DNA from: Cliona cf. orientalis
Taxonomy: Eukaryota; Porifera; Demospongiae; Clionaida; Clionaidae
Length of the DNA: 64,000 nt
Assembly (NCBI GenBank): GCA_963930775.1
Contig: OZ005705.1
Location: 5,766,001 to 5,830,000 of the forward strand
Reading direction: 5' to 3'
The notes under the pieces were generated by a model. It worked only from the letters and a program-made list of their open reading frames with translations. It did not search any database and had not been told where the DNA came from. Positions 1 to 64,000 of the stretch are shown piece by piece. The position numbers were made by a program, and so were the translations under genes. How positions within the stretch are numbered: the first letter of the stretch is position 1; each line of letters opens with the position of its first letter.

Positions 1-3000
1 AATAGCCTCGTATGTGACTGTGTATTGTGGCACAGTTGGATCTAGCGCATTCTCTGGAACACGGAGATAGACTCTACCAGTGTTTGGTTCGAAATCAAAA
101 GACGAGCGGCCAATAGGAGGGTCCATGGTAATGAGGATGATATTCACACTATCCACATCAGGATCCACAACATTTAGAGTGGCAATCGTGAAATTGGCTT
201 CTGCTCCGAATGGGATGGTGACATTGTAGAAATTGGGATCAAATCTGGGTGGCACATCAATTACATCAAGAATAGTGATACTGATATTGCTGTAGCCAAC
301 GTTAACACCATCTGATGCACTCAAGATCAGCTGATAGAAGTCCCTGGCTTCACGATCGGGTGGCTCAGATGTTGTAAAAATCTCACCAGTCACATTATTA
401 ATGGAGAATCTGCAAGGTAGGGTCATATTTAGGCCCAAGAAGAGTTCACCACCAAGTCCACTTGACTCGAGTGGATCAACCATACAGTCATCTCCAGCAA
501 CAATGCTGTAAGTGAGCTGAAACTCACTATTGATCGAGTCATCATCGATGGCTCGGACATGACCCACAAATGTGTTAGGTTGGTTTTCGGTCACTTGGGC
601 AGAGTATGCTGGTTGATCAAAGTAGGGTACATTATCATTTATGAACTCTACTGTGATGCTAGTGCATGCCTGATTGCTCACAAGCTGCTCAGAATCAACC
701 ACTTGAAAGCAAAAAACCCTTACTCCAGGTACCGGCTCTGGATCAGTGTTCATGAAGATAAAGGAGCTAAGCAGCTCTTCTACTTCATCAGTGGTAGATG
801 GAGGGAATGTGGCAAAGAAGTAGCCGAGATTTGAGTTGAATTCCAGAGGGAGAGAGCCTGTCACGTTATCGCCAGGGCCAGAAAATACCACCAGAGGTAT
901 AATTCTTAGCTCTATCAATTGACTATCGGGATCGATAACTTGAGGATTGGGTGCTAGCTCAACTGGGCTACCTTGCTCCGTGAACATAGTTGAAAAGTCA
1001 GCACTGCTTCCATTGAGATAGATCGTTGGACTGTCATCTGTAAGCTCTATGCTGACCAGAGTAACTGCTTCCACGGTGTTGTTTCCATCACTTGCAGTTA
1101 TTGTGATGTTTCTCGTCATATTTGACGGCTCGTCGGCAACATTGATGTAGCGTAGGGAGAGAAGAAGGCGAGTGAACTCTTCAACTGGTGCGAGGGGCTT
1201 GCCTTGAAGGACAATGGAGAAAGGATTGCTTTGAAGGATGGCCACCAAAGAGCTCGAGTTTGACTCCAGAAAGATGCCTTCTTCGTACGAATCAGGATAC
1301 CGAGAAAGATTGATCTCGACTGACTGTAAGCCTGGTGTGTCAACATCCACAAGCGTGAAGTTTTCTGAAACTACAGGGATAAATTCCAGTTCACCAGCCT
1401 CTTGGAATATAGTTTCGAAATTCCGTCCCGGTAAAGGTCCATTGAGATCAAGAATAGGTGGATTATCAATTGAGGTGAAGGCTATGGTGACTTGATCAGC
1501 CACACCAGGGTTGCCTTGGAGATCAAACGGAGTGACTTGTACAATCCGATTACCCGAATCAGGATTTCCAAATGTGACAGTATGTTCATATGTCAGAGAG
1601 CGTAAAATGGTTGTGTACACTTCAGTTGAAGTGACTCCTACCAGCTGAATCAGCATCTCATTCTCTACAGTATCATTACTCTCAACTATCATATCCGAAG
1701 GATACACAACTCGCAAAATCTCTTGCGATATGTCAATCTCTGAACTACTGGACATGAGCTCAATCAGCAGACCTGATACTTCATTGTTATCAACATCAGT
1801 CACACTGGCTTCCGGAGCTACTACCACCTGTGGCATTTCCTGACCTTCAGAATACATGATCACCATTGAATTGAGTCGAACTTCTGGCAAATCATCAGCA
1901 AAGACGAAGTCCACCGAGACCACTGCTGCCTCTGAGGGCTGTACCCCAGCGGGAGTTAGATCGTCGTACACAGTGAAAATGATGGTACGACTGTCACCAG
2001 TTGGTTGAACTGCACGGTTGGAGTACATCACTGAGCGGATGAGGTTTTGGACTACCATGAGGGGAAGGCCAGTCATGGGAGGCATCATGGCGCTCATATT
2101 ATTGGCATTCTCTCGAAATGTGAACGTGATTTGGTAAGGATCCGACAGGTTGGCTTCAACAAAAGGAGGCAGCCGCATGTTTCTGGGGATCCCAACTCTT
2201 TCCTGTCCATCATCCTGTGGATCAACGAGCATAACCTCTAGTGAGACAACTGGAAACATTCCGCTATCTGGGTCAGATATGGTGACGTTTTCAGCAACCC
2301 TGACTGGTGGTGACATGGGATTTTGTTCGAAAAACAACACTGAGGACACGTTCGGTTCTAAAACTGGCAGCTGATCATTTATGAGTTCAATCTCAATCAC
2401 AAGCTGAGCTGGAGGACTTTCAAATGCACCATCAAAGACAGCAACACTCACAATTCTTGGCTCCGCTAGTGGCTCCTCCAATCTGTTAATATACTCTACC
2501 CTTCCTAGTACTTGCTGATAGGTAGATATGCTAGCATAGCCACTAATGCTTAGAGTACCACTGTCCCATACGCAGCTGAGAAATGGAGTACCTGTGCAGT
2601 CCACAGTGAGCTCCTCATAACTCAAATCAGCGCCACCACCAAGTTGTAGTGTGGCCAATGAGAGATTGAACAATGCATTGTCATCAAGATCTTGGATGGT
2701 AGGGTCGGAGATGAAGATTGGCATAGCACCAGAGTTTTCAACGTATGTAAGCATATTGCTGGGTAAAATAATAGAAGGAGCCTCATCATTTACCAGCTCA
2801 ATTGTAACCATCACAGTAGCAGGATCGGATGAGTTGGTGCCATCATTGACAGTAAGTGAAATGCTTCTTGCAGCACCTACAGGTTCTTGGTCACTGTTCA
2901 CAAAGTAGAGCGACTGAAGGAATCGGGTGAAGGACTCAATGCTGGCATCTGCCATAGATCGAGGTGTTATTGATAGCTCTGTCTCAAATGAATCAGAGGA

Positions 3001-6000
3001 GATGGTTGTTATCATGAACATCGGATTATTGGGGATGGGACGCATAGCATCACCGATAGGAAAAAGATTGGTACCGGATCCAGGAGATGCAAGAAAGTCG
3101 TCAGCATCATTGCAGCCAGAGCACCTCAGGAAGAGGGTGGCTGACTGGAGAATACTATTATCCACATCCTCAATGTGAAAATTTCCAGGAAAAATCTGAA
3201 CTGAACCAATAGTTTCAATGTATACAACTTGAGTAGTATTGAGCACAATTTGGGGTGGATCATTTTCACGGGTCACTTCGATCGAAAACGTCGTATTTCC
3301 AGACGAGTATGGACCAGGATATACATCACTTCCACTTGTATTTACTATGGTGAAACTATTAGCAATAAAACTGTTGGTCATGTCCCATGCATGTGCAGTG
3401 AAGCTGCTAGAACCAAAGTAGTGAACACGTGGCAAAAAGCGCATCGAGCTGTCATAAGGTAGCAAAAATACTGATTCGTATGGAATATTCGATGGAATTG
3501 CAACCCAAGTGGGACTATCAGATTCCCTGTACTCCCAGACCCCATTGGAGTTGTCAATCTCAAGGATGGCCAGTCCAATTTGGCTGTCATCATCATCACT
3601 GGCAATAGCACTAGCTAACTGGCCTACCTGAGCACCACCATTGTCTGAATTAGGAATATCTTCTCTGATGTTCGGTAATGTAAATTCGGTCAGAGTGATG
3701 ATAGGAGCACGGTTGAGGTAGACTACAGAGTAGGTGAAGTTTTGAACTTCACTGCTAATGGAAGACTCTAAATAAAAAAGACAATTATGATAAATGCATA
3801 CACAAAATCCCATATGCACCTAGAAAATATGAGTGCCCCTCTTCCCCCAATATTTCTATTATGGTTTACCAGGAGTTAGTAAAAGTGTATCGTTCTCATC
3901 ACAGTTAACAGATATTGAGCTGCCATCCCAAGCTCTGTACACAAAGGTAGCCACTCCATCTTCCTTAGCTGGGTTAGGCTGTGGTGCAAAGCGAACCCTC
4001 TCATTTGGACTGATAAAGAGTGGGAAACAATCGGAGAGATCAACAGGAAACTCCGTCCACCTAATCTCCTCCTCACTCCAATACTGCCACACACCAAGAG
4101 ACTCCGGCTGTGAGGTTGATACAATAGCAAGTCCTATGGAATCATTTGAGATTGATGAACGACGATCAATGTCAAAAACATCACTATCAGAGAGCAAGAA
4201 TGATGGCGTAAATCCTGGATTGGTGGAAAGGTAGTCATCCAGTGGAATCTCAGACACCTGGCTAGACTGTAGCACTGGTCTGTCATTCACCGGTACAATT
4301 TGGATGGGTACATAAGCAGGGCTACTGGGAGCTTCTCTAAGGGGAAACTCTTGCACTACGAGCGAGAAATTTCGCACGATATCAGGAGCTTGATCATTCG
4401 TTATGAATTGAACTGTCTTAAGAAAGTCTACAAATTCTGACTGAGTAGTGATAAGACGTCTGCCTCCAATAGCATCAATCATAAGCTGAGTGGTTCCATT
4501 TCCAGTGACATTGAAACGATCATTCGAAACAGCAAAGAGCTGGTCCCTAACATCCATAGGCAGAAGTTCACTGTTCTCCAGGGTGACTACAGCTTGAATG
4601 AGGAAAATGTTATCGTCATCAGTGATAGAGAAATCACTCACGTTGAGTGGATTAATGAGATCTCCATCCTCCATGAAAAAGTCAGAAAATCTACAAAATA
4701 TGAACAAGAGTCACCACACAAACACGTTACCTATGATTAGTTTTGTAACTCCCAAATTTACTGCAAACCACTTTAGTTGAAAATGTGTTAAAAATACTCA
4801 CCCACGTGGGAGGTTGATGACTGGAGGATCAGGTATGTTCAGTACAGCTACAGTTAGTATACACGGCTGAAACAATATGGTTCCATTCAGGTCAATGTTG
4901 ATTACCCGATCAACTTGACCATTGGGTTCAGTGAGATTATTGAAATATCGCATTGTCCGTATTACCTATTAAAATTGATGTAACAATTACTTTATTTTCT
5001 GGCTATCCTATCCTATCTGCAGGTATACCGGTAGCCTATCATAACCCTGGTATTTGGGGGTGGGGGAGGGGGGATTGTACTCGCTCTACATATTTCTTGT
5101 TACTTACTTGCTGATACTCTGAGTAGCTGCTGCCTCCAGCCAAAATATATTGGAAGGTGTACTGGTCAACTATACTGTAATAGACAGTCACTCCAGTGCC
5201 AGCTGTATCGAATACCAAGCCTTCCTCTTCAATTCCATCCACAGCTTGCATCAGAGTTAAGGAAACATTGAACTCTGAGCCTGGTTGGTCATCGCTGTCA
5301 AAATCTCTGAGATAAAATGACCTTCCAATGTACACAAGACCAGACTCTTCCACATATTCAGCTGTTTGTGCAATAATACCCTGTACAGCAATAATCATAC
5401 AATTTAATGCTCAGCTGAATCCATCTACCAGTTAATGATTATGCTCGATATTTGATACCGTACGTAAATCACAAATATTTGGTTGTTAAAATATTTTCGG
5501 ACAGCCTGGGTTGTGTAAAAAATTAAACACATGAAAATACAGGTGCAATATTAACGATAATGCGGTACAGGATTGTTTGTCCAAAATTATTTAATACGAA
5601 AAATTATCGCATGACATATTCATGATTTACAGTACTTACCAATGTGCTGTCAAAGAAGCACATAGGCAGATCATCATATGGAATCACATCGATGGTGATC
5701 AAGTGAATGAAGGACTCGGTTGTTCCATCAAACGTGACAACAGTGATATTTCGCTCGGCTACATTCATTCCCGGAAACAAATTATTGTACGTCACTGTAT
5801 CGAGAACTCTCTCATAGTCTACGAAGCTTCCCTCACCACTGATGTTCAGCATACCTCCTCCACTACCATACACCTGTAAGCCCGTCCCTTGTACGTCAGC
5901 AACAAGTGTATCGTTTGGATCAATAGGAGAGACGATGGAGATTGTAATCCACAGCAGTGTTCCTCCATCAGGGTCTATCAGTGTGTCATTCTGGCTGAAG

Positions 6001-9000
6001 AGATAAAGTGGAGTGCGAGAGGCTTCATCAAACACCAGTTGTCGGGTTGTGAAGTTGAAGAATGCAGGGTCGTTAGTGGGGATGATGATAACAGTAGTGA
6101 AAGCACTGCTACTGAAAACTTCATCTACAATAGTGAGCTGAACCAAGCGCTGAGTTGCTCCAGGCTCATCTGCTGTATTTTCATAGTAGACTTCGCGAAG
6201 GATTAGTTCATACATGGACTGTGGTGCTGTGCCAGACAGTATAAGAGTCCCTTCAATGGGATCGGATGTGATGCTAATATCACTCATGTTGGCAATGAGA
6301 TCTCCGTTAGTTTCTATGAAGACTCTATCATCTTCAGTGAAATCTGTAAGGAAAATGCAAGCAACCAGAGGTCAAAATTAATGACAATAATATATTATAC
6401 ACATCATGTGAATCCACCAAAAGTGCCATTAAATTCTTAGGATACAAATTTATGCGACAGACTTGAATAATAAAACTCACACATTGCTTTGAGGCAATTC
6501 ATGCATGTAAAAACCACTTACCTCCAAAATATGATATTCTAACACTTGTGAGGTTGTTAAGTCCAGAATCCTCATCCGATATTCCTAAACGGTCAAAGAG
6601 TGGCACAGGAGTAGTCCCGGGAAAACCAGGGTAGTTCTGCCCCTCTGAAAACTCCACAGTATAGTTGACACTCCCAGCAGCTGCATCCAGAAGGAGACTA
6701 AACATGTTGTCATTGATCAAGTCAAATTCAACGGTTACGTTGAATGGAGCAGAGTTCCCTGCCATGTCAAAGGCCTGTGGGTACAGACATTCAATACATA
6801 GAGAGCTAGTTAATAAAATTAATAGATCCGAGAGAGGGGGAAGAGAGAGAGAGAGAGAGGGTGTGGGGGGGGGGGGGGGGGGGAGGGGGGCAGGGTTGAA
6901 TAAAGAATGACACTATATATCGATCACCACAACACCACATACCTCAATTGAAACGATTCTCTGTTGAGGATCGGGCTCCACATTGGTGTTATTGTACTCA
7001 ATACTCCTCAGAAAATCGTCATAGCAGCTGCTATTTACTGTTGCATCACACGAAAATGTGACGGTATAATTTCCATACACCTCTCCATCAATAATCATCT
7101 GATCCTCTCCTTCGATAGGATTCTCTAGTCTGACGACCAGCTGTGTCACGATTGTGTGATTTTCGCAGTTATCCAAGTCTACAATGACAACACCATCATC
7201 GACGATACTGATGGGACCTCCTTCTTCAGTGAACACCACCACCGCAGATGTGTTGGTGATTTCAGGAGGCTCATCATCCACTGGCTGAATGGTAACAGAG
7301 GTGGTCACGGGAGCGCTTATCCTAGTCACATTCTCCTCATCAGCCACCACTGCCTACAACAAGGAAAGAAGTGAACACACAAAAAAAGTACCACAGGAAG
7401 TTAACTGCAAAAATTTTTTCCCCTACAAACAGTATCTGGCAAAACACAAATACCACACTCAATCAAACAAAATGCATGATTCCTGAAATTTCTATGAATA
7501 TAAGGTCAGAGTTGAAATTAGTACGATAATTATTGTATACAAAGCTGGAAATTCAGAGTGGGAGGAAATACTAAATCATCAAATAAAAGTGGACAAGAAG
7601 AAATACTTACAGAGATATTTCGTGTGAGTGAAGCTTTATCAGCTTCCAGTGCATTGTTGGAATAAGCCACCGTCCTGAGCAGCTGCTGGTAGGTGGAGAG
7701 GTCAGCTGCTCCACTGATGACCAGCTGCAGCTGTTCTCTTGGAGTTCTACAGGTGTACCATATCAGCGAAGGTGATGGCACATCACTGATTTCAGGACAT
7801 GGGTCAGATGAGGGTGCATAGACGATTTCAACATCTCCACTCTTCAACTATTAAGAAAAATGTTTACGAGTTAGGAGTAAATTTTTCAAGGGGTAAACAT
7901 TTCGCAGCTTTGCCAAATTCGGCCTAAAAATAAATATTTATGGGAATATTTCATGGTCTTAGCTTCCAGCCATGCCTTGCATCTATTATGAAATTTTATG
8001 GGAGAAAAGTCTAGGTTGTATGGAGATATTATAGCAGGGAGGATTAGAAACATCATTGGTCAGATCATTGTAATTTTATAAACAAAGTAGCTCTCACTGT
8101 TAGTTGGTCCCATGGACTATCTTTAGTTAGAGTAACTACTTGGACAGTAGCAGCTGAGAGTTGGTCATTCTCACAGTACTCATCCTCGTCTGTGATGGTG
8201 ATGTCCGGTAGCACAGGTTGGGGAGGGGCATTCTCCTGGTAATAGGTCTCGGTCGTCTCCACGGTAACGACAGGGTCGTTGTCGTTGATGGGAACTATCT
8301 GAACCATGACAGGAGTGGAGAGGTTTTGGACAGGATGGCTGAGTATTGAAAGAGAAAGAAAGCGGGGAAAAGGGGAGAGCAATGATTATTTTACGATACC
8401 TAAAATTTAATCTATACACTGTACTTACTCTCCACTGAACACGGACACTTGGATCATCCTCAGTAGGGGACATGGTGGCTCTTGAGCACTATCCACCTCA
8501 TAGGTCAGTGATCTCAGTAGTGTTTGGTACTCATCCAAAGTTGATGTGTTTTGCATATCGAGAATATACTGAGAGACAGTATAAAAGAATCAATATTCAT
8601 TATGTGTATATTAATTGCACTACATGTATAGATAAAAAGAAATTCACTAGACTAAAATTTTGTGAAATTCAGCAACATGCATCTTTGCAGAAGTGTTGAT
8701 AATTTTGCCAATGAGAGTAGGTGGAAAAATTTAAATTTCTAGCTATACAGTGATAATCACTAAAATGAAATGGTGCTATCCTTACCGTATAATTTGCTTG
8801 TAGGACGAGAGAGTCATTAAAGTACAGCCTCTCAGCAGAAGTTCCATCCAACACCTCAATGTAGACACGATCCACATACACCACACTGTTGTTGGAGTCA
8901 ACATCCGCCAAGACAAGCTGGGAGCCAACATTCACAAATAAACCCTCAGAAACAACAAATGGCATAGAACTATTGTCCTCCACCTGACAAGAGAATCATC

Positions 9001-11378
9001 AATTGTATTATTATGCATTACTGGTATCCAGCTTCAGTTATTACTGTTTGTACTTACGGTAGTGGGGTTGTCATCAACGGTTGTGATACTGAGAGAGAGG
9101 TTGGCACTACCAGTGAAGTTTCCATCAGAAACAGTGAATACAATGATACGGTTCTCAGGGGATGGCTCATTAGCAGTGTTCAAGTATCTGTAGTGCATAA
9201 GAATGACCTCATATTATAACTATTTTGGCATGTTGGATGTCTCCACCTTGCCGATAGTAGAATCTCCCTGTATGTTTCCAGGGACCCACTGCCATAGAGA
9301 GAGAGGCACGCCCCCTCTCTGCTCAGTATGATGTCATCCAGCAGTGCCATGTCAATGTTAATGAACTCATCATCAAAGCCACATCTGCCACTTATTTCAA
9401 TCTGAAAGCAAAATAGCTGGTTGTAATTGCACTTTCAATGTATGAAGTAACATAATACAGGACGATAGGGATACTTTGGCGAAGATTTAAGTGATTAATT
9501 TTGGTGATGCATATATAACCTTGTAAAATTTGGCTGATTAACTTAACCCAAAATACCACCCATATGGTTTAATTGTATGCGTAATAGCTACACCACTTCA
9601 TGGTGGCCAAAACTGTAGGTGGCCTACTACTCCAGCATTCCTATCGTATCGTGAATTTACCTACTGACTATTGATATGTATGTATTTCATTACTAACGTA
9701 GGCTTTACAATGGGCAGTAGACCCGCCCCCAATGTGCACAAGCCAAGCTATTAAAACTCCCATGATGCATCTGTATCGCTTCACAGTAATCCCATTCATG
9801 CTCCATGAATTGCTCGAGTGAGATTATTCATGGCACACAATGGTCCGTGGAGAAATAGAACCAGAAACAGATTGGCAGCTATAAGTTCTTTTCAGTGTTA
9901 GCCTGATCGCTGAGATCATTCAGTTATTGGTGTCTTCAACTCAAAGTTTAATAATTTTGTATATAGCCCACACTGTTTGTCCAAATAGTTTGCAGGAGTG
10001 GCTCGGTAACAAAGAAATCGAGCAAGATTTAGATTGTGTACTGATTTCGGACTACTAACCTCCATAGTTTAACAGTCTATAATTATATTTGGCCATCTAC
10101 ATTGCACTAGTTGATTAAACAATTCCCTTACATGTGCCTCAGTGAGGTTGAACACTTCTGCGTGGTCTCCATCAGTCAGTGTCAGATCATCGAGGAGCAG
10201 CACTGGTATCCCACTGCGACCTATTCCCTCGATGAATGGCTCACCAGCTGGGTCCAATGATACTACTGGGGGATTGTCGTTGATTGGCACAATAGACACT
10301 GTTACATATGCTGGAGCACTCCACATGATACCATCATAGATCTCAAACATGATTCTGAAATATTTAAATTCCTAGCTCTCAAGATTTGGCCAACAAAATT
10401 AATAATAATAATAGGGACACACCTCCTTGGGATTAAATCTGGCTCATCGGTGTTGATGGAAAATGTGACACTGTGTAGCATCTGAATTGAGTGTTTTTCA
10501 ATAAGCATAATATAAATAAACGAATGAACAGAGAGATTTCAATGACTTACCTGTTGGTACTCCATCACTGACGCACTTCCTGCGAGTGTCAGTTCTGTAG
10601 TGTAGAAAATGGAAGCAGGCTTTTCAAATAATCAAGATCATGAATCATTGTTCCCAGGTCCCCCCTCCCCCCAATAATAATATAATTGAGAAATGGGTAA
10701 CAAGGCTAGTATAATAAAATTATATAAATCAAAGTTGCATACCTCCATCCTGAAAACTTTCCGTAACGCCTGAAGTAAGATTAGTTGCATCAAGGAGAAC
10801 ATCAGCGAAGTCATTGCTTGGAGTAATCACTTGAATACGAGCACTCTGCATGTGTAAAGTATATCTATATAATATGGGATAGTGGAATTCATGAAGTTAG
10901 CATACCGTCATGTTGAATATTTCATTGTGATCATCGTCTTGGACATAGAGCCCAGCCCTTGAGAGGACGGGAACGGGCGGCCCATTCTCAGTGTACATCC
11001 CGCACTGACTGAAACACTCGGCAGACTCACTCTCTGAAGGAATTGAAGGTAGCAAAGGTCATGCAATAAAGCCGTGCCACACCTCCATTTTTTTGCAAAC
11101 ACAAACTGCAAGGTAGCCAGCCCCTCCCCCCAAATGCCTACAGGCAAACTTATTGTATAAAAATAGATCTATGAGCAGTACAAGCATTCTTACGCACATC
11201 ATAAATAGATAGCATAAATAAGGAAACAGGAGTAATTGTACATCAATGAGCTTTTCTTCTATAAAATCTATGGCACAACAATTCACTCACCTGGACACCC
11301 AGGCTCTCCCACAGCCCCCAGAATAGAAACTGAAATAATTAGTAGGAGCGCCGCCAAAACCAAGCGCTTCCTTCTCAT
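1..11378 (-). CDS. Large secreted or cell-surface protein of tandem cadherin-like repeats, multi-exon, 3' end outside window
   Basis: The ATG at 11376-11378 opens a signal peptide (MRRKRLVLAALLL, then a hydrophobic run to about residue 24). Coding exon 1 is 11291-11378 and exon 2 about 10906-11033, both with consensus GT/AG borders. Many short exons follow (for example about 6930-7353, 5640-6342 and 3870-4690), and a last block from 3767 stays open through the left edge. The translation is a series of repeats of roughly 110-140 residues. Each has a motif like YxxxLRxVxYxN, then EPxxxxR, then a strand ending in IxVIPxNDxP, with acidic turns such as DDD and many N-glycosylation sequons. This resembles the cadherin-like beta-sandwich modules of very large adhesion proteins in sponges and choanoflagellates, but I cannot name the exact domain family. 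No transmembrane segment is visible, since the C-terminus is missing. The role is inferred as adhesion or matrix. Exon borders between about 4.7 and 10.8 kb are approximate. Confidence 0.75.
6836..6889. repeat. GA repeat running into a 19-G homopolymer
   Basis: A (GA)n stretch followed by a G run at 6865-6883, inside an intron of the cadherin-like repeat gene. Simple-sequence DNA, liable to length errors in assemblies. Confidence 0.9.
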
Positions 11379-11578
11379 TTTCAGCTTGCAGTTGATAACT
11401 CTTTCTGCTACAGAGCTAAAGAGACAATGGCTAGGTTGAGAAACACCCCCTTTAATTTGAATGCGCGCGCAGAAGCGACGACCTTTACCAAAATTGGTGC
11501 GTTTTAAATAGAATACATTTTTGCTCGCCTCGCGACAAAACCGTCGAAGCTGTGATCGTGAATACAAGATCGAGAGCA
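11379..11578. promoter_or_regulatory. Divergent (bidirectional) promoter between the cadherin-like gene and PAXIP1
   Basis: Exactly 200 bp separate the two opposite start codons, the minus-strand ATG at 11376-11378 and the plus-strand ATG at 11579-11581. The stretch has several CpGs (ATGCGCGCGC at 11460-11469, CTCGCCTCGCGAC at 11524-11536) in an otherwise AT-rich region, as expected of a short CpG-bearing bidirectional promoter. No TATA box was recognised. Both 5' UTRs must also lie here. Shared promoter use is inferred from spacing only. Confidence 0.6.
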
Positions 11579-11991
11579 ATGGAAGGATCTCTGTTTCAGA
11601 ACGTGAGGTACTTTATAGCAGATGATGTCCAAAATGCAACCGAAGTAAGTTTAAGAGAAAAAATCATGCCCATGTGATGTGTGCTCAACACAATCAGCTG
11701 GTATCACCTAACTGTAAAACTGTTTCTCTGCACAGGTGAAGAACATCCTGAAGCAGGGCGGTGGGATGAGGGAGTTTTATCTCAATGAGCTGGTGACACA
11801 CATCATTGCTGAGTCTCCTCCAGATCCAGCCACCCTACCAATCTCTGATGTCACAGTCATCAAGGTTGGTCCAGTGAAATTATCTTTACCTCCCCCCATG
11901 TCTGAAAGTTGACTTGTTGTCTTTCCCATCCCCCTCCTCTCTCTCTCCCTCTCTCTTTCTCCCTCCCCTCTCTCCCTCCCCCCTCTCTCTT

Positions 11992-12023
<32 letters not shown>

Positions 12024-13633
12024 TCTCACTCACACACACTCATTCTCATTGCAGGCTGATTGGGCCATCATGTCGAACAAGTGTGGAGCACTATTACCGT
12101 ATCCTTTGATCTAAAATACTAGGCATTTTAACTTTCATTTTTGCACGTCATTGTCATATCCTTAACCCGAAATGTTACACAGAGTGAAGGCATTTGAGCC
12201 CAAGAATGACAAGCTCTTCACAGGTGTGGTGTTCTGCTGTTCAAAGGTAAATGACTATTAGAGGGTGTCATTTTTTATAGATTGTACCGTATAGCCGGAT
12301 AATTTGGCGGGGAATTAAAATTCGGCAGTTTGGCGGTCTATTATTACAACCGCCAAATTAAAATCCGCCAAAATTTCCTACTCGCATGTATACGTATGGC
12401 GATCCCGTACCGAACCGCCAAATTTAAATCCACCAATATTCTTTCAATAGTGATTTTGGGCGCAACCACCAAATTCAATGCCCGCCAATATTTCCGGCTA
12501 TACGGTATCACTTTGGGGTGTGATTTTGTTCAGCTTGAGAGAGAGTGGAGATGTACCTTTTCATAATAATTATGATCATAGTGCGACTACTTAAAGGCTA
12601 CTACACATACCATAATTATTTTATTATTGCCAGGAATTTAGCGCCAAATTAAAACCTTTTTGATACATCAGGAGGGATCCTATACTGCACCACTAATGTG
12701 TTTGCAATGGCATTTGGGGGGACCTACCTGCCAAATTTATTTCACACCAATATTTTCAGTTGTATAGCGAGTATTTACACTTGATCTCACGTCCTTTTGT
12801 GCAAAACCTACAAAAAAAAATTTCACAAGAACCTTATTTTAAGGCTGTTCACACTGTTTGCAGATACACATGCTACTTCTTGTATGTTGTTTCTACTTGC
12901 AGTTGGGTTGCTCAGACATGGAGAAGCTGGTCGTCTTGACGATGTTCTATGGTGGGAAAATGCAGCGCATGCTTGACTCCACCGTAACACATCTCGTCAC
13001 CATGGATACATCAGGAGTGAGTACCATACACCCATCATACAGCTATCCACTAAGTGGCCTATCCCTAAAGTATGAAAAATCAAAAGTGGACTAAATTTCT
13101 AATATTCCCCATAAGAGTATTTCTAAGTTGGGGGTGGGAGGCTAACTCTACATTAGGGAGTAGGACCACTCTAATACTTTGCGCTTCAGACATAGAGCCT
13201 TTCCATATTTTTCATGATTTCACACGAAAAATCAGGAAACGTTGGTATTAGGCTACTTCAGACATGCATACTTTAATGGTCTCATAATATCAACTTTAGG
13301 CGAAGTATGAGTGTGCCCAGAAGCACTCGGATGTGGTAAAGGTGGTGACTCCAGACTGGATCCTGGACAGCATCGATGCTGGACAGAAGCAAGACGAAGC
13401 TCTCTACCACCCATCGTGTGTGAGGCTGAAGGGTAGCCATCATCATCACGCACGAACCACCAGCCTCTCCTCGCCCACACTGCAGAGGTGCAATGGCGAC
13501 AGCACCACTGAAGCTGCTACTGGGGAGGGGGAGAGGGACAGAGAGGGAGAGAAGAATGAGACACAAACAGATACTTCAGGTGATTATGCTAGGTTGCCTC
13601 AAAACAAGGCTATCCTTTCCTCTGAGATTGTGT

Positions 13634-13670
<37 letters not shown>

Positions 13671-16600
13671 GAGAGAGAGGTGGGGGGGGGGGGGGGGGGG
13701 GGGGAGGACACAGGCAAAACAGCTGATTGTATTTTGCACTTTGGTACTGTGCTAATTCTATCCTGTAGATGTAGCAAAGCCTTCAGTGACAGCTGCTGAG
13801 TCTGGGGAGCCATCATCCACTATGGAGGAGCAGCCAGAGGAGGAGGGAGAGAGAGGACAATCGACTGCTGAGCAGCTGCTGGATGGACTAGTGGTTGTCT
13901 TTAGTGATTACCAAGACTGTATGGATGAAGATACTATGGATAAGTGGAAACAGGTGAGGGAGAGGGAGAGAGAGAAAGAAAGAACTATAACTAAAATTTC
14001 ATTGGTGATCATTTTATTTCTGCAGGTTGTTGAGCAGCATGGTGGCAGAGTGTTCAATCGCTATGACCCAGACCAGTGCACTCACCTATTGGCCCTCAAC
14101 AAAAGCAGTGACGTCTTCCATAGAGTAAGTCTGATCTAGCTACCATTCCCTGCATTCTAGTGATCATACTGGTATATGTATATATTTGATCTGCAGGCAT
14201 TGAGTGATGGCAAGTGCATTGCCAGTGCCCACTGGCTGAACGATGTGCTGACGGATCAGAAACTATTTCCCCCAAGTAACCCTCTTCACTTCCCCACAGC
14301 CTTCAAGTGGCTACTACCTGGAGCAGACAGATATGTGAGTTCAAAATGTTTGGTACTTGTGCAGATACTGGAGGAAGGGAGAGGGGAGCGAGTACATATG
14401 TGTAGAGAGGGAGGGAGAGAGCGAGGTGGGGGGGGGGAGTGGAGATACAGACAAAATTGCTGGGTGGGGTGAGGTGACTGACTATTCTTTCATATGAGTT
14501 TGAGGATCATCAGTATCACACACACTCACACGTACACACACTCTTACTCTCACATGTCCACACCGATAGTCGATGTCACTGACCAACTACACTGGTAACG
14601 AAAGGGAGATAGTGAAGGACATGTTTCGAATCACTGGTGTCTCCTTCACCGGTCACCTCAGCCGTGAGAACACCCACCTCGTCTGCAAAAGGTAGGCAAA
14701 TAAATACGCACACAGAGACAAACCAGTGCAACCATTCACTGAAGCAAGCTAGCCTAGTGTATAGAAACTACCATCTTGAACTTTTGGCTACTAAATTTAG
14801 CCAATATCTGACGCTCCCAGGGTGTTTAGTAAATTACTGTCTCCCATTTGTGTCTGCTTCTCCACCTAATGCGTAGCAGACTTCTTTATGTATGGACAAC
14901 TTTTTCTTTGCCCGCAGGCCAGAGGGGAAGAAGTATGAGAAGGCTCTGGAGTGGGGTATCCAGGTGGTCAACGCTGGCTTCCTCGCCGAGATCATCCACA
15001 ATGGTCAGGTCCCGGCTGTCCTCTTCCCTCGGCACACAAAGCTTGGAGGACCCGATGAGTTCTCCTCCTCTGCCTGCTTTGAGGCAGCAAAGTTACTGAG
15101 TAAGCAAAGAGGGATTCCCAAAACGTAGCTATTTCCTAAGGGTACATTTATTACTGATCAGTGCTGATCTGGTTGTAAAGTAAACAAATTATAGCAAAAA
15201 TGGCTACTTGATCTAGGGACTATTTTTTATGCTGCTACATATTATTTTGCCACCTTTGATTATTGTTGAACACCGTTCTTTCAGGGCCATGGCAGTCATT
15301 CATGTCCCGCTACTCTGAGCTTCACCCCGCCCTTGTGGACGAGATGACGACTCACTCTGTCCTCAGCTCTCTACCTCCTCCCCCAGTCCCCACTCTCACC
15401 GAGACCTCCTCCTCGGGTGCCAAGCGAGGAAGAAGCTCGACTGATGATGAACCACCAGCCCAAGCCAAGAAGGCTAGGTGTGTGGATAAGATTGAACTTC
15501 TTACAGAGCATCCCTGCAGTGGCCATACTGTCACTGTGGCACTTGGCTAGTTATATGTATGGTCAGAGTTTTATTTACTTGAAAAAATGATTATTGATTA
15601 TAACTATTGTTGGTAGCTTATGAATGCAGTCACTGTAGTCTATGCATATTCATCTGTACTGTAGGGTTGAGGCTGAAAGCAGTGCTAGAGAGGATGATTC
15701 TTCCATTGTTGTGCTCTTCACAGGAATAAGCCAGTCAGTTGTTAAGAATTTGAAGCAGGTATAGAATTATTTATAAAAAATGTATCAGTATTGGATCATA
15801 CTATAGTAACTGTTATAATATTTCACTACTTTTATTTGTGCAAGTGTCCCTTGGATTTGTATACCCCTTTAATTTTGGCACTAGACATTTATTCCCTCTA
15901 GAGTGAAATATTAAAATGAACACGCCTTATAGCTCAATATAACTTTAAGAAATGGAATTTATTCAATAAACTTTCAGATTATCGTGAGATTTGGTGGAAG
16001 GTTGACGGATATCGGGCGAGAGTGCACCCACATAGTGTCCCCTCGAGTCACAAGAACCGTCAAATTCCTGAGTGGGATCTCCGTTTGTCGTCACATTGTC
16101 ACGCCAGAGTGGGTGGAGGAGTGTGGGAGGGCGGGGAGACTCGTGGACGAGGGAGGCTACGTCCTACGAGACCGAGATGCCGAAGAAATGTTCGACATGA
16201 ACATTGCTGTCTCCCTCACTCGAGCCAAGAAGAAGCAGCTACTGACAGTGAGTATAGCACATATCTAGCCCTTCTGCATTCTGGGAGGCAACCCGTGCAT
16301 GTCTTCATGTCTTTAAGAAAATAGATGGGATAATCACCTTTTATTGAGCCTGTTAAGGCAACTATGGCAGTGACTAATTTTGAGTTATGAATTCTTCCTA
16401 CAGGGACTGTGCTTCTACGCCACAGAGAATGTGCAGCCACCCTTTGCCAACCTCAAAGAGATCATTGAGTGTGCAGGGGGTGTCCTTTGGACCCAGGAGG
16501 ACCTGAAGGCCCACGGCCTGAGCGGCCTCGGAAACAGCCAGTTCATTGTCATATCCAACCCAGAGGACATCGCAGCAGGGCACTGCTCCGACTTCTTCAA

Positions 16601-16915
16601 GCACAATATCTGTGAGTTCAACTATATATTCTGTATGCATTATCCAACGTAGTGCTATATATAATACACTCTAGGCATCCATAACATTGTATCAAAAGTA
16701 TAATTCAAACATAATGATAATGGATTAGGAAGGATGTGTTTAATTTATTACGACATTGTAAGTATGTGTAGCTCATTATTACTCTGTGGCTGACCCTTTG
16801 TTTGTGAATCAGTTTGTTATTGTTATATATTGTTGTAGCTGTCTACAATGCCGAGCTGGTGCTGACTGGAGTTCTGCGGCAGAAGCTAGACTTCAAAACG
16901 TATCCTTGCATATAA
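11579..16915 (+). CDS. PAXIP1: PAX-interacting protein 1 (PTIP), six-BRCT DNA-damage and chromatin adaptor
   Basis: Sixteen exons: 11579-11644, 11736-11864, 12055-12098, 12183-12246, 12903-13016, 13300-13579, 13769-13953, 14026-14124, 14197-14334, 14570-14691, 14918-15099, 15285-15477, 15665-15758, 15978-16247, 16404-16611, 16839-16915. All borders are GT/AG and the sum is 2265 nt (754 aa plus stop). BRCT1-2 lie at about residues 7-185 (KYECAQK, VVTPDWILDS), BRCT3-4 at about 270-470, a basic Ser/Thr-rich linker with KRGRSS and KKAR follows, and BRCT5-6 span about 550-754. BRCT5 contains VTRTVKFL and [11 protein letters not shown], nearly as in vertebrate PTIP; the end (HNAEFVLTGVL-type, here YNAELVLTGVL) also matches. 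The Gln-rich middle of vertebrate PTIP (about 1070 aa) is absent. In animals PTIP binds phosphorylated partners after DNA damage (53BP1, gamma-H2AX) and is part of MLL3/4 H3K4 methyltransferase complexes; this role is inferred here by homology. An alternative last splice at 16899 would change only the final few residues. Confidence 0.95.
11934..12032. repeat. CT-rich simple repeat in PAXIP1 intron 2
   Basis: About 100 bp of CTCTCTCCCT-type pyrimidine repeats on the plus strand, just before the exon 3 acceptor. It also serves as an unusually long polypyrimidine tract. Confidence 0.85.
12285..12507. mobile_element. Inverted-repeat MITE in PAXIP1 intron 4
   Basis: Terminal inverted repeats TACCGTATAGCCGG (12285-12298) and its exact reverse complement (12494-12507) enclose 223 bp. 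Inside, GCCAAATT-type words recur on both strands, so most of the element can fold back on itself. No coding capacity. The first eight bases match the ends of the element at 43582-43792. Confidence 0.8.
13635..13704. repeat. GA repeat followed by 23-G run in PAXIP1 intron 6
   Basis: GAGAGA repeats at 13635-13680, then an unbroken G run at 13682-13704. Further GA-rich patches occur at 13956-13984 and 14370-14440 in later introns of the same gene. Confidence 0.9.
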
Positions 16916-17333
16916 TATAGTAGCAGTAGAGTAATGGGGTGGTGTGTTGTTTTGAAGTGTACTGATTATTGTTTGGCCTAAGCAGAATACTGTCACAATG
17001 CCATCCTTGATTCTTTAACTCGAATCTTCATTCAGGAATCAACTTTCTCCCGTGCAATAGCCACTGAACTCGATGTGTTTGAACGGTTGGTTATTTGTAG
17101 CTCACCTTTTTGTATTTCCCTGTCAGCCATCTCTGAAATAGACCATCTGGTGTATTAAAACAACTTATGTAAAATCTCTTTTCAGCACTCAAAATAATGC
17201 TACTGACAGCATGGTGCATTTCGTGCGCATGCGCAGAAGACATCAGCAAGATGATTAGTGGGCGGAGCATGTAAAATATTGCTGACACAAGCTTTCTGCA
17301 TGCCGGGGAGGAGCGCTAGCTAAAGCTCTGGGT

Positions 17334-17771
17334 ATGGCTGAACCGAAATCGATTCATAGTCATCATTCAACTGAAGTAAACTTTCAGAACAAGACCAGGC
17401 ACAACGTGGAAGTGCTATGGCTGGACTACCATGGAAAACCAGTCTGGTACAACGGCCTTAGTCCTGGAAAGGGTTACCGCCAACAGACCTATGTGACTCA
17501 CCCCTGGGTGTGTATGGAGTCTGACTCGGGAAAGTTCGAGATGATGCATATGGAGCTCAATAAGAAAGAGATTCTGTACCCTGACGAGAAACCCATCAGT
17601 GGTGTGATCACTGAGCCAGAGAGAACACTCTATGAACTGTGTAGGATGAGCTTGCGGCTATATCTGCTGGAGGCCCAGGGGTTGAGTGTTCACCAGAAGT
17701 TGAATGAAAAGCAATTTGAACAGCTTCCTTTGCCCCGGAGACTGATTAATGACATCTTAGCATTTGGTTGA
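17334..17771 (+). CDS. VHL: von Hippel-Lindau tumour suppressor homologue, copy 1
   Basis: Single exon, 145 aa. VHL is the substrate receptor of the Elongin B/C-CUL2 ubiquitin ligase that captures prolyl-hydroxylated HIF-alpha. The beta domain is clear: VNFQNKT, VLWLDYHGKP, WYNGLSPG, then TYVTHPWVC, which places Tyr, His and Trp at the hydroxyproline-pocket positions (human Y98, H115, W117), with Thr near human S111. The alpha domain keeps an Elongin-C box, TLYELCRMSLR, equivalent to human TLKERCLQVVR. It lies 418 bp downstream of PAXIP1 on the same strand. The stop TGA (17769-17771) falls inside the left arm of a foldback element, so the tail seen in copy 2 (last 15 or so residues) is cut off here. 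The Elongin box is intact, so the protein may still work. Confidence 0.93.
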   Translation: MAEPKSIHSHHSTEVNFQNKTRHNVEVLWLDYHGKPVWYNGLSPGKGYRQQTYVTHPWVCMESDSGKFEMMHMELNKKEILYPDEKPISGVITEPERTLYELCRMSLRLYLLEAQGLSVHQKLNEKQFEQLPLPRRLINDILAFG

Positions 17772-18131
17772 TACTTGATGTAAGAGTCACGAAATATGCT
17801 TGATCAGCACATTTTCCTGAATTCTATGTGTACATGTATAGTTACAATAGTGACAGTAATGCCTACAGTGTCCCCAGTGCCTCTGGTGTCCTTGGTGTCT
17901 GATGTTGCTTCTGTGAGGTGCTGCGGTGACAGTGGTGCCTGTAGTGCCTCTGGTGCCCTTGGTGTCTATCATTGTTTCTGTGAGTTGCTGCTGTGACAGT
18001 GGTGCCTGCGGTGCCCTTGGTGTCCGTTGCTGTTTACGTGAGGTACTGTTGTGACAGTGGTGCCTGTAGTGCCCCTGGTGTCCTTGGTGTCTATCATTCA
18101 TATTTCGTGACTCTTACATCAAGTATCAACC
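17766..18131. mobile_element. Foldback element with minisatellite core, inserted at the VHL copy 1 stop
   Basis: A 33-bp arm at 17766-17798, starting GGTTGATACTTGATG, is repeated exactly in inverse at 18099-18131. The core holds about three degenerate tandem units of some 65-70 bp built on GACAGTGGTGCCTG and CTTGGTGTC. The element is missing at the same place in VHL copy 2. No clear target duplication was found. Confidence 0.85.
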
Positions 18132-18286
18132 ATATAGATGACATAATAATAATTAAATTTTGTTGTACTAGTTGAACCACATAATATTATTTAATTTTTT
18201 CAAAATAACATAATAATTATTAATATTATTGTAACCTCACTACGTGTACACGATTAATGTTAAATTGAAAGCATAATGTATTATCT

Positions 18287-20191
18287 TCAGAACTTGTGAA
18301 TTTTTTTGCAGCCTTCAACGGCATAAACAGATCCTTTGTTGTCTATTGCAATCCCATATACATGGCTTGACAAGCTGATTTTGTGAATGTGGTGACCACG
18401 TGGATTGAAAACGTATACTGCATTATTATTCCCATCACCAACAATACAGTATCCAAATTTGTCGACAGCCACTCCTGCTGGTCCATTGAGAACTCCATTT
18501 CCATACTCACGTACTAACTTTCCACTCGTAGAGAATACCTTTACTACATGGGCACCATACGTTGCAATGTGTACATTGTCATCTGGATCCAGGATAACAG
18601 CTCTGGGTTGAGGTGTACTCCCACCCCCACCAATGATATGGGAGTGTGTTCCATCAGGGTTGAAAACTTGCACTCGATTGTTACTCCATTCAGCAATGTA
18701 TACTTTGCCATGTTTGTCAATGGTACAACCCCATGGATTACTAAGCTGCCCATTTTGGGATCCTTTGCTTCCAAATTTTGACAGAAATTCTCCTTCTTTC
18801 GTCATTTTCTGAATCCTATTACCACTTTGTTCACCAATAAAAATTATCCCTTCATGTTCACAGACACCTAGTGGGTAGGAAAATTGCCCATCACCAGAAC
18901 CTTGTGTACCAAAGGTTCTCTTCAGCTCCCCAGTAGCATCAAATACCTCAACACTGTGGCCACCATGATTAGCAACAACAACATCTCCATTGTTACATAC
19001 TGTAATGTCGTATGGATTGGCAGCTGATATTGTCAACATGGGTACCTTTAATGAAGTGTAATCTCTTGGAGTTAGAGTTGGAATCTCTGATACAGCTCCA
19101 CAGGCAGCTATAGCACTCTGAATCTCGCTTGAATCTATCTCAACCTTCAGAGTATTACTTTCAGTAGGCTCTAGTATTTGCTTCTCGAATCTCTCGGACA
19201 ATCGACCAAGTTGAGCCAAAAGTGGAGTGATAATAGCAAGAATTTCAGCATCACTGAAGTTGGCACTGATGTCAGCCGCTAAAGAATTGTAGGAGGTGAT
19301 TTGGTCCTTAAGTGAGGACATCTCGTCGATTTGGATACTTAAACCCGTCAACTTTTCTGTAGATATTTCTTTACTTTTGGCTATAAGCTCTTTTTTACGA
19401 TTCTTAAGAGCTGCTTCAATCTGTTGGAACTCTTCATTGATTTTCTTGTCAATTTCCTTCCTCTTAGCCTCAACTTTTTCCATCACAGCTTTTGCTTCTT
19501 TAATGCTCTCTCCCAGCTTAATCTCAGCTTGAGCGAGCAACTCCTTTCCTTCCAATATCTTCTGCTTTTGTTGAGTGGCATGTTTGGTGAGCTCTTCAAA
19601 CTTATGACCTTGGTGTTTTATCACTGCACACTCCATACACACCAAAATATTGCAAGTGGCACAAGCAAATTTGATCTCACTTCCTTCGTGTAGCGGACAC
19701 TTCAAGGCCGATGGTGGCACAATAGAACGTTGAAGTTCATTCTGAAGATTTTTCATTTTCCTTGCTCCTTCAATCATTAGGACCTTGTGGTTGAGCGTTA
19801 CTTTTCGTGATAGAACATGTTGCCTGTGGCATTCCTTGCAGAGAAAGCTCTGGCAGGTGCAGCAGAAGGACACCGTCTCTTGGAGAGGATCTCGGCTACA
19901 TTCGTCACACATAGGAAGAGTCTCTCCTTGGATTTGACTAGCATATCTTCTCAGCATCGACCTGTAATTCAGATGGGCGTTTTTTGGAAGTTCTTCCACT
20001 CTCTGACTGAGAGGGGTGGAAGTGTGGCAGGTGGGGCAGCAAACTGTTGGCTTTGTTGATCCAGATTTACTGATCAGTCCATCAATGCAGGTCTTGCAGA
20101 AGGAATGGAGGCAGGGGAGCATACGGGGATCGTCATAGGACCTTTTGCACCGTTTACAAGTAGAATCCTCACGAGATGATTGCGAGGCCAT
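18287..20191 (-). CDS. TRIM-NHL E3 ubiquitin ligase, copy 1
   Basis: 634 aa from the preferred ATG at 20191 (MASQSSRED); an upstream in-frame ATG at 20269 would add 26 residues with no family resemblance. Order: RING C3HC4 (CKRCKRSYDDP...LPCLHSFCKTC...CCPTCH) at about residues 14-60, B-box 1 (CDECSRDP...CHRQH) at about 95-135, B-box 2 (CPLHEGSEIKFACATC) at about 165-205, a long coiled coil at about 210-330, then a six-bladed NHL propeller at about 400-634 with GVxVDKFGYCIVGD-type blades, ending IHKF. No filamin domain is evident between coil and NHL. Family members are RING E3 ligases whose NHL propellers bind RNA or protein; the target here is unknown. The gene is intronless. Copies 2-4 follow within 14 kb. 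Confidence 0.93.
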   Translation of the reverse strand: MASQSSREDSTCKRCKRSYDDPRMLPCLHSFCKTCIDGLISKSGSTKPTVCCPTCHTSTPLSQRVEELPKNAHLNYRSMLRRYASQIQGETLPMCDECSRDPLQETVSFCCTCQSFLCKECHRQHVLSRKVTLNHKVLMIEGARKMKNLQNELQRSIVPPSALKCPLHEGSEIKFACATCNILVCMECAVIKHQGHKFEELTKHATQQKQKILEGKELLAQAEIKLGESIKEAKAVMEKVEAKRKEIDKKINEEFQQIEAALKNRKKELIAKSKEISTEKLTGLSIQIDEMSSLKDQITSYNSLAADISANFSDAEILAIITPLLAQLGRLSERFEKQILEPTESNTLKVEIDSSEIQSAIAACGAVSEIPTLTPRDYTSLKVPMLTISAANPYDITVCNNGDVVVANHGGHSVEVFDATGELKRTFGTQGSGDGQFSYPLGVCEHEGIIFIGEQSGNRIQKMTKEGEFLSKFGSKGSQNGQLSNPWGCTIDKHGKVYIAEWSNNRVQVFNPDGTHSHIIGGGGSTPQPRAVILDPDDNVHIATYGAHVVKVFSTSGKLVREYGNGVLNGPAGVAVDKFGYCIVGDGNNNAVYVFNPRGHHIHKISLSSHVYGIAIDNKGSVYAVEGCKKIHKF

Positions 20192-20269
20192 TTCTATCGT
20201 CCCCAAACCCCGCCCTCGTCGATGCCCGCCCCTGAAGTCGCATGCGTAGAAATGATGAATACCGCCCAT

Positions 20270-20584
20270 CAGTGGTGACTTCTTAAGACATTAATTAAAT
20301 GATACAACTATATACTAAAGATGAATCAACAGGGCAAAGGCAGTGTTGGGGGACTTGCTTTTCATTCCAAACCCTTAACCCCTGGGCCTCCAGGAGATAC
20401 TACCGCAAGCTCATCCTATACAGTTCATAGAGTGTTCTCTCTGGCTCAACTATTTCTATACCATATTAAATACTGGTATTGACATTGTAGTACTAGTATA
20501 AAATACAAATTAGCTAACTGTGGCACATCTAACACTGATTAATACCAAATTAATATAAGTATTACGTAGCTATGTCATTAAATT
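20270..20584. other. Spacer between TRIM-NHL 1 and 2
   Basis: 315 bp with no gene seen. Unlike the other three TRIM copies, no membrane-protein gene lies upstream of TRIM copy 1; the next thing is the tail of TRIM copy 2. Confidence 0.5.
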
Positions 20585-22488
20585 TCAGAATTTGTGAATT
20601 CGTTTGCGGCCTTCAACGGCATAAAAAAATCCTTCATTGTCTATTGCAATCCCACATACACAGCCTGATAAGCTGATCGTGTGAATTTGGTGACCATGTG
20701 GATCGAATACATGTATTAATTTGTTATTCCAATCACCAACAATACAGTATCCAAACTTGTCAACAGCAACTCCTGATGGTCCATTGAGAATCCCATTGCC
20801 ATACTCACGCATAAACATTCCACTCGTAGAGAATACCTTTACTACACAAGCATTATACGTTGCAATGTGTACGTTGTCATCTGGATCCAGGACAACAGCT
20901 CTGGGTTGAGGTGTACTCCCACCCCCACCAATAAATGGGAGTGTGTTCCATCAGGGTTGAAAACCTGCACTCGATTGTTACTCCATTCAGCAATGTATAC
21001 TTTGCCTTGTTTGTCAATGGTACAACCCCATGGCTGTCTAAGCTGCCCATTTTGGGTTCCTTTGCTTCCAAATTTTGATAGAAATTCTCCTTCTTTCGTC
21101 ATTTTCTGAATCCTATTACCACCTTGTTCACCAACAAAAACTATCCCTTCATGTTCACAGACACCTAATGGGCGATTAAACTGTCCATCGCCAGAACCTT
21201 GTGTACCAAAGGTTCTCTTTAGCTGTCCAGTAGCATCAAATATCTCAACACTGTGGCCACCATGATTAGCAACAATAACATCTCCATTGTTACATACTGT
21301 AATGTCGTATGGATTGGCAGCTGATATTGTCAACATGGGTACCTTTAGTGAAGTGTAATCTCTTAGAGTTAGAGTTGGAATCTCTGATACAGCTCCATAG
21401 GCAGCTATTACACTCTGAATCTTGCTTGAATCTATTTTAGCTCTCAGAGTATCACTTTCAGTAGGCTCTAGTATTTGCTTCTCAAATCTCTCAGACAATC
21501 GACCAAGTTGAGCCAAAAGTGGAGTGATAATAGCAAGAATTTCAGCATCACTGAAATTGGCACTGATGTCAGCTGCTAAAGAATTGTAGGAGGTGATTTG
21601 GTCCTTAAGTGAGGACATCTCGTCGATTTGGATACTTAAACCCGTCAGCTTTGCTGTGGATATTTCTTTACTTTTGGCTATAAGCTCTTTTTTACGATTC
21701 TTAAGAGCTGCTTCAATCTGTTGGAACTCTTCATTGATTTTCACGTCAATTTCCTTCCTCTTATCCTCGACTTTTTCCATCACAGCTTTTGCTTCTTTAA
21801 TGCTCTCTCCCAGCTTAATCTCGGCTTGAGCGAGCAACTCCTTTCCTTCCAATATCTTCTGCTTTTGTTGAGTGGCATGTTTGGTGAGCTCTTCAAACTT
21901 ATGACCTTGGTGTTTTATCACTGTACACTCCATACACACCAAAATATTGCAAGTGGCACAAGCAAATTTGATCTCACTTCCTTCGTGTAGCGGACACTTC
22001 AAGGCCGATGGTGGCACAATAGAACGTTGAAGTTCATTCTGAAGATTTTTCATTTTCCTTGCTTCTTCAATCATTAGAACCTTGTGGTTGAGCGTTACTT
22101 TTCGTGATAGAACATGTTGCCTGTGGCATTCCTTGCAGAGAAAGCTCTGGCAGGTGCAGCAGAAGGATATCGTCTCTTGGGCAGGATCTCGGCTACATTC
22201 ATCACATGTAGGAAGGGTCTCTCCTTGGATCTGACTAGTATATCTTCTCAGCATTGATCTGTAGTTGAGGTGGGCGTTTTTTGGAAGTTCTTCCACTCCT
22301 TGATTGACAGGGGAGGAAGTGTGGCAGGTGGGGCAGCAAACTGTGGGCTTTGTTGATCCAGATTTACTGATCAGTCCATCAATGCAGATCTTGCAGAAGG
22401 AATGGAGGCAGGTGAGCATACGGGGATCGTCGTAGGACCTTTTGCACCGTTTGCAAGTAGAATCTTCACGGGGTGATTGCAACGCCAT
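20585..22488 (-). pseudogene. TRIM-NHL copy 2, broken by a single-base deletion
   Basis: Starts at ATG 22488 (MALQSPRED). RING, two B-boxes and coiled coil are intact and nearly identical to copy 1. After FNPDGTHSH in the NHL propeller the frame is lost near 20930: plus-strand ACCAATAAATGGG replaces ACCAATGATATGGG of copy 1, one base short. The other frame then carries the rest of the propeller, without further lesions, to the same IHKF end. So there is either one recent frameshift (truncated product of about 550 aa with half a propeller) or a sequencing error. Copies 1 and 2 are adjacent in direct orientation and the most alike, suggesting a recent tandem duplication. Confidence 0.85.
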
Positions 22489-22715
22489 TTTCCTTGGACC
22501 ATTGAACTTCAATTGGTCGAGACCCGCCCATACGTTCCCAGACCCCGCCCTTCTTGAGGGCTGGGTCTAGATCTACGCATGCGTGGAAATGATGACCCCA
22601 GAGCGAGGGCTACCTAAACACTAGGTTACAAAAGAAAAACGAATCGTGTGACTATTAGTATAAGGGGAACTTGTATTATGAACTATAGGCTTCATTTTCT
22701 AGAATAAATCTAGCT
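22489..22715. promoter_or_regulatory. Divergent promoter, TRIM copy 2 / membrane pseudogene
   Basis: 227 bp between opposite ATGs. It holds two boxes shared with the other two pairs: AAAGAAAAACGAATCGTGTG (about 22631-22650) and GGGGAACTTGTATTATG (22664-22680). Confidence 0.65.
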
Positions 22716-23816
22716 ATGGATCCGAAAAATCCTTACATTCTAGTTCTAGCTAATAATATACAAAATTTAATAGTGAAGGCTGACATACAGTGTCTACTAT
22801 TAAAAGAGTGAGACCAGTGAGCACTGTGTACGTTGTGATAGCCTCAACGGACTTGTCAAGTTTGATAAAGACTACATCAAGATTCAAGATGGCCACTGCA
22901 TAATGTGGAACCACAATACCCACGCTACGGAAGTCAGTCTCTGATACAAAACCCTCGTATATGTATTCTTCCAATTTTCATTCAAGATATATATCTGACT
23001 TTCTTCGTAAAAGTCTGGTTTAAATTACTAAAATACGACCTCTATAAAAGAATAATTGTGGTCACAAAATTCAGTAATCAAAGCCACACCCACAACTTAT
23101 ATCGGTGGCCCCTGCAATACGCGATTGCTTCCTACTCCACTGGAGTGTGTTGATAGATATGGCCCGGCAGTGTTCTCAGATAGTCTGATTTGCGCTAGCT
23201 GCTCAGAGAGAAAACATCAGGGCCGCCGGAACCGGTCAGGCTGGTCAGGCCAAAACCGGACCACTTTTTTTTTTTTTTTTTGGCAACGCTTAGTTGGGTA
23301 ATGGTCGTTTATTTTATTTATCGCATGGTAAAGATCGTCAGATAATAAATCGCGCATGCTTGATAGTGCAAATTAGCACACCAACTCGTCTTATAAGTGG
23401 AGAGATTGTTTAGATCATGAGGCTGCCTTCTGCTATCAAAATTTCTCTGTTTCATTGAATCTTAATTGGGATTTGGGCCATAGCTACAACGAAGTCTAAA
23501 TATTGACCGGTGAAAGTGGTCTCAAAAGCCATCAGAAGCAATTTCTGAGGTTGTAAATTACAAAATTTTCCCGGGGGAGCATGCCCCCAGACCCCCCTAG
23601 TTTTGCGTGCTTACGCACGCATTTGCTCCGCGTTCTGACTTAAAGCTGGCCGGACCACATGTAAATTGCTTCCTCCGGGCCTGAACATCTATGGGTTTTA
23701 AATTTGTCGATGCAGCTGCTTATGGTGACTCAAATGTGCCTTATAGTCATTGTCCGACAGATCAATGCCACATCTAGTCCCCTGAATAACATCATAACCT
23801 ACTGCCAGCTTATGAA
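22716..23816 (+). pseudogene. Multi-pass membrane protein gene, dead 5' fragment
   Basis: ATG at 22716 begins MDPKNPYILVLA, matching the intact gene at 34217, but an in-frame TGA follows within about 35 codons. The stretch 22945-23145 is scrambled or heavily diverged. Homology resumes at about 23146 (GPAVFSDS region), is interrupted by a 466-bp transposon (23218-23683), resumes at 23689 and stops at 23816 after the NNIITYCQ region, where PAXIP1-derived sequence begins. The 3' half is therefore missing. Confidence 0.88.
23218..23683. mobile_element. MITE with CAGGGCC/GGGCCTG ends and 5-bp target duplication
   Basis: Inserted in the membrane pseudogene: uninterrupted paralogues read through this point. 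Ends CAGGGCCGCCGGA and TCCTCCGGGCCTG are imperfect inverted repeats. AACAT flanks both sides (23213-23217, 23684-23688). An 18-T run lies near 23264. Same family as 58886-59276. The termini and 5-bp duplication suggest a hAT-like non-autonomous element, though classical hAT duplications are 8 bp. Confidence 0.82.
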
Positions 23817-25077
23817 TGCAGTCACTGTAGTCTATAGCACTGCATATCTCAACTGTATGTTTGAGCAGAGGCTGATTCTCCTATTGTAGTGTTCTTCACA
23901 GGAATAAGCCAATCGGTTGTTAAGAATTGAAGCAGGTATGTAATTATTTATAATAACATTATTATGTACGCATAAAGAACGTATCAATGTTGCTACAAAT
24001 GTGTCCCCCCATGATAATAATAATAATTATTATAGATTGCCCCCCTTGAATTTTGGCACTAGGTGTTTCCCCGTCTGCTGAAATACACACTCATTGTAGC
24101 TCGTTTGTGACTTTAAGAATGGAATTCACTTGACAAACTTTCTTTCAGGTTATCGTGAGATTCGGAGGAAGGTTGATGGACATCGGGAGGGAGTGCACCC
24201 ACATAGTGTCCCCATGAGTCACAAGAACCGTCAAATTCCTAAATAGGATCTCTGTGTGTCGTCATATTGTCACGCCAGAGTGGGTGGAGGAGTGTGGGAG
24301 GGCGGGGAGGCTCGTGGATGAGGGAGGCTGTACGTTCTATAAGACCGAGATGCCGAAGAAATGTTCGACATGAACATCGCTGTCTCCCTCACTGGAGCCA
24401 AGAAGAAGCAGCTACTGACAGTAAGTCTAATAATATAATACTTACAGTTTGCCCTGCTATATACTTACTCTATTACAAGAGACAACCTGTGCATGTTTAT
24501 ATTAAAATGCAGCTGGGACCATCACATTTTAGAAATCTAAATATTTTTAGCCTATAGCTAGTGGCAGTGACTAATTTGAGTTTTATCACGATTGTTTCTG
24601 CAGGGGCTGTGCTTCTATGCCACAGAGAATGTGCAGCCGCCTTTGCCAACCTCAAGGAGATCATTGAGTGTGCCAGGGGTGTCCTTTGGACCCGGCCAGG
24701 AGGACCTAAAGGCTCACGGCCTGAGCGGCCTCGGAAACAGCCAGTTCATTGTCATATCCAACCCAGAGGACATCGCAGCAGGGCACTGCTCCGACTTCTT
24801 CAAGCACAATATCTGTGAGTTCAACTATTTTGTGTGCATTTATAATACACTATAGACATCCATAACATTGTAACAAGAGTATTATTCAAACATAATGATA
24901 ATGGATTATGGGGGATGTGTTTAATTTATTATGTAAATATGTGTAGCTCATCACTCTGTGGCTGACCCTTTGTCTGTGGAATCAGTTTTGTTATCGTTAT
25001 TGTTGTAGCTGTCTACAATGCTGAGCTGGTGCTGACTGGTGTTCTGCGGCAGAAACTAGACTTCAAAACGTATCCTT
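23817..25077 (+). pseudogene. PAXIP1 3'-end pseudogene (exons 13-16 and introns)
   Basis: Duplicate of 15616-16910. It begins inside the intron before PAXIP1 exon 13 and keeps exons and introns in order, so it arose by DNA duplication, not retroposition. Dead: in exon 13 a lost T makes AAGAATTGA from AAGAATTTGAAG. In exon 14 the CGA of VSPRVTRT is TGA, and extra bases near 24330 shift the frame. It is joined directly to the broken membrane gene at 23816/23817 and followed by VHL copy 2, exactly as PAXIP1 is followed by VHL copy 1. Confidence 0.92.
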
Positions 25078-25083
25078 GCATAG

Positions 25084-25468
25084 TATGGCAATCCAAACGT
25101 GACAAAATTATCAAAATTCAAAATCAAGGGTGAAAAAGCACAAATTTTGCATATGGAAGGTGCAAAGGTCAAAGCTGCAAACACTAGGGTGCAAAAGTAC
25201 AGAGCTGCATATGGAAGAGTGCAAAAGGTCAAATCTGCAAACTCAAAAGCTGTGGATGGCATTATAATAAAGTACAAAGTCAAAAGTACAGATAAACTAG
25301 TTCCTTGAATGTACAGGTTAGACCTTTTGCACCCTGCCATATGTAGCTCTGTACTTATGCACCCTTGAGTTTGCAGGTTTGACCTTTTGCACCCTTCCAT
25401 ATGCAGCTCTGTACTTTTGTACCCTTGAGTTTGAATTTTGATAATTTTGTCATGTTTGGATTGCCATA
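25084..25468. mobile_element. Foldback element with 6-bp target duplication in duplicated region
   Basis: 385 bp with about 40-bp inverted arms starting TATGGCAATCCAAAC and ending GTTTGGATTGCCATA. GCATAG flanks both sides (25078-25083 and 25469-25474). Internal repeats of the type TTTGCACCCT..CCATATG..AGCTCTGTAC occur on both strands. Absent from the paralogous site after PAXIP1 at about 16910, so it inserted after the duplication. Confidence 0.88.
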
Positions 25469-25760
25469 GCATAGTAGCAGTAGAATAATGAGGTGGTGTG
25501 TTGTTTTGAAGTGTACTGATTATTGCTTGGCCTAAGCAGAATACTGTCGCAATGCCATCCTTGATTCTTTAACTCAAATCTTCATTCAGGAATCAACTTT
25601 CTCCCGTGCAATAGCCACTGAACTTGATGTGTTCAAACTGTTGGTTATTTGTAGCTCACCTTTTTGTACTTCCCTGTCAGCCATCTCTGAAATAGACCAT
25701 CTGGTGTATTAAAACAACTTACATAAAATCTCATTTCAGCACTCAAAATAAAATTGAATA

Positions 25761-25987
25761 TTAGTTTCTCATCCCCGCCCGCCTCTAGTTTTTCCTCCGC
25801 CTGACCATATTTTAATTCATGAATATCATTAAAATTATCACTAAAATATGCACGAGGCATTACGTCATAGACGCGCCAACTTTTTAATGAAATTCATGAT
25901 GACATTTAATGATATTCATGACAAAAAATAAAATAAAAAGCCACCCGCCCGCCTGGGGAAATTCCTGAACATAGGATGAGAAACTAA
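25761..25987. mobile_element. Small inverted-repeat element upstream of VHL copy 2
   Basis: Exact 14-bp inverted ends TTAGTTTCTCATCC (25761-25774) and GGATGAGAAACTAA (25974-25987), with weaker pairing outside (ATTGAATA / TAATCAAT) and GC-rich CCCGCCCGCC blocks just inside each arm. Not present in the equivalent stretch before VHL copy 1 (17180-17220). Confidence 0.75.
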
Positions 25988-26151
25988 TAATCAATTTTGC
26001 TTGGCCTAATGTTATTGTACTGACCCAACAGTATGCATTTCGTGCGCATGCGCAGAATGTATTAGCTAGACGATTAGTGGGCGGAGCATGTAAATATTGC
26101 TGACACAAGCTTTCTGCATGCAGGGGAGGAGCGCTAGCTAAAGCTCTGGGT

Positions 26152-26628
26152 ATGGCTGAACCGAAATCGATTCATAGTCATCATTCAACTGAAGTAAACT
26201 TTCAGAACAAGACCAGGCACAACGTGGAAGTGCTATGGCTGGACTACCATGGAAAGCCAGTCTGGTACAACGGCCTTAGACCTGGAAAGGGCTACCGCCA
26301 ACAGACCTATGTGACTCACCCCTGGGTGTGTATGGAGTCTGACTCGGGAAAGTTCGAGATGATGGAGATCAACAAGAAAGAGATTCTGTACCCTGAGGAG
26401 AAACCCGTCAGTGGTGTGATCACAGAGCCAGAGAGAACACTCTATGAACTGTGTAGGACGAGCTTGCGGCTGTATCTGCTGGAGGCCCAGGGGCTGAGTG
26501 TTCACCAGAAGTTGAATGAAAAGCAATTTGAACAGCTGCCTTTGCCCCGGAGACTGATTAATGATATCTTAGCATTTGACTCGGCTGAACCGTCACATTT
26601 AGTAGCTGGTTATGTCTCTACGACTTAA
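26152..26628 (+). CDS. VHL: von Hippel-Lindau tumour suppressor homologue, copy 2
   Basis: Single exon, 158 aa, nearly identical to copy 1 for the first 140 residues. The beta domain keeps the hydroxyproline-pocket signature WYNGLRPG and TYVTHPWVC, and the Elongin-C box is TLYELCRTSLR. Differences include a short deletion after KFEMM (two residues fewer than copy 1) and an uninterrupted C-terminus ending DSAEPSHLVAGYVSTT. The upstream 60 bp, including GCTTTCTGCATGC and the start context, are also conserved, so the promoter was duplicated too. Part of a duplicated block with the PAXIP1 pseudogene. Both copies look translatable; which is the ancestral form cannot be told here, but this copy's tail is not transposon-derived. 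Confidence 0.93.
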   Translation: MAEPKSIHSHHSTEVNFQNKTRHNVEVLWLDYHGKPVWYNGLRPGKGYRQQTYVTHPWVCMESDSGKFEMMEINKKEILYPEEKPVSGVITEPERTLYELCRTSLRLYLLEAQGLSVHQKLNEKQFEQLPLPRRLINDILAFDSAEPSHLVAGYVSTT

Positions 26629-26687
26629 TAATTCTTATGATGATAATTTTACTTATAGTGTAGTACTAAGTCTTATAATAATAATTC

Positions 26688-28604
26688 TTAGAATTTGTGA
26701 ATTTTTTTGCAGCCTTCAACAGCATAAGTGAATCCTTCGTTGTCTATTGCAATCCCACATACATGGCTTGATAAGCTAATTTTGTGAATATGGCGACCAT
26801 GTGGATCGAATACGTGTATTGCTTTGTTACTCCAATCACCGACAATACAGTATCCAAACTTGTCGACAGCCACTCCTGATGGTCCACTGAGAATTCCATT
26901 GCCATACTCGCGTATCAACCTTCCACTCGCAGAGAACACCTTTACTACACTAGCACCACATGTTGCAATGTGTACGTTGTTGTCTGAGTCCAGGATAACA
27001 GCTCTCGGTTCAGGTGTACTTCCACCCCCACCAATGATACGAGAGAATGTTCCATCAGGGTTAAAAACTTGCACTCGATTATTACCCACTTCAGCAATGT
27101 ATACTTTGCCATATTTGTCCACAGTACATCCCCATGGCTGGCTAAGCTGCCCATTTTGGGATCCTTTGCTTCCAAATTTTGACAGAAATTCTCCTTCTTT
27201 CGTCACCTTCTGAATCCTACTGCCATTATATTCACCAACAAATACTATCCCTTCACGTTCACAGATACCTAATGGGTGGCCAAATTGTCCATCACCAGAC
27301 CCATATGTACCAAAGGTTCTCTTCAGCTTCCCAGCAGCATCAAATACCTCAACACTGTGGCCACCATGATTAGCAACAATAACATCTCCATCACTACACA
27401 CTGCAATGTCACATGGATAGGAAGCTGAAATCGTCAACATGGGTGTCTTTAATGAAGTATAATCTCGCGGAGTTTCAGTTGGAGTCTCTGACACAGCTCC
27501 CAACATAGCTATAGCACTCTGAATCTTGCTTGAATCTATCTCAACTCTCAGAGTATCACTTTCAGTAGGTTTCAGTGTTTGCTTCTCAAATCTCTCCGAC
27601 AGTTGACTAAGTTGAGCCAAAAGTGGTGTGATAATAGCAAGAATTTCAGTATCACTAAAGTTGGCACTGACGTCAGCAGCTACAGAATTGTAGGAGGTGA
27701 TTTGGTCCTTAAGTGAGGACATCTCATCAATTTGGATGCTCAAACCAGTCAGCTTTGCTGTAGATACTTCTTTATTTTTGGCATTAAGCTCCCTTTTGCG
27801 ATGCTTAAGAGCTGCTTCAAGCCGTTGAAACTCGTCATTAATTTTTACATCAATTTCCTTCCGCTTCTTCTCGATCTTTTCCATAACAGCTTTGGCTTCT
27901 TTAATGCTCTCTCCCAGCTTAATCTCAGCTTGAGCAAGCAACTCCTTTCCTTCCAATATCTTCTGCTTTTGTTGAGTGGCATGTTTGGTGAGTTCTTCAA
28001 ACTCATGGCCTTGGTGTTTTATCACTGCACACTCCATACACACTAAAATATTACAAGTAGTGCAAGCAAATTTGATCTCACTTCCTTCGTGTAGCGGACA
28101 CTTCAAGGCCGACGGTGGCACGATAGAGCGCTGAAGTTCATTCTGAAGATTTTTCATTTTCCTTGCTCCTTCGATCATTAGGACCTTGTGGTTCAGTGCC
28201 ATCCTTCGTGATAAAACATGTTGCCTGTGGCATTCCTTGCAGAGAAAGCCCTGGCAGGTGCAGCAGAAGGACACCGTCTCTTCAGGAGGATCTCGGCTAC
28301 ATTCGTCACAGGTAGGAAGGGTCCCTCCCTGGATTTGACTAGCATATCTTCTCAACATCGACCTGTAGTTCAGGTGGGCGTTTTTTGGAAGTTCTTCCAC
28401 CGTTCCCTGATTGACAGGGGAGGAAGTGTGGCAGGTAGGGCAGCAAACTGTGGCCTTTGATGATCCAGATTTACTGACCAGTCCATCAATGCAGGTCTTG
28501 CAGAAGGAATGGAGGCAAGGGAGCATACGGGGATCGTCATAGGACCTTTTGCATCGTTTGCAAGTAGAATATTCACGACTGACACGAGGTGCTTGCGACG
28601 CCAT
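26688..28604 (-). CDS. TRIM-NHL E3 ubiquitin ligase, copy 3
   Basis: 638 aa, intronless, ATG at 28602-28604 (MASQAPRVSREYS). RING (CKRCKRSYDDP), B-box 1 (CDECSRDPPEETVSFCC), B-box 2 (CPLHEGSEIKFACTTC), coiled coil and NHL propeller as in copy 1, complete to IHKF. Against copies 1-2, differences concentrate in the linker before the propeller (ETPTETPRDYTSLKTP) and in blades 1-3. Its stop lies 60 bp beyond the convergent VHL copy 2 stop. The start is 260 bp from the divergent membrane gene at 28865, with conserved promoter boxes between. Predicted RING-type ubiquitin ligase; substrate unknown. Confidence 0.93.
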   Translation of the reverse strand: MASQAPRVSREYSTCKRCKRSYDDPRMLPCLHSFCKTCIDGLVSKSGSSKATVCCPTCHTSSPVNQGTVEELPKNAHLNYRSMLRRYASQIQGGTLPTCDECSRDPPEETVSFCCTCQGFLCKECHRQHVLSRRMALNHKVLMIEGARKMKNLQNELQRSIVPPSALKCPLHEGSEIKFACTTCNILVCMECAVIKHQGHEFEELTKHATQQKQKILEGKELLAQAEIKLGESIKEAKAVMEKIEKKRKEIDVKINDEFQRLEAALKHRKRELNAKNKEVSTAKLTGLSIQIDEMSSLKDQITSYNSVAADVSANFSDTEILAIITPLLAQLSQLSERFEKQTLKPTESDTLRVEIDSSKIQSAIAMLGAVSETPTETPRDYTSLKTPMLTISASYPCDIAVCSDGDVIVANHGGHSVEVFDAAGKLKRTFGTYGSGDGQFGHPLGICEREGIVFVGEYNGSRIQKVTKEGEFLSKFGSKGSQNGQLSQPWGCTVDKYGKVYIAEVGNNRVQVFNPDGTFSRIIGGGGSTPEPRAVILDSDNNVHIATCGASVVKVFSASGRLIREYGNGILSGPSGVAVDKFGYCIVGDWSNKAIHVFDPHGRHIHKISLSSHVCGIAIDNEGFTYAVEGCKKIHKF

Positions 28605-28864
28605 TTTTATCGAGGTCCGCCCACTGTAACGTAACTGACCGCGCCTGATCCGGGATCCAGAACGAGCGCAGTAATTACCATCTACGCATGCGTGGAAATG
28701 TGACCCAACAGAGTAAGGGTTGTTATGAAACAGAACACTAGATTACTGTAAAAGTGAAAGAAAAACGAATCGTGTGACTATAAGCATAGTCTAAATTATC
28801 TGGGGAACTTGTATTATGATGGTGGTTTCACTATCATAGCTACTGACTGGTTTTCATTTTCTGG
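28605..28864. promoter_or_regulatory. Divergent promoter, TRIM copy 3 / membrane gene
   Basis: Conserved boxes: GAAAGAAAAACGAATCGTGT (28756-28775) extending to TAAG at 28784, and GGGGAACTTGTATTATG (28802-28818). TACGCATGCGTGGAA at 28683-28697 is also shared with the other pairs, on the TRIM side. Confidence 0.65.
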
Positions 28865-30503
28865 ATGGATCTGAAAAATCCTTACATTCTAGTTCTAGCT
28901 ATTATACAAATAGCTATAATAGTGAAGGCTGACACACAGTGTCCACTGTGGCATTTAAAGAGTGAGACCAGTGAGCACTGTGTACGCTGTGATAGCCTCA
29001 ACGGACTTGTCAAGTTTGACAAAGAATATATCAAGATCCAAGATGGCCACTGCATAACATGGAACCACAATACCCACAGTACAGAAGTCAGTCTCTGTCT
29101 TCTGACCCGTTTGTTAAACTACGACGTGTGTGGAAAGTATGGTTCGTATAAAATTCCTACAAATGTTTCTGGTTCTGAACTGAATCGAATGATCTGTGGA
29201 GGTTACAACCGACAAGGGCCCTACTGTAGTGAATGCATTGATGGACATGGCCCAGCAGTGTTCTCAGATAGCCCGATCTGCGCCAGTTGCTCGGAGCAGA
29301 AATATCTATGGATTTTAAATTTGTCGATGCAGCTACTTACGGTGACTCTAATGTACCTTATAGTTATTATTCTTCAGATCAATGGCACATCTAGTCCCTT
29401 GAATAACATCATAACCTATTGCCAACTGTTTATCAACGGTCTGAAGTATGGCTCAGGACTGCATAGACGATTTCTGTGCTTCGTTGGGAAAGATGTTACA
29501 AATTTTCTCATAGCAGTCTTTGGTATATGGAATTTAGATTTCCTGCGTGTCTACACTCCGCCAATGTGCGTAGGCCAGTCGATAAAGACTATAAACATTT
29601 TGCTCTTTGATTACATCATTGCCCTCTATCCATTCGTTTTGACAGCAGTTGTATTTCTCTGCATTAAACTTCATGATAGAAATTTCAGACTCATACTCTT
29701 CTTGAGCTTACCACTAAAGAAGTTGCTAACATACTTCAGGATTGATTGGAATCCAAAAACCTCTATCCTCACCACATTTGCCACTTTTTTCATACTCGTG
29801 TACTCTAAACTGCTGTATGTCTCTGTCAACTTTTTATTTGTAATACATCCATACGACTGTCAAGGAAGACCAGGATCTACCATACTCTTCTATGATCCAA
29901 CAGTCCAGTTCTTTCACTCTGAGCACATTCCTTATGCCATTTTTGCACTGTCCATCATTTTCATTTTTGTTCTCCTACCTCCTCTACTCTTGCTCCTCTA
30001 TCCGACCAAACTCTTCAGGAAGTGTCTGAACTGTTATGGTTTTCGGCGATGGGACATCCTGCACCCTATCATGGACGTATTCCAAGGCTGGTACAAGGAT
30101 GGAACAGAGGGAACTCGCGATTTCCGATCCCTTTCAGCACTTTACATGCTCATCCCGTGTTGGATATGTGCTTATGATTCTCTTTCTACATATTATGGAT
30201 ATTAAGGATGACAACCTAATGGAGTGGATAGGACCGGGATTGGTTCATTTTGGCATTGGGATTATGTTCTTTGTTGTAAAGCCATACAAAAAACAATGGA
30301 TGAATCGCACTGATGGAATCTGCCTCATCTCTTATGGCTGTCTTGTCTTGGCACAAAATTATCACTATAAGATCGTGTATATCCTCATTGTTATCACATA
30401 TTTTGTGTTTTCCCCAGTAGTGATTCTCAGTCTCATTCTTTTTTGTAGATGTGCAAGTAGTATGTTCAAAAGGGAAACATCATCGTCTGAACAGAGCCAT
30501 TGA
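28865..30503 (+). pseudogene. Multi-pass membrane protein, frameshifted copy
   Basis: ATG 28865. About 97% like the intact gene at 34217 up to residue 433 (SALYMLI). One extra C then appears (CATCCCGTGT at 30151-30160 against CATCCGTGT), which sends the frame to a stop at 30205. The remaining TM helices continue in another frame to 30503 (VGYVLMILFLHIMDIKDD onward) with no more damage. The truncated product (446 aa) would lack the last three or so membrane segments. Either a young pseudogene or an assembly or sequencing error. Confidence 0.85.
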
Positions 30504-30884
30504 AAGGTGTGCTCAATGTGTTGTGTACATGAGACTAGAAATCAATACAAAGGTGCATATGGCTATAGCTGTGATATTATTTTCGTTTGAATTAGCTAGT
30601 GATCCCCACTGTATTGAGCACTTAAACACAATTCAGAGCTATCAGTAGAGTTGAGTATCACCCATAATAGGGCTTACACTGGGACTTTCTTGACCTGATA
30701 CCTTAAGCAGTTGTCCATGCAATAATTAATTTTGAGCTATAACGGTATTAGAGGTATGGCTATAGCTACATGTATATGCGTTGTCACTAAGATTACTTTT
30801 TTGTGTTTATGCTTCATTGTATAACTGTTAAAGTATTTCACAGTAATAATAACAATAATCAGAATACTATAATATTTATATTAA

Positions 30885-30943
30885 ACAGTTGTCTATAAGG
30901 TGCATCACACACAATGACATTATCACGGTAATCACTTCCGCTG
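30885..30943 (-). pseudogene. Remnant of a short-chain collagen 3' end
   Basis: About 60 bp align with the tail of the collagen gene at 38475: SDYRDNVIVCDAP here against SDCRDDVIECAVC there. It suggests the duplicated block once ran into the collagen locus. Short, so only moderately sure. Confidence 0.5.
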
Positions 30944-31032
30944 GCTATTGAGGCATTCATGGTGCAGTCGAAAAGAAGCATGAGGACTTGATCGAGAGTG
31001 GGTAAAATCAATGGATGCATAACAATGACAAT

Positions 31033-31383
31033 CTCCCCGATTGGTTCTTGGCTGACAACTGTGACAAGTCCAAGTACTATCAGAAGACTCTGCCGATCAC
31101 GAAGGAGATGGTGGAAGTCTACCATGCTAAGTAGAAAGAGATAAATAGTCGGCCGATCAAAAATTAAGATAACCGAGGCCAAGGCAAGGAAGAAGTGTGT
31201 CTTAAAGAAGCTTGAAAGAGTTAGAAGGAAGGCCGAGGATTTAGCAGATCTAGGAGAAGATGTATCGGCCCAGGAGAAAGCCCAGCAGATCAAATAGGTG
31301 TAGCTACAAGAAGGTGGGTGGGGAAGAGAAAGAGAGAGGTAGAGTACGTTATTGCAAAGAAGGGCGGTACTGATAGGCATCAT
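31033..31383 (+). pseudogene. Fragment of FTSJ3/SPB1 pre-rRNA methyltransferase C-terminus
   Basis: Plus-strand reading, over two or three frames, gives the hallmark C-terminal segment of FTSJ3/Spb1: LPDWF, KEINSRPIK, then EAKARKKCVLKKLE, KAEDLADLGEDVSAQEKA and EYVIAKKGG. A TAG at 31132-31134 stands where the family has Trp (W-KEIN), and there is a frameshift just after RPIK and another before the last segment. It is a dead fragment with no upstream catalytic domain in the window. The long minus-strand open frame over this stretch is its antisense shadow. Confidence 0.82.
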
Positions 31384-31390
31384 GTCAGAA

Positions 31391-32028
31391 TCCCAAAAAA
31401 TTGCCTATAAAAAAACAGCACATATTTGAAGTTTTAGGGATCACAACTACTCACTACAATGTGCCAAACCTGCACCACAGACTTCAGCAAAGACAGCACT
31501 ATACTGCAGTATCCACTTCCGGCATTGCAGGGCTTCAGGAAAACTCCATAAATACCATATACTCCACTACTGTCGCACACAGTGGCACACAAAATTAATA
31601 TTGCTTAGCCTATTAATGGACTTGCTCCATGTTGCTCACTTCTCCAGGGCATTTTATGCTTCTAGGTGGAAACTCTAGTAGGCCTCCAAAGCAATCAATA
31701 TGTTACGTGCCATTAATTCCCAAATTGAAATAGTAAACACATGCCTGGCAGAAAAGTTGTTTAGAAAACAGCCATAATTATCTCCACAACCCCTTGATGA
31801 AATTTTACAAAACAAAGACTAAATTGTATCTTGAAGCCTCCTTCATTATTATGTACATGTGTGGCAAAGAAAGTGTAAGGAATAATCTACAATTTTGATG
31901 TAATACTGGTATCATTACAAATGACATTGTAGTACTAGTTGAACCGCACTAATTAAGTCTTTATAAAGGACAATAATTATAATTAACGCTGATTAATACC
32001 AAAATTTTAATATTAGCTATTATCATTA
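31391..32028. other. Intergenic stretch without a recognised gene
   Basis: AT-rich spacer downstream of the FTSJ3 fragment and at the 3' side of TRIM copy 4. No gene, long repeat or RNA was recognised. Confidence 0.5.
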
Positions 32029-33936
32029 TTAGAATTTGTGAATTTGTTTGCGGCCTTCAACAGCATAAACAAATCCCTCATTGTCTATTGCAATCCCACA
32101 CACAGATTTTGATAAGCTGATTTTGTGAATGTGATGACCATGTGGATCAAATACATATACCGCTCTGTTGTACCAATCACCAACAATACAGTATCCAAAT
32201 TTGTCGACAGCCACTCCTGATGGTCCTTTGAGAATTCCATTGCCATACTCGCGTATCAACCTTCCTTTCATCGAAAATACCTTTATTACATGGGCGCTAC
32301 ATGTGGCAATGTGTATATTGTCGTCTGGATCCAGGGCAACAGCTCTTGGTTCAGGTGTACTCCCATCACCACCAATGATACGAGAGAATGTTCCATCAGG
32401 GTTGAAAACTTGCACTCGATTGTTTCCCTCTTCGGCAATGTATACTCTGCCATGTTTATCAATGGTACAGCCCCACGGATTACTAAGCTTCCCATTATGA
32501 GAACCTGGGCTTCCAAATGTTGAAAGAAATTCTCCTTCTTTCGTCACCTTCTGAATTCTATTTCCACTATATTCACCAACAAATACTATCCCTTCATGTT
32601 CACTGACCCCTATTGGAGACATAAACTGTCCATTACCAGACCCAAGTGTGCCAAAACTTTTCTTTAGCTTCCCGGTAGCATCAAATATCTGCACTCCGTG
32701 GCCACTGTGATTAACAACAAGAACATCACCATCGTTACACACTGCAATGTCATATGGACAGGCTGCTGAAATTGTCAAAGTGGGTGTCTTTAACGAAGTG
32801 TAATCTCTTGGAATTGGACTTGGGGTCCCTGATACAGCTCCAAAGGTGGCTATAGCGCTCTGAACTTTGCTTGAACCAATTTCTACTATCAGACAATTAC
32901 TTTCAGTAGGTTCCATTATTTGCTTCTCGAATCTCTCGGACAATCGACTAAGTTGAGCCAAAAGTGGAGTGATAATAGCAAGAATTTCAGCATCACTGAA
33001 GTTGGCACTGACATCAGCAGCTACAGAATTGTAGGAGATGATTTGGTCCTTAAGTGAGGACATCTCGTCGATTTGGATACTTAAACCCGTCAACTTTTCT
33101 GTAGATATTTCTTTATTTTTGGCGATAAGCTCCTTTTTGCGATTCTTAAGAGCTGCTTCAAGACGTTGAAACTCTTCATTGATTTTCACATCAATTTCCT
33201 TCCTCTTCTCATCGACTTTTTCCATCACAGCTTTGGCTTCTTTGATGCTTTCTCCCAGTTTAATCTCAGCTTGAGCGAGCAACTCCTTTCCTTCTGATAT
33301 CCTCTGCTTTTGTTGAGTGGCATGTTTGGCGAGCTCTTCAAACTCATGGCCTTGGTGTCTTATCACTGCACACTCCATACACACCAAATAATTGCAAGTA
33401 GTGCAAGCAAATTTGATCTCACTTCCTTTGTGTAGCGGACACTTCAAGGCTGAAGGTGGCACGATAGAGCGCTGAAGTTCATTCTGAAGATTTTTCATTT
33501 TCCTTGCTCCTTCAATCATTAGGACCTTGTGGTTGAGTGCTATCTTCCGAGACAAGACATGTTGCCTATGGCATTCTTTGCAGAGAAAGCCCTGGCAGGT
33601 GCAGCAGAAGGACACCGTCTCTTCAGGAGGATCTCGGCTACATTCGTCACACGTAGGAAGGGTCTCTCCCTGGATTTGACTGGCATATCTTCTCAGTAGT
33701 GACCTGTAGTTCAGGTGGGCGTTTTTAGGAAGTTCTTCCACCGTTCCCTGACTGAGAGGGGAGGAAGTGTGGCAGGTGGGGCAGCAAACTGTGGCCTTTG
33801 ATGATCCAGATTTACTGACCAGTCCATCAATGCAGGTCTTGCAGAAGGAATGGAGGCAGGGGAGCATACGGGGATCGTCATAGGACCTTTTGCATCGTTT
33901 GCAAGTAGAATATTCACGAGGTGCTTGCGACGCCAT
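32029..33936 (-). CDS. TRIM-NHL E3 ubiquitin ligase, copy 4
   Basis: 635 aa from ATG 33936 (MASQAPREYS), chosen because it aligns with the starts of copies 1 and 3; an in-frame ATG at 34023 exists. Complete RING, B-box 1, B-box 2 (CPLHKGSEIKFACTTC), coiled coil and six-bladed NHL, ending IHKF. This is the most diverged propeller: SFGTLGSGNGQFMSP, FGSPGSHNGKLSNPWG. The RING/B-box/coil half remains close to the other copies. The start is 281 bp from the divergent intact membrane gene at 34217. Predicted cytoplasmic E3 ligase. Confidence 0.93.
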   Translation of the reverse strand: MASQAPREYSTCKRCKRSYDDPRMLPCLHSFCKTCIDGLVSKSGSSKATVCCPTCHTSSPLSQGTVEELPKNAHLNYRSLLRRYASQIQGETLPTCDECSRDPPEETVSFCCTCQGFLCKECHRQHVLSRKIALNHKVLMIEGARKMKNLQNELQRSIVPPSALKCPLHKGSEIKFACTTCNYLVCMECAVIRHQGHEFEELAKHATQQKQRISEGKELLAQAEIKLGESIKEAKAVMEKVDEKRKEIDVKINEEFQRLEAALKNRKKELIAKNKEISTEKLTGLSIQIDEMSSLKDQIISYNSVAADVSANFSDAEILAIITPLLAQLSRLSERFEKQIMEPTESNCLIVEIGSSKVQSAIATFGAVSGTPSPIPRDYTSLKTPTLTISAACPYDIAVCNDGDVLVVNHSGHGVQIFDATGKLKKSFGTLGSGNGQFMSPIGVSEHEGIVFVGEYSGNRIQKVTKEGEFLSTFGSPGSHNGKLSNPWGCTIDKHGRVYIAEEGNNRVQVFNPDGTFSRIIGGDGSTPEPRAVALDPDDNIHIATCSAHVIKVFSMKGRLIREYGNGILKGPSGVAVDKFGYCIVGDWYNRAVYVFDPHGHHIHKISLSKSVCGIAIDNEGFVYAVEGRKQIHKF

Positions 33937-34216
33937 TTTTAGTTTTCCTGCTGATCGAGGCCTGCATAAAATCGTAACAGACCCCGCCCGCGCCGGATTG
34001 GGAATGAGTGTAGTAGTATGCACGCATGCGTGGAACTAATAATTATTATTAAAAGAGCAAGGGCTGTTGGTTTAACAGTAACTGTTATGAAACAAAACAC
34101 TAAATTACTGTAAAATTGAAAGAAAAACGAATCGTGTGACTATAAGGGGAACTTGTATTATGTTGGTGATTTCACTATCATAGCTACTGGCTTCATTTAA
34201 TTTTTCTAGAGTAGCT
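33937..34216. promoter_or_regulatory. Divergent promoter, TRIM copy 4 / membrane gene
   Basis: Carries the shared boxes GAAAGAAAAACGAATCGTGT (34118-34137) continuing to TAAG at 34146, then GGGGAACTTGTATTATG (34147-34163), as well as CGCATGCGTGGAA at 34023-34035. Confidence 0.65.
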
Positions 34217-35848
34217 ATGGATCTGAAAAATCCTTACATTCTAGTTCTAGCTATTATACAAATAGCTATAGTGAAGGCTGACACACAGTGTCCACTATGG
34301 CATTTAAAGAGTGAAACCAGTGAGTACTGTGTACGCTGTGATAGCCTCAACGGACTTGTCAAGTTTGATAAAGAATATATCAAGATTCAAGATGGCCACT
34401 GCATATCATGGAACCCCGAAAGCCACACTACGGAAGTCAGTCTCTGTCTTCTGACCCGCTTGTTAAACTACGACGTGTGTGGAAAGTATGGTTCATATGG
34501 AATTCCTACAAATGTTTCTGGTTCTGAACTGAATCGAATGATCTGTGGAGGTTACAACCGACAAGGGCCCTACTGTAGTGAATGCATTGATGGACACGGC
34601 CCAGCAGTGTTCTCAGATAGCCCGATCTGCGCCAGTTGCTCAAAGAGGAAACATCTATGGATTTTTAATTTATCGATGCAGCTACTTACGGTGACTCTAA
34701 TGTACCTTGTAGCCATAATTCTTCAGATCAACGCCACATCTAGTCCCGTGAATAACCTTATAACCTACTGCCAACTGTTCATCAACAGTCTGAAATATGG
34801 CTCAGGACTGCATAGACGATTTCTGTGCTTTGTTGGGAAAGATGTTACAAATTTTCTCATAGCAATCTCTGGTATATGGAATTTAGATTTCCTGCGTGTC
34901 TACACTCCACCAATGTGCGTAGGCCAGTCGATAAAGACTATAAACATTTTGCTCTTTGATTACATCATTGCCCTCTATCCATTCGTTTTGACAGCAGTTG
35001 TATTCCTCTGCATTAAACTTCATGATAGAAATTTCAGACTCATACTCTTCTTGAGCTTACCACTAAAAAAGTTGCTAACGTACTTCAGGATTGATTGGAA
35101 TCCGAAAACATCTATCCTCACCACGTTTGCCACTTTTTTCATACTCGTGTACTCTAAGCTGCTGTACGTCTCTGTCAACTTTTTATTTGTAATACACCCA
35201 TACAACTGTCAAGGTAAACCAGGATCTACCATACTCCTCTATGATCCAACAGTCCAGTTCTTTCACTCTGAGCACATTCCTTACGCCATTTTTGCACTGT
35301 CCATCATTTTCATTTTTGTTCTCCTACCTCCTCTACTCTTGCTCCTCTATCCGACCAAACTCTTCAGGAAGTGTCTGAACTGTTATGGTTTTCGGCGATG
35401 GGACATCCTGCACCCTATCATGGACGTGTTCCAAGGCTGGTACAAGGATGGAACAGAGGGAACTCGTGATTTCCGATCCCTTTCAGCACTTTACATGCTC
35501 ATCCGTGTTGGATATGTGCTTATGGTTCTCTTTCTACATAGTATGGATATAAAAGATGATAACCTAATGGAGTGGATAGGACCGGGGTTGGTTCATTTTG
35601 GTATTGGAATAATGTTCTTCATTGTAAAGCCATACAAAAAGCAATGGATGAATCGTGCTGATGGAATCTGTCTCATGTCTCATGGCTGTATTGTCTTGGC
35701 ACAAAATTACCACTATAAGATTGTGTATATCTTCATGGTTATCACATACTTTGGGTTTTCCCCAGTAGCGATCATGAGTCTCATTCTCTTCTATAGATGC
35801 ACAAGTATATTCAAAAAGAAAGCATTATCATCTGAAGAGAGCCACTGA
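34217..35848 (+). CDS. Multi-pass membrane protein with Cys-rich ectodomain
   Basis: 543 aa, intronless. The signal peptide covers residues 1-21 (MDLKNPYILVLAIIQ...KA). A Cys-rich ectodomain follows to about residue 145: CPLWH, CVRCDS, GHCISW, then CGGYNRQGPYCSEC and PICASCSK, an EGF-like spacing. About eight hydrophobic segments follow, including LLTVTLMYLVAIILQI, LFDYIIALYPFVLTAVVFL, FFILVYSKLLYVSVNFLFVI and a long one ending LLPPLLLLLYP. Conserved motifs are FHSEHIPY, RRWDILHPIMDVFQGWYKDG and TRDFRSLSALY. I do not recognise a named family; the fold loosely recalls TRP-like or adhesion-type multi-pass proteins. It forms a head-to-head pair with TRIM copy 4. Likely a surface receptor or channel, which is inference only. 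Confidence 0.85.
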   Translation: MDLKNPYILVLAIIQIAIVKADTQCPLWHLKSETSEYCVRCDSLNGLVKFDKEYIKIQDGHCISWNPESHTTEVSLCLLTRLLNYDVCGKYGSYGIPTNVSGSELNRMICGGYNRQGPYCSECIDGHGPAVFSDSPICASCSKRKHLWIFNLSMQLLTVTLMYLVAIILQINATSSPVNNLITYCQLFINSLKYGSGLHRRFLCFVGKDVTNFLIAISGIWNLDFLRVYTPPMCVGQSIKTINILLFDYIIALYPFVLTAVVFLCIKLHDRNFRLILFLSLPLKKLLTYFRIDWNPKTSILTTFATFFILVYSKLLYVSVNFLFVIHPYNCQGKPGSTILLYDPTVQFFHSEHIPYAIFALSIIFIFVLLPPLLLLLYPTKLFRKCLNCYGFRRWDILHPIMDVFQGWYKDGTEGTRDFRSLSALYMLIRVGYVLMVLFLHSMDIKDDNLMEWIGPGLVHFGIGIMFFIVKPYKKQWMNRADGICLMSHGCIVLAQNYHYKIVYIFMVITYFGFSPVAIMSLILFYRCTSIFKKKALSSEESH

Positions 35849-36626
35849 AAGAAAGTCATCAACGTGGTGATGTATACATAGGAATAGAAATCAATTAATT
35901 CAAAGTGACTAATATTATTGATTTTTGTGCAGTGCGAAGTAGCTAGCTAGTTAATAGTCCATCTTTTGTATGATCATGGCACTCTCAGATTGTTCAATTG
36001 ATATAATATAGAGCACTTATCTACTTGAAGAATCAAAGAAGCAATAATATATTAATCTAAGATTGGCATATATAGCCAGTCTTAGATAATATTGTTAGTG
36101 GTTATTCAACTCTGATGCAATAGACTGCATCAGAGTTTCACCCCTCCCTGGGGACAAGATCAGGCAATCACATAAAATCTGATTCTCATATAGAATTGTC
36201 CTTGTTTTTCTCTATTGTATACTCAAATATATAATGCATGCACAGCATCCTTGATGACAGTCCTATATCCTGTCCTAAAAATAATGTTGAAACTAATTGA
36301 TACAAGTACTGTTTTCATCATTGTTGAAATAGACACACATGCAGCTGTCATTCGTGCACATACACAGCTACTAACTAATGATATTATCTGCCGTAATTTT
36401 ATCAACCCACACTGGTCGACTAATAATAACATTATGGACCTGTGTGCCTACAATAACATTATCTAATGCATGTCTCGATACACTGGACGTGCATGTGTAT
36501 ACATGTGAATACCACTTTCAATATTATTATTATGCATGCAGCCGCATGTAATTTCTAGCGTGTGCATAAGATCAGAGTCACTACTATAGAGCCTGCATGG
36601 ATGTATCAAAGCTCTCAGACAAGTAA
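35849..36626. other. Spacer with a perfect 12-bp hairpin
   Basis: No gene seen. At 36108-36137 AACTCTGATGCA and its exact reverse complement flank a 6-nt loop (ATAGAC); its role is unknown. Confidence 0.6.
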
Positions 36627-38279
36627 ATGGAGATGCTTAAGTTTGTAACTTTGATGGTAATCATTAGCAATCTCCTAACATCAGCCGTAATACTATGTCA
36701 GGATCATGCCACTCAGTGCCCACTCTGGCATTCTAGAAAGAAAGGGCGGTGTGAGTGTGATCAAAGTATTCAAGGAATCATTCGCTGCTCAAAGGATTGT
36801 CTGTATATAGAATACGGCCACTGCCTGACTTGGAATAACATAACACGTAGTTTAGAAGTTGGTCTCTGCATATTAAATCCGCGCCTCTCTAATGCGTGTG
36901 AAATCCATGGAGTATACATGATAGACACCAACATTTCTGGGTTGGAACTAAACCGTATGGTGTGTGGGCACTACAACAGGCAAGGTGTGCAGTGTAGGGA
37001 GTGTTTGGATGGTTACGGACCAGCAATGATTTCTGATGGTGTCACTTGTGCAGACTGTTCCAAACATAAGCATCTGTGGCTTTTGAGTCTGTTGTTTCAG
37101 TTGATGATGGTGACCGTCATGTACCTTGTGATTATCTTGTTTCAGATAAAAGGAACCGCCAGTCCACTAAATGTGATCATCATGTACAGTCAGTCATGTG
37201 TCAATGTCCTTACTATTCGGTCGATACTTCGTGTAAAACTAGCATGCTTCATTGGACAAAGAATTACTACTATCTTCTTGACAGTCATTGGTGTGATGAA
37301 CTTGGATTTCTTTCGCTTTCTAATCCCACCTCTATGCATAAGTGCATCTATAAAATTTATTAACTCTCTTCTTTTCGATTACATCCTAGCCATTTACCCA
37401 TTGATTCTTACTGTTTTTATGTACTTGATCATAGAACTTCATGATAGAGAGTATCAGATAATCACCTGTCTCAGCTATCCAGTAAGGAAGATTTATAAAT
37501 TCTTTAGCCACAAAAATTGGAATCCTAAGATAACAGTACTGGATACAGCAGCTACTTTTCTTCTTCTTTCATACTCCAAGTTCCTATACACATCTATCAA
37601 CCTTCTCTTTGCTGTTCAATCGTATAACGAGAATGGAACTAGCTCAAGTCAAGGGTCAGCTGTATTACTCTATGACCCGACAGTCACATTCTTTCATTCT
37701 GAACACATTCCTTATGTTGTCATTGCATTATCTGTCATTTTGGTCTTTATTGTCTTGCCACCCATGCTTTTGCTTCTCTACCCAACTAAAATCTTTAGAA
37801 AATTTCTGAACTGCTGTGGATTTCAAAGGTGGGATCTTCTTCAACTGATAATGGACATATTCCAAGGATGGTATAAAGACGGAGAGGAAGAAACGAGAGA
37901 CTACAGATCACTTTCTGCCCTCTACTTTCTTTTGAGGATCATCTTTTCTTGTTTATTTGTTGTAATAGTGTCACAAGACAGTAACTATTCTGGTCTAACT
38001 GGGGACTTGTTGGCCTGGTATGTATTTGGAGTTTTTCACGTCACCTTAGGAGCTATCTTCTTGATGGTTCGACCGTACAGGAAAGAATGGATGAATAGTG
38101 CTGATGGCTTGTTTTTTACAACATTTGGAGTATTTCTGTTACTGAAAGCTCTTGGAGACCATGCTTCATTCATGATTGGGCTAACATTGGGACTTTCAGT
38201 AGCTGCCATTACAGTTTTGTGCATTGGATATAGATGCCTTAAGAAGTTGTGCAGTTGCACATGCATGCACACACTGTAA
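36627..38279 (+). CDS. Multi-pass membrane protein with Cys-rich ectodomain, divergent paralogue
   Basis: 550 aa, intronless. Same plan as the gene at 34217: signal peptide (MEMLKFVTLMVIISNLL), Cys-rich ectodomain with CGHYNRQGVQCRECLDGYGPA, then about eight membrane segments. It has the motifs FHSEHIPY, LLLLYPTKIFRKFLNCCGF, RWDLLQLIMDIFQGWYKDG and TRDYRSLSALY. Overall identity to the other copies looks roughly half, so it is an older duplicate. No TRIM gene lies upstream, unlike the other three copies. The C-terminus is Cys-rich (KKLCSCTCMHTL), possibly a palmitoylation site. Function unknown. Confidence 0.85.
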   Translation: MEMLKFVTLMVIISNLLTSAVILCQDHATQCPLWHSRKKGRCECDQSIQGIIRCSKDCLYIEYGHCLTWNNITRSLEVGLCILNPRLSNACEIHGVYMIDTNISGLELNRMVCGHYNRQGVQCRECLDGYGPAMISDGVTCADCSKHKHLWLLSLLFQLMMVTVMYLVIILFQIKGTASPLNVIIMYSQSCVNVLTIRSILRVKLACFIGQRITTIFLTVIGVMNLDFFRFLIPPLCISASIKFINSLLFDYILAIYPLILTVFMYLIIELHDREYQIITCLSYPVRKIYKFFSHKNWNPKITVLDTAATFLLLSYSKFLYTSINLLFAVQSYNENGTSSSQGSAVLLYDPTVTFFHSEHIPYVVIALSVILVFIVLPPMLLLLYPTKIFRKFLNCCGFQRWDLLQLIMDIFQGWYKDGEEETRDYRSLSALYFLLRIIFSCLFVVIVSQDSNYSGLTGDLLAWYVFGVFHVTLGAIFLMVRPYRKEWMNSADGLFFTTFGVFLLLKALGDHASFMIGLTLGLSVAAITVLCIGYRCLKKLCSCTCMHTL

Positions 38280-38482
38280 ATAATTGTTTTGAGCTGATCG
38301 TTATAGTGATGGCTAGCTATTATATCTATAAACATTGTTACCATTCTTATGTCAATGCTTATTGCGATTATTGTTAAGCATGGATGCCCAATGAATATCA
38401 CTATTAAAGAATAATAATTGCTACTATAAATCACAATAATACTACAACAATCAGAGCACAAAATTAATTATTAAGCAGCTGT

Positions 38483-40179
38483 TTATAAGGTGCACACAGC
38501 ACACTCAATGACATCATCGCGGCAATCAGAGCCGATGCAGCCAATGTTGACCTTTGAGCCGACCTTAACATGGTCCAGCCAAGACTTTGAGTGTTTGCTT
38601 CTACTCCAATCCATGCAGTGATACTGTCCATCTTCAGAGGAGCCGTTCATGATGAGTCCATGGTACTCCCTAGTCCAACCCAAAGGGCAGACGACTTCTG
38701 CTGGAACTGTAAGCACTGTGCTGTGCTTCAATGCTAAGCAAACAGAACAGGGAATGCCACTAGTATAAAGTGTAGTAGTATTTGCCTCAGTGTTAGTTTT
38801 TTGACTTGCAGGCTCCCCTTCATCACGCTGATGGTCATTGTGTGAAGGCAAACATAGATAATTTGCAGCTGTCGTGCTTGCAACTGTTCCTGAAAAGACA
38901 GTTTTTGTTTCATTTCCTGGGCAGCTTCTCTCTCCCCACCTTGTATACACCACTCCAGGCGTGTTGATTTCTATATCAGAACTGACTTCGCTGGTGTGGA
39001 TACTTCTTTTCTGAAGATCACGAGGGCATGGACCACGCCGACAGAATCCAGGATCACCTCTCTGCCCCTTCTGGCCTCGTCCAGAGCTTCCTCTCTGCCC
39101 TTTAAATCCCTTTGCTCCAGTTGCACCATATCCTCCCCTTGAGCCGGGAGATCCTGGGCTTCCACGTGGCCCCGTATCTCCCCGTACTCCCCATCCTCCG
39201 GATGATCCAGGGATTCCTCTCTCTCCTGTTTGGCCTCGTGCTCCTGGTGGGCCTTGACTTCCTTGAGGGCCTCTGTCACCATCTTGCCCATTCCGTCCTG
39301 GTGTTCCAGGAGGCCCAATCAATCCTTCTGCCCCATCATGACCTGACTGACCTATATCAAAGAATTTAGTCATTGCTTTTCAATATCTATTTAGCTATTA
39401 TTTCACCTTGAGGTCCTGTTATGTCACTATCTCCCTTTTGTCCCCTGCGTCCTGGCTCTCCCGGCTGTCCCTCTCTCCCTGGTGATCCAGCTTCTCCTTT
39501 CGCTCCTGCCCTACCTCGGATTCCCTTTTCTCCCAACTCTCCACTAGCACCATCCTCTCCCCTCTCCCCTTTCGTTCCATTATCATCACCTACACCAACT
39601 TCTCCAGGTTTACCATCCCTTCCTGGATCTCCCAAGAAGCCCTTCTCTCCTTTGGTACCTGTAGGCCCCCTTTCACCTTTGTCTCCCTGCTTCCCTATTT
39701 GTCCGGGACTGCCACTATCTCCTTTAGCACCAGGATCTCCTTGCACGCCTTGGACTCCAGATGGCCCATCTACTCCTGGTACCCCAGGATGACCATTGAT
39801 TCCGGCTGATCCCTTGGGTCCTTGAGGTCCTTTCAAACCAGGAGGTCCCTCAGCTCCAGGAGGGCCTTCGTCTCCATTGCTGCCACGAGGTCCCCTCTCC
39901 CCTCTCCGTCCTTGTTGGCCTTGAGCTCCTGGACTGCCTCTTTCTCCATTTGTCATTTGACAACATTGGGTTACAGCATCACATGTTGAATAATCTTCTG
40001 GGCATGAGGTTTGTGCATTTGTCCCTGCTATTGGGATACAATCATACATGCAATTATGATACGTTGCACTGTAAAGCATAAAAAATGTGTAAGGCATACT
40101 AGTAGCTAGCTATAGAAGGCTTACCAATCAAGAGATACGGAGAAAGAATTCCAGCCAGTAGCAGTAAAGCAAAATTCAT
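38483..40179 (-). CDS. Short-chain (C4-like) collagen A
   Basis: Three exons: 40125-40179 (signal peptide MNFALLLLAGILSPYLL), 39407-40027 and 38483-39351; 514 aa. After a short Cys motif (CPEDYSTCDAVTQCCQ) come two Gly-X-Y blocks. The intron between exons 2 and 3 falls inside a Gly codon (G|GT), keeping the triplet register unbroken (GPQ GQS GHD). The C-terminal non-collagenous domain has GVVYTRWGERSCPG, NYLCLPS, IPCSVCLALKHSTVLTVPA, CPLGWTREYHGLIM and ECAVC. This is the signature of short-chain collagen C4-like proteins of sponges and cnidarians. A secreted extracellular-matrix or spongin-type structural protein is predicted. A basic KRS site after the triple helix may be a cleavage site. 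Confidence 0.92.
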
Positions 40180-40634
40180 CCTGGCCAGAGCTTGCAACAA
40201 GTGCATGCAATAATTATGATATTCAAAAAAACTTTCAGTCAGCACAGGGCTGGACTAGACAGGGGTGGAGACTCGAGGTAACTAAATAAAGATCAAAGCT
40301 TTCACTGCATCACTAGTAGTGCCTCAATGACACAGATCTCTAGGAATGCTCAAGACAGCTCCACATCTGTCAGTGGTCATGATCAGTGTAGGTGATGAAA
40401 AGGCAACCATATGTGCCACCTAGACAACTAGACTAGTGTGGTGCCTTTAAATGGCCATATTTGCTGGTAAAATGAAATAATATTGAGTCACAAAGTGAAT
40501 CATAAAACTACCTCTACACCCACAGCAACCACAGAGTCATGATCAGTGGTCTGCAGGCTTTCAGTGGAAAAAATTAATAACACAGTACAATAATAATATA
40601 GTAGAGTTTGTCTGAGCCTAGGAGCTCTAACTAG
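40180..40634. other. Spacer between the two collagen genes
   Basis: 455 bp holding the collagen A promoter and the collagen B 3' UTR. Nothing further recognised. Confidence 0.5.
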
Positions 40635-42558
40635 CTACCACGCACACACAACACACTTCAAAGTACTACAATCTTCAGCTAGAGAACCATTGCAATCCAC
40701 CTTGACTTGTGTAAACGCACTTTCATCACCAATCTTAGACTTGGCGTATGTTTCATCAATGCAATAAAATTGACCATTGCTGCTATGAGCTGAGCCAGTC
40801 ATGAGACGTCCAACATATTCACTGCTCCAACCAGAAGGGCAGGTCACCTTAGCTGGAATCATTAGTACTGTACTATGCTGCAATGCTAAACATGTAGAAC
40901 AGGGAATTTCATTAGGACTGCGCTGGTGGAGAGCAGGGGCATGTTGAGAGAACGGAAGACAAAGATTATTTCCTGATAAGCCACTGATGGTTGTACCAGA
41001 GTAAACAGTGTTTGCATTTTCAGAGCGACAACTGCTTTCCCCCCAGTGAGTATACACAACTCCAGATGCCTCAGTCTCACTTGCAGCATCATCCGAGTCT
41101 CGCTTACGACGAGCAAAGCATGGATAGGAACAGTCAATACAATCGGATGGGTTGGGGCAAAGTCCTCTTTCACCCTTCTGTCCCTTTGAGCCACCTAATC
41201 CAGCCTGACCCTTCTGCCCTGTTGATCCACGTGATCCAGTTGATCCTTTTTGTCCCGTTGCTCCAGTAGATCCTTTTGCTCCAGTTGATCCTCTGCTCCC
41301 TTTTGGGCCAGGTGGTCCTGGGGGACCTCGTGGTCCTTGCGATCCCTTCTGCCCTGTTGGTCCTGGTCCTCCCTTTAGTCCTGGTGGTCCACTATTGCCC
41401 TTTTGTCCGGCCGCTCCTGGTGGTCCAGGTGGTCCATGCGCTCCAGGTGCACCATTATGACCAGATGGACCTGTAAATGAATGGAGGTAATAATCATAAT
41501 ACAATTTTATCTTGAAACAGTTTGGTTAAATTCTTTAGCTACAAAGGATAAGTGTTTGAAGTTCATGGTTTTTGAGCTTCTATGCTTGTAGGAAGAAATT
41601 TTCACAGACTTCCTGAACTTCCACGCACACACACACTCAAGATCTAATCTCAAAATAATTTTTACAGCTATTGAGCATTTTGTAGCTAACATACCTTGAG
41701 GTCCCTGTGTTCCCCTCTCTCCCTTTTGTCCACGCTGTCCATCTTGTCCTGGCTGTCCATCTGCTCCTGGCTGCCCAGCAGCTCCCTTTGGTCCAGGCTC
41801 CCCCTGAGATCCAGCTTCTCCCTTCGGTCCATTAACACCACTCTCTCCTTTCTCTCCCTTCTGACCCGTTTCACCAGGAGATCCATTTTCTCCATCTTTT
41901 CCATCTCTTCCTGCTTCTCCGGGATCACCCTTCACTCCCTGCAAACCTGGTGGACCTACTTCACCCTTCTCTCCCGTACCACCAGGCTCTCCAGGATCAC
42001 CATCAACTCCTTTGATGCCTTCCTCTCCCTGCAGACCAGGTGCTCCCACCTGTCCATGTAAGCCAGGTATTCCAGGAACACCGTTAGTCCCAGGTGATCC
42101 TTTTGGACCTGGAGGTCCTTGGTCTCCGGGAGATCCGTCTGCTCCAGGAGGACCAGAAGGTCCCTTCTTTCCTCGTTTTCCGTCCCTTCCTTTCTCTCCT
42201 CTCTGACCTGCTGCTCCTGGTTCACCTTTCTCTCCTTTCATTGTCAGACAGCACTGTGCCGATGCATCACACCTTAAGTAGCCATCTGGGCACGTGGCTT
42301 CTGGGACATCTTGAGCATTTATGCATGCTATATTAACGATACACTGACTTTATACATAAACCATAGATAATCTATATGCATAAACTAATGATGTTGTGCA
42401 CGACACAAAAAAAAATAATATCTTGCTTACAGTATTAGGCCTACTAGCATAGGTATAATAATGATACATTTAATGCTGTATAACAGTGTATTAGAATCTA
42501 TCTATGGCTTACCTATTAGATAAAAAAGAGTTACAATTCCGACAACAAGACGAATCAT
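40635..42558 (-). CDS. Short-chain (C4-like) collagen B
   Basis: Three exons: 42513-42558 (signal peptide MIRLVVGIVTLFYLI), 41695-42327 and 40635-41470; 504 aa. Exon pattern and phases are the same as in collagen A, including the Gly codon split between exons 2 and 3 (GPQ GPS GHN). The Cys motif CPDGYLRCDASAQCC precedes long Gly-X-Y stretches rich in GEKGE and GQKG. The C-terminal domain has GVVYTHWGESSC, NLCLPF, IPCSTCLALQHSTVLMIPA, CPSGWSSEYVGRLM and CVVCAW. RKRD after the triple helix is a possible furin-type site. Tandem paralogue of collagen A, same strand, about 450 bp upstream. Extracellular-matrix protein. Confidence 0.92.
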
Positions 42559-43581
42559 CGTGCTGAATCTAGCTGATTACCGTGGTTGTGGATCTCTGGG
42601 ATCAAGCATGCGCAGAATTTATAATTAGCTAGAGCAGTGCGCATGCGCGTGCGCTTCTAAAGTGGGCGGTGCTGCGGTAATACTAAAAGGGACTTACCCT
42701 GGGACCGTCCCATCATCTTAGTTGTTGACGAGGACTACAATACCAGAGTCAGCACGTTTAGGTAGCTGCTATTGGACACTAAGCGAGAGGTAAGTGCATA
42801 TATTTACACGTGCTTCGATCACGATTTTTTCCCTAAGAATTTTTATGCATGTATAGCAAGGGAATAGTCACATTTAATATAAAATACTAAATAAATGGGA
42901 ACTGAACAGTGAACTGACCAAAATGTAATTTTTTTTATTTGATTGCGTGGCTGTAATTTTTGTATGGGCACGCAGAATGATAGATAGATCTTGTTTAATA
43001 TTGCCATGGTACATTGTACAAGTACATACCAGCAGGCCAAAATATGACCCATATGGCACAGGTGGCTACATTATTACTAAAAATAAACAACATTATATTG
43101 ATAATTAAGTTTTTAATTTAGCTCTTGTTCTTAAAGCAATCGGAATTGGGAATCTGTATCTTCCATTTTGGATGGACAGAACTGGATCACCAGTCTTGTG
43201 GCGCCGCGCAAACTTCACAACTTTACATGACTTAGATCATACTCCTTGTCTGGGGCACCATTTTCCTTCAAAACTTGGTGAAGTGTAGATCTTCGACAAA
43301 TGATTCACGCATTAGAATTTTATTAAATTATAGTCTAGAGTGTTTCCATAGTACATGTATGTAGGCCTTGACAGATTATTCTAATTTTTTCACCTATTAT
43401 TCTATCCTTCAATTCTCAAACCTTTTGCCTATTATTCTTATTGATAGCAGTATTATTCTGTATTCATCACCCATCATTCTCAATTCTATCTGAAAAAGTG
43501 CCAGTTAAAATTAACAGCAACACCACTTTCAGACACAGATTCTTGTGTGCTGTAAGTTGCTAAAACTAATGCTGCATGTGA

Positions 43582-43792
43582 CTACCGTATCCGATCTAAT
43601 TAACGCGCCTCTCTAATAGATGCGCCACCTCGGCCTGAAGTGCAATTTTCACGCTCTATTTAAATGCGCCCACCCATGCGTCCCTATACTTTTGTGTGCG
43701 TCACCTGGTCGCGAAGGATAATTTTCATGCTCTAATGGCGTGTCACCCAGCACTCGTAATTATTTTTTCATAGCGTGTTACGGATACGGTAG
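43582..43792. mobile_element. MITE with CTACCGTATCCG inverted ends
   Basis: CTACCGTATCCG at 43582-43593 is matched by its reverse complement CGGATACGGTAG ending at 43792; 211 bp, no coding capacity. The ends resemble those of 12285-12507 (TACCGTAT). Confidence 0.72.
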
Positions 43793-44640
43793 CTAGATTG
43801 AACTCTGAGTTAACTTGAGTTAGATTCCATTAAATAAACTTTCACCAACAGAGACTCGGCTACATGCAGTTACACTCGTGAATAAACATCAATTGGAACT
43901 GCTATATGTGACCGGATTTGGGAAAACCGTCTGTAAGGGACCGGCTCATGATTCGCGCAATGCACGTGTTTAGTAGCTTAGATCGAAAATTGTCAAAGTC
44001 CAGATTTTGTCATATACATGTCGAATAACCCTTCTTCGATCTAAATATTGCCGTCGTCTACGGGGGCTAGTTGTGCTATACAAAGGTGAAATAAGCCTTC
44101 ATTTTGACCCACCTAGTCGGCATAGCTGCTGTACCCGGAGCCCGTTGCTATAGGCACTAACTAGAATTCCCGCCAGTGGGCTATCTAGATACAGCTAGAT
44201 TCATCGAACTACTATTAGTTTGCTCACCTTTTTTTTAGCTTCTTGGGCGTCGAAGAACATGCACAAAACAGTGCAAATAGTGCATATGATGAGACTGGTT
44301 TGCATAGTATCACTACAAGGTGCAAGTTTATTACACTAGTTTATTATACTATATACAACGAAAAATATTTTTCAGACGATCATTTTTCTTATATAGTCCG
44401 TGTCATTACATGAGGGCATGGATACGCGTCTTGGATGCGTTCGGTTGCTATGAACACGTGGCGCGGGCGGAGAGAAGTCCGCACTACAAGGCTCAGGATT
44501 GGTCAGAACTGTAGGGCCGTATGCACGAAGAAGAGTGGCCTTAATGCCTCGGACCATAGCTACAGCTAGTCGAATGATCGGCGCGAAAGCACTGCGCATT
44601 TTTCGAGGCCTGCTAAGTAGGCGCTGGCGCTAGCCACTGA

Positions 44641-44661
44641 GCCTCGAGCGAAGCGAGAGGC
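44641..44661. repeat. Hairpin with 11-nt loop GAGCGAAGCGA
   Basis: GCCTC / GAGGC stem around GAGCGAAGCGA. The same loop sits in hairpins at 46404-46436 and near 60684-60713. Confidence 0.6.
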
Positions 44662-44934
44662 GAGGTCTGTTGTTTGTCATACCTGTCAGTAGTCCGGTAG
44701 TAAAGCTCGAGCAGAGCGAGAACGTCGCCATTGCACACTTAGTTGGAGTTGCTTGCTATAAGGGGTGTGGCCTCTGCAGCCACTTCAATCTGCACATGCG
44801 TACGGTACTAATGGGCAATCTTGCCAAGGCAGGATACTGTTTGTACATGAACTACGTCTCTATGTTTTGTGAGCATGTACTGTTAATAGATGATCATGCA
44901 CGCTAGCCACATTATCCCATGATTATGACATTAA

Positions 44935-44968
44935 AGGCATTGTGTCCATATATAAGGCGTAATTGCTT
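44935..44968 (+). repeat. Left terminal inverted repeat of the Kolobok element
   Basis: Begins AGGCATTGTGTCC and ends AATTGCTT; about 26 of 34 bases pair with the right end. Confidence 0.9.
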
Positions 44969-45135
44969 CATAATGAACTCATTATCATAAAAATGCAATT
45001 AAAGTGGGCACAGGAAGTAACGGCGCGCGCAGTATAACGATGTGGTCTACGGGGGTACGCGGAGATAGAAGGCATGCTGCGCAAAGATTTTAGTGCGCTT
45101 GATTGCACGGTTCCAGATCTGCTCAACCTCCTACG

Positions 45136-48100
45136 ATGGATGAACACAGAGTGAGAGTTGTACTAGGCAAGGGCCCGAGAGCGGAGGCTGTTCGTGAAAA
45201 GTTGAGAGTGCTACAGGGAGAGGGCAGATTTGACACACTCGGCGAAACAATCGAGTTTTTTTATAGAGCAGTGGGAGAGGTAAGCGTGTTAATATTATAA
45301 ATTAATACTGGTAGCTAGCTGTAGATACTATCGTGGCAGCTCCCTTGCTGCATAGACTGGGGCTGGGGTTGACTACAGTAGTGCGGGTGTGCTCTATTTA
45401 AAAAAAAGTCCAACAGTTGACTATCTGTATGGCCCAATGAGGTAGCCACGTGCACATAGCTACTATTCCATAAACAAAATAATTCTGTATCAAGTTTCAT
45501 CATAACTATGATAGGCTACGGACTCGAGTAAGTGATGCATCCTGCCAGACAGATCTGGAAGATGAGATTGATACACCAGCGAGGTTGCAATCCTCAATCA
45601 TAATCGAGTCGGCACACAATCCCATGTGGAATACTACGGATGCTCAGTAAATACATACTTCATGCTATGCTATCTTATTTTATTGCTTTGCAATGCTATA
45701 TAGCTATGTCGTCAGATCCTGAATTGTCTCACTTTGACCCTGACAAGGTATCTTCACTTGTTACCAGTCCTCCTCAAGACTATGGCCAATTACAATTACG
45801 ACCGATCCATAGCTCAACTCCTCATAGGAGGTACATTTCATATATCATATATATGATGCATGGCATTGGTTATGTATTACGTACACCTAGTGTGAGTATC
45901 ATTATACTAAGATTATAGTTGTCCGTGCGTGCGTGCGTCTGTACGAGCGGGAGGTGACCGGAAGCGATTTGACCCGAGCTAAAATGCCATTATTTCTAGG
46001 CATCGCTGGACTTGGGGCGATACAACAGATAGCCCACTGACACGGCTGGCTATGGCCCCAGCAGCGAGTAAAGTGAGCTGCTTCAAAAAACCGCCAGGGC
46101 AAAATTAGACTGAACTGTACCACTTACAATGGGGGCTGGGAGAATGCAAAGGGATGACACTCTGGAGCCGATGTTGCCCAAAGGTGCTTTCCAGAAGGAG
46201 GCGATTCTATTCTAAGCATCTTCTCTTCTGAGCCCTTGCGAGTGAAGCTGCAGACAACTAACGAATTTCTTGAGCTAGCTGATTGCAAAGTCACATGATC
46301 AACCAGGATGTACACGTGCGCTAGCTAGCTCATGCGCACGCGCACAATTATGTAGGTAAAGGTCGTCGACGTCACATGCACAATAATATGCAGCACAGAG
46401 ATAAAGGAGTGAGCGAGCGAAGCGAGCTCACTCCTTGTATAATATATTATTTTAACAGGCGTCCATTCACACAAGCTGTTGAGGATGAAGACCAAGATGT
46501 TAGTGTATTGTCAGATGGGCCTACAGAGATTGTTACGTGCATAAAGTAAGTACCTGTACTTATGTTGCATATGTCCCACATTACAAATTCACTATTATAA
46601 CTATTAGCAATGCTTATCTTGATGGTATGGACTGTCTTAGCGATGAAGAGGAGGTCATTATTCAAACCACTGTCAATGAGATGTACGAGAGTGATCAATC
46701 TAACCCCATGTTCAGCAGTGCTATTGACCCTTACACCCATGTAAAATAGGGAAATCTTGATGAAGAATTGTCGGCTATAACAGAAATTAAGTGTATTGCT
46801 AGTGCTGAGAAACTGAAAGAACTTCTTGGGACCAGCTGTCGTCAGCCTGGATGTTGTAAGATGCTACGTAGTGTGGAAGTCAAATCAACATGTGGATATG
46901 TGATAAAATTGGAGTGGTTGTGTGAGGTAATGCACAGGGGGTTCTGGTACTCTTCTTCAATTTATGCTGCTGGTATGTCTACCAACTACATAGTGGAGAC
47001 AGCTCTTGTCCTCTCGGGGATCAGTCACCACCAATTTCTTCGTTTTTGTCGTTTTGTAAATCTTACTCACACCTCGACTACATCATATGCACGTAATCAA
47101 CGATTGTATGCTGCCCCAGCCATACATCAAGAGTACATTAGGATGCGAGATTCCATCATTGATGACATTAAGCTTCAAGATGGCCTTATTCTTTGTGGTG
47201 ATGGAAGGATGGATTCTCCTGGGTTTTGTGCTACCAAGGCGACATACTCATTCATGGAGGAAGGAGGTAGTCACAGGGTAGTCAGTATGGAACATGGTGA
47301 CAAGCGGCAGGTACAAATTATCATGATTGTACATGTGTGTATATATACATGGTACATATTATACTCATGTAGGTCAATCTTCAGTCCACCAATCTAGAGG
47401 CCCACCTTTACACTCAAGGACTTCTGAGGCTCCTCGATATGGGGGTGAAAGTGACTGAAATTGTCACTGATGCCCATATTCAAATTGCTTCCCTTATGAG
47501 TATGTTTCAAGATTATTGTATGTGTGTACATGTACATGTGTGTGATAACACAATGGACGTCAAAGTTATTGGTACATAATATTATACATTTTCATTTCAG
47601 AAAAGTATCCCAGATTCACTTGTATCATTCATTCGCTGGATGTATGGCACAAAGCATGTAAATTGACATCCAAGCTAACTTTGGTAAGCATAGTGTGATA
47701 GTGAATATGTGTACATATCAGCAGGAATCAAATTATATTTTAAATAATGCTCACCATATTGCTGTTGAACATGATTTTTTCTGACTCTAAGTATGAAAGT
47801 GTGCCCTGCTCTCTTTCTATTTGTGCGTGATTACTCATACAGGCATCAAAGAAAAAACAGAACCGTACACTAGCTTGTTGGATTGCTGCCATTCGTAATC
47901 ACTTTTGGTATGTGTGCAGGGAATATCAAGGCAGTGAAGAAGAAAGACGGGTATGTTGATGTGTATGCGTATATAATATGATAATCATAAAAATTATATG
48001 CAGGTCCTTATACCCACAACCATGCATGCACTACTACAGCAATTGTGGGTAGGTGTAATGCACCTGTTTGCGGAAATCATCACTGGGCTGAAGGAAAATG

Positions 48101-48984
48101 TCAGCATGATCCGATGTCTGATCGACCCAGGAGATGGTAAACAATGGATAGAGCCGACATCCACAGCTGCAGAGACACTTCGTGATTTGGTCTTTGATTG
48201 CAAATGGTTAAACTCTCTATCATACTATGTGCACAACCGCCACACAGGAACTTTGGAGGTAAGAAATTTCAAATGTACATACTTGTAGTGTGAGTACATG
48301 TAACCATGATACCACCCTTCAGGCTTTTCACAACTTAATGACTTCCTATGCACCCAAGCGAATTGGGTACAAGCATGATGGATATGTAGCAAGAATGGAG
48401 GCTGCCTACATTGATCACAACTCCCATTTAGACCGTGAACAGATGACAACAAAGGATGGGAAGAAGGTGTTCTCTCGAAAGTGGAGTAAACGAAGTGCAA
48501 GGTGGCATGATGTACCTGTTCCCTCTCCAAAAACGTATCCATACTCGGCAGGCAAGTGATCAACTTACATGTGTACGTGTGTATGTGTACACTACTGTAA
48601 ATGGCCATGATCACCATGTAAGCACATGATGGAATAATTATCTAAACTAATAAGTTTAGGACTAGGTTGCATTTTAGTGGGCCAGTGTTATAGTAGAGAG
48701 GTTACACTGCATTGCATGCTCATAACGGTGGGTAATTTTTGGGGTGCTACTTTTTTGGAAGACTGATTATGTACCTTGCATTTTTTGCTTATACAAATGT
48801 AGATATCATAGCTAAATCACTCTATCGAAGATATGTGGACAGTTCAACAACACATGTAACTGGTGCAAGAAGCAAAGCAGCTAAGCTCTTATCGTCCAAC
48901 ATTGCAGCTCGTCCGGCTCCATCTACTGCTGAACTTGTCGAGCAACATGTATCCAGGAAAAAAATGAAAGCAGCTGAAATATAA
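45136..48984 (+). pseudogene. Kolobok DDE transposase gene with one in-frame stop
   Basis: Multi-exon. Firm exons: 45704-45830, 46459-46545, 46608-47311, a run from about 47374 to 47501, then to about 47685, to 47950, 48001-48259, 48323-48551 and 48803-48984; 5' exons (ATG 45103 or 45136; about 45556-45648) are less certain, and one junction did not resolve in phase. Catalytic-type motifs: CGDGRMDSPGF (first Asp), EIVTDAHIQIA (second Asp), and CIIHSLDVWHKA; the final acidic residue was not assigned. A Cys-rich segment precedes them (CRQPGCCKML). TAG at 46747-46749 breaks the frame between DPYTHVK and GNLDEELS, although both sides are clearly coding in the same frame, so this copy is probably inactive unless read through. 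The last intron uses a GC donor (GCAG|GCAAGT at 48551). The tail KSLYRRYVDSS is basic. Confidence 0.82.
46404..46436. repeat. Hairpin with loop GAGCGAAGCGA in a transposase intron
   Basis: AAGGAGTGAGC and its exact reverse complement flank the 11-nt loop; it may mark a small nested insertion. Confidence 0.65.
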
Positions 48985-49070
48985 AAATTGAACTCTATGC
49001 TGGTAAAGTTACAAGTGATAATTGTTGACAATTAAATTAATGTTTGTTGAATCAATTAGCACAATAGTAA

Positions 49071-50255
49071 TCAATAGGCGTCCCTATAACCTTGATAATT
49101 CCCATCTGGTTCAGGGTACCGGTCTCGAATTTGCCACTTTATACACGATGGAATTCTTTTACGGTTTTTATATCCAAGTTTACCCCAGAACCACAATATA
49201 TACTGCCGATATGCTGTATTGCGCATTTTTGCTGCCGTAAAGATTCGTGGCAAGTTCAGCCAATCTGCATTATTCATTAGGGCAACTTCGATTGTGTGTT
49301 CATCTAAAACGATCCTTTCAAATACACCATTCTCGTGATTCCTAGCATGATTATTGCAACAAAGTCGGTCTTGTGGATCTTCTTCCTCATGACATTTTCC
49401 ACACTTACACCATGACGGAGGAATTGTAGGTGCAGTTGGTCCTTCCATCCGTGCTATAGCAGATCGCCACAGGTGAGGGTATTGTTTTGCCAATCTAGTT
49501 ACTATGACCTGAACTTCATCAATAGTGTGACTCGTCATAAATTCCTATATAATGCAAAGAAAATAAAATATTTTACTCCTACATACCCCACCTACTCACT
49601 CCATTCATATTACACTGTATACACGGGTATTGCTATATATACACACCAATCTCTTCCTACCTTCACTTCATCTTCGATTTTGTTATTTTCATCGGACACT
49701 GTTGCACTTGCTCCTTTATCCACTCTCTTTATTGGATTTCGACATGACTCATCTTTACATTGACAGTGGTGTGGGTCGCAGGGCCTCATTTTCATGTGAC
49801 AGAAACAGTTCATTTCACAATTGTTAGTGCACACACACCAATCCTACACCAGATAAAGCAATTAGGTTTATATCTGTATGTACATGTGTACCTGCTCCTC
49901 ATCACCTGAAGATCTCCCACCTCCATATTCGTCTATGTTTACAGATGCCTGTTTGAAAGGAATGTGAATAAGTATTGTACATCTACTAGTGTATGTACGC
50001 TAGGCATCCATTGATACTTACTTCGACCATTTGATTCTTGCACCTCTGCTGACTGCACTTGCACCTAGTTGGATGACAGCTATGACTGCTAGCCTTGCAT
50101 GGACAGCGTCGAGTCTGGCATGTACTTCTAGAACTACAAGTGCAGAAGGGTAGGAGTGTGGTACCAGCAGCAGCTGACTCGGAATTGGACTCTGTGTCCA
50201 TCATTTCCAACACCTCTTCGTGCAATCCAATAACTAACGATTCATTCATCCCCAT
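49071..50255 (-). CDS. Transposon-borne CXC + P2X7 ballast-like zinc protein
   Basis: Four exons, 50022-50255, 49892-49948, 49661-49843 and 49071-49544, all phase 0; 315 aa from ATG 50255. An N-terminal CXC (tesmin/TSO1-like) cluster (CTCSSRSTCQTRRCPC, then CHPTRCKCSQQRCKN) is followed by a second one in exon 3 (CVCTNNCEMNCFCH, then CDPHHCQCKDESCRN). The C-terminal exon matches the cytosolic ballast domain of vertebrate P2X7: SWCKCGKC, RLCCNN, YRQYILWFWGKLG, then RIPSCIKWQIRDRYPEPDG and YQGY (P2X7: LPSCCRWRIRKEFPKSEG, YSGF). CXC domains bind DNA through zinc clusters, so this may be the element's DNA-binding partner of the transposase. It has no transmembrane segments, so it is not a channel. 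Confidence 0.85.
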
Positions 50256-50569
50256 ATCTTCCAATTCTAGGGTGTCAGTATAAGGCTACAGTCAAGAACA
50301 GGTACATTAATCACACCATGCACTATAGGTAGCACCTGTTTTTACATCACATTCTGCCATTCTGTAGGTTGTCCTCTCGCGATCGCTCGCGTGTTGACAT
50401 GAACAGCTGAAACTGACCACGCGGAATCCACTGCCACACCTCCAGCTAATTGATGCGCGTGTGATTATATGAACGCGGAACGCGAAATTATTGAACCGTT
50501 TGCCACGCCTTCGTTCATTTATCGCGTGGGCGCATGCGGCCTATCTGTATCCGGTCTAGTATAATTAGT

Positions 50570-50603
50570 AAGCAATCAGCCCTTATAGCGTGGCACAATG
50601 CCT
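50570..50603 (-). repeat. Right terminal inverted repeat of the Kolobok element
   Basis: Begins AAGCAATCAGCCC and ends CACAATGCCT just before TTAA (50604-50607). Confidence 0.9.
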
Positions 50604-50607
50604 TTAA

Positions 50608-52056
50608 ACATACTTGTACTAGCTGAACTCTATTTGCGATACTTGCACTAGGTGGGCACTCTTTCAAATAAGTTTTAGATTTCTGGGGGACTGGATTGGG
50701 GGCTGGGGGTGAACAATCCATAGTGGGCCCTTTATGAGACTACAGATAATGATATTCCGCACCCCCCCCCCCCCCCCCCCCCCCCCCAAAGTTGTTGGCC
50801 ATCACTTATATAGGTAAATTGCCGGTGTGTGGGTGATCATATAGAAGGCCAATGATAAGATGGGTCAACAAGACAGTTACAAGACCTGCTTGAGTCTTAT
50901 GTATTTAAGTACTATAGGGTAAGCACCCACGGGTGCTTAAACATAACTAACGATTTTGGCGTGCATGGGTGCTTACCCAGAATACATTTGCATACAAAGT
51001 CATGCTGCTTATATGAAATGTGCTTACCCGGTAGTGGGTGCACTCTACACCAATAGCATAATGGTAATGGGCCACCACATACTATTCTGGGGAAGTTCCT
51101 GATGAGAAACTAACACTCCTCAATGAATAGTGACCTTATAATTAATAACAAGAATCCACTTTAGATGTCTCCCGTAATCAATGATGCATGTACTCCCTGA
51201 ATGGGATTGAGTGGGACAAGGTATTTTTTTCTAACTACGAATGACTGGCATAATTAGCCTGAGAAAGGGGCTGTAGCTACTCATCTCCATAGAGATGGGC
51301 TGCACCCCCAAAATGAAGCATGCATGCATGCTTAACTAATGCCAAGCTAGACATGATCACACACACTATACTACATATAGCTATACTAGGGCCTGTAGTA
51401 GTTGGGCAAGCCTGAGAATAAATTGTACAATAGAATGTTTCGTGCTATATCCATAGAGCCATGCTGGGCATATCCCATAAAAATTTTATCAAGCGTAAAT
51501 AATAGGAGAGGAAGAGAGTGTCAAATGCGCTATACCCCGTGTAATATGTTTCGGCAAGTAATGTGACTTGCCGCCGTACGCACATGACTAGCCCTTGATT
51601 TTTCTTAGAACTGTCAAAAAATAGAGGTATTTTTCATGACCTTTATGCTAGAATCTTGATGAATGCTCGTTTTATATTGTGATCTGCTCGTGTTTTCAGT
51701 CGAAATCATGCTCATGTTAGCTTGCACTCAAGGCCATTCCCACAATGTACCATTTGAATTGAGCACTCTCATTGGTCAATTTTTGAATTCCTGGTGCATG
51801 ACTTTCCAAAAACATCTGATATGGAGTATATAGTGTGTTGGATACTCTCTTCCCCTCATCATTATTTACTCTTGCCATTATGTATGGTGCAATCCCAACA
51901 GTGCAGTATATGCCTTTTATGTGGGGCTCTCCCTGCTAAATTAAAATTGTAGCTGTTGGAGCACCTTCTGATAATTATTATTAACTATGTTCCATCATAT
52001 TATTTACAGATTTTATGATTGTATGAGACGCAATTGCCAAGTGAAACCTAATAATT
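50608..52056. other. Intergenic stretch with poly-C tract and small inverted repeats
   Basis: Holds a 26-C run (50762-50787). Short inverted copies of GGGTAAGCACCC / GGGTGCTTACCC lie around 50920-51035. The rest is AT-rich DNA upstream of the NLR start. No gene seen. Confidence 0.6.
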
Positions 52057-55000
52057 ATGGCGACAAATATTATAGATAGCATTAAAGAGAAATACCGTGA
52101 TAGTACATATCACGAAAGTCAGTGGTCATTAAAGGAAATAATTACACCAGATTTAGTGAGAAAACAGTATCTACCTGCTTGTCGCAAGAGGAAAAGACCG
52201 GCTGTAGAGTTAAGTCCATGTTCTTATCGTGATCTCTTTACAACACAAGATACAGAGAAGGCAATAAAAAAGATAGTCATTGAAGGAGAAGCTGGCTTTG
52301 GTAAAACTACTCTCTGTATATCAATCACTAGAGATTGGGCAACTGGAAAATTATTTCAGCAGTTTGAATTGCTTCTCATGTTACCAATTCATGAGAAAAA
52401 ACTTGCTTCAGTGGCTTCTATTGATACTTTATTCAGTCTAGTCTATGATGCTAATACCGCTGCCTTTATAATTGATTACCTAGAGAGACATGGAGAAAAG
52501 GTTTTAATTATCATAGATGGATGGGATGCAATGCCTTTTGCACCTGAGCAACAAAAGAAATGCGGTTTACATAATATTCTTTTTGGAGATCACTTTCCAG
52601 CCATTTCAGTCTTAGTTACCTCAAGACCATCCACTGCACTACGTACGCTCCGGTGCATTGATCAGTTCATTGAATTATGTGGTTTTAACAAAGAAACCAT
52701 TAAGTGGTGCATCCAATCTTATTTTCCTATCAAAAAGGAAGTTGCTGATAACCTCTTAGACCAATTTGAAAGTAATCCTCTCATTGAGAATGTGTGTAGT
52801 GTTCCCCTTAATTGTGCTATAATTTGTGACATGATAGATAGCAATGAGCAACTTACTGTTCCAAATACAATGACGGAACTATGTTACAATAATCTCATAC
52901 TACACATCATCAATAATGCTGTTGCTGAGAGCAACTCATTTGTGAATGTATCAAGTTTATCTGATCTTCCTGATGATCTAAAGTTGCTGTGGCAGTCTTT
53001 GTGTGAGATAGCCTTTCAAGCTATATTTCCAGCTGAAGATGAAATACAAGCTCATAGCATGAATATATCATCCTCCAATGTTGCAGATGATAGAATTTTT
53101 TATTTTGGATTGGTTAAGTCCGTATCAGAAGATGCTGAGGGTAAATTGACCTTCCATTTTTATCATCCAACCATTAAGTCGTATCTTGCTGCTCAGCACC
53201 TTGTGCAACAGCCGCGAGATGCACAGCTTAGTATTGTTCATTCATATGCAAGCTTGAGGCAGTTAACTATGGTATGGAGATATTTATTCGGTATTTATTT
53301 CAGGGAAATCAAAAGCATGAATGTTGATCGTGATTTCATCAAGTGGTGTATTCAGATATTAGCTGCAAGACATATTTCTAGTGGTGAAGGCTACAATTTA
53401 TGCCACTATTCATTTGAAGCCAAGAATAAAATCGTTAGCGATGAAGTATTTAAAGCTTTTACTACTATCAAACGCCAGTGTCCTGCAAATCTCTTACGAA
53501 TACATTTTGGTAGTCCTCGTACTGCACATGATTGTGCAGCTGTACTGTATTTCATTGCAAACATAGAGCAGAAAACTTCTATAGAGCTCAATTTTAATCA
53601 TTTCTTAGCAGAGAAACAACTCAGAGAGCTAGCACACATACTCAATAGCAAACAAAGTATAGTACAACTGAAAGCATTGCATTTAAGTGATAACCAGTTC
53701 AGTAGTGAAGTGATAATTGATTGTTTCATGAAGTTTGTATCAACTTTCAAGTTCATGGAAAAATTGTTTCTCCGTAACTGTCACATTGGACAGCCAGGAA
53801 TGGATGTTATCATAACCGTCATCATGTTAGCATCTCGAACTTTAAAAGTCTTGGATCTTTCCTATAATTCTGTTTCGTTGTATGGTTTAACAGATACTGT
53901 TTTATCCGGTGTTCTCTCAAACATTGAGATTATGTTTTTAAAAGGATCTATTGTTGAGCAGGAAGATACCAGTTGTTTAGCTAGCTTTTCTGAGGCTCTT
54001 TTATCTCATTGTAAGTATTTACGGCGACTTGATCTCTCTGCTAACAACTTTGGTGATCCTAGAAACCCAGCATTAGGCAGGATCATTTCTCAAATAGCTA
54101 GTATTTGTGAAAACTTTGATCTTATTTTGGATGGACAGTACATGTCTGAAGTGGAAAAGAAATTCATTGAAATTATGGAAGAATCCATTAAGAGAAAGGG
54201 AACGATAGATCATACTATTGCACATGGAGTAATTGTTGGTCCTGGACGCTCAGGAAAAAATTCACTAATGAATCGCTTGTTGGGTAAAGGTCCCCCTCCT
54301 CCTGGATTCCAATCTTGTAGCACAGGAGTGTTGGAGAATGTTCGTAAAGTTGAAGTGAAAAAGCTATGTACAGTATCTGCTGCTGTTAGTGGTGATGGAT
54401 TGCAGTGGAATGAATTGGAGTATGATGAAGAAGCTATTGAATTAATGATGACAACTGCAAGAAGTTGCCGTCCTAGGATTGAAGTCTTCAAGGAGGGTGG
54501 TGATAAACAATCAGCAGGTGTCAAAGAGGCAGACACATCTACAACTGAACTTGAACACACCAGCTTGAGTGAAACTACATGTCAAGCACTCACTACACCT
54601 CCAAAAAGACTAAAGGTAGTGAAGAATGTGAAAGGTGCTAGCATTAAATATAAATGCAAAAAGGAAATAAGTGAAAATTTGTTTGTGTACTCTTCAAATG
54701 TAGGACGTGCAGACATTTTTAAACGAGCACTACGTCTGCGACAAATGGATGGGCTTCGTGAGCAACTTGAATCATCCTGGTCTCTCTACCTTACTAATAC
54801 TGGTGGTCAAATCGAGTTTCAGGAACTTTTGCCTCTTCTTGTCAGTGGACCTTCAATATTCTTTATTACTTTTCCACTTAACAGAAATCTTAAAGATTAT
54901 TATTCTGTACAGTATCAGTATGAAGATGGTAGTATTCAAACGTACCCATCTCCCTCTACTCTATTGGATGAAATCCTTCAGACTCTTGCAACTATTTCAG

Positions 55001-56343
55001 CCTTAAACAGTGAACATTTGGAAAGTCAGAAATCATCAGAGTTTGTACCTAAGATTTTTTTTGTTGGTACACACAAAGACATGCTGCTGAAATCATCAAG
55101 AGAACAAATTATAGATGATATTGACAATACACTTCAAAATTGTATTCAGAAAACGTCCCTCTTTAACCAAGGCTCAATTGAATATGCCTGCCCAACAAAA
55201 CGGCTCATTTTCACTGTTGATAACTTTGCTGAAAGTGATGATGATTTTCAAAAGATTCGTTTTGCCATTCAGCTTATGGTTGAAAGATCCAAAGAATTTA
55301 CAGTACAATGTCCTTCCACCTGGCTAATTTTCAGTCTCATACTTCGAGCTAAGCATAAGTCTGTTCAAGTATTAACCTACAGTGAATGTTTCAAGATAGC
55401 ACAAAGTTGTGGCATATCAGGTTGCACTGAATTGAACAATGCACTATTCTTCATTCACACTAGATTGGGATTAGTACGATATTTTAGTGTGGATGGGCTT
55501 AATTCTCTTGTTATCCTTGATCCCCAGATTCTTTTTGATAAAATCACAGAGTTAATAATAAATACATTCATCCAGGAACGTGCAAAACCAAATGAGATTG
55601 AAGAATTTCAAAACAGAGGAATCTTATCTGTAGCAACTATTGAAAGACTTAGCCAACAATCTAACTCAAACTCACGAATCCCACTCGACTGGTTATTGAA
55701 ACTTCTTAATTATCTCAGAATAGCCGCTCACTTTAAGGATCGCACAGGAGACAAATATTTCTTTCCTTCTGTAGTTTGTCGTGCTCCAGAACAGCCATCA
55801 CTCACATCCTCTACTGCAAATTTTGACCCTTCTCTGTTGGTTGCATTTAAGAATGGTTTTTGCCCAAGAGGTGTTCCTGGAGCTCTAATTAAATATCTTA
55901 TGACCAATGAAATGAATTCACAATTGAAGTGGGAACTCCACCAAAGAAGAATTTTTAAGAATGAGGTTACTTTTGGTATCGAAACACTTGGTGACATTAT
56001 TCTCAAGATTCATCCAACTCATCTAGAAATTCAATTTGATCCCCAGTGTAAATGTAGTCAAAATGATTTAAAATTAACTTGTAGTGAAGCTTTTGCTCAA
56101 ATTAAGCAGGGTATGAAGACAGTGACTACTGAACAGAATTATTTCTTTGCATTTTATTGCACACAATTGGAATGTAACAGTCGTCCACACCCAGCTAAAA
56201 TAGAATGGCGTGGTAGCAGTCCATCTAAGTTGAAGTGTGATTGTATTCAAAGAAGAGGAGATTTACCAATGAATCATCAAGTATGGCTAAAACCTGCTAT
56301 GGAACAACTCAATGGTATGCAATATTTTCAGATTATGGTTTAA
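52057..56343 (+). CDS. NACHT-LRR-Roc-COR protein (NLR/ROCO fusion), large exon
   Basis: 1428 codons open in one exon. The NACHT NTPase lies at about residues 69-260: Walker A GEAGFGKTT (77-85), Walker B VLIIIDGWD (149-157), sensor VTSRPS. The helical region runs to about 480. Leucine-rich repeats span about 535-690 (LKALHLSDNQF, LKVLDLSYNSV, LRRLDLSANNF). The Roc-like GTPase has a P-loop GPGRSGKNS (728-736), switch II NTGGQ (914-918) and THKD (1005-1008). A roughly 165-residue insert sits before switch II. The COR domain covers about 1090-1400 (LGLVRYF, LVILDPQILFDKI, CPRGVPGAL), then LPMNHQVWL, a motif often seen just before a Death domain. A splice donor G|GTATGC at 56314/56315, 29 bp before the stop, is in phase with the Death exon at 57997, so the true protein may continue. 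Likely a cytosolic innate-immune sensor (inference). Confidence 0.9.
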   Translation: MATNIIDSIKEKYRDSTYHESQWSLKEIITPDLVRKQYLPACRKRKRPAVELSPCSYRDLFTTQDTEKAIKKIVIEGEAGFGKTTLCISITRDWATGKLFQQFELLLMLPIHEKKLASVASIDTLFSLVYDANTAAFIIDYLERHGEKVLIIIDGWDAMPFAPEQQKKCGLHNILFGDHFPAISVLVTSRPSTALRTLRCIDQFIELCGFNKETIKWCIQSYFPIKKEVADNLLDQFESNPLIENVCSVPLNCAIICDMIDSNEQLTVPNTMTELCYNNLILHIINNAVAESNSFVNVSSLSDLPDDLKLLWQSLCEIAFQAIFPAEDEIQAHSMNISSSNVADDRIFYFGLVKSVSEDAEGKLTFHFYHPTIKSYLAAQHLVQQPRDAQLSIVHSYASLRQLTMVWRYLFGIYFREIKSMNVDRDFIKWCIQILAARHISSGEGYNLCHYSFEAKNKIVSDEVFKAFTTIKRQCPANLLRIHFGSPRTAHDCAAVLYFIANIEQKTSIELNFNHFLAEKQLRELAHILNSKQSIVQLKALHLSDNQFSSEVIIDCFMKFVSTFKFMEKLFLRNCHIGQPGMDVIITVIMLASRTLKVLDLSYNSVSLYGLTDTVLSGVLSNIEIMFLKGSIVEQEDTSCLASFSEALLSHCKYLRRLDLSANNFGDPRNPALGRIISQIASICENFDLILDGQYMSEVEKKFIEIMEESIKRKGTIDHTIAHGVIVGPGRSGKNSLMNRLLGKGPPPPGFQSCSTGVLENVRKVEVKKLCTVSAAVSGDGLQWNELEYDEEAIELMMTTARSCRPRIEVFKEGGDKQSAGVKEADTSTTELEHTSLSETTCQALTTPPKRLKVVKNVKGASIKYKCKKEISENLFVYSSNVGRADIFKRALRLRQMDGLREQLESSWSLYLTNTGGQIEFQELLPLLVSGPSIFFITFPLNRNLKDYYSVQYQYEDGSIQTYPSPSTLLDEILQTLATISALNSEHLESQKSSEFVPKIFFVGTHKDMLLKSSREQIIDDIDNTLQNCIQKTSLFNQGSIEYACPTKRLIFTVDNFAESDDDFQKIRFAIQLMVERSKEFTVQCPSTWLIFSLILRAKHKSVQVLTYSECFKIAQSCGISGCTELNNALFFIHTRLGLVRYFSVDGLNSLVILDPQILFDKITELIINTFIQERAKPNEIEEFQNRGILSVATIERLSQQSNSNSRIPLDWLLKLLNYLRIAAHFKDRTGDKYFFPSVVCRAPEQPSLTSSTANFDPSLLVAFKNGFCPRGVPGALIKYLMTNEMNSQLKWELHQRRIFKNEVTFGIETLGDIILKIHPTHLEIQFDPQCKCSQNDLKLTCSEAFAQIKQGMKTVTTEQNYFFAFYCTQLECNSRPHPAKIEWRGSSPSKLKCDCIQRRGDLPMNHQVWLKPAMEQLNGMQYFQIMV

Positions 56344-57996
56344 TCTTGGACAAATTTATTGCACTGAAGCACAAGGGTACGAAGTCGCCTGAGAGCTGAG
56401 TGCAATAAATACTGTGCATATACTGTGTGCCCATGATATATTATATACCTCACAGGCATAACTACCATAGATATGCATCAAACATTAAGGTAAGAACGCT
56501 GGAGCATAAAGAAGAGACAGGCTCATCTTACTCGAAACAGACACACAAATTAAGCCACTCTCTGAGTCAGGCTCTCGATCATCGATTGAACTTTCAAGTG
56601 TCTTGTGACCAAGGGTGTGGCCAAATTGCATGCACACGATGAACTACCATCATTAGCGTGGCTAGCATCATCGAGTTCAGAACCAAGAAACGAAGGTCGA
56701 ACTGTTGCCTATCCTAGAAACAAGGCTACTCATTTCCACACCAAAGTAGCTATACAGTAAGCTTACCTTCCTATGTATGTAGCTACTATGTTGACTCATG
56801 ATCGATGGTCAACTCCACCCATTGCTTCGAACTGCTTAGTGCTTCGATCTCCAGCCACCCTTCCTGCCATAGGCTCCATTGATACAGTTATAGTTACTGA
56901 GGGACTACTAGCTAATTCTTGATTTTTAGTAATAGTATTCCCTGAAGCATTCTTGTGGTTGGTGCAATGCAATTACATCACCAGTTGTAATTTAGTTTTC
57001 TGCAGTTATGATGATGTAATATTATATGAGGTAATTACCAGAAAATTCAGGGCCTCCATGGAACCTTTCTGAGACTTGAAAGTCAGTACATATGTAAAAT
57101 ATCTGACACATGTATCCAGCAAATACATTAGAAACTGAGTGCTGCTTTCTCTGACAAATTCCACTGGCCGAACCTCGCGTATTCTCTTGGCTGACGTAAT
57201 CCTGTGGATAAAGAAGCCTAGCTTTGAGGGGGCTTTGTGCTATATATATTATCATGCATGCTGGCAGTGCATGCCATGCATGCCAAAATCGACCTGAATT
57301 TGAAGTTTGAAAGCTATACTGCGCATCAAGTTGGTCTCCTGTGATTGAAGCATCAAAACATGTCACTATCAAGGTTGAGAGTTGGTCTCAGACTCCCATC
57401 TCTGCGATTCAGGTACCGGCATCGATGTGGCTTCTAGATGAATCTTGCTATATACAGACATATTATTGAGGCCTGGTTATGAAATAATCATATAATGTCG
57501 GCTGGTACGCTATATATGGTCACAATTGCTGGATGGTGCAAATGGGAGGGGCTGAGAGGGGTTGCGAGTGGTTCGCAGGGCCAATTAGTCTCTAGGGTTT
57601 ATCTATAAAGTCCTGTTTACACGTACAAGCTGGCTTAGACTAAACAGCTTTGGAATACACTTTAATCGCATTTGAACGTAGGGTTTTAAGCATTTGCACG
57701 TGGACAGTTTGTTTAGCAACGTATCGTAAACCAGTTTGAATGAGGTGGTCTTCCATTGCATGAAGTAAGTGGTAGTTGTGTCTCAGCATTGTGGACAAGA
57801 ACGTGGCCATTCCCATTCAGTCAGCCAATCTGCTTTTGGCTAAAAAATCCAAACAAAATTTATTTGGTTAGTCTACTTTCAGTAGTGGTTTTAACACTAT
57901 GAACACGGATGTTGAATATTTAACTCCAAAATTTTAGCATGTCCTAAGAAATATTATGGTACAGTTGCATGTATTGATTTATGCATGTACATATAG
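56344..57996. other. Possible intron or intergenic stretch after the NLR exon
   Basis: 1.65 kb with no convincing coding exon. If the 56314 donor is used, this is an intron of 1,682 bp ending ACATATAG at 57996. The minus-strand open frame 57022-57372 resembles nothing known. Confidence 0.5.
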
Positions 57997-60900
57997 TTTG
58001 TCAAGATGTTGTATCAACAAAGCACATTGGTGAGATAGCTGACAGTATGTATGATTGGGAGGGGGAAATAGCTGAAGAACTTGGACTCACACTACCTGAG
58101 GTTGCTGAAATAAAAGTGGAACATGATAAGAAACTTAAACTACAAAAGTAAGATTTGTATGCATGTGATCAGAGTAGATTGATGTATATTTAATGAGATA
58201 ATCCTCCCTCCACCATGCAGAAGAGCTGCATTACAGACATGGAAGCAAAAAAATGGGTCCATGGCAACATTCTGTAGTCTGATTGATGTATTTGAGCGTG
58301 CTGGCCATCGTGATTATGCTGAATTTGTCAAACATATTCGTGATAAGGAAATGATGTTTCAGCAATCTTGTGAAATGTCAGATGATTGCATACCTTCATC
58401 GCCACCACTGCCTCCTCAGCCATCAACATACCCCAAACTTCAATCTCCTCGGTTTCCATGTACACCTGCGTCAATTGAATCATTTGTACTTGAGGAAGGA
58501 GTGAATAGCTCAGAAGGTTAGTTTCCATAGAATATTTGGTAAATCAGATGTCAACAAGACATACCATACTTTTAAAAAATTTGGCCTTTCTAATTATTAT
58601 TCAGCACCTTCTACCTAATGATTAAAAATAGTCTCTAATTTTCGGCAAGGTCATCACATGTATGGGAATAGAATGCACACGCAGATGGAATGTTGAATAT
58701 TAACCTGGCGAAGCTCATTATAATTTATAAAACTATAATATTGTCATGTATATGTGTACCATAGGATCCCACAATTACGCCCCCTGCACTTTTAGCTCAA
58801 GTTATAAGCCCCTATGAAATGAAGGTATCATAGAGTCGGTAGACTATAAGTAGGGTTGGCCCGGATATGCCATATATGTAATACACAGGGCCGTAGGAGC
58901 CACAACGGCCACAACGGCTATGGCCGTTCAAGTTTTTTTGGCCTGACATACAAATATAGGAGGGCATGGACGAGAGTGCTCATGGTTGCATGCATAGAAG
59001 GATCAGTGAACCAGCTCATGGCTGCAACTCCACCGTAAACTTACCTACGAATCCCTCACCGACTACTGGCATTGTCCAAAAGGCCTTTTGGAAAGACGAC
59101 GGTCGTCTATCACTCTTTTTATAGTCCTCTGAAGTGTTCGAGATTTAGAGCTCGGCGCTTTGCGCACATGCATATTGGCATTGCGCGTAGGAGTCAATTA
59201 ACGATGGGTGTGGTCTAGTTTTGCGCATGCGCACTGACTTAACCGTTCAAGTACAAACTTGCTTCCTACAGGCCTGATACATTACAAATACCCAAATATC
59301 TCAAAATAGGTAATTTTGTGATATTTTTAAGTGTGAAAATCGGAATCTCTAGCAAATTATCTATCTAACAAGACCAAGATCATCCATCAATTCAATTGTA
59401 TATGCCAGAACCAGATTTTCCAAAAATGACCATTTCTCATTCTTTTTTTCTTTCTTTCTAGTTTCCAGGGCTAGCTTGAGATTACCTTGACCTCTCATCT
59501 TAGTTTAAGTATAAATCCATTCCATTTAGTACAGTGCAACCTCGATTATCCGGACCTCGTTTATCCGGAACCTCGATTATCCGGACTAGCCAGAGACCTA
59601 AAAATACATTACCACGCATGCGTAGAAGGCTTGACCGATGATCTTTTGTGGGTGTGGTTATAGATTGAGCAATGAGCTATGGACTCTACAGGCTTGCCTT
59701 GGCCAAAATTGACTGACCAAAGTACTCTTCTGAACACTGCTGGCCATGATCATACTGTATAGGTATCGTTTATAGGCTAGGTATCATAAACCCAGCGAGA
59801 AATGTAGGTATTTCAGTTATCCGGACATTTCACTTATCCGGTATGGCAGTGATCGGCCGGTGGACAAAGGGGTCCGGATAATCGAGGTTGCACTGTAGTG
59901 CGCATTGCAGTGGCACGCTAGTATTGCGTTATCTTGACAGTTACGTAATAGTGGGTGTGTACGGTGCATTGACAATAATTGGGTGTATCTGATACGCCAT
60001 TTTGTGATCTAATGCGCATGCTCAGAATGTGTTACCATGGTGAAGTCGTGTGACAGCGCCCTGGCCCTCGAGGCCTCGGCGATATTGCCTAACCCTAGCG
60101 CTAGTGTTTTAGCCTCTGCTGGATCGATCAAGGATATGAAAGTGCAAGGCTCAAGGAACGGTAGGGGGCTAGTCATGAGCGAGCTACTCGCTAGCGCGTG
60201 CAGCGCTAGTGATCCGCTGGATAGATCATGCATGTCATGGAGCCTGCACAAGGCTAGAGGAGCTCAGTGGTAACGTACAGATTAGCTGCTGCCAACAATA
60301 AAGTTTAGAACTTGGTTTTCTCCATAAACGAAAGAGTCTCATTGCTACATCAATATCGGCCGCCTAACGCTGCCTTCTTTGTCAACCTCCTCATAGGCAT
60401 AGGAACGCAAGCCTTTAACGAGGGGTGTGGCTAAGAATTTTGCGCGGATATGATCTTCATTCTTCTACACTGGAATATTGACAGCGAATCGAATTATTCT
60501 GAGAGCAATAAAAAAGAACAGACACAAGTATAAAAACAATTGAATAAAATTGAAGGATGAAGTAGGGATGGCAGGATCAAAAAGTACATAAACAAGATTT
60601 GTAGGGATAATCACATCCACTATATAATAGTTAGACACTGTTTAGGAGGTTTCTACGTGATTTAGAAGACCGAAGGGCTCTGTGTAGAATCCCGAGCGAA
60701 GCGAGGGTTCTACTGAGCCCTGAGGTCTTCTAAATCACGTAGAAATCGACTAAGCAGTGTCTAACATGTTTAGATCCTAGCAGCAATGCCCAAAAGCTTG
60801 ACACATAAACTGCTGCCTAGCAACAACCTTAACCATAGGCAAGAAAATTTACATGATTTTCTACAGAGCTTTACATGATTTTCTACAGATCTTACATGAT

Positions 60901-63777
60901 TTTCTATGAAGGATAGATACTTTAGTTTAACCAATCAGATCACAGTATTTGTTACAAGTAGGATCTAAACATCCCTACACTTGCTTTTTGAGGGGTGCAA
61001 GAACAGTAGTATCTTTCACATGCAAGTCAAGAGTGCTCAACAAACAAGTTAGGTGCATGATAATCGAAAAAAACAAGTGTAGGGATGTATAGTGGATGTG
61101 ATTATCCCTACAGATCTTGTTTATGTATTTTTTGATCCTGCCATCCCTACTTCATCCTTCAATTTTGTTTTTATACTTGTTACAATATAAGACTCCATAA
61201 CACACTAGCTATTTGTGTGCTATTATGCTCAAGTTACTTGTCGTTTTTCTTGAGAAATTGCAGAGATCGCGCACCCACGTAGCATTTAATGGTCAGTAAT
61301 GATCATCACACAAATGTAACGATCCCGTGTACAAGCCCCCTCCCCAGTTTTGCCCAATGCTAGCTTGGAGAAAGGGAGGGGGTGTAATCGTGGGATTTTA
61401 TGGTACTATATTTTCTTTAAATCCCACTGATCTCAAACCTCGCCACATTTTAGCCAATAATCATCTCATATCTCGAAATGTCAACACACGATGAAGGGTT
61501 GATAACATCATAATATTATATTATAGTACGCAAATATCGCTGTTCTATGAGGATGTACCTTTTTCCCATCAATTCATGTATTCATATCAAAGCATGGCAT
61601 GGCACACTTCAATCGGCATGTGACACAAAATTACATAGTGCATGTTTAAGTTCAAAGTTCAACATAATATAAGTTCAAATAATACATGACACTCCCATGA
61701 GTATGGTGCCCGTGTGTCCTCTAGACATGTGACAAGTAAGCCACTCTGGATATAATTATGTTTGCCTTGTGTGTGTACATACAGATGACATACTATTGGA
61801 TTGTGATAGAGTATCCTTTCTACCCATGCCACCTCCCTCTGTTTGTGGTAAGACATTAGCCTTGGATCTTAAAGAAAGTATGGTAAGAAGTTTTACATTA
61901 CAGTGAGAACTTTCACCTAGAAATTACACCAGCTGCTGTCATTGGGCATGCGCAAAATTTAATAAATTTTTCCCTTGTATTTATGATGATGCAGCAACCT
62001 TTACTTTCTAGCTGAAGGTATCTAGCTTTGACAAAGTTTCTCCCATGAAAATAAAATTATGGTTTTAATGCAAAGGCTGGATAGTTTGAAATTATTATGT
62101 TGACCCATTATTCCAATTGCAATACTGCTACATGCAGGCATTGTTTTAGAGCTCAGCCAAACCTGATAGTGTTCCACCCACACATGGTCAAAGTTCACAT
62201 GAATAATAAATTATATTATTCCTATTTTTGTCCATGTTTTTTGCACATTCTAGGCACAGAGGTAAGTAGCTCTCCTGACGCCTGCCCTGCGAATGAAAAG
62301 CAACCTGCCACTGTTAGTCTGCAAGTGCAGGTAAGTATTGCAATTTTATGCGGCAGTTTTTGCCAAGGCAAACTGCCTGTATGTAATGATATACGAACGA
62401 AACGATAGCTTATGAGTCTTTACAGGGCCAAGTATAGCGTTTGAACTCTATCAAGTTACACAAACAGAAAGTAAAAAAACTTACTGATCAGCTGCCATGT
62501 GACTCGCTTGATGGCAGCCCTCCAGGACAAAAGCTTGTCTGACGATTCACCATCTTTGAGTTTTTGAAAAAAAATACTATACTTGGCACTGCTTCGATTG
62601 ATGGACTATCATAAACAACAGTGAAGTCAGTTCATTCGAGTCTCTGGTCTTCAAAAGTTGATGCAGAAATTTGGACTTTGTTTATATCTGGAAATGGTTG
62701 ATATTCGTTCGCATTTTTGACTAATTAAACCGCATTAAACCATATATGAATTGTGTGTGTGCGCAATCATTAAATTTTATAAATTGTGTGTCGAATACTA
62801 TCCCATAACTTTAAGCATTACCTTTTACATTTTATTAATTTTGGAATTCATCAGCATACACTGAGTTCAAATTAATTCCAGCACCTAGCTCTTAAAGCTG
62901 AGAGAAGTGAGGGGACATTGATTTTTGTGCTTTTATGCACATTTTAGAGTTTGGATGAAAAATGCCATGGTACCTGATCTTGTGTATCTTACCAACAGGA
63001 ATTTGTATCTAGTCACCCGGATAATGAACAAATCCTTGATTGTGATGATGCCACATCTCATGAAGAGCCAACTATTCCCAATAAACAAAAGGACACATTG
63101 TATATTCTTCATCAAAAGAGTGACCACAAGTGTACTGTGTGCCATGTAAACATAGATATTGGATATCGTTGCACTGAGTGTAATGTGAGTGCTCCTGTGT
63201 TCATGTCCTTGTGTGGATGATTATTTCTTTTTTTGCATAATATACATGTAGGACTTTGATATCTGTCCATCATGCTTTCAAGCAATTGGTCATGAACATC
63301 CACTAGATAAGTTTGGGGTTGATGATGACAATAAAGCCATATTTCAACAAAGACAAAAGGATCCCAAGGAACAGCAAATTGGCTCTATTCCCATGCAGCA
63401 ACCACTTGAACACAAACAGCTCAAGGCTACACATATAAATACGAGTAACAAGGACTCATCTGTCCCAAGTTCCAGTGACATCAACTCCACAACCACAAAT
63501 ACACACTCTTTACCTCATCCATCAACACCAAACAACGCTCATTCCTCTAATAGTAGTGATGATACGCCTATGGTTCCTGCACCCTCATCTGATCCAGAGA
63601 AGAGAAAACAGATACAGCAGCAACTGGTGCTACTGCTCCACGCACACAAGTGCCAGCGGAGGGAGAGAGAGCAACAGGCACATGGAGACTATCGACCGTG
63701 CCCACTGCCCCACTGTAAGACCATGAAGAATGTACTAAATCACATGACCGGGTGTCAAGCTGGGAGATCATGCACAT
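57997..63777 (+). CDS. Death domain - ZZ finger - TAZ1 finger exons (likely 3' part of the NLR gene)
   Basis: Six exons with matching phases: 57997-58147, 58221-58516, 61785-61847, 62254-62330, 62999-63184, 63252-63777, then a donor (ACAT|GTAAGT); the next exon is beyond the window. Exons 1-2 encode a Death domain ([42 protein letters not shown]). Exons 5-6 hold a ZZ finger ([33 protein letters not shown]). After a Ser/Thr-rich linker comes the first part of a TAZ1 domain nearly identical to CBP/p300: [47 protein letters not shown]. In CBP/p300, TAZ1 is N-terminal and ZZ precedes TAZ2, so ZZ-TAZ1 order is different. The first exon needs one base from upstream; the NLR donor at 56314 provides it. 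TAZ1 binds transcription-factor activation domains in CBP. No start codon of its own was found. Confidence 0.8.
58886..59276. mobile_element. MITE with CAGGGCC/GGCCTG ends and 5-bp target duplication
   Basis: 391 bp in the intron between the Death and following exons. Ends CAGGGCCGTAGGAG and CTTCCTACAGGCCTG pair. ATACA flanks both sides (58881-58885, 59277-59281). Same family as 23218-23683. Confidence 0.85.
59532..59895. mobile_element. pogo/Tc1-type MITE with TA target duplication
   Basis: Perfect inverted ends CAGTGCAACCTCGATTATCC (59532) and its complement ending at 59895, flanked by TA on both sides. Internal TTATCCGGA words repeat. 364 bp, non-coding. Ends of this type are typical of pogo/Tigger-like elements. 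Confidence 0.88.
60523..61180. mobile_element. Long-armed foldback element with a nested hairpin
   Basis: Arms of about 95-100 bp (60523-60624 and 61088-61180), beginning ACAAGTATAAAAACAA, are inverted copies; GTAGGGATAATCACATCCAC is exact in both. Inside, 60631-60770 is a second inverted repeat (TTAGACACTG / CAGTGTCTAA, CTACGTGATTTAGAAGACC) whose tip is the loop GAGCGAAGCGA. ACATGATTTTCTACAGA repeats three times at 60851-60910. Confidence 0.85.
61848..62253. other. Intron between Death-ZZ-TAZ1 exons 3 and 4
   Basis: AT-rich, no feature beyond splice sites recognised. Confidence 0.4.
62331..62998. other. Intron between Death-ZZ-TAZ1 exons 4 and 5
   Basis: 668 bp of AT-rich sequence bounded by GTAAGT and ACCAACAG. 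Nothing else recognised. Confidence 0.4.
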
Positions 63778-64000
63778 GTAAGTTTTCTATATACTCAGAG
63801 AGAGATGTAGACTTGGATGGATGAAACTAAACGAATATTAAATGTGGCCATATGCAGTGCTAGAAGTGGACCATGTTTACAAGACTCCTAGATCCCCATG
63901 TATGCACCTCCAGCCTACCAGTCTATGAACTTGACGACTATTATGCTTCAGCATACGTAATTGAAGTAGCACATTGCATTTCTAGGTATGATTGAAAGGT

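Follow-up and report, generated by a model that had tools for sequence, protein, structure and literature searches.

A predicted NACHT–LRR–Roc–COR–Death receptor in a sponge, followed by CBP-type ZZ and TAZ1 fingers that may belong to a separate gene

Main

Can an animal innate immune receptor carry its own coactivator fingers, or does the stretch of sponge DNA that suggests so hold two neighbouring genes? The question arises at one end of a 64-kb stretch (64,000 nucleotides, here called the window), where an initial annotation had joined seven exons into a single protein with the domain order NACHT-LRR-Roc-COR-Death-ZZ-TAZ1. If this is one protein, an animal lineage would have combined in a single molecule a sensor of pathogens, an adaptor for cell death and fingers that activate genes, a shorter route to transcription than that of vertebrates, in which CIITA recruits CBP. 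On a more cautious reading, the locus would encode a NACHT-LRR-Roc-COR-Death receptor; one of its exons would hold both nucleotide-binding modules, of which Roc has Asn at the two expected metal-site positions.

In this work, we examine the seven exons (E1 to E7, Table 1), the domains that they encode and the two long gaps between them. We find two neighbouring genes slightly more probable than one protein: the join between COR and Death is favoured in all settings of a small gene model, whereas the one between Death and the ZZ-TAZ1 part is insecure, as the gap between them holds a candidate promoter and start. The proposal of a single protein is fairly well supported at its first join and left in doubt at its second.

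Table 1 Features of the locus, in window coordinates.
Feature	Position	Strand	Evidence and remarks
E1, NACHT-LRR-Roc-COR coding exon	52057..56314	+	Pfam and translation; 1419 codons, ATG start
Roc GTPase motifs	54238..55080	+	P-loop GPGRSGKNSL at 54238, NTGGQ at 54796, GTHKD at 55066
Candidate donor GTATGC	56315..56320	+	phase 1
AATAAA, possible poly(A) signal	56404..56409	+	60 nt after the E1 stop
Rival start ATG before the Death exon	57981..57983	+	in frame; poor context
E2, first half of the Death domain	57997..58147	+	Pfam; weak acceptor TACATATAG
E3, second half of Death and Pro-rich tail	58221..58516	+	Pfam
TGCGCATGCGCA, NRF1-like palindrome	59222..59233	+	candidate promoter element
CpG-rich stretch, candidate promoter	59787..60086	.	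19 CpG, o/e 1.09
Candidate first exon if ZZ-TAZ1 is a gene of its own	60037..60160	+	ACCATGG start, phase-1 donor
E4, optional 63-nt exon	61785..61847	+	phase 1-1; weakly supported
E5, linker exon	62254..62330	+	donor CAG/GTAAGT; 0.14 bits per codon
E6, linker and first half of the ZZ finger	62999..63184	+	
E7, second half of ZZ, linker, CBP/p300-type TAZ1	63252..63777	+	window edge cuts TAZ1

Results

One open frame over seven exons

The single open frame that had been claimed over the large exon and the six exons downstream of it was reproduced. When spliced, E1 to E7 give 1852 codons without a stop from 52057 to 63777, with GT/AG borders and matching phases at all joins, where agreement of phase is expected by chance at one join in three. 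This observation is confirmed. In the Pfam search, matches above the cut-off were obtained for NACHT, LRR, COR-A, Death, ZZ and TAZ, and among the domains that had been named it is Roc that stays below its own (E 0.21, 12.2 bits against a cut-off of 27, for a Roc-like segment that follows the LRRs and precedes COR).

To weigh the joins, we used a small gene model in two versions, the first with three settings and the second with five; its splice, start and length parameters are generic values, not those of this species, and it ignores CpG content and promoter motifs. The cheap-intron setting of the first version says little, because it inserted spurious mini-exons (some with a length of 0) into the E1-E2 and E3-E6 intervals.

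An open frame of this kind could be a coincidence, with three separate units (NACHT-LRR-Roc-COR, Death and ZZ-TAZ1) or a decayed locus behind it. There is a rival boundary at each join and the 1-in-3 chance of matching phase is not small, but the three-unit parse was the lowest of four in five of five settings, and decay is unlikely because the matches to Death, ZZ and TAZ lie above the Pfam cut-offs and the frame stays open throughout. We consider this explanation improbable.

A NACHT-LRR-Roc-COR exon with an altered Roc module

The E1 reading frame opens four codons before ATG 52057 and, left unspliced, runs to a stop at 56341-56343. Its NACHT domain (residues 73-224, E 1.3e-22 in the whole-protein Pfam search) has NLRP3 as its best match and holds both Walker A (GEAGFGKTTL) and Walker B (IIIDGWDAMP) motifs; the P-loop is intact, and an Ala stands at the Glu position of the NLRP3 motif DGFDE. 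Leucine-rich repeats lie C-terminal to it (LRR_6 6.6e-7, LRR_1 1.3e-5, scoring highest over residues 651-667 and 538-558). The first 81 residues gave no Pfam match at all, hence neither Death nor CARD, and the predicted N-terminus is, in lacking these, NLRX-like.

COR-A is matched above its cut-off (residues 1086-1239, 4.3e-9, 36.8 bits against 35.3). For the Roc-COR part, the only PDB match listed is a weak one (E 0.15) to 3dpu, listed as a Rab family protein and known as a bacterial Roco protein, to which the P-loop and COR pieces align in the correct order. The Roc P-loop (54238-54267) is aligned with GDGMAGKTSL of that chain and reads GKN where 3dpu reads GKT, and the DxxG motif (54796-54810) reads NTGGQ. 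By the Roc consensus, S/T and D would be expected at the metal site; Asn at both positions suggests that normal switching is absent. An AlphaFold2 model of 54109-56340, computed without an alignment, had a mean pLDDT of 33, too low for the predicted fold to be of use.

In a receptor of this build, the LRRs would sense a ligand and NACHT would oligomerise with ATP. Roc-COR would act as a dimerising scaffold and not as an ordinary GTPase switch: because GKN and NTGGQ stand at the expected metal-site positions, ordinary Mg-GTP switching is unlikely and a scaffold more likely.

The join between COR and Death

The phase-1 donor that had been claimed just before the E1 stop is present (ATG/GTATGC at 56314/56315), fits the Death exon at 57997 and lies 29 nt before the end of that stop. 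It ranks within the top 3.7% of GTs, and just four that strong occur in the 4.29-kb E1 reading frame; an equally strong donor is found in 2.7% of the 30-nt windows of E1. On the other side of the gap, E2 and E3 together encode a Death domain (Pfam 3.4e-10 on the spliced translation) that is nearest to the Death domains of ankyrin and CRADD in the PDB comparison. Scored with a generic matrix, the E2 acceptor is weak (within the top 29% of AGs); it is similar to two more acceptors of this chain, TACATACAG and TACATGTAG, a likeness noticed post hoc. As a genome-wide acceptor motif, TACATNNAG is not established: the window holds 19 copies, three of them at acceptors of the chain and the other 16 untied to acceptors.

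The chief rival to this join has the NACHT-LRR-Roc-COR gene end at the 56343 stop and a second gene, Death-ZZ-TAZ1, begin at ATG 57981, in frame and one codon past a closing stop at 57975. A transcript end at the 56343 stop is spoken for by the AATAAA downstream of it, a possible poly(A) signal that would count against the COR-Death join or for a short isoform. The comparison behind this is weak: within 400 nt of 10 ORF ends, several of which may not be gene ends, AATAAA was found at 0 and ATTAAA at 5. The weak E2 acceptor also favours a split at this point, as do the nine codons between the donor and the E1 stop, which score as coding as the E1 median. The gap itself, at 1.68 kb, is longer than any of the 11 introns that we measured (73 to 729 nt); three of these belong to the present chain, and those of the cadherin-domain (FREM-like) and collagen genes were taken as inter-ORF gaps.

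Against a split before Death, the context of ATG 57981 scores -3.2 bits, and the five codons that this start would add look non-coding, scoring below 99% of the five-codon windows of E1; the second in-frame ATG, at 58047, would cut into the Death domain. Between 56344 and 57975, just one phase-1 first-exon candidate for Death was found, of three codons, besides one in phase 0 and six in phase 2. The phase-0 candidate (56433-56489) has a strong donor (6.46 bits) and was discarded, the same-phase acceptors inside the Death exon scoring -5.3 and -8.7. No NRF1-like site was found in the gap, and its CpG peak of 11 (o/e 0.81) is the same as that of the most CpG-rich intron, although it is the same as the 11 before E1 as well.

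In the gene model, the COR-Death join won over a split in all five settings, by 1.6, 3.6, 4.2, 4.2 and 4.2 bits, and the E1 donor was used in all three settings of the first version, once via spurious mini-exons. We conclude that E1 is probably spliced to E2, and that a gene starting afresh with the Death domain is unlikely. The Death domain, C-terminal in such a receptor, would recruit Death-domain adaptors.

ZZ and TAZ1 fingers of the CBP/p300 type

The CBP/p300 nature that had been claimed for the fingers is borne out by both. In the PDB comparison, TAZ1 matches the TAZ1 of CBP with 9.9e-27, the flanking DPEKRK included, and 48 of the 58 aligned residues are identical, with a three-residue insertion. 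The zf-TAZ profile has an E-value of 1.5e-10 when the last ORF is taken unspliced, and of 6.1e-9 for the spliced piece, where the domain, cut by the window edge, covers 47 of 72 profile positions; the gene continues past that edge after E7. In the visible part, the Cys/His positions of CBP are kept in the alignment, except for one non-shared His that is replaced. The ZZ finger (Pfam 1.9e-6 on the spliced translation) is nearest to that of p300/CBP among PDB chains, with 1.3e-6 for p300 against 0.017 for dystrobrevin, and shows the three CxxC pairs and the HxH expected of a ZZ finger.

The order of the two is a departure from CBP/p300, where TAZ1 comes first and a ZZ-TAZ2 pair later: here ZZ precedes TAZ1, which is unusual because the ZZ of CBP stands before TAZ2. 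A further difference is that KIX, another CBP domain, as well as bromodomain, HAT and TAZ2 were not found in the part of the chain that precedes the window edge.

Among the exons that lead to the fingers, E5 was chosen in parses of the second version of the gene model. E4 encodes no domain, scores -0.02 bits per codon and is absent from all printed parses, and the frame is open without it.

A candidate promoter and start between Death and ZZ

The gap between Death and ZZ measures 3.27 kb, again far outside the 73 to 729 nt of the 11 introns. Its CpG content peaks at 19 per 300 nt, compared to at most 11 in these introns and at least 14 at six of 11 gene starts. CpG-rich windows are not proof of a promoter, as others cover an internal coding exon with a BRCT domain near 16 kb and several unassigned stretches.

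The same gap holds a perfect NRF1-like palindrome, TGCGCATGCGCA, and a one-mismatch form of it at 60013 that starts 24 nt before ATG 60037. Perfect copies of the NRF1-like YGCGCAYGCGCR occur in the window at 17224, 26043, 42638, 46333 and 59222, and matches with at most one mismatch number 15 on both strands against 0.29 expected. Two of the perfect copies lie just upstream of VHL genes, and are not independent because these genes are copies of each other; one lies upstream of a collagen gene, one in the Death-ZZ gap, and that at 46333 in unassigned sequence. A one-mismatch site is also present at 61943, in the intron between E4 and E5, where a promoter would be unexpected.

At ATG 60037, a candidate first exon of 41 codons fits the phase of the exons that follow, and the resulting chain is open for 325 codons to the window edge. 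A comparable first exon, by start context and donor, was seen in two of 200 shuffles of the gap. Pfam gave no match for this exon, and the codon score of its ORF is neutral, at about 0 bits per codon; nine ORF pieces from the gaps, compared with Pfam, gave weak matches to SEA (0.068) and DUF7682 (0.014), both below cut-off. A good candidate for a separate promoter and start codon, which the initial annotation had named as grounds against a single protein, is present in the Death-ZZ gap.

The gap also contains inverted-repeat elements (59530-59897, 60524-61180 and 60630-60765), one of them short, its inverted ends being 32 nt long, and another longer, with a palindrome nested inside.

Two genes or one protein

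From these features, a NACHT-LRR-Roc-COR-Death receptor adjoining a separately promoted, CBP-derived ZZ-TAZ1 gene is the reading that we put first, at a little under an even chance. Gene 1 would consist of E1 spliced to E2 and E3 and would end at the TAG that unspliced E3 meets at 58519-58521, with an ATTAAA 99 nt 3' of it, or else in one further 3' exon, short and unseen. The start of gene 2 would lie within the CpG-rich stretch around 60 kb, with ATG 60037 as the probable initiation codon, and its CBP/p300-derived product would carry ZZ and then TAZ1 and run off the window. The TAZ1 of CBP binds activation domains and its ZZ a histone tail or SUMO. Because the Cys/His positions are kept in its visible part, the TAZ1 found here should bind the activation domains of transcription factors as that of CBP does, and the ZZ finger may likewise bind a histone tail or SUMO.

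The alternative is that Death is joined to ZZ-TAZ1 after all, which we rate as plausible, just short of an even chance, when the case of a longer gene with an internal promoter is counted in. The E3 donor is strong (top 1.1% of GTs) and in the phase that E4 or E5 needs, and a join of E3 to E5 without a new start, hence without E4, was the best parse in four of five settings of the second version and one of three of the first; in the second version, its margin over a gene ending at E3 is 3.3 to 5.4 bits. A new start at ATG 60037 was part of the best parse in one of five settings of the second version and two of three of the first.

For the whole of NACHT-LRR-Roc-COR-Death-ZZ-TAZ1 and beyond to be one protein, an NLR with its own coactivator fingers, is a more tentative proposition. 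Its 1852 codons are open and the phases of the E3 donor and the E4 and E5 acceptors agree, but it must span both long gaps, the second with promoter-like features, and pass over the AATAAA behind the E1 stop. Were it correct, the receptor could, once activated, be brought to transcription factors, and the promoter-like stretch would be the internal promoter of a short ZZ-TAZ1 form. Such a fused NLR, possibly existing in two forms through an internal promoter near 60 kb and perhaps carrying KIX and more past the window, appears conceivable from the letters of the DNA, though doubtful.

Relation to known systems

DAPK1 is a ROCO protein with a Death domain. If E1 and E2 are joined, the combination of Roc-COR and Death in one protein would be shared with DAPK1 and with the anemone protein NG3, described with kinase, Roc/COR, death and TIR domains (PMC5094078), and this precedent speaks for the E1-E2 join. 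Unlike in these, no kinase, ankyrin or TIR was found here, NACHT-LRR precedes Roc, and two Roc motif residues are changed. Roc-COR is also carried by Aplysia TLRs and a MyD88-like protein (PMC9334734), prokaryotic AP-GTPase-COR proteins with LRRs are described as homologues of DAP kinase (PMC8195603), and the one PMC paper found to mention NACHT along with Roc-COR is on conflict systems, mostly prokaryotic ones (PMC7159879).

The NLRs of the sponge Dysidea avara (PMC12909245) resemble E1 in having NACHT followed by LRR without an N-terminal effector domain, and the Figure 2 legend of that paper lists Kix and COR among their domains, which favours a fused protein. The legend is silent, however, on whether Kix and COR share one protein and on which side of NACHT they lie, and TAZ and CBP are absent from the main text of the paper.

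A parallel with CIITA had been drawn, and holds at the level of function only: CIITA is an NLR tied to CBP, which it binds via its activation domain (PMC3868913), whereas here, provided that the exons are joined, the receptor chain would include the CBP-type fingers.

Searches of the PMC literature did not find zf-TAZ together with NACHT, zf-TAZ with Death and Amphimedon, or TAZ, death domain, NACHT and zinc finger together in a sponge, and for any three out of sponge, ZZ domain, TAZ1 and death domain the one paper returned was unrelated; KIX, NACHT and sponge came together in one paper, PMC12909245. Among viral contigs (searched for relatives of Death, E1, ZZ-TAZ1 and Roc) and prokaryotic contigs (TAZ1 and Death), there were pattern matches in five of the six scans, none of which encoded a relative; these results, from viruses and prokaryotes, say nothing about animals.

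Other features of the window

Elsewhere in the window, a segmental duplication (15864-17766 and 24042-26578; three pieces, 81 to 95% identical) carries an exon for BRCT together with a VHL-SOCS gene; in the second copy (24042-26578), additional sequence separates the pieces. On the minus strand, 18290-34035 contains four similar long ORFs in tandem, one of which (18290-20290) has RING, B-box and NHL matches. In the 300-nt CpG profile of the whole window, many exons are CpG-poor and many gene starts CpG-rich, a pattern that gene-body methylation would fit.
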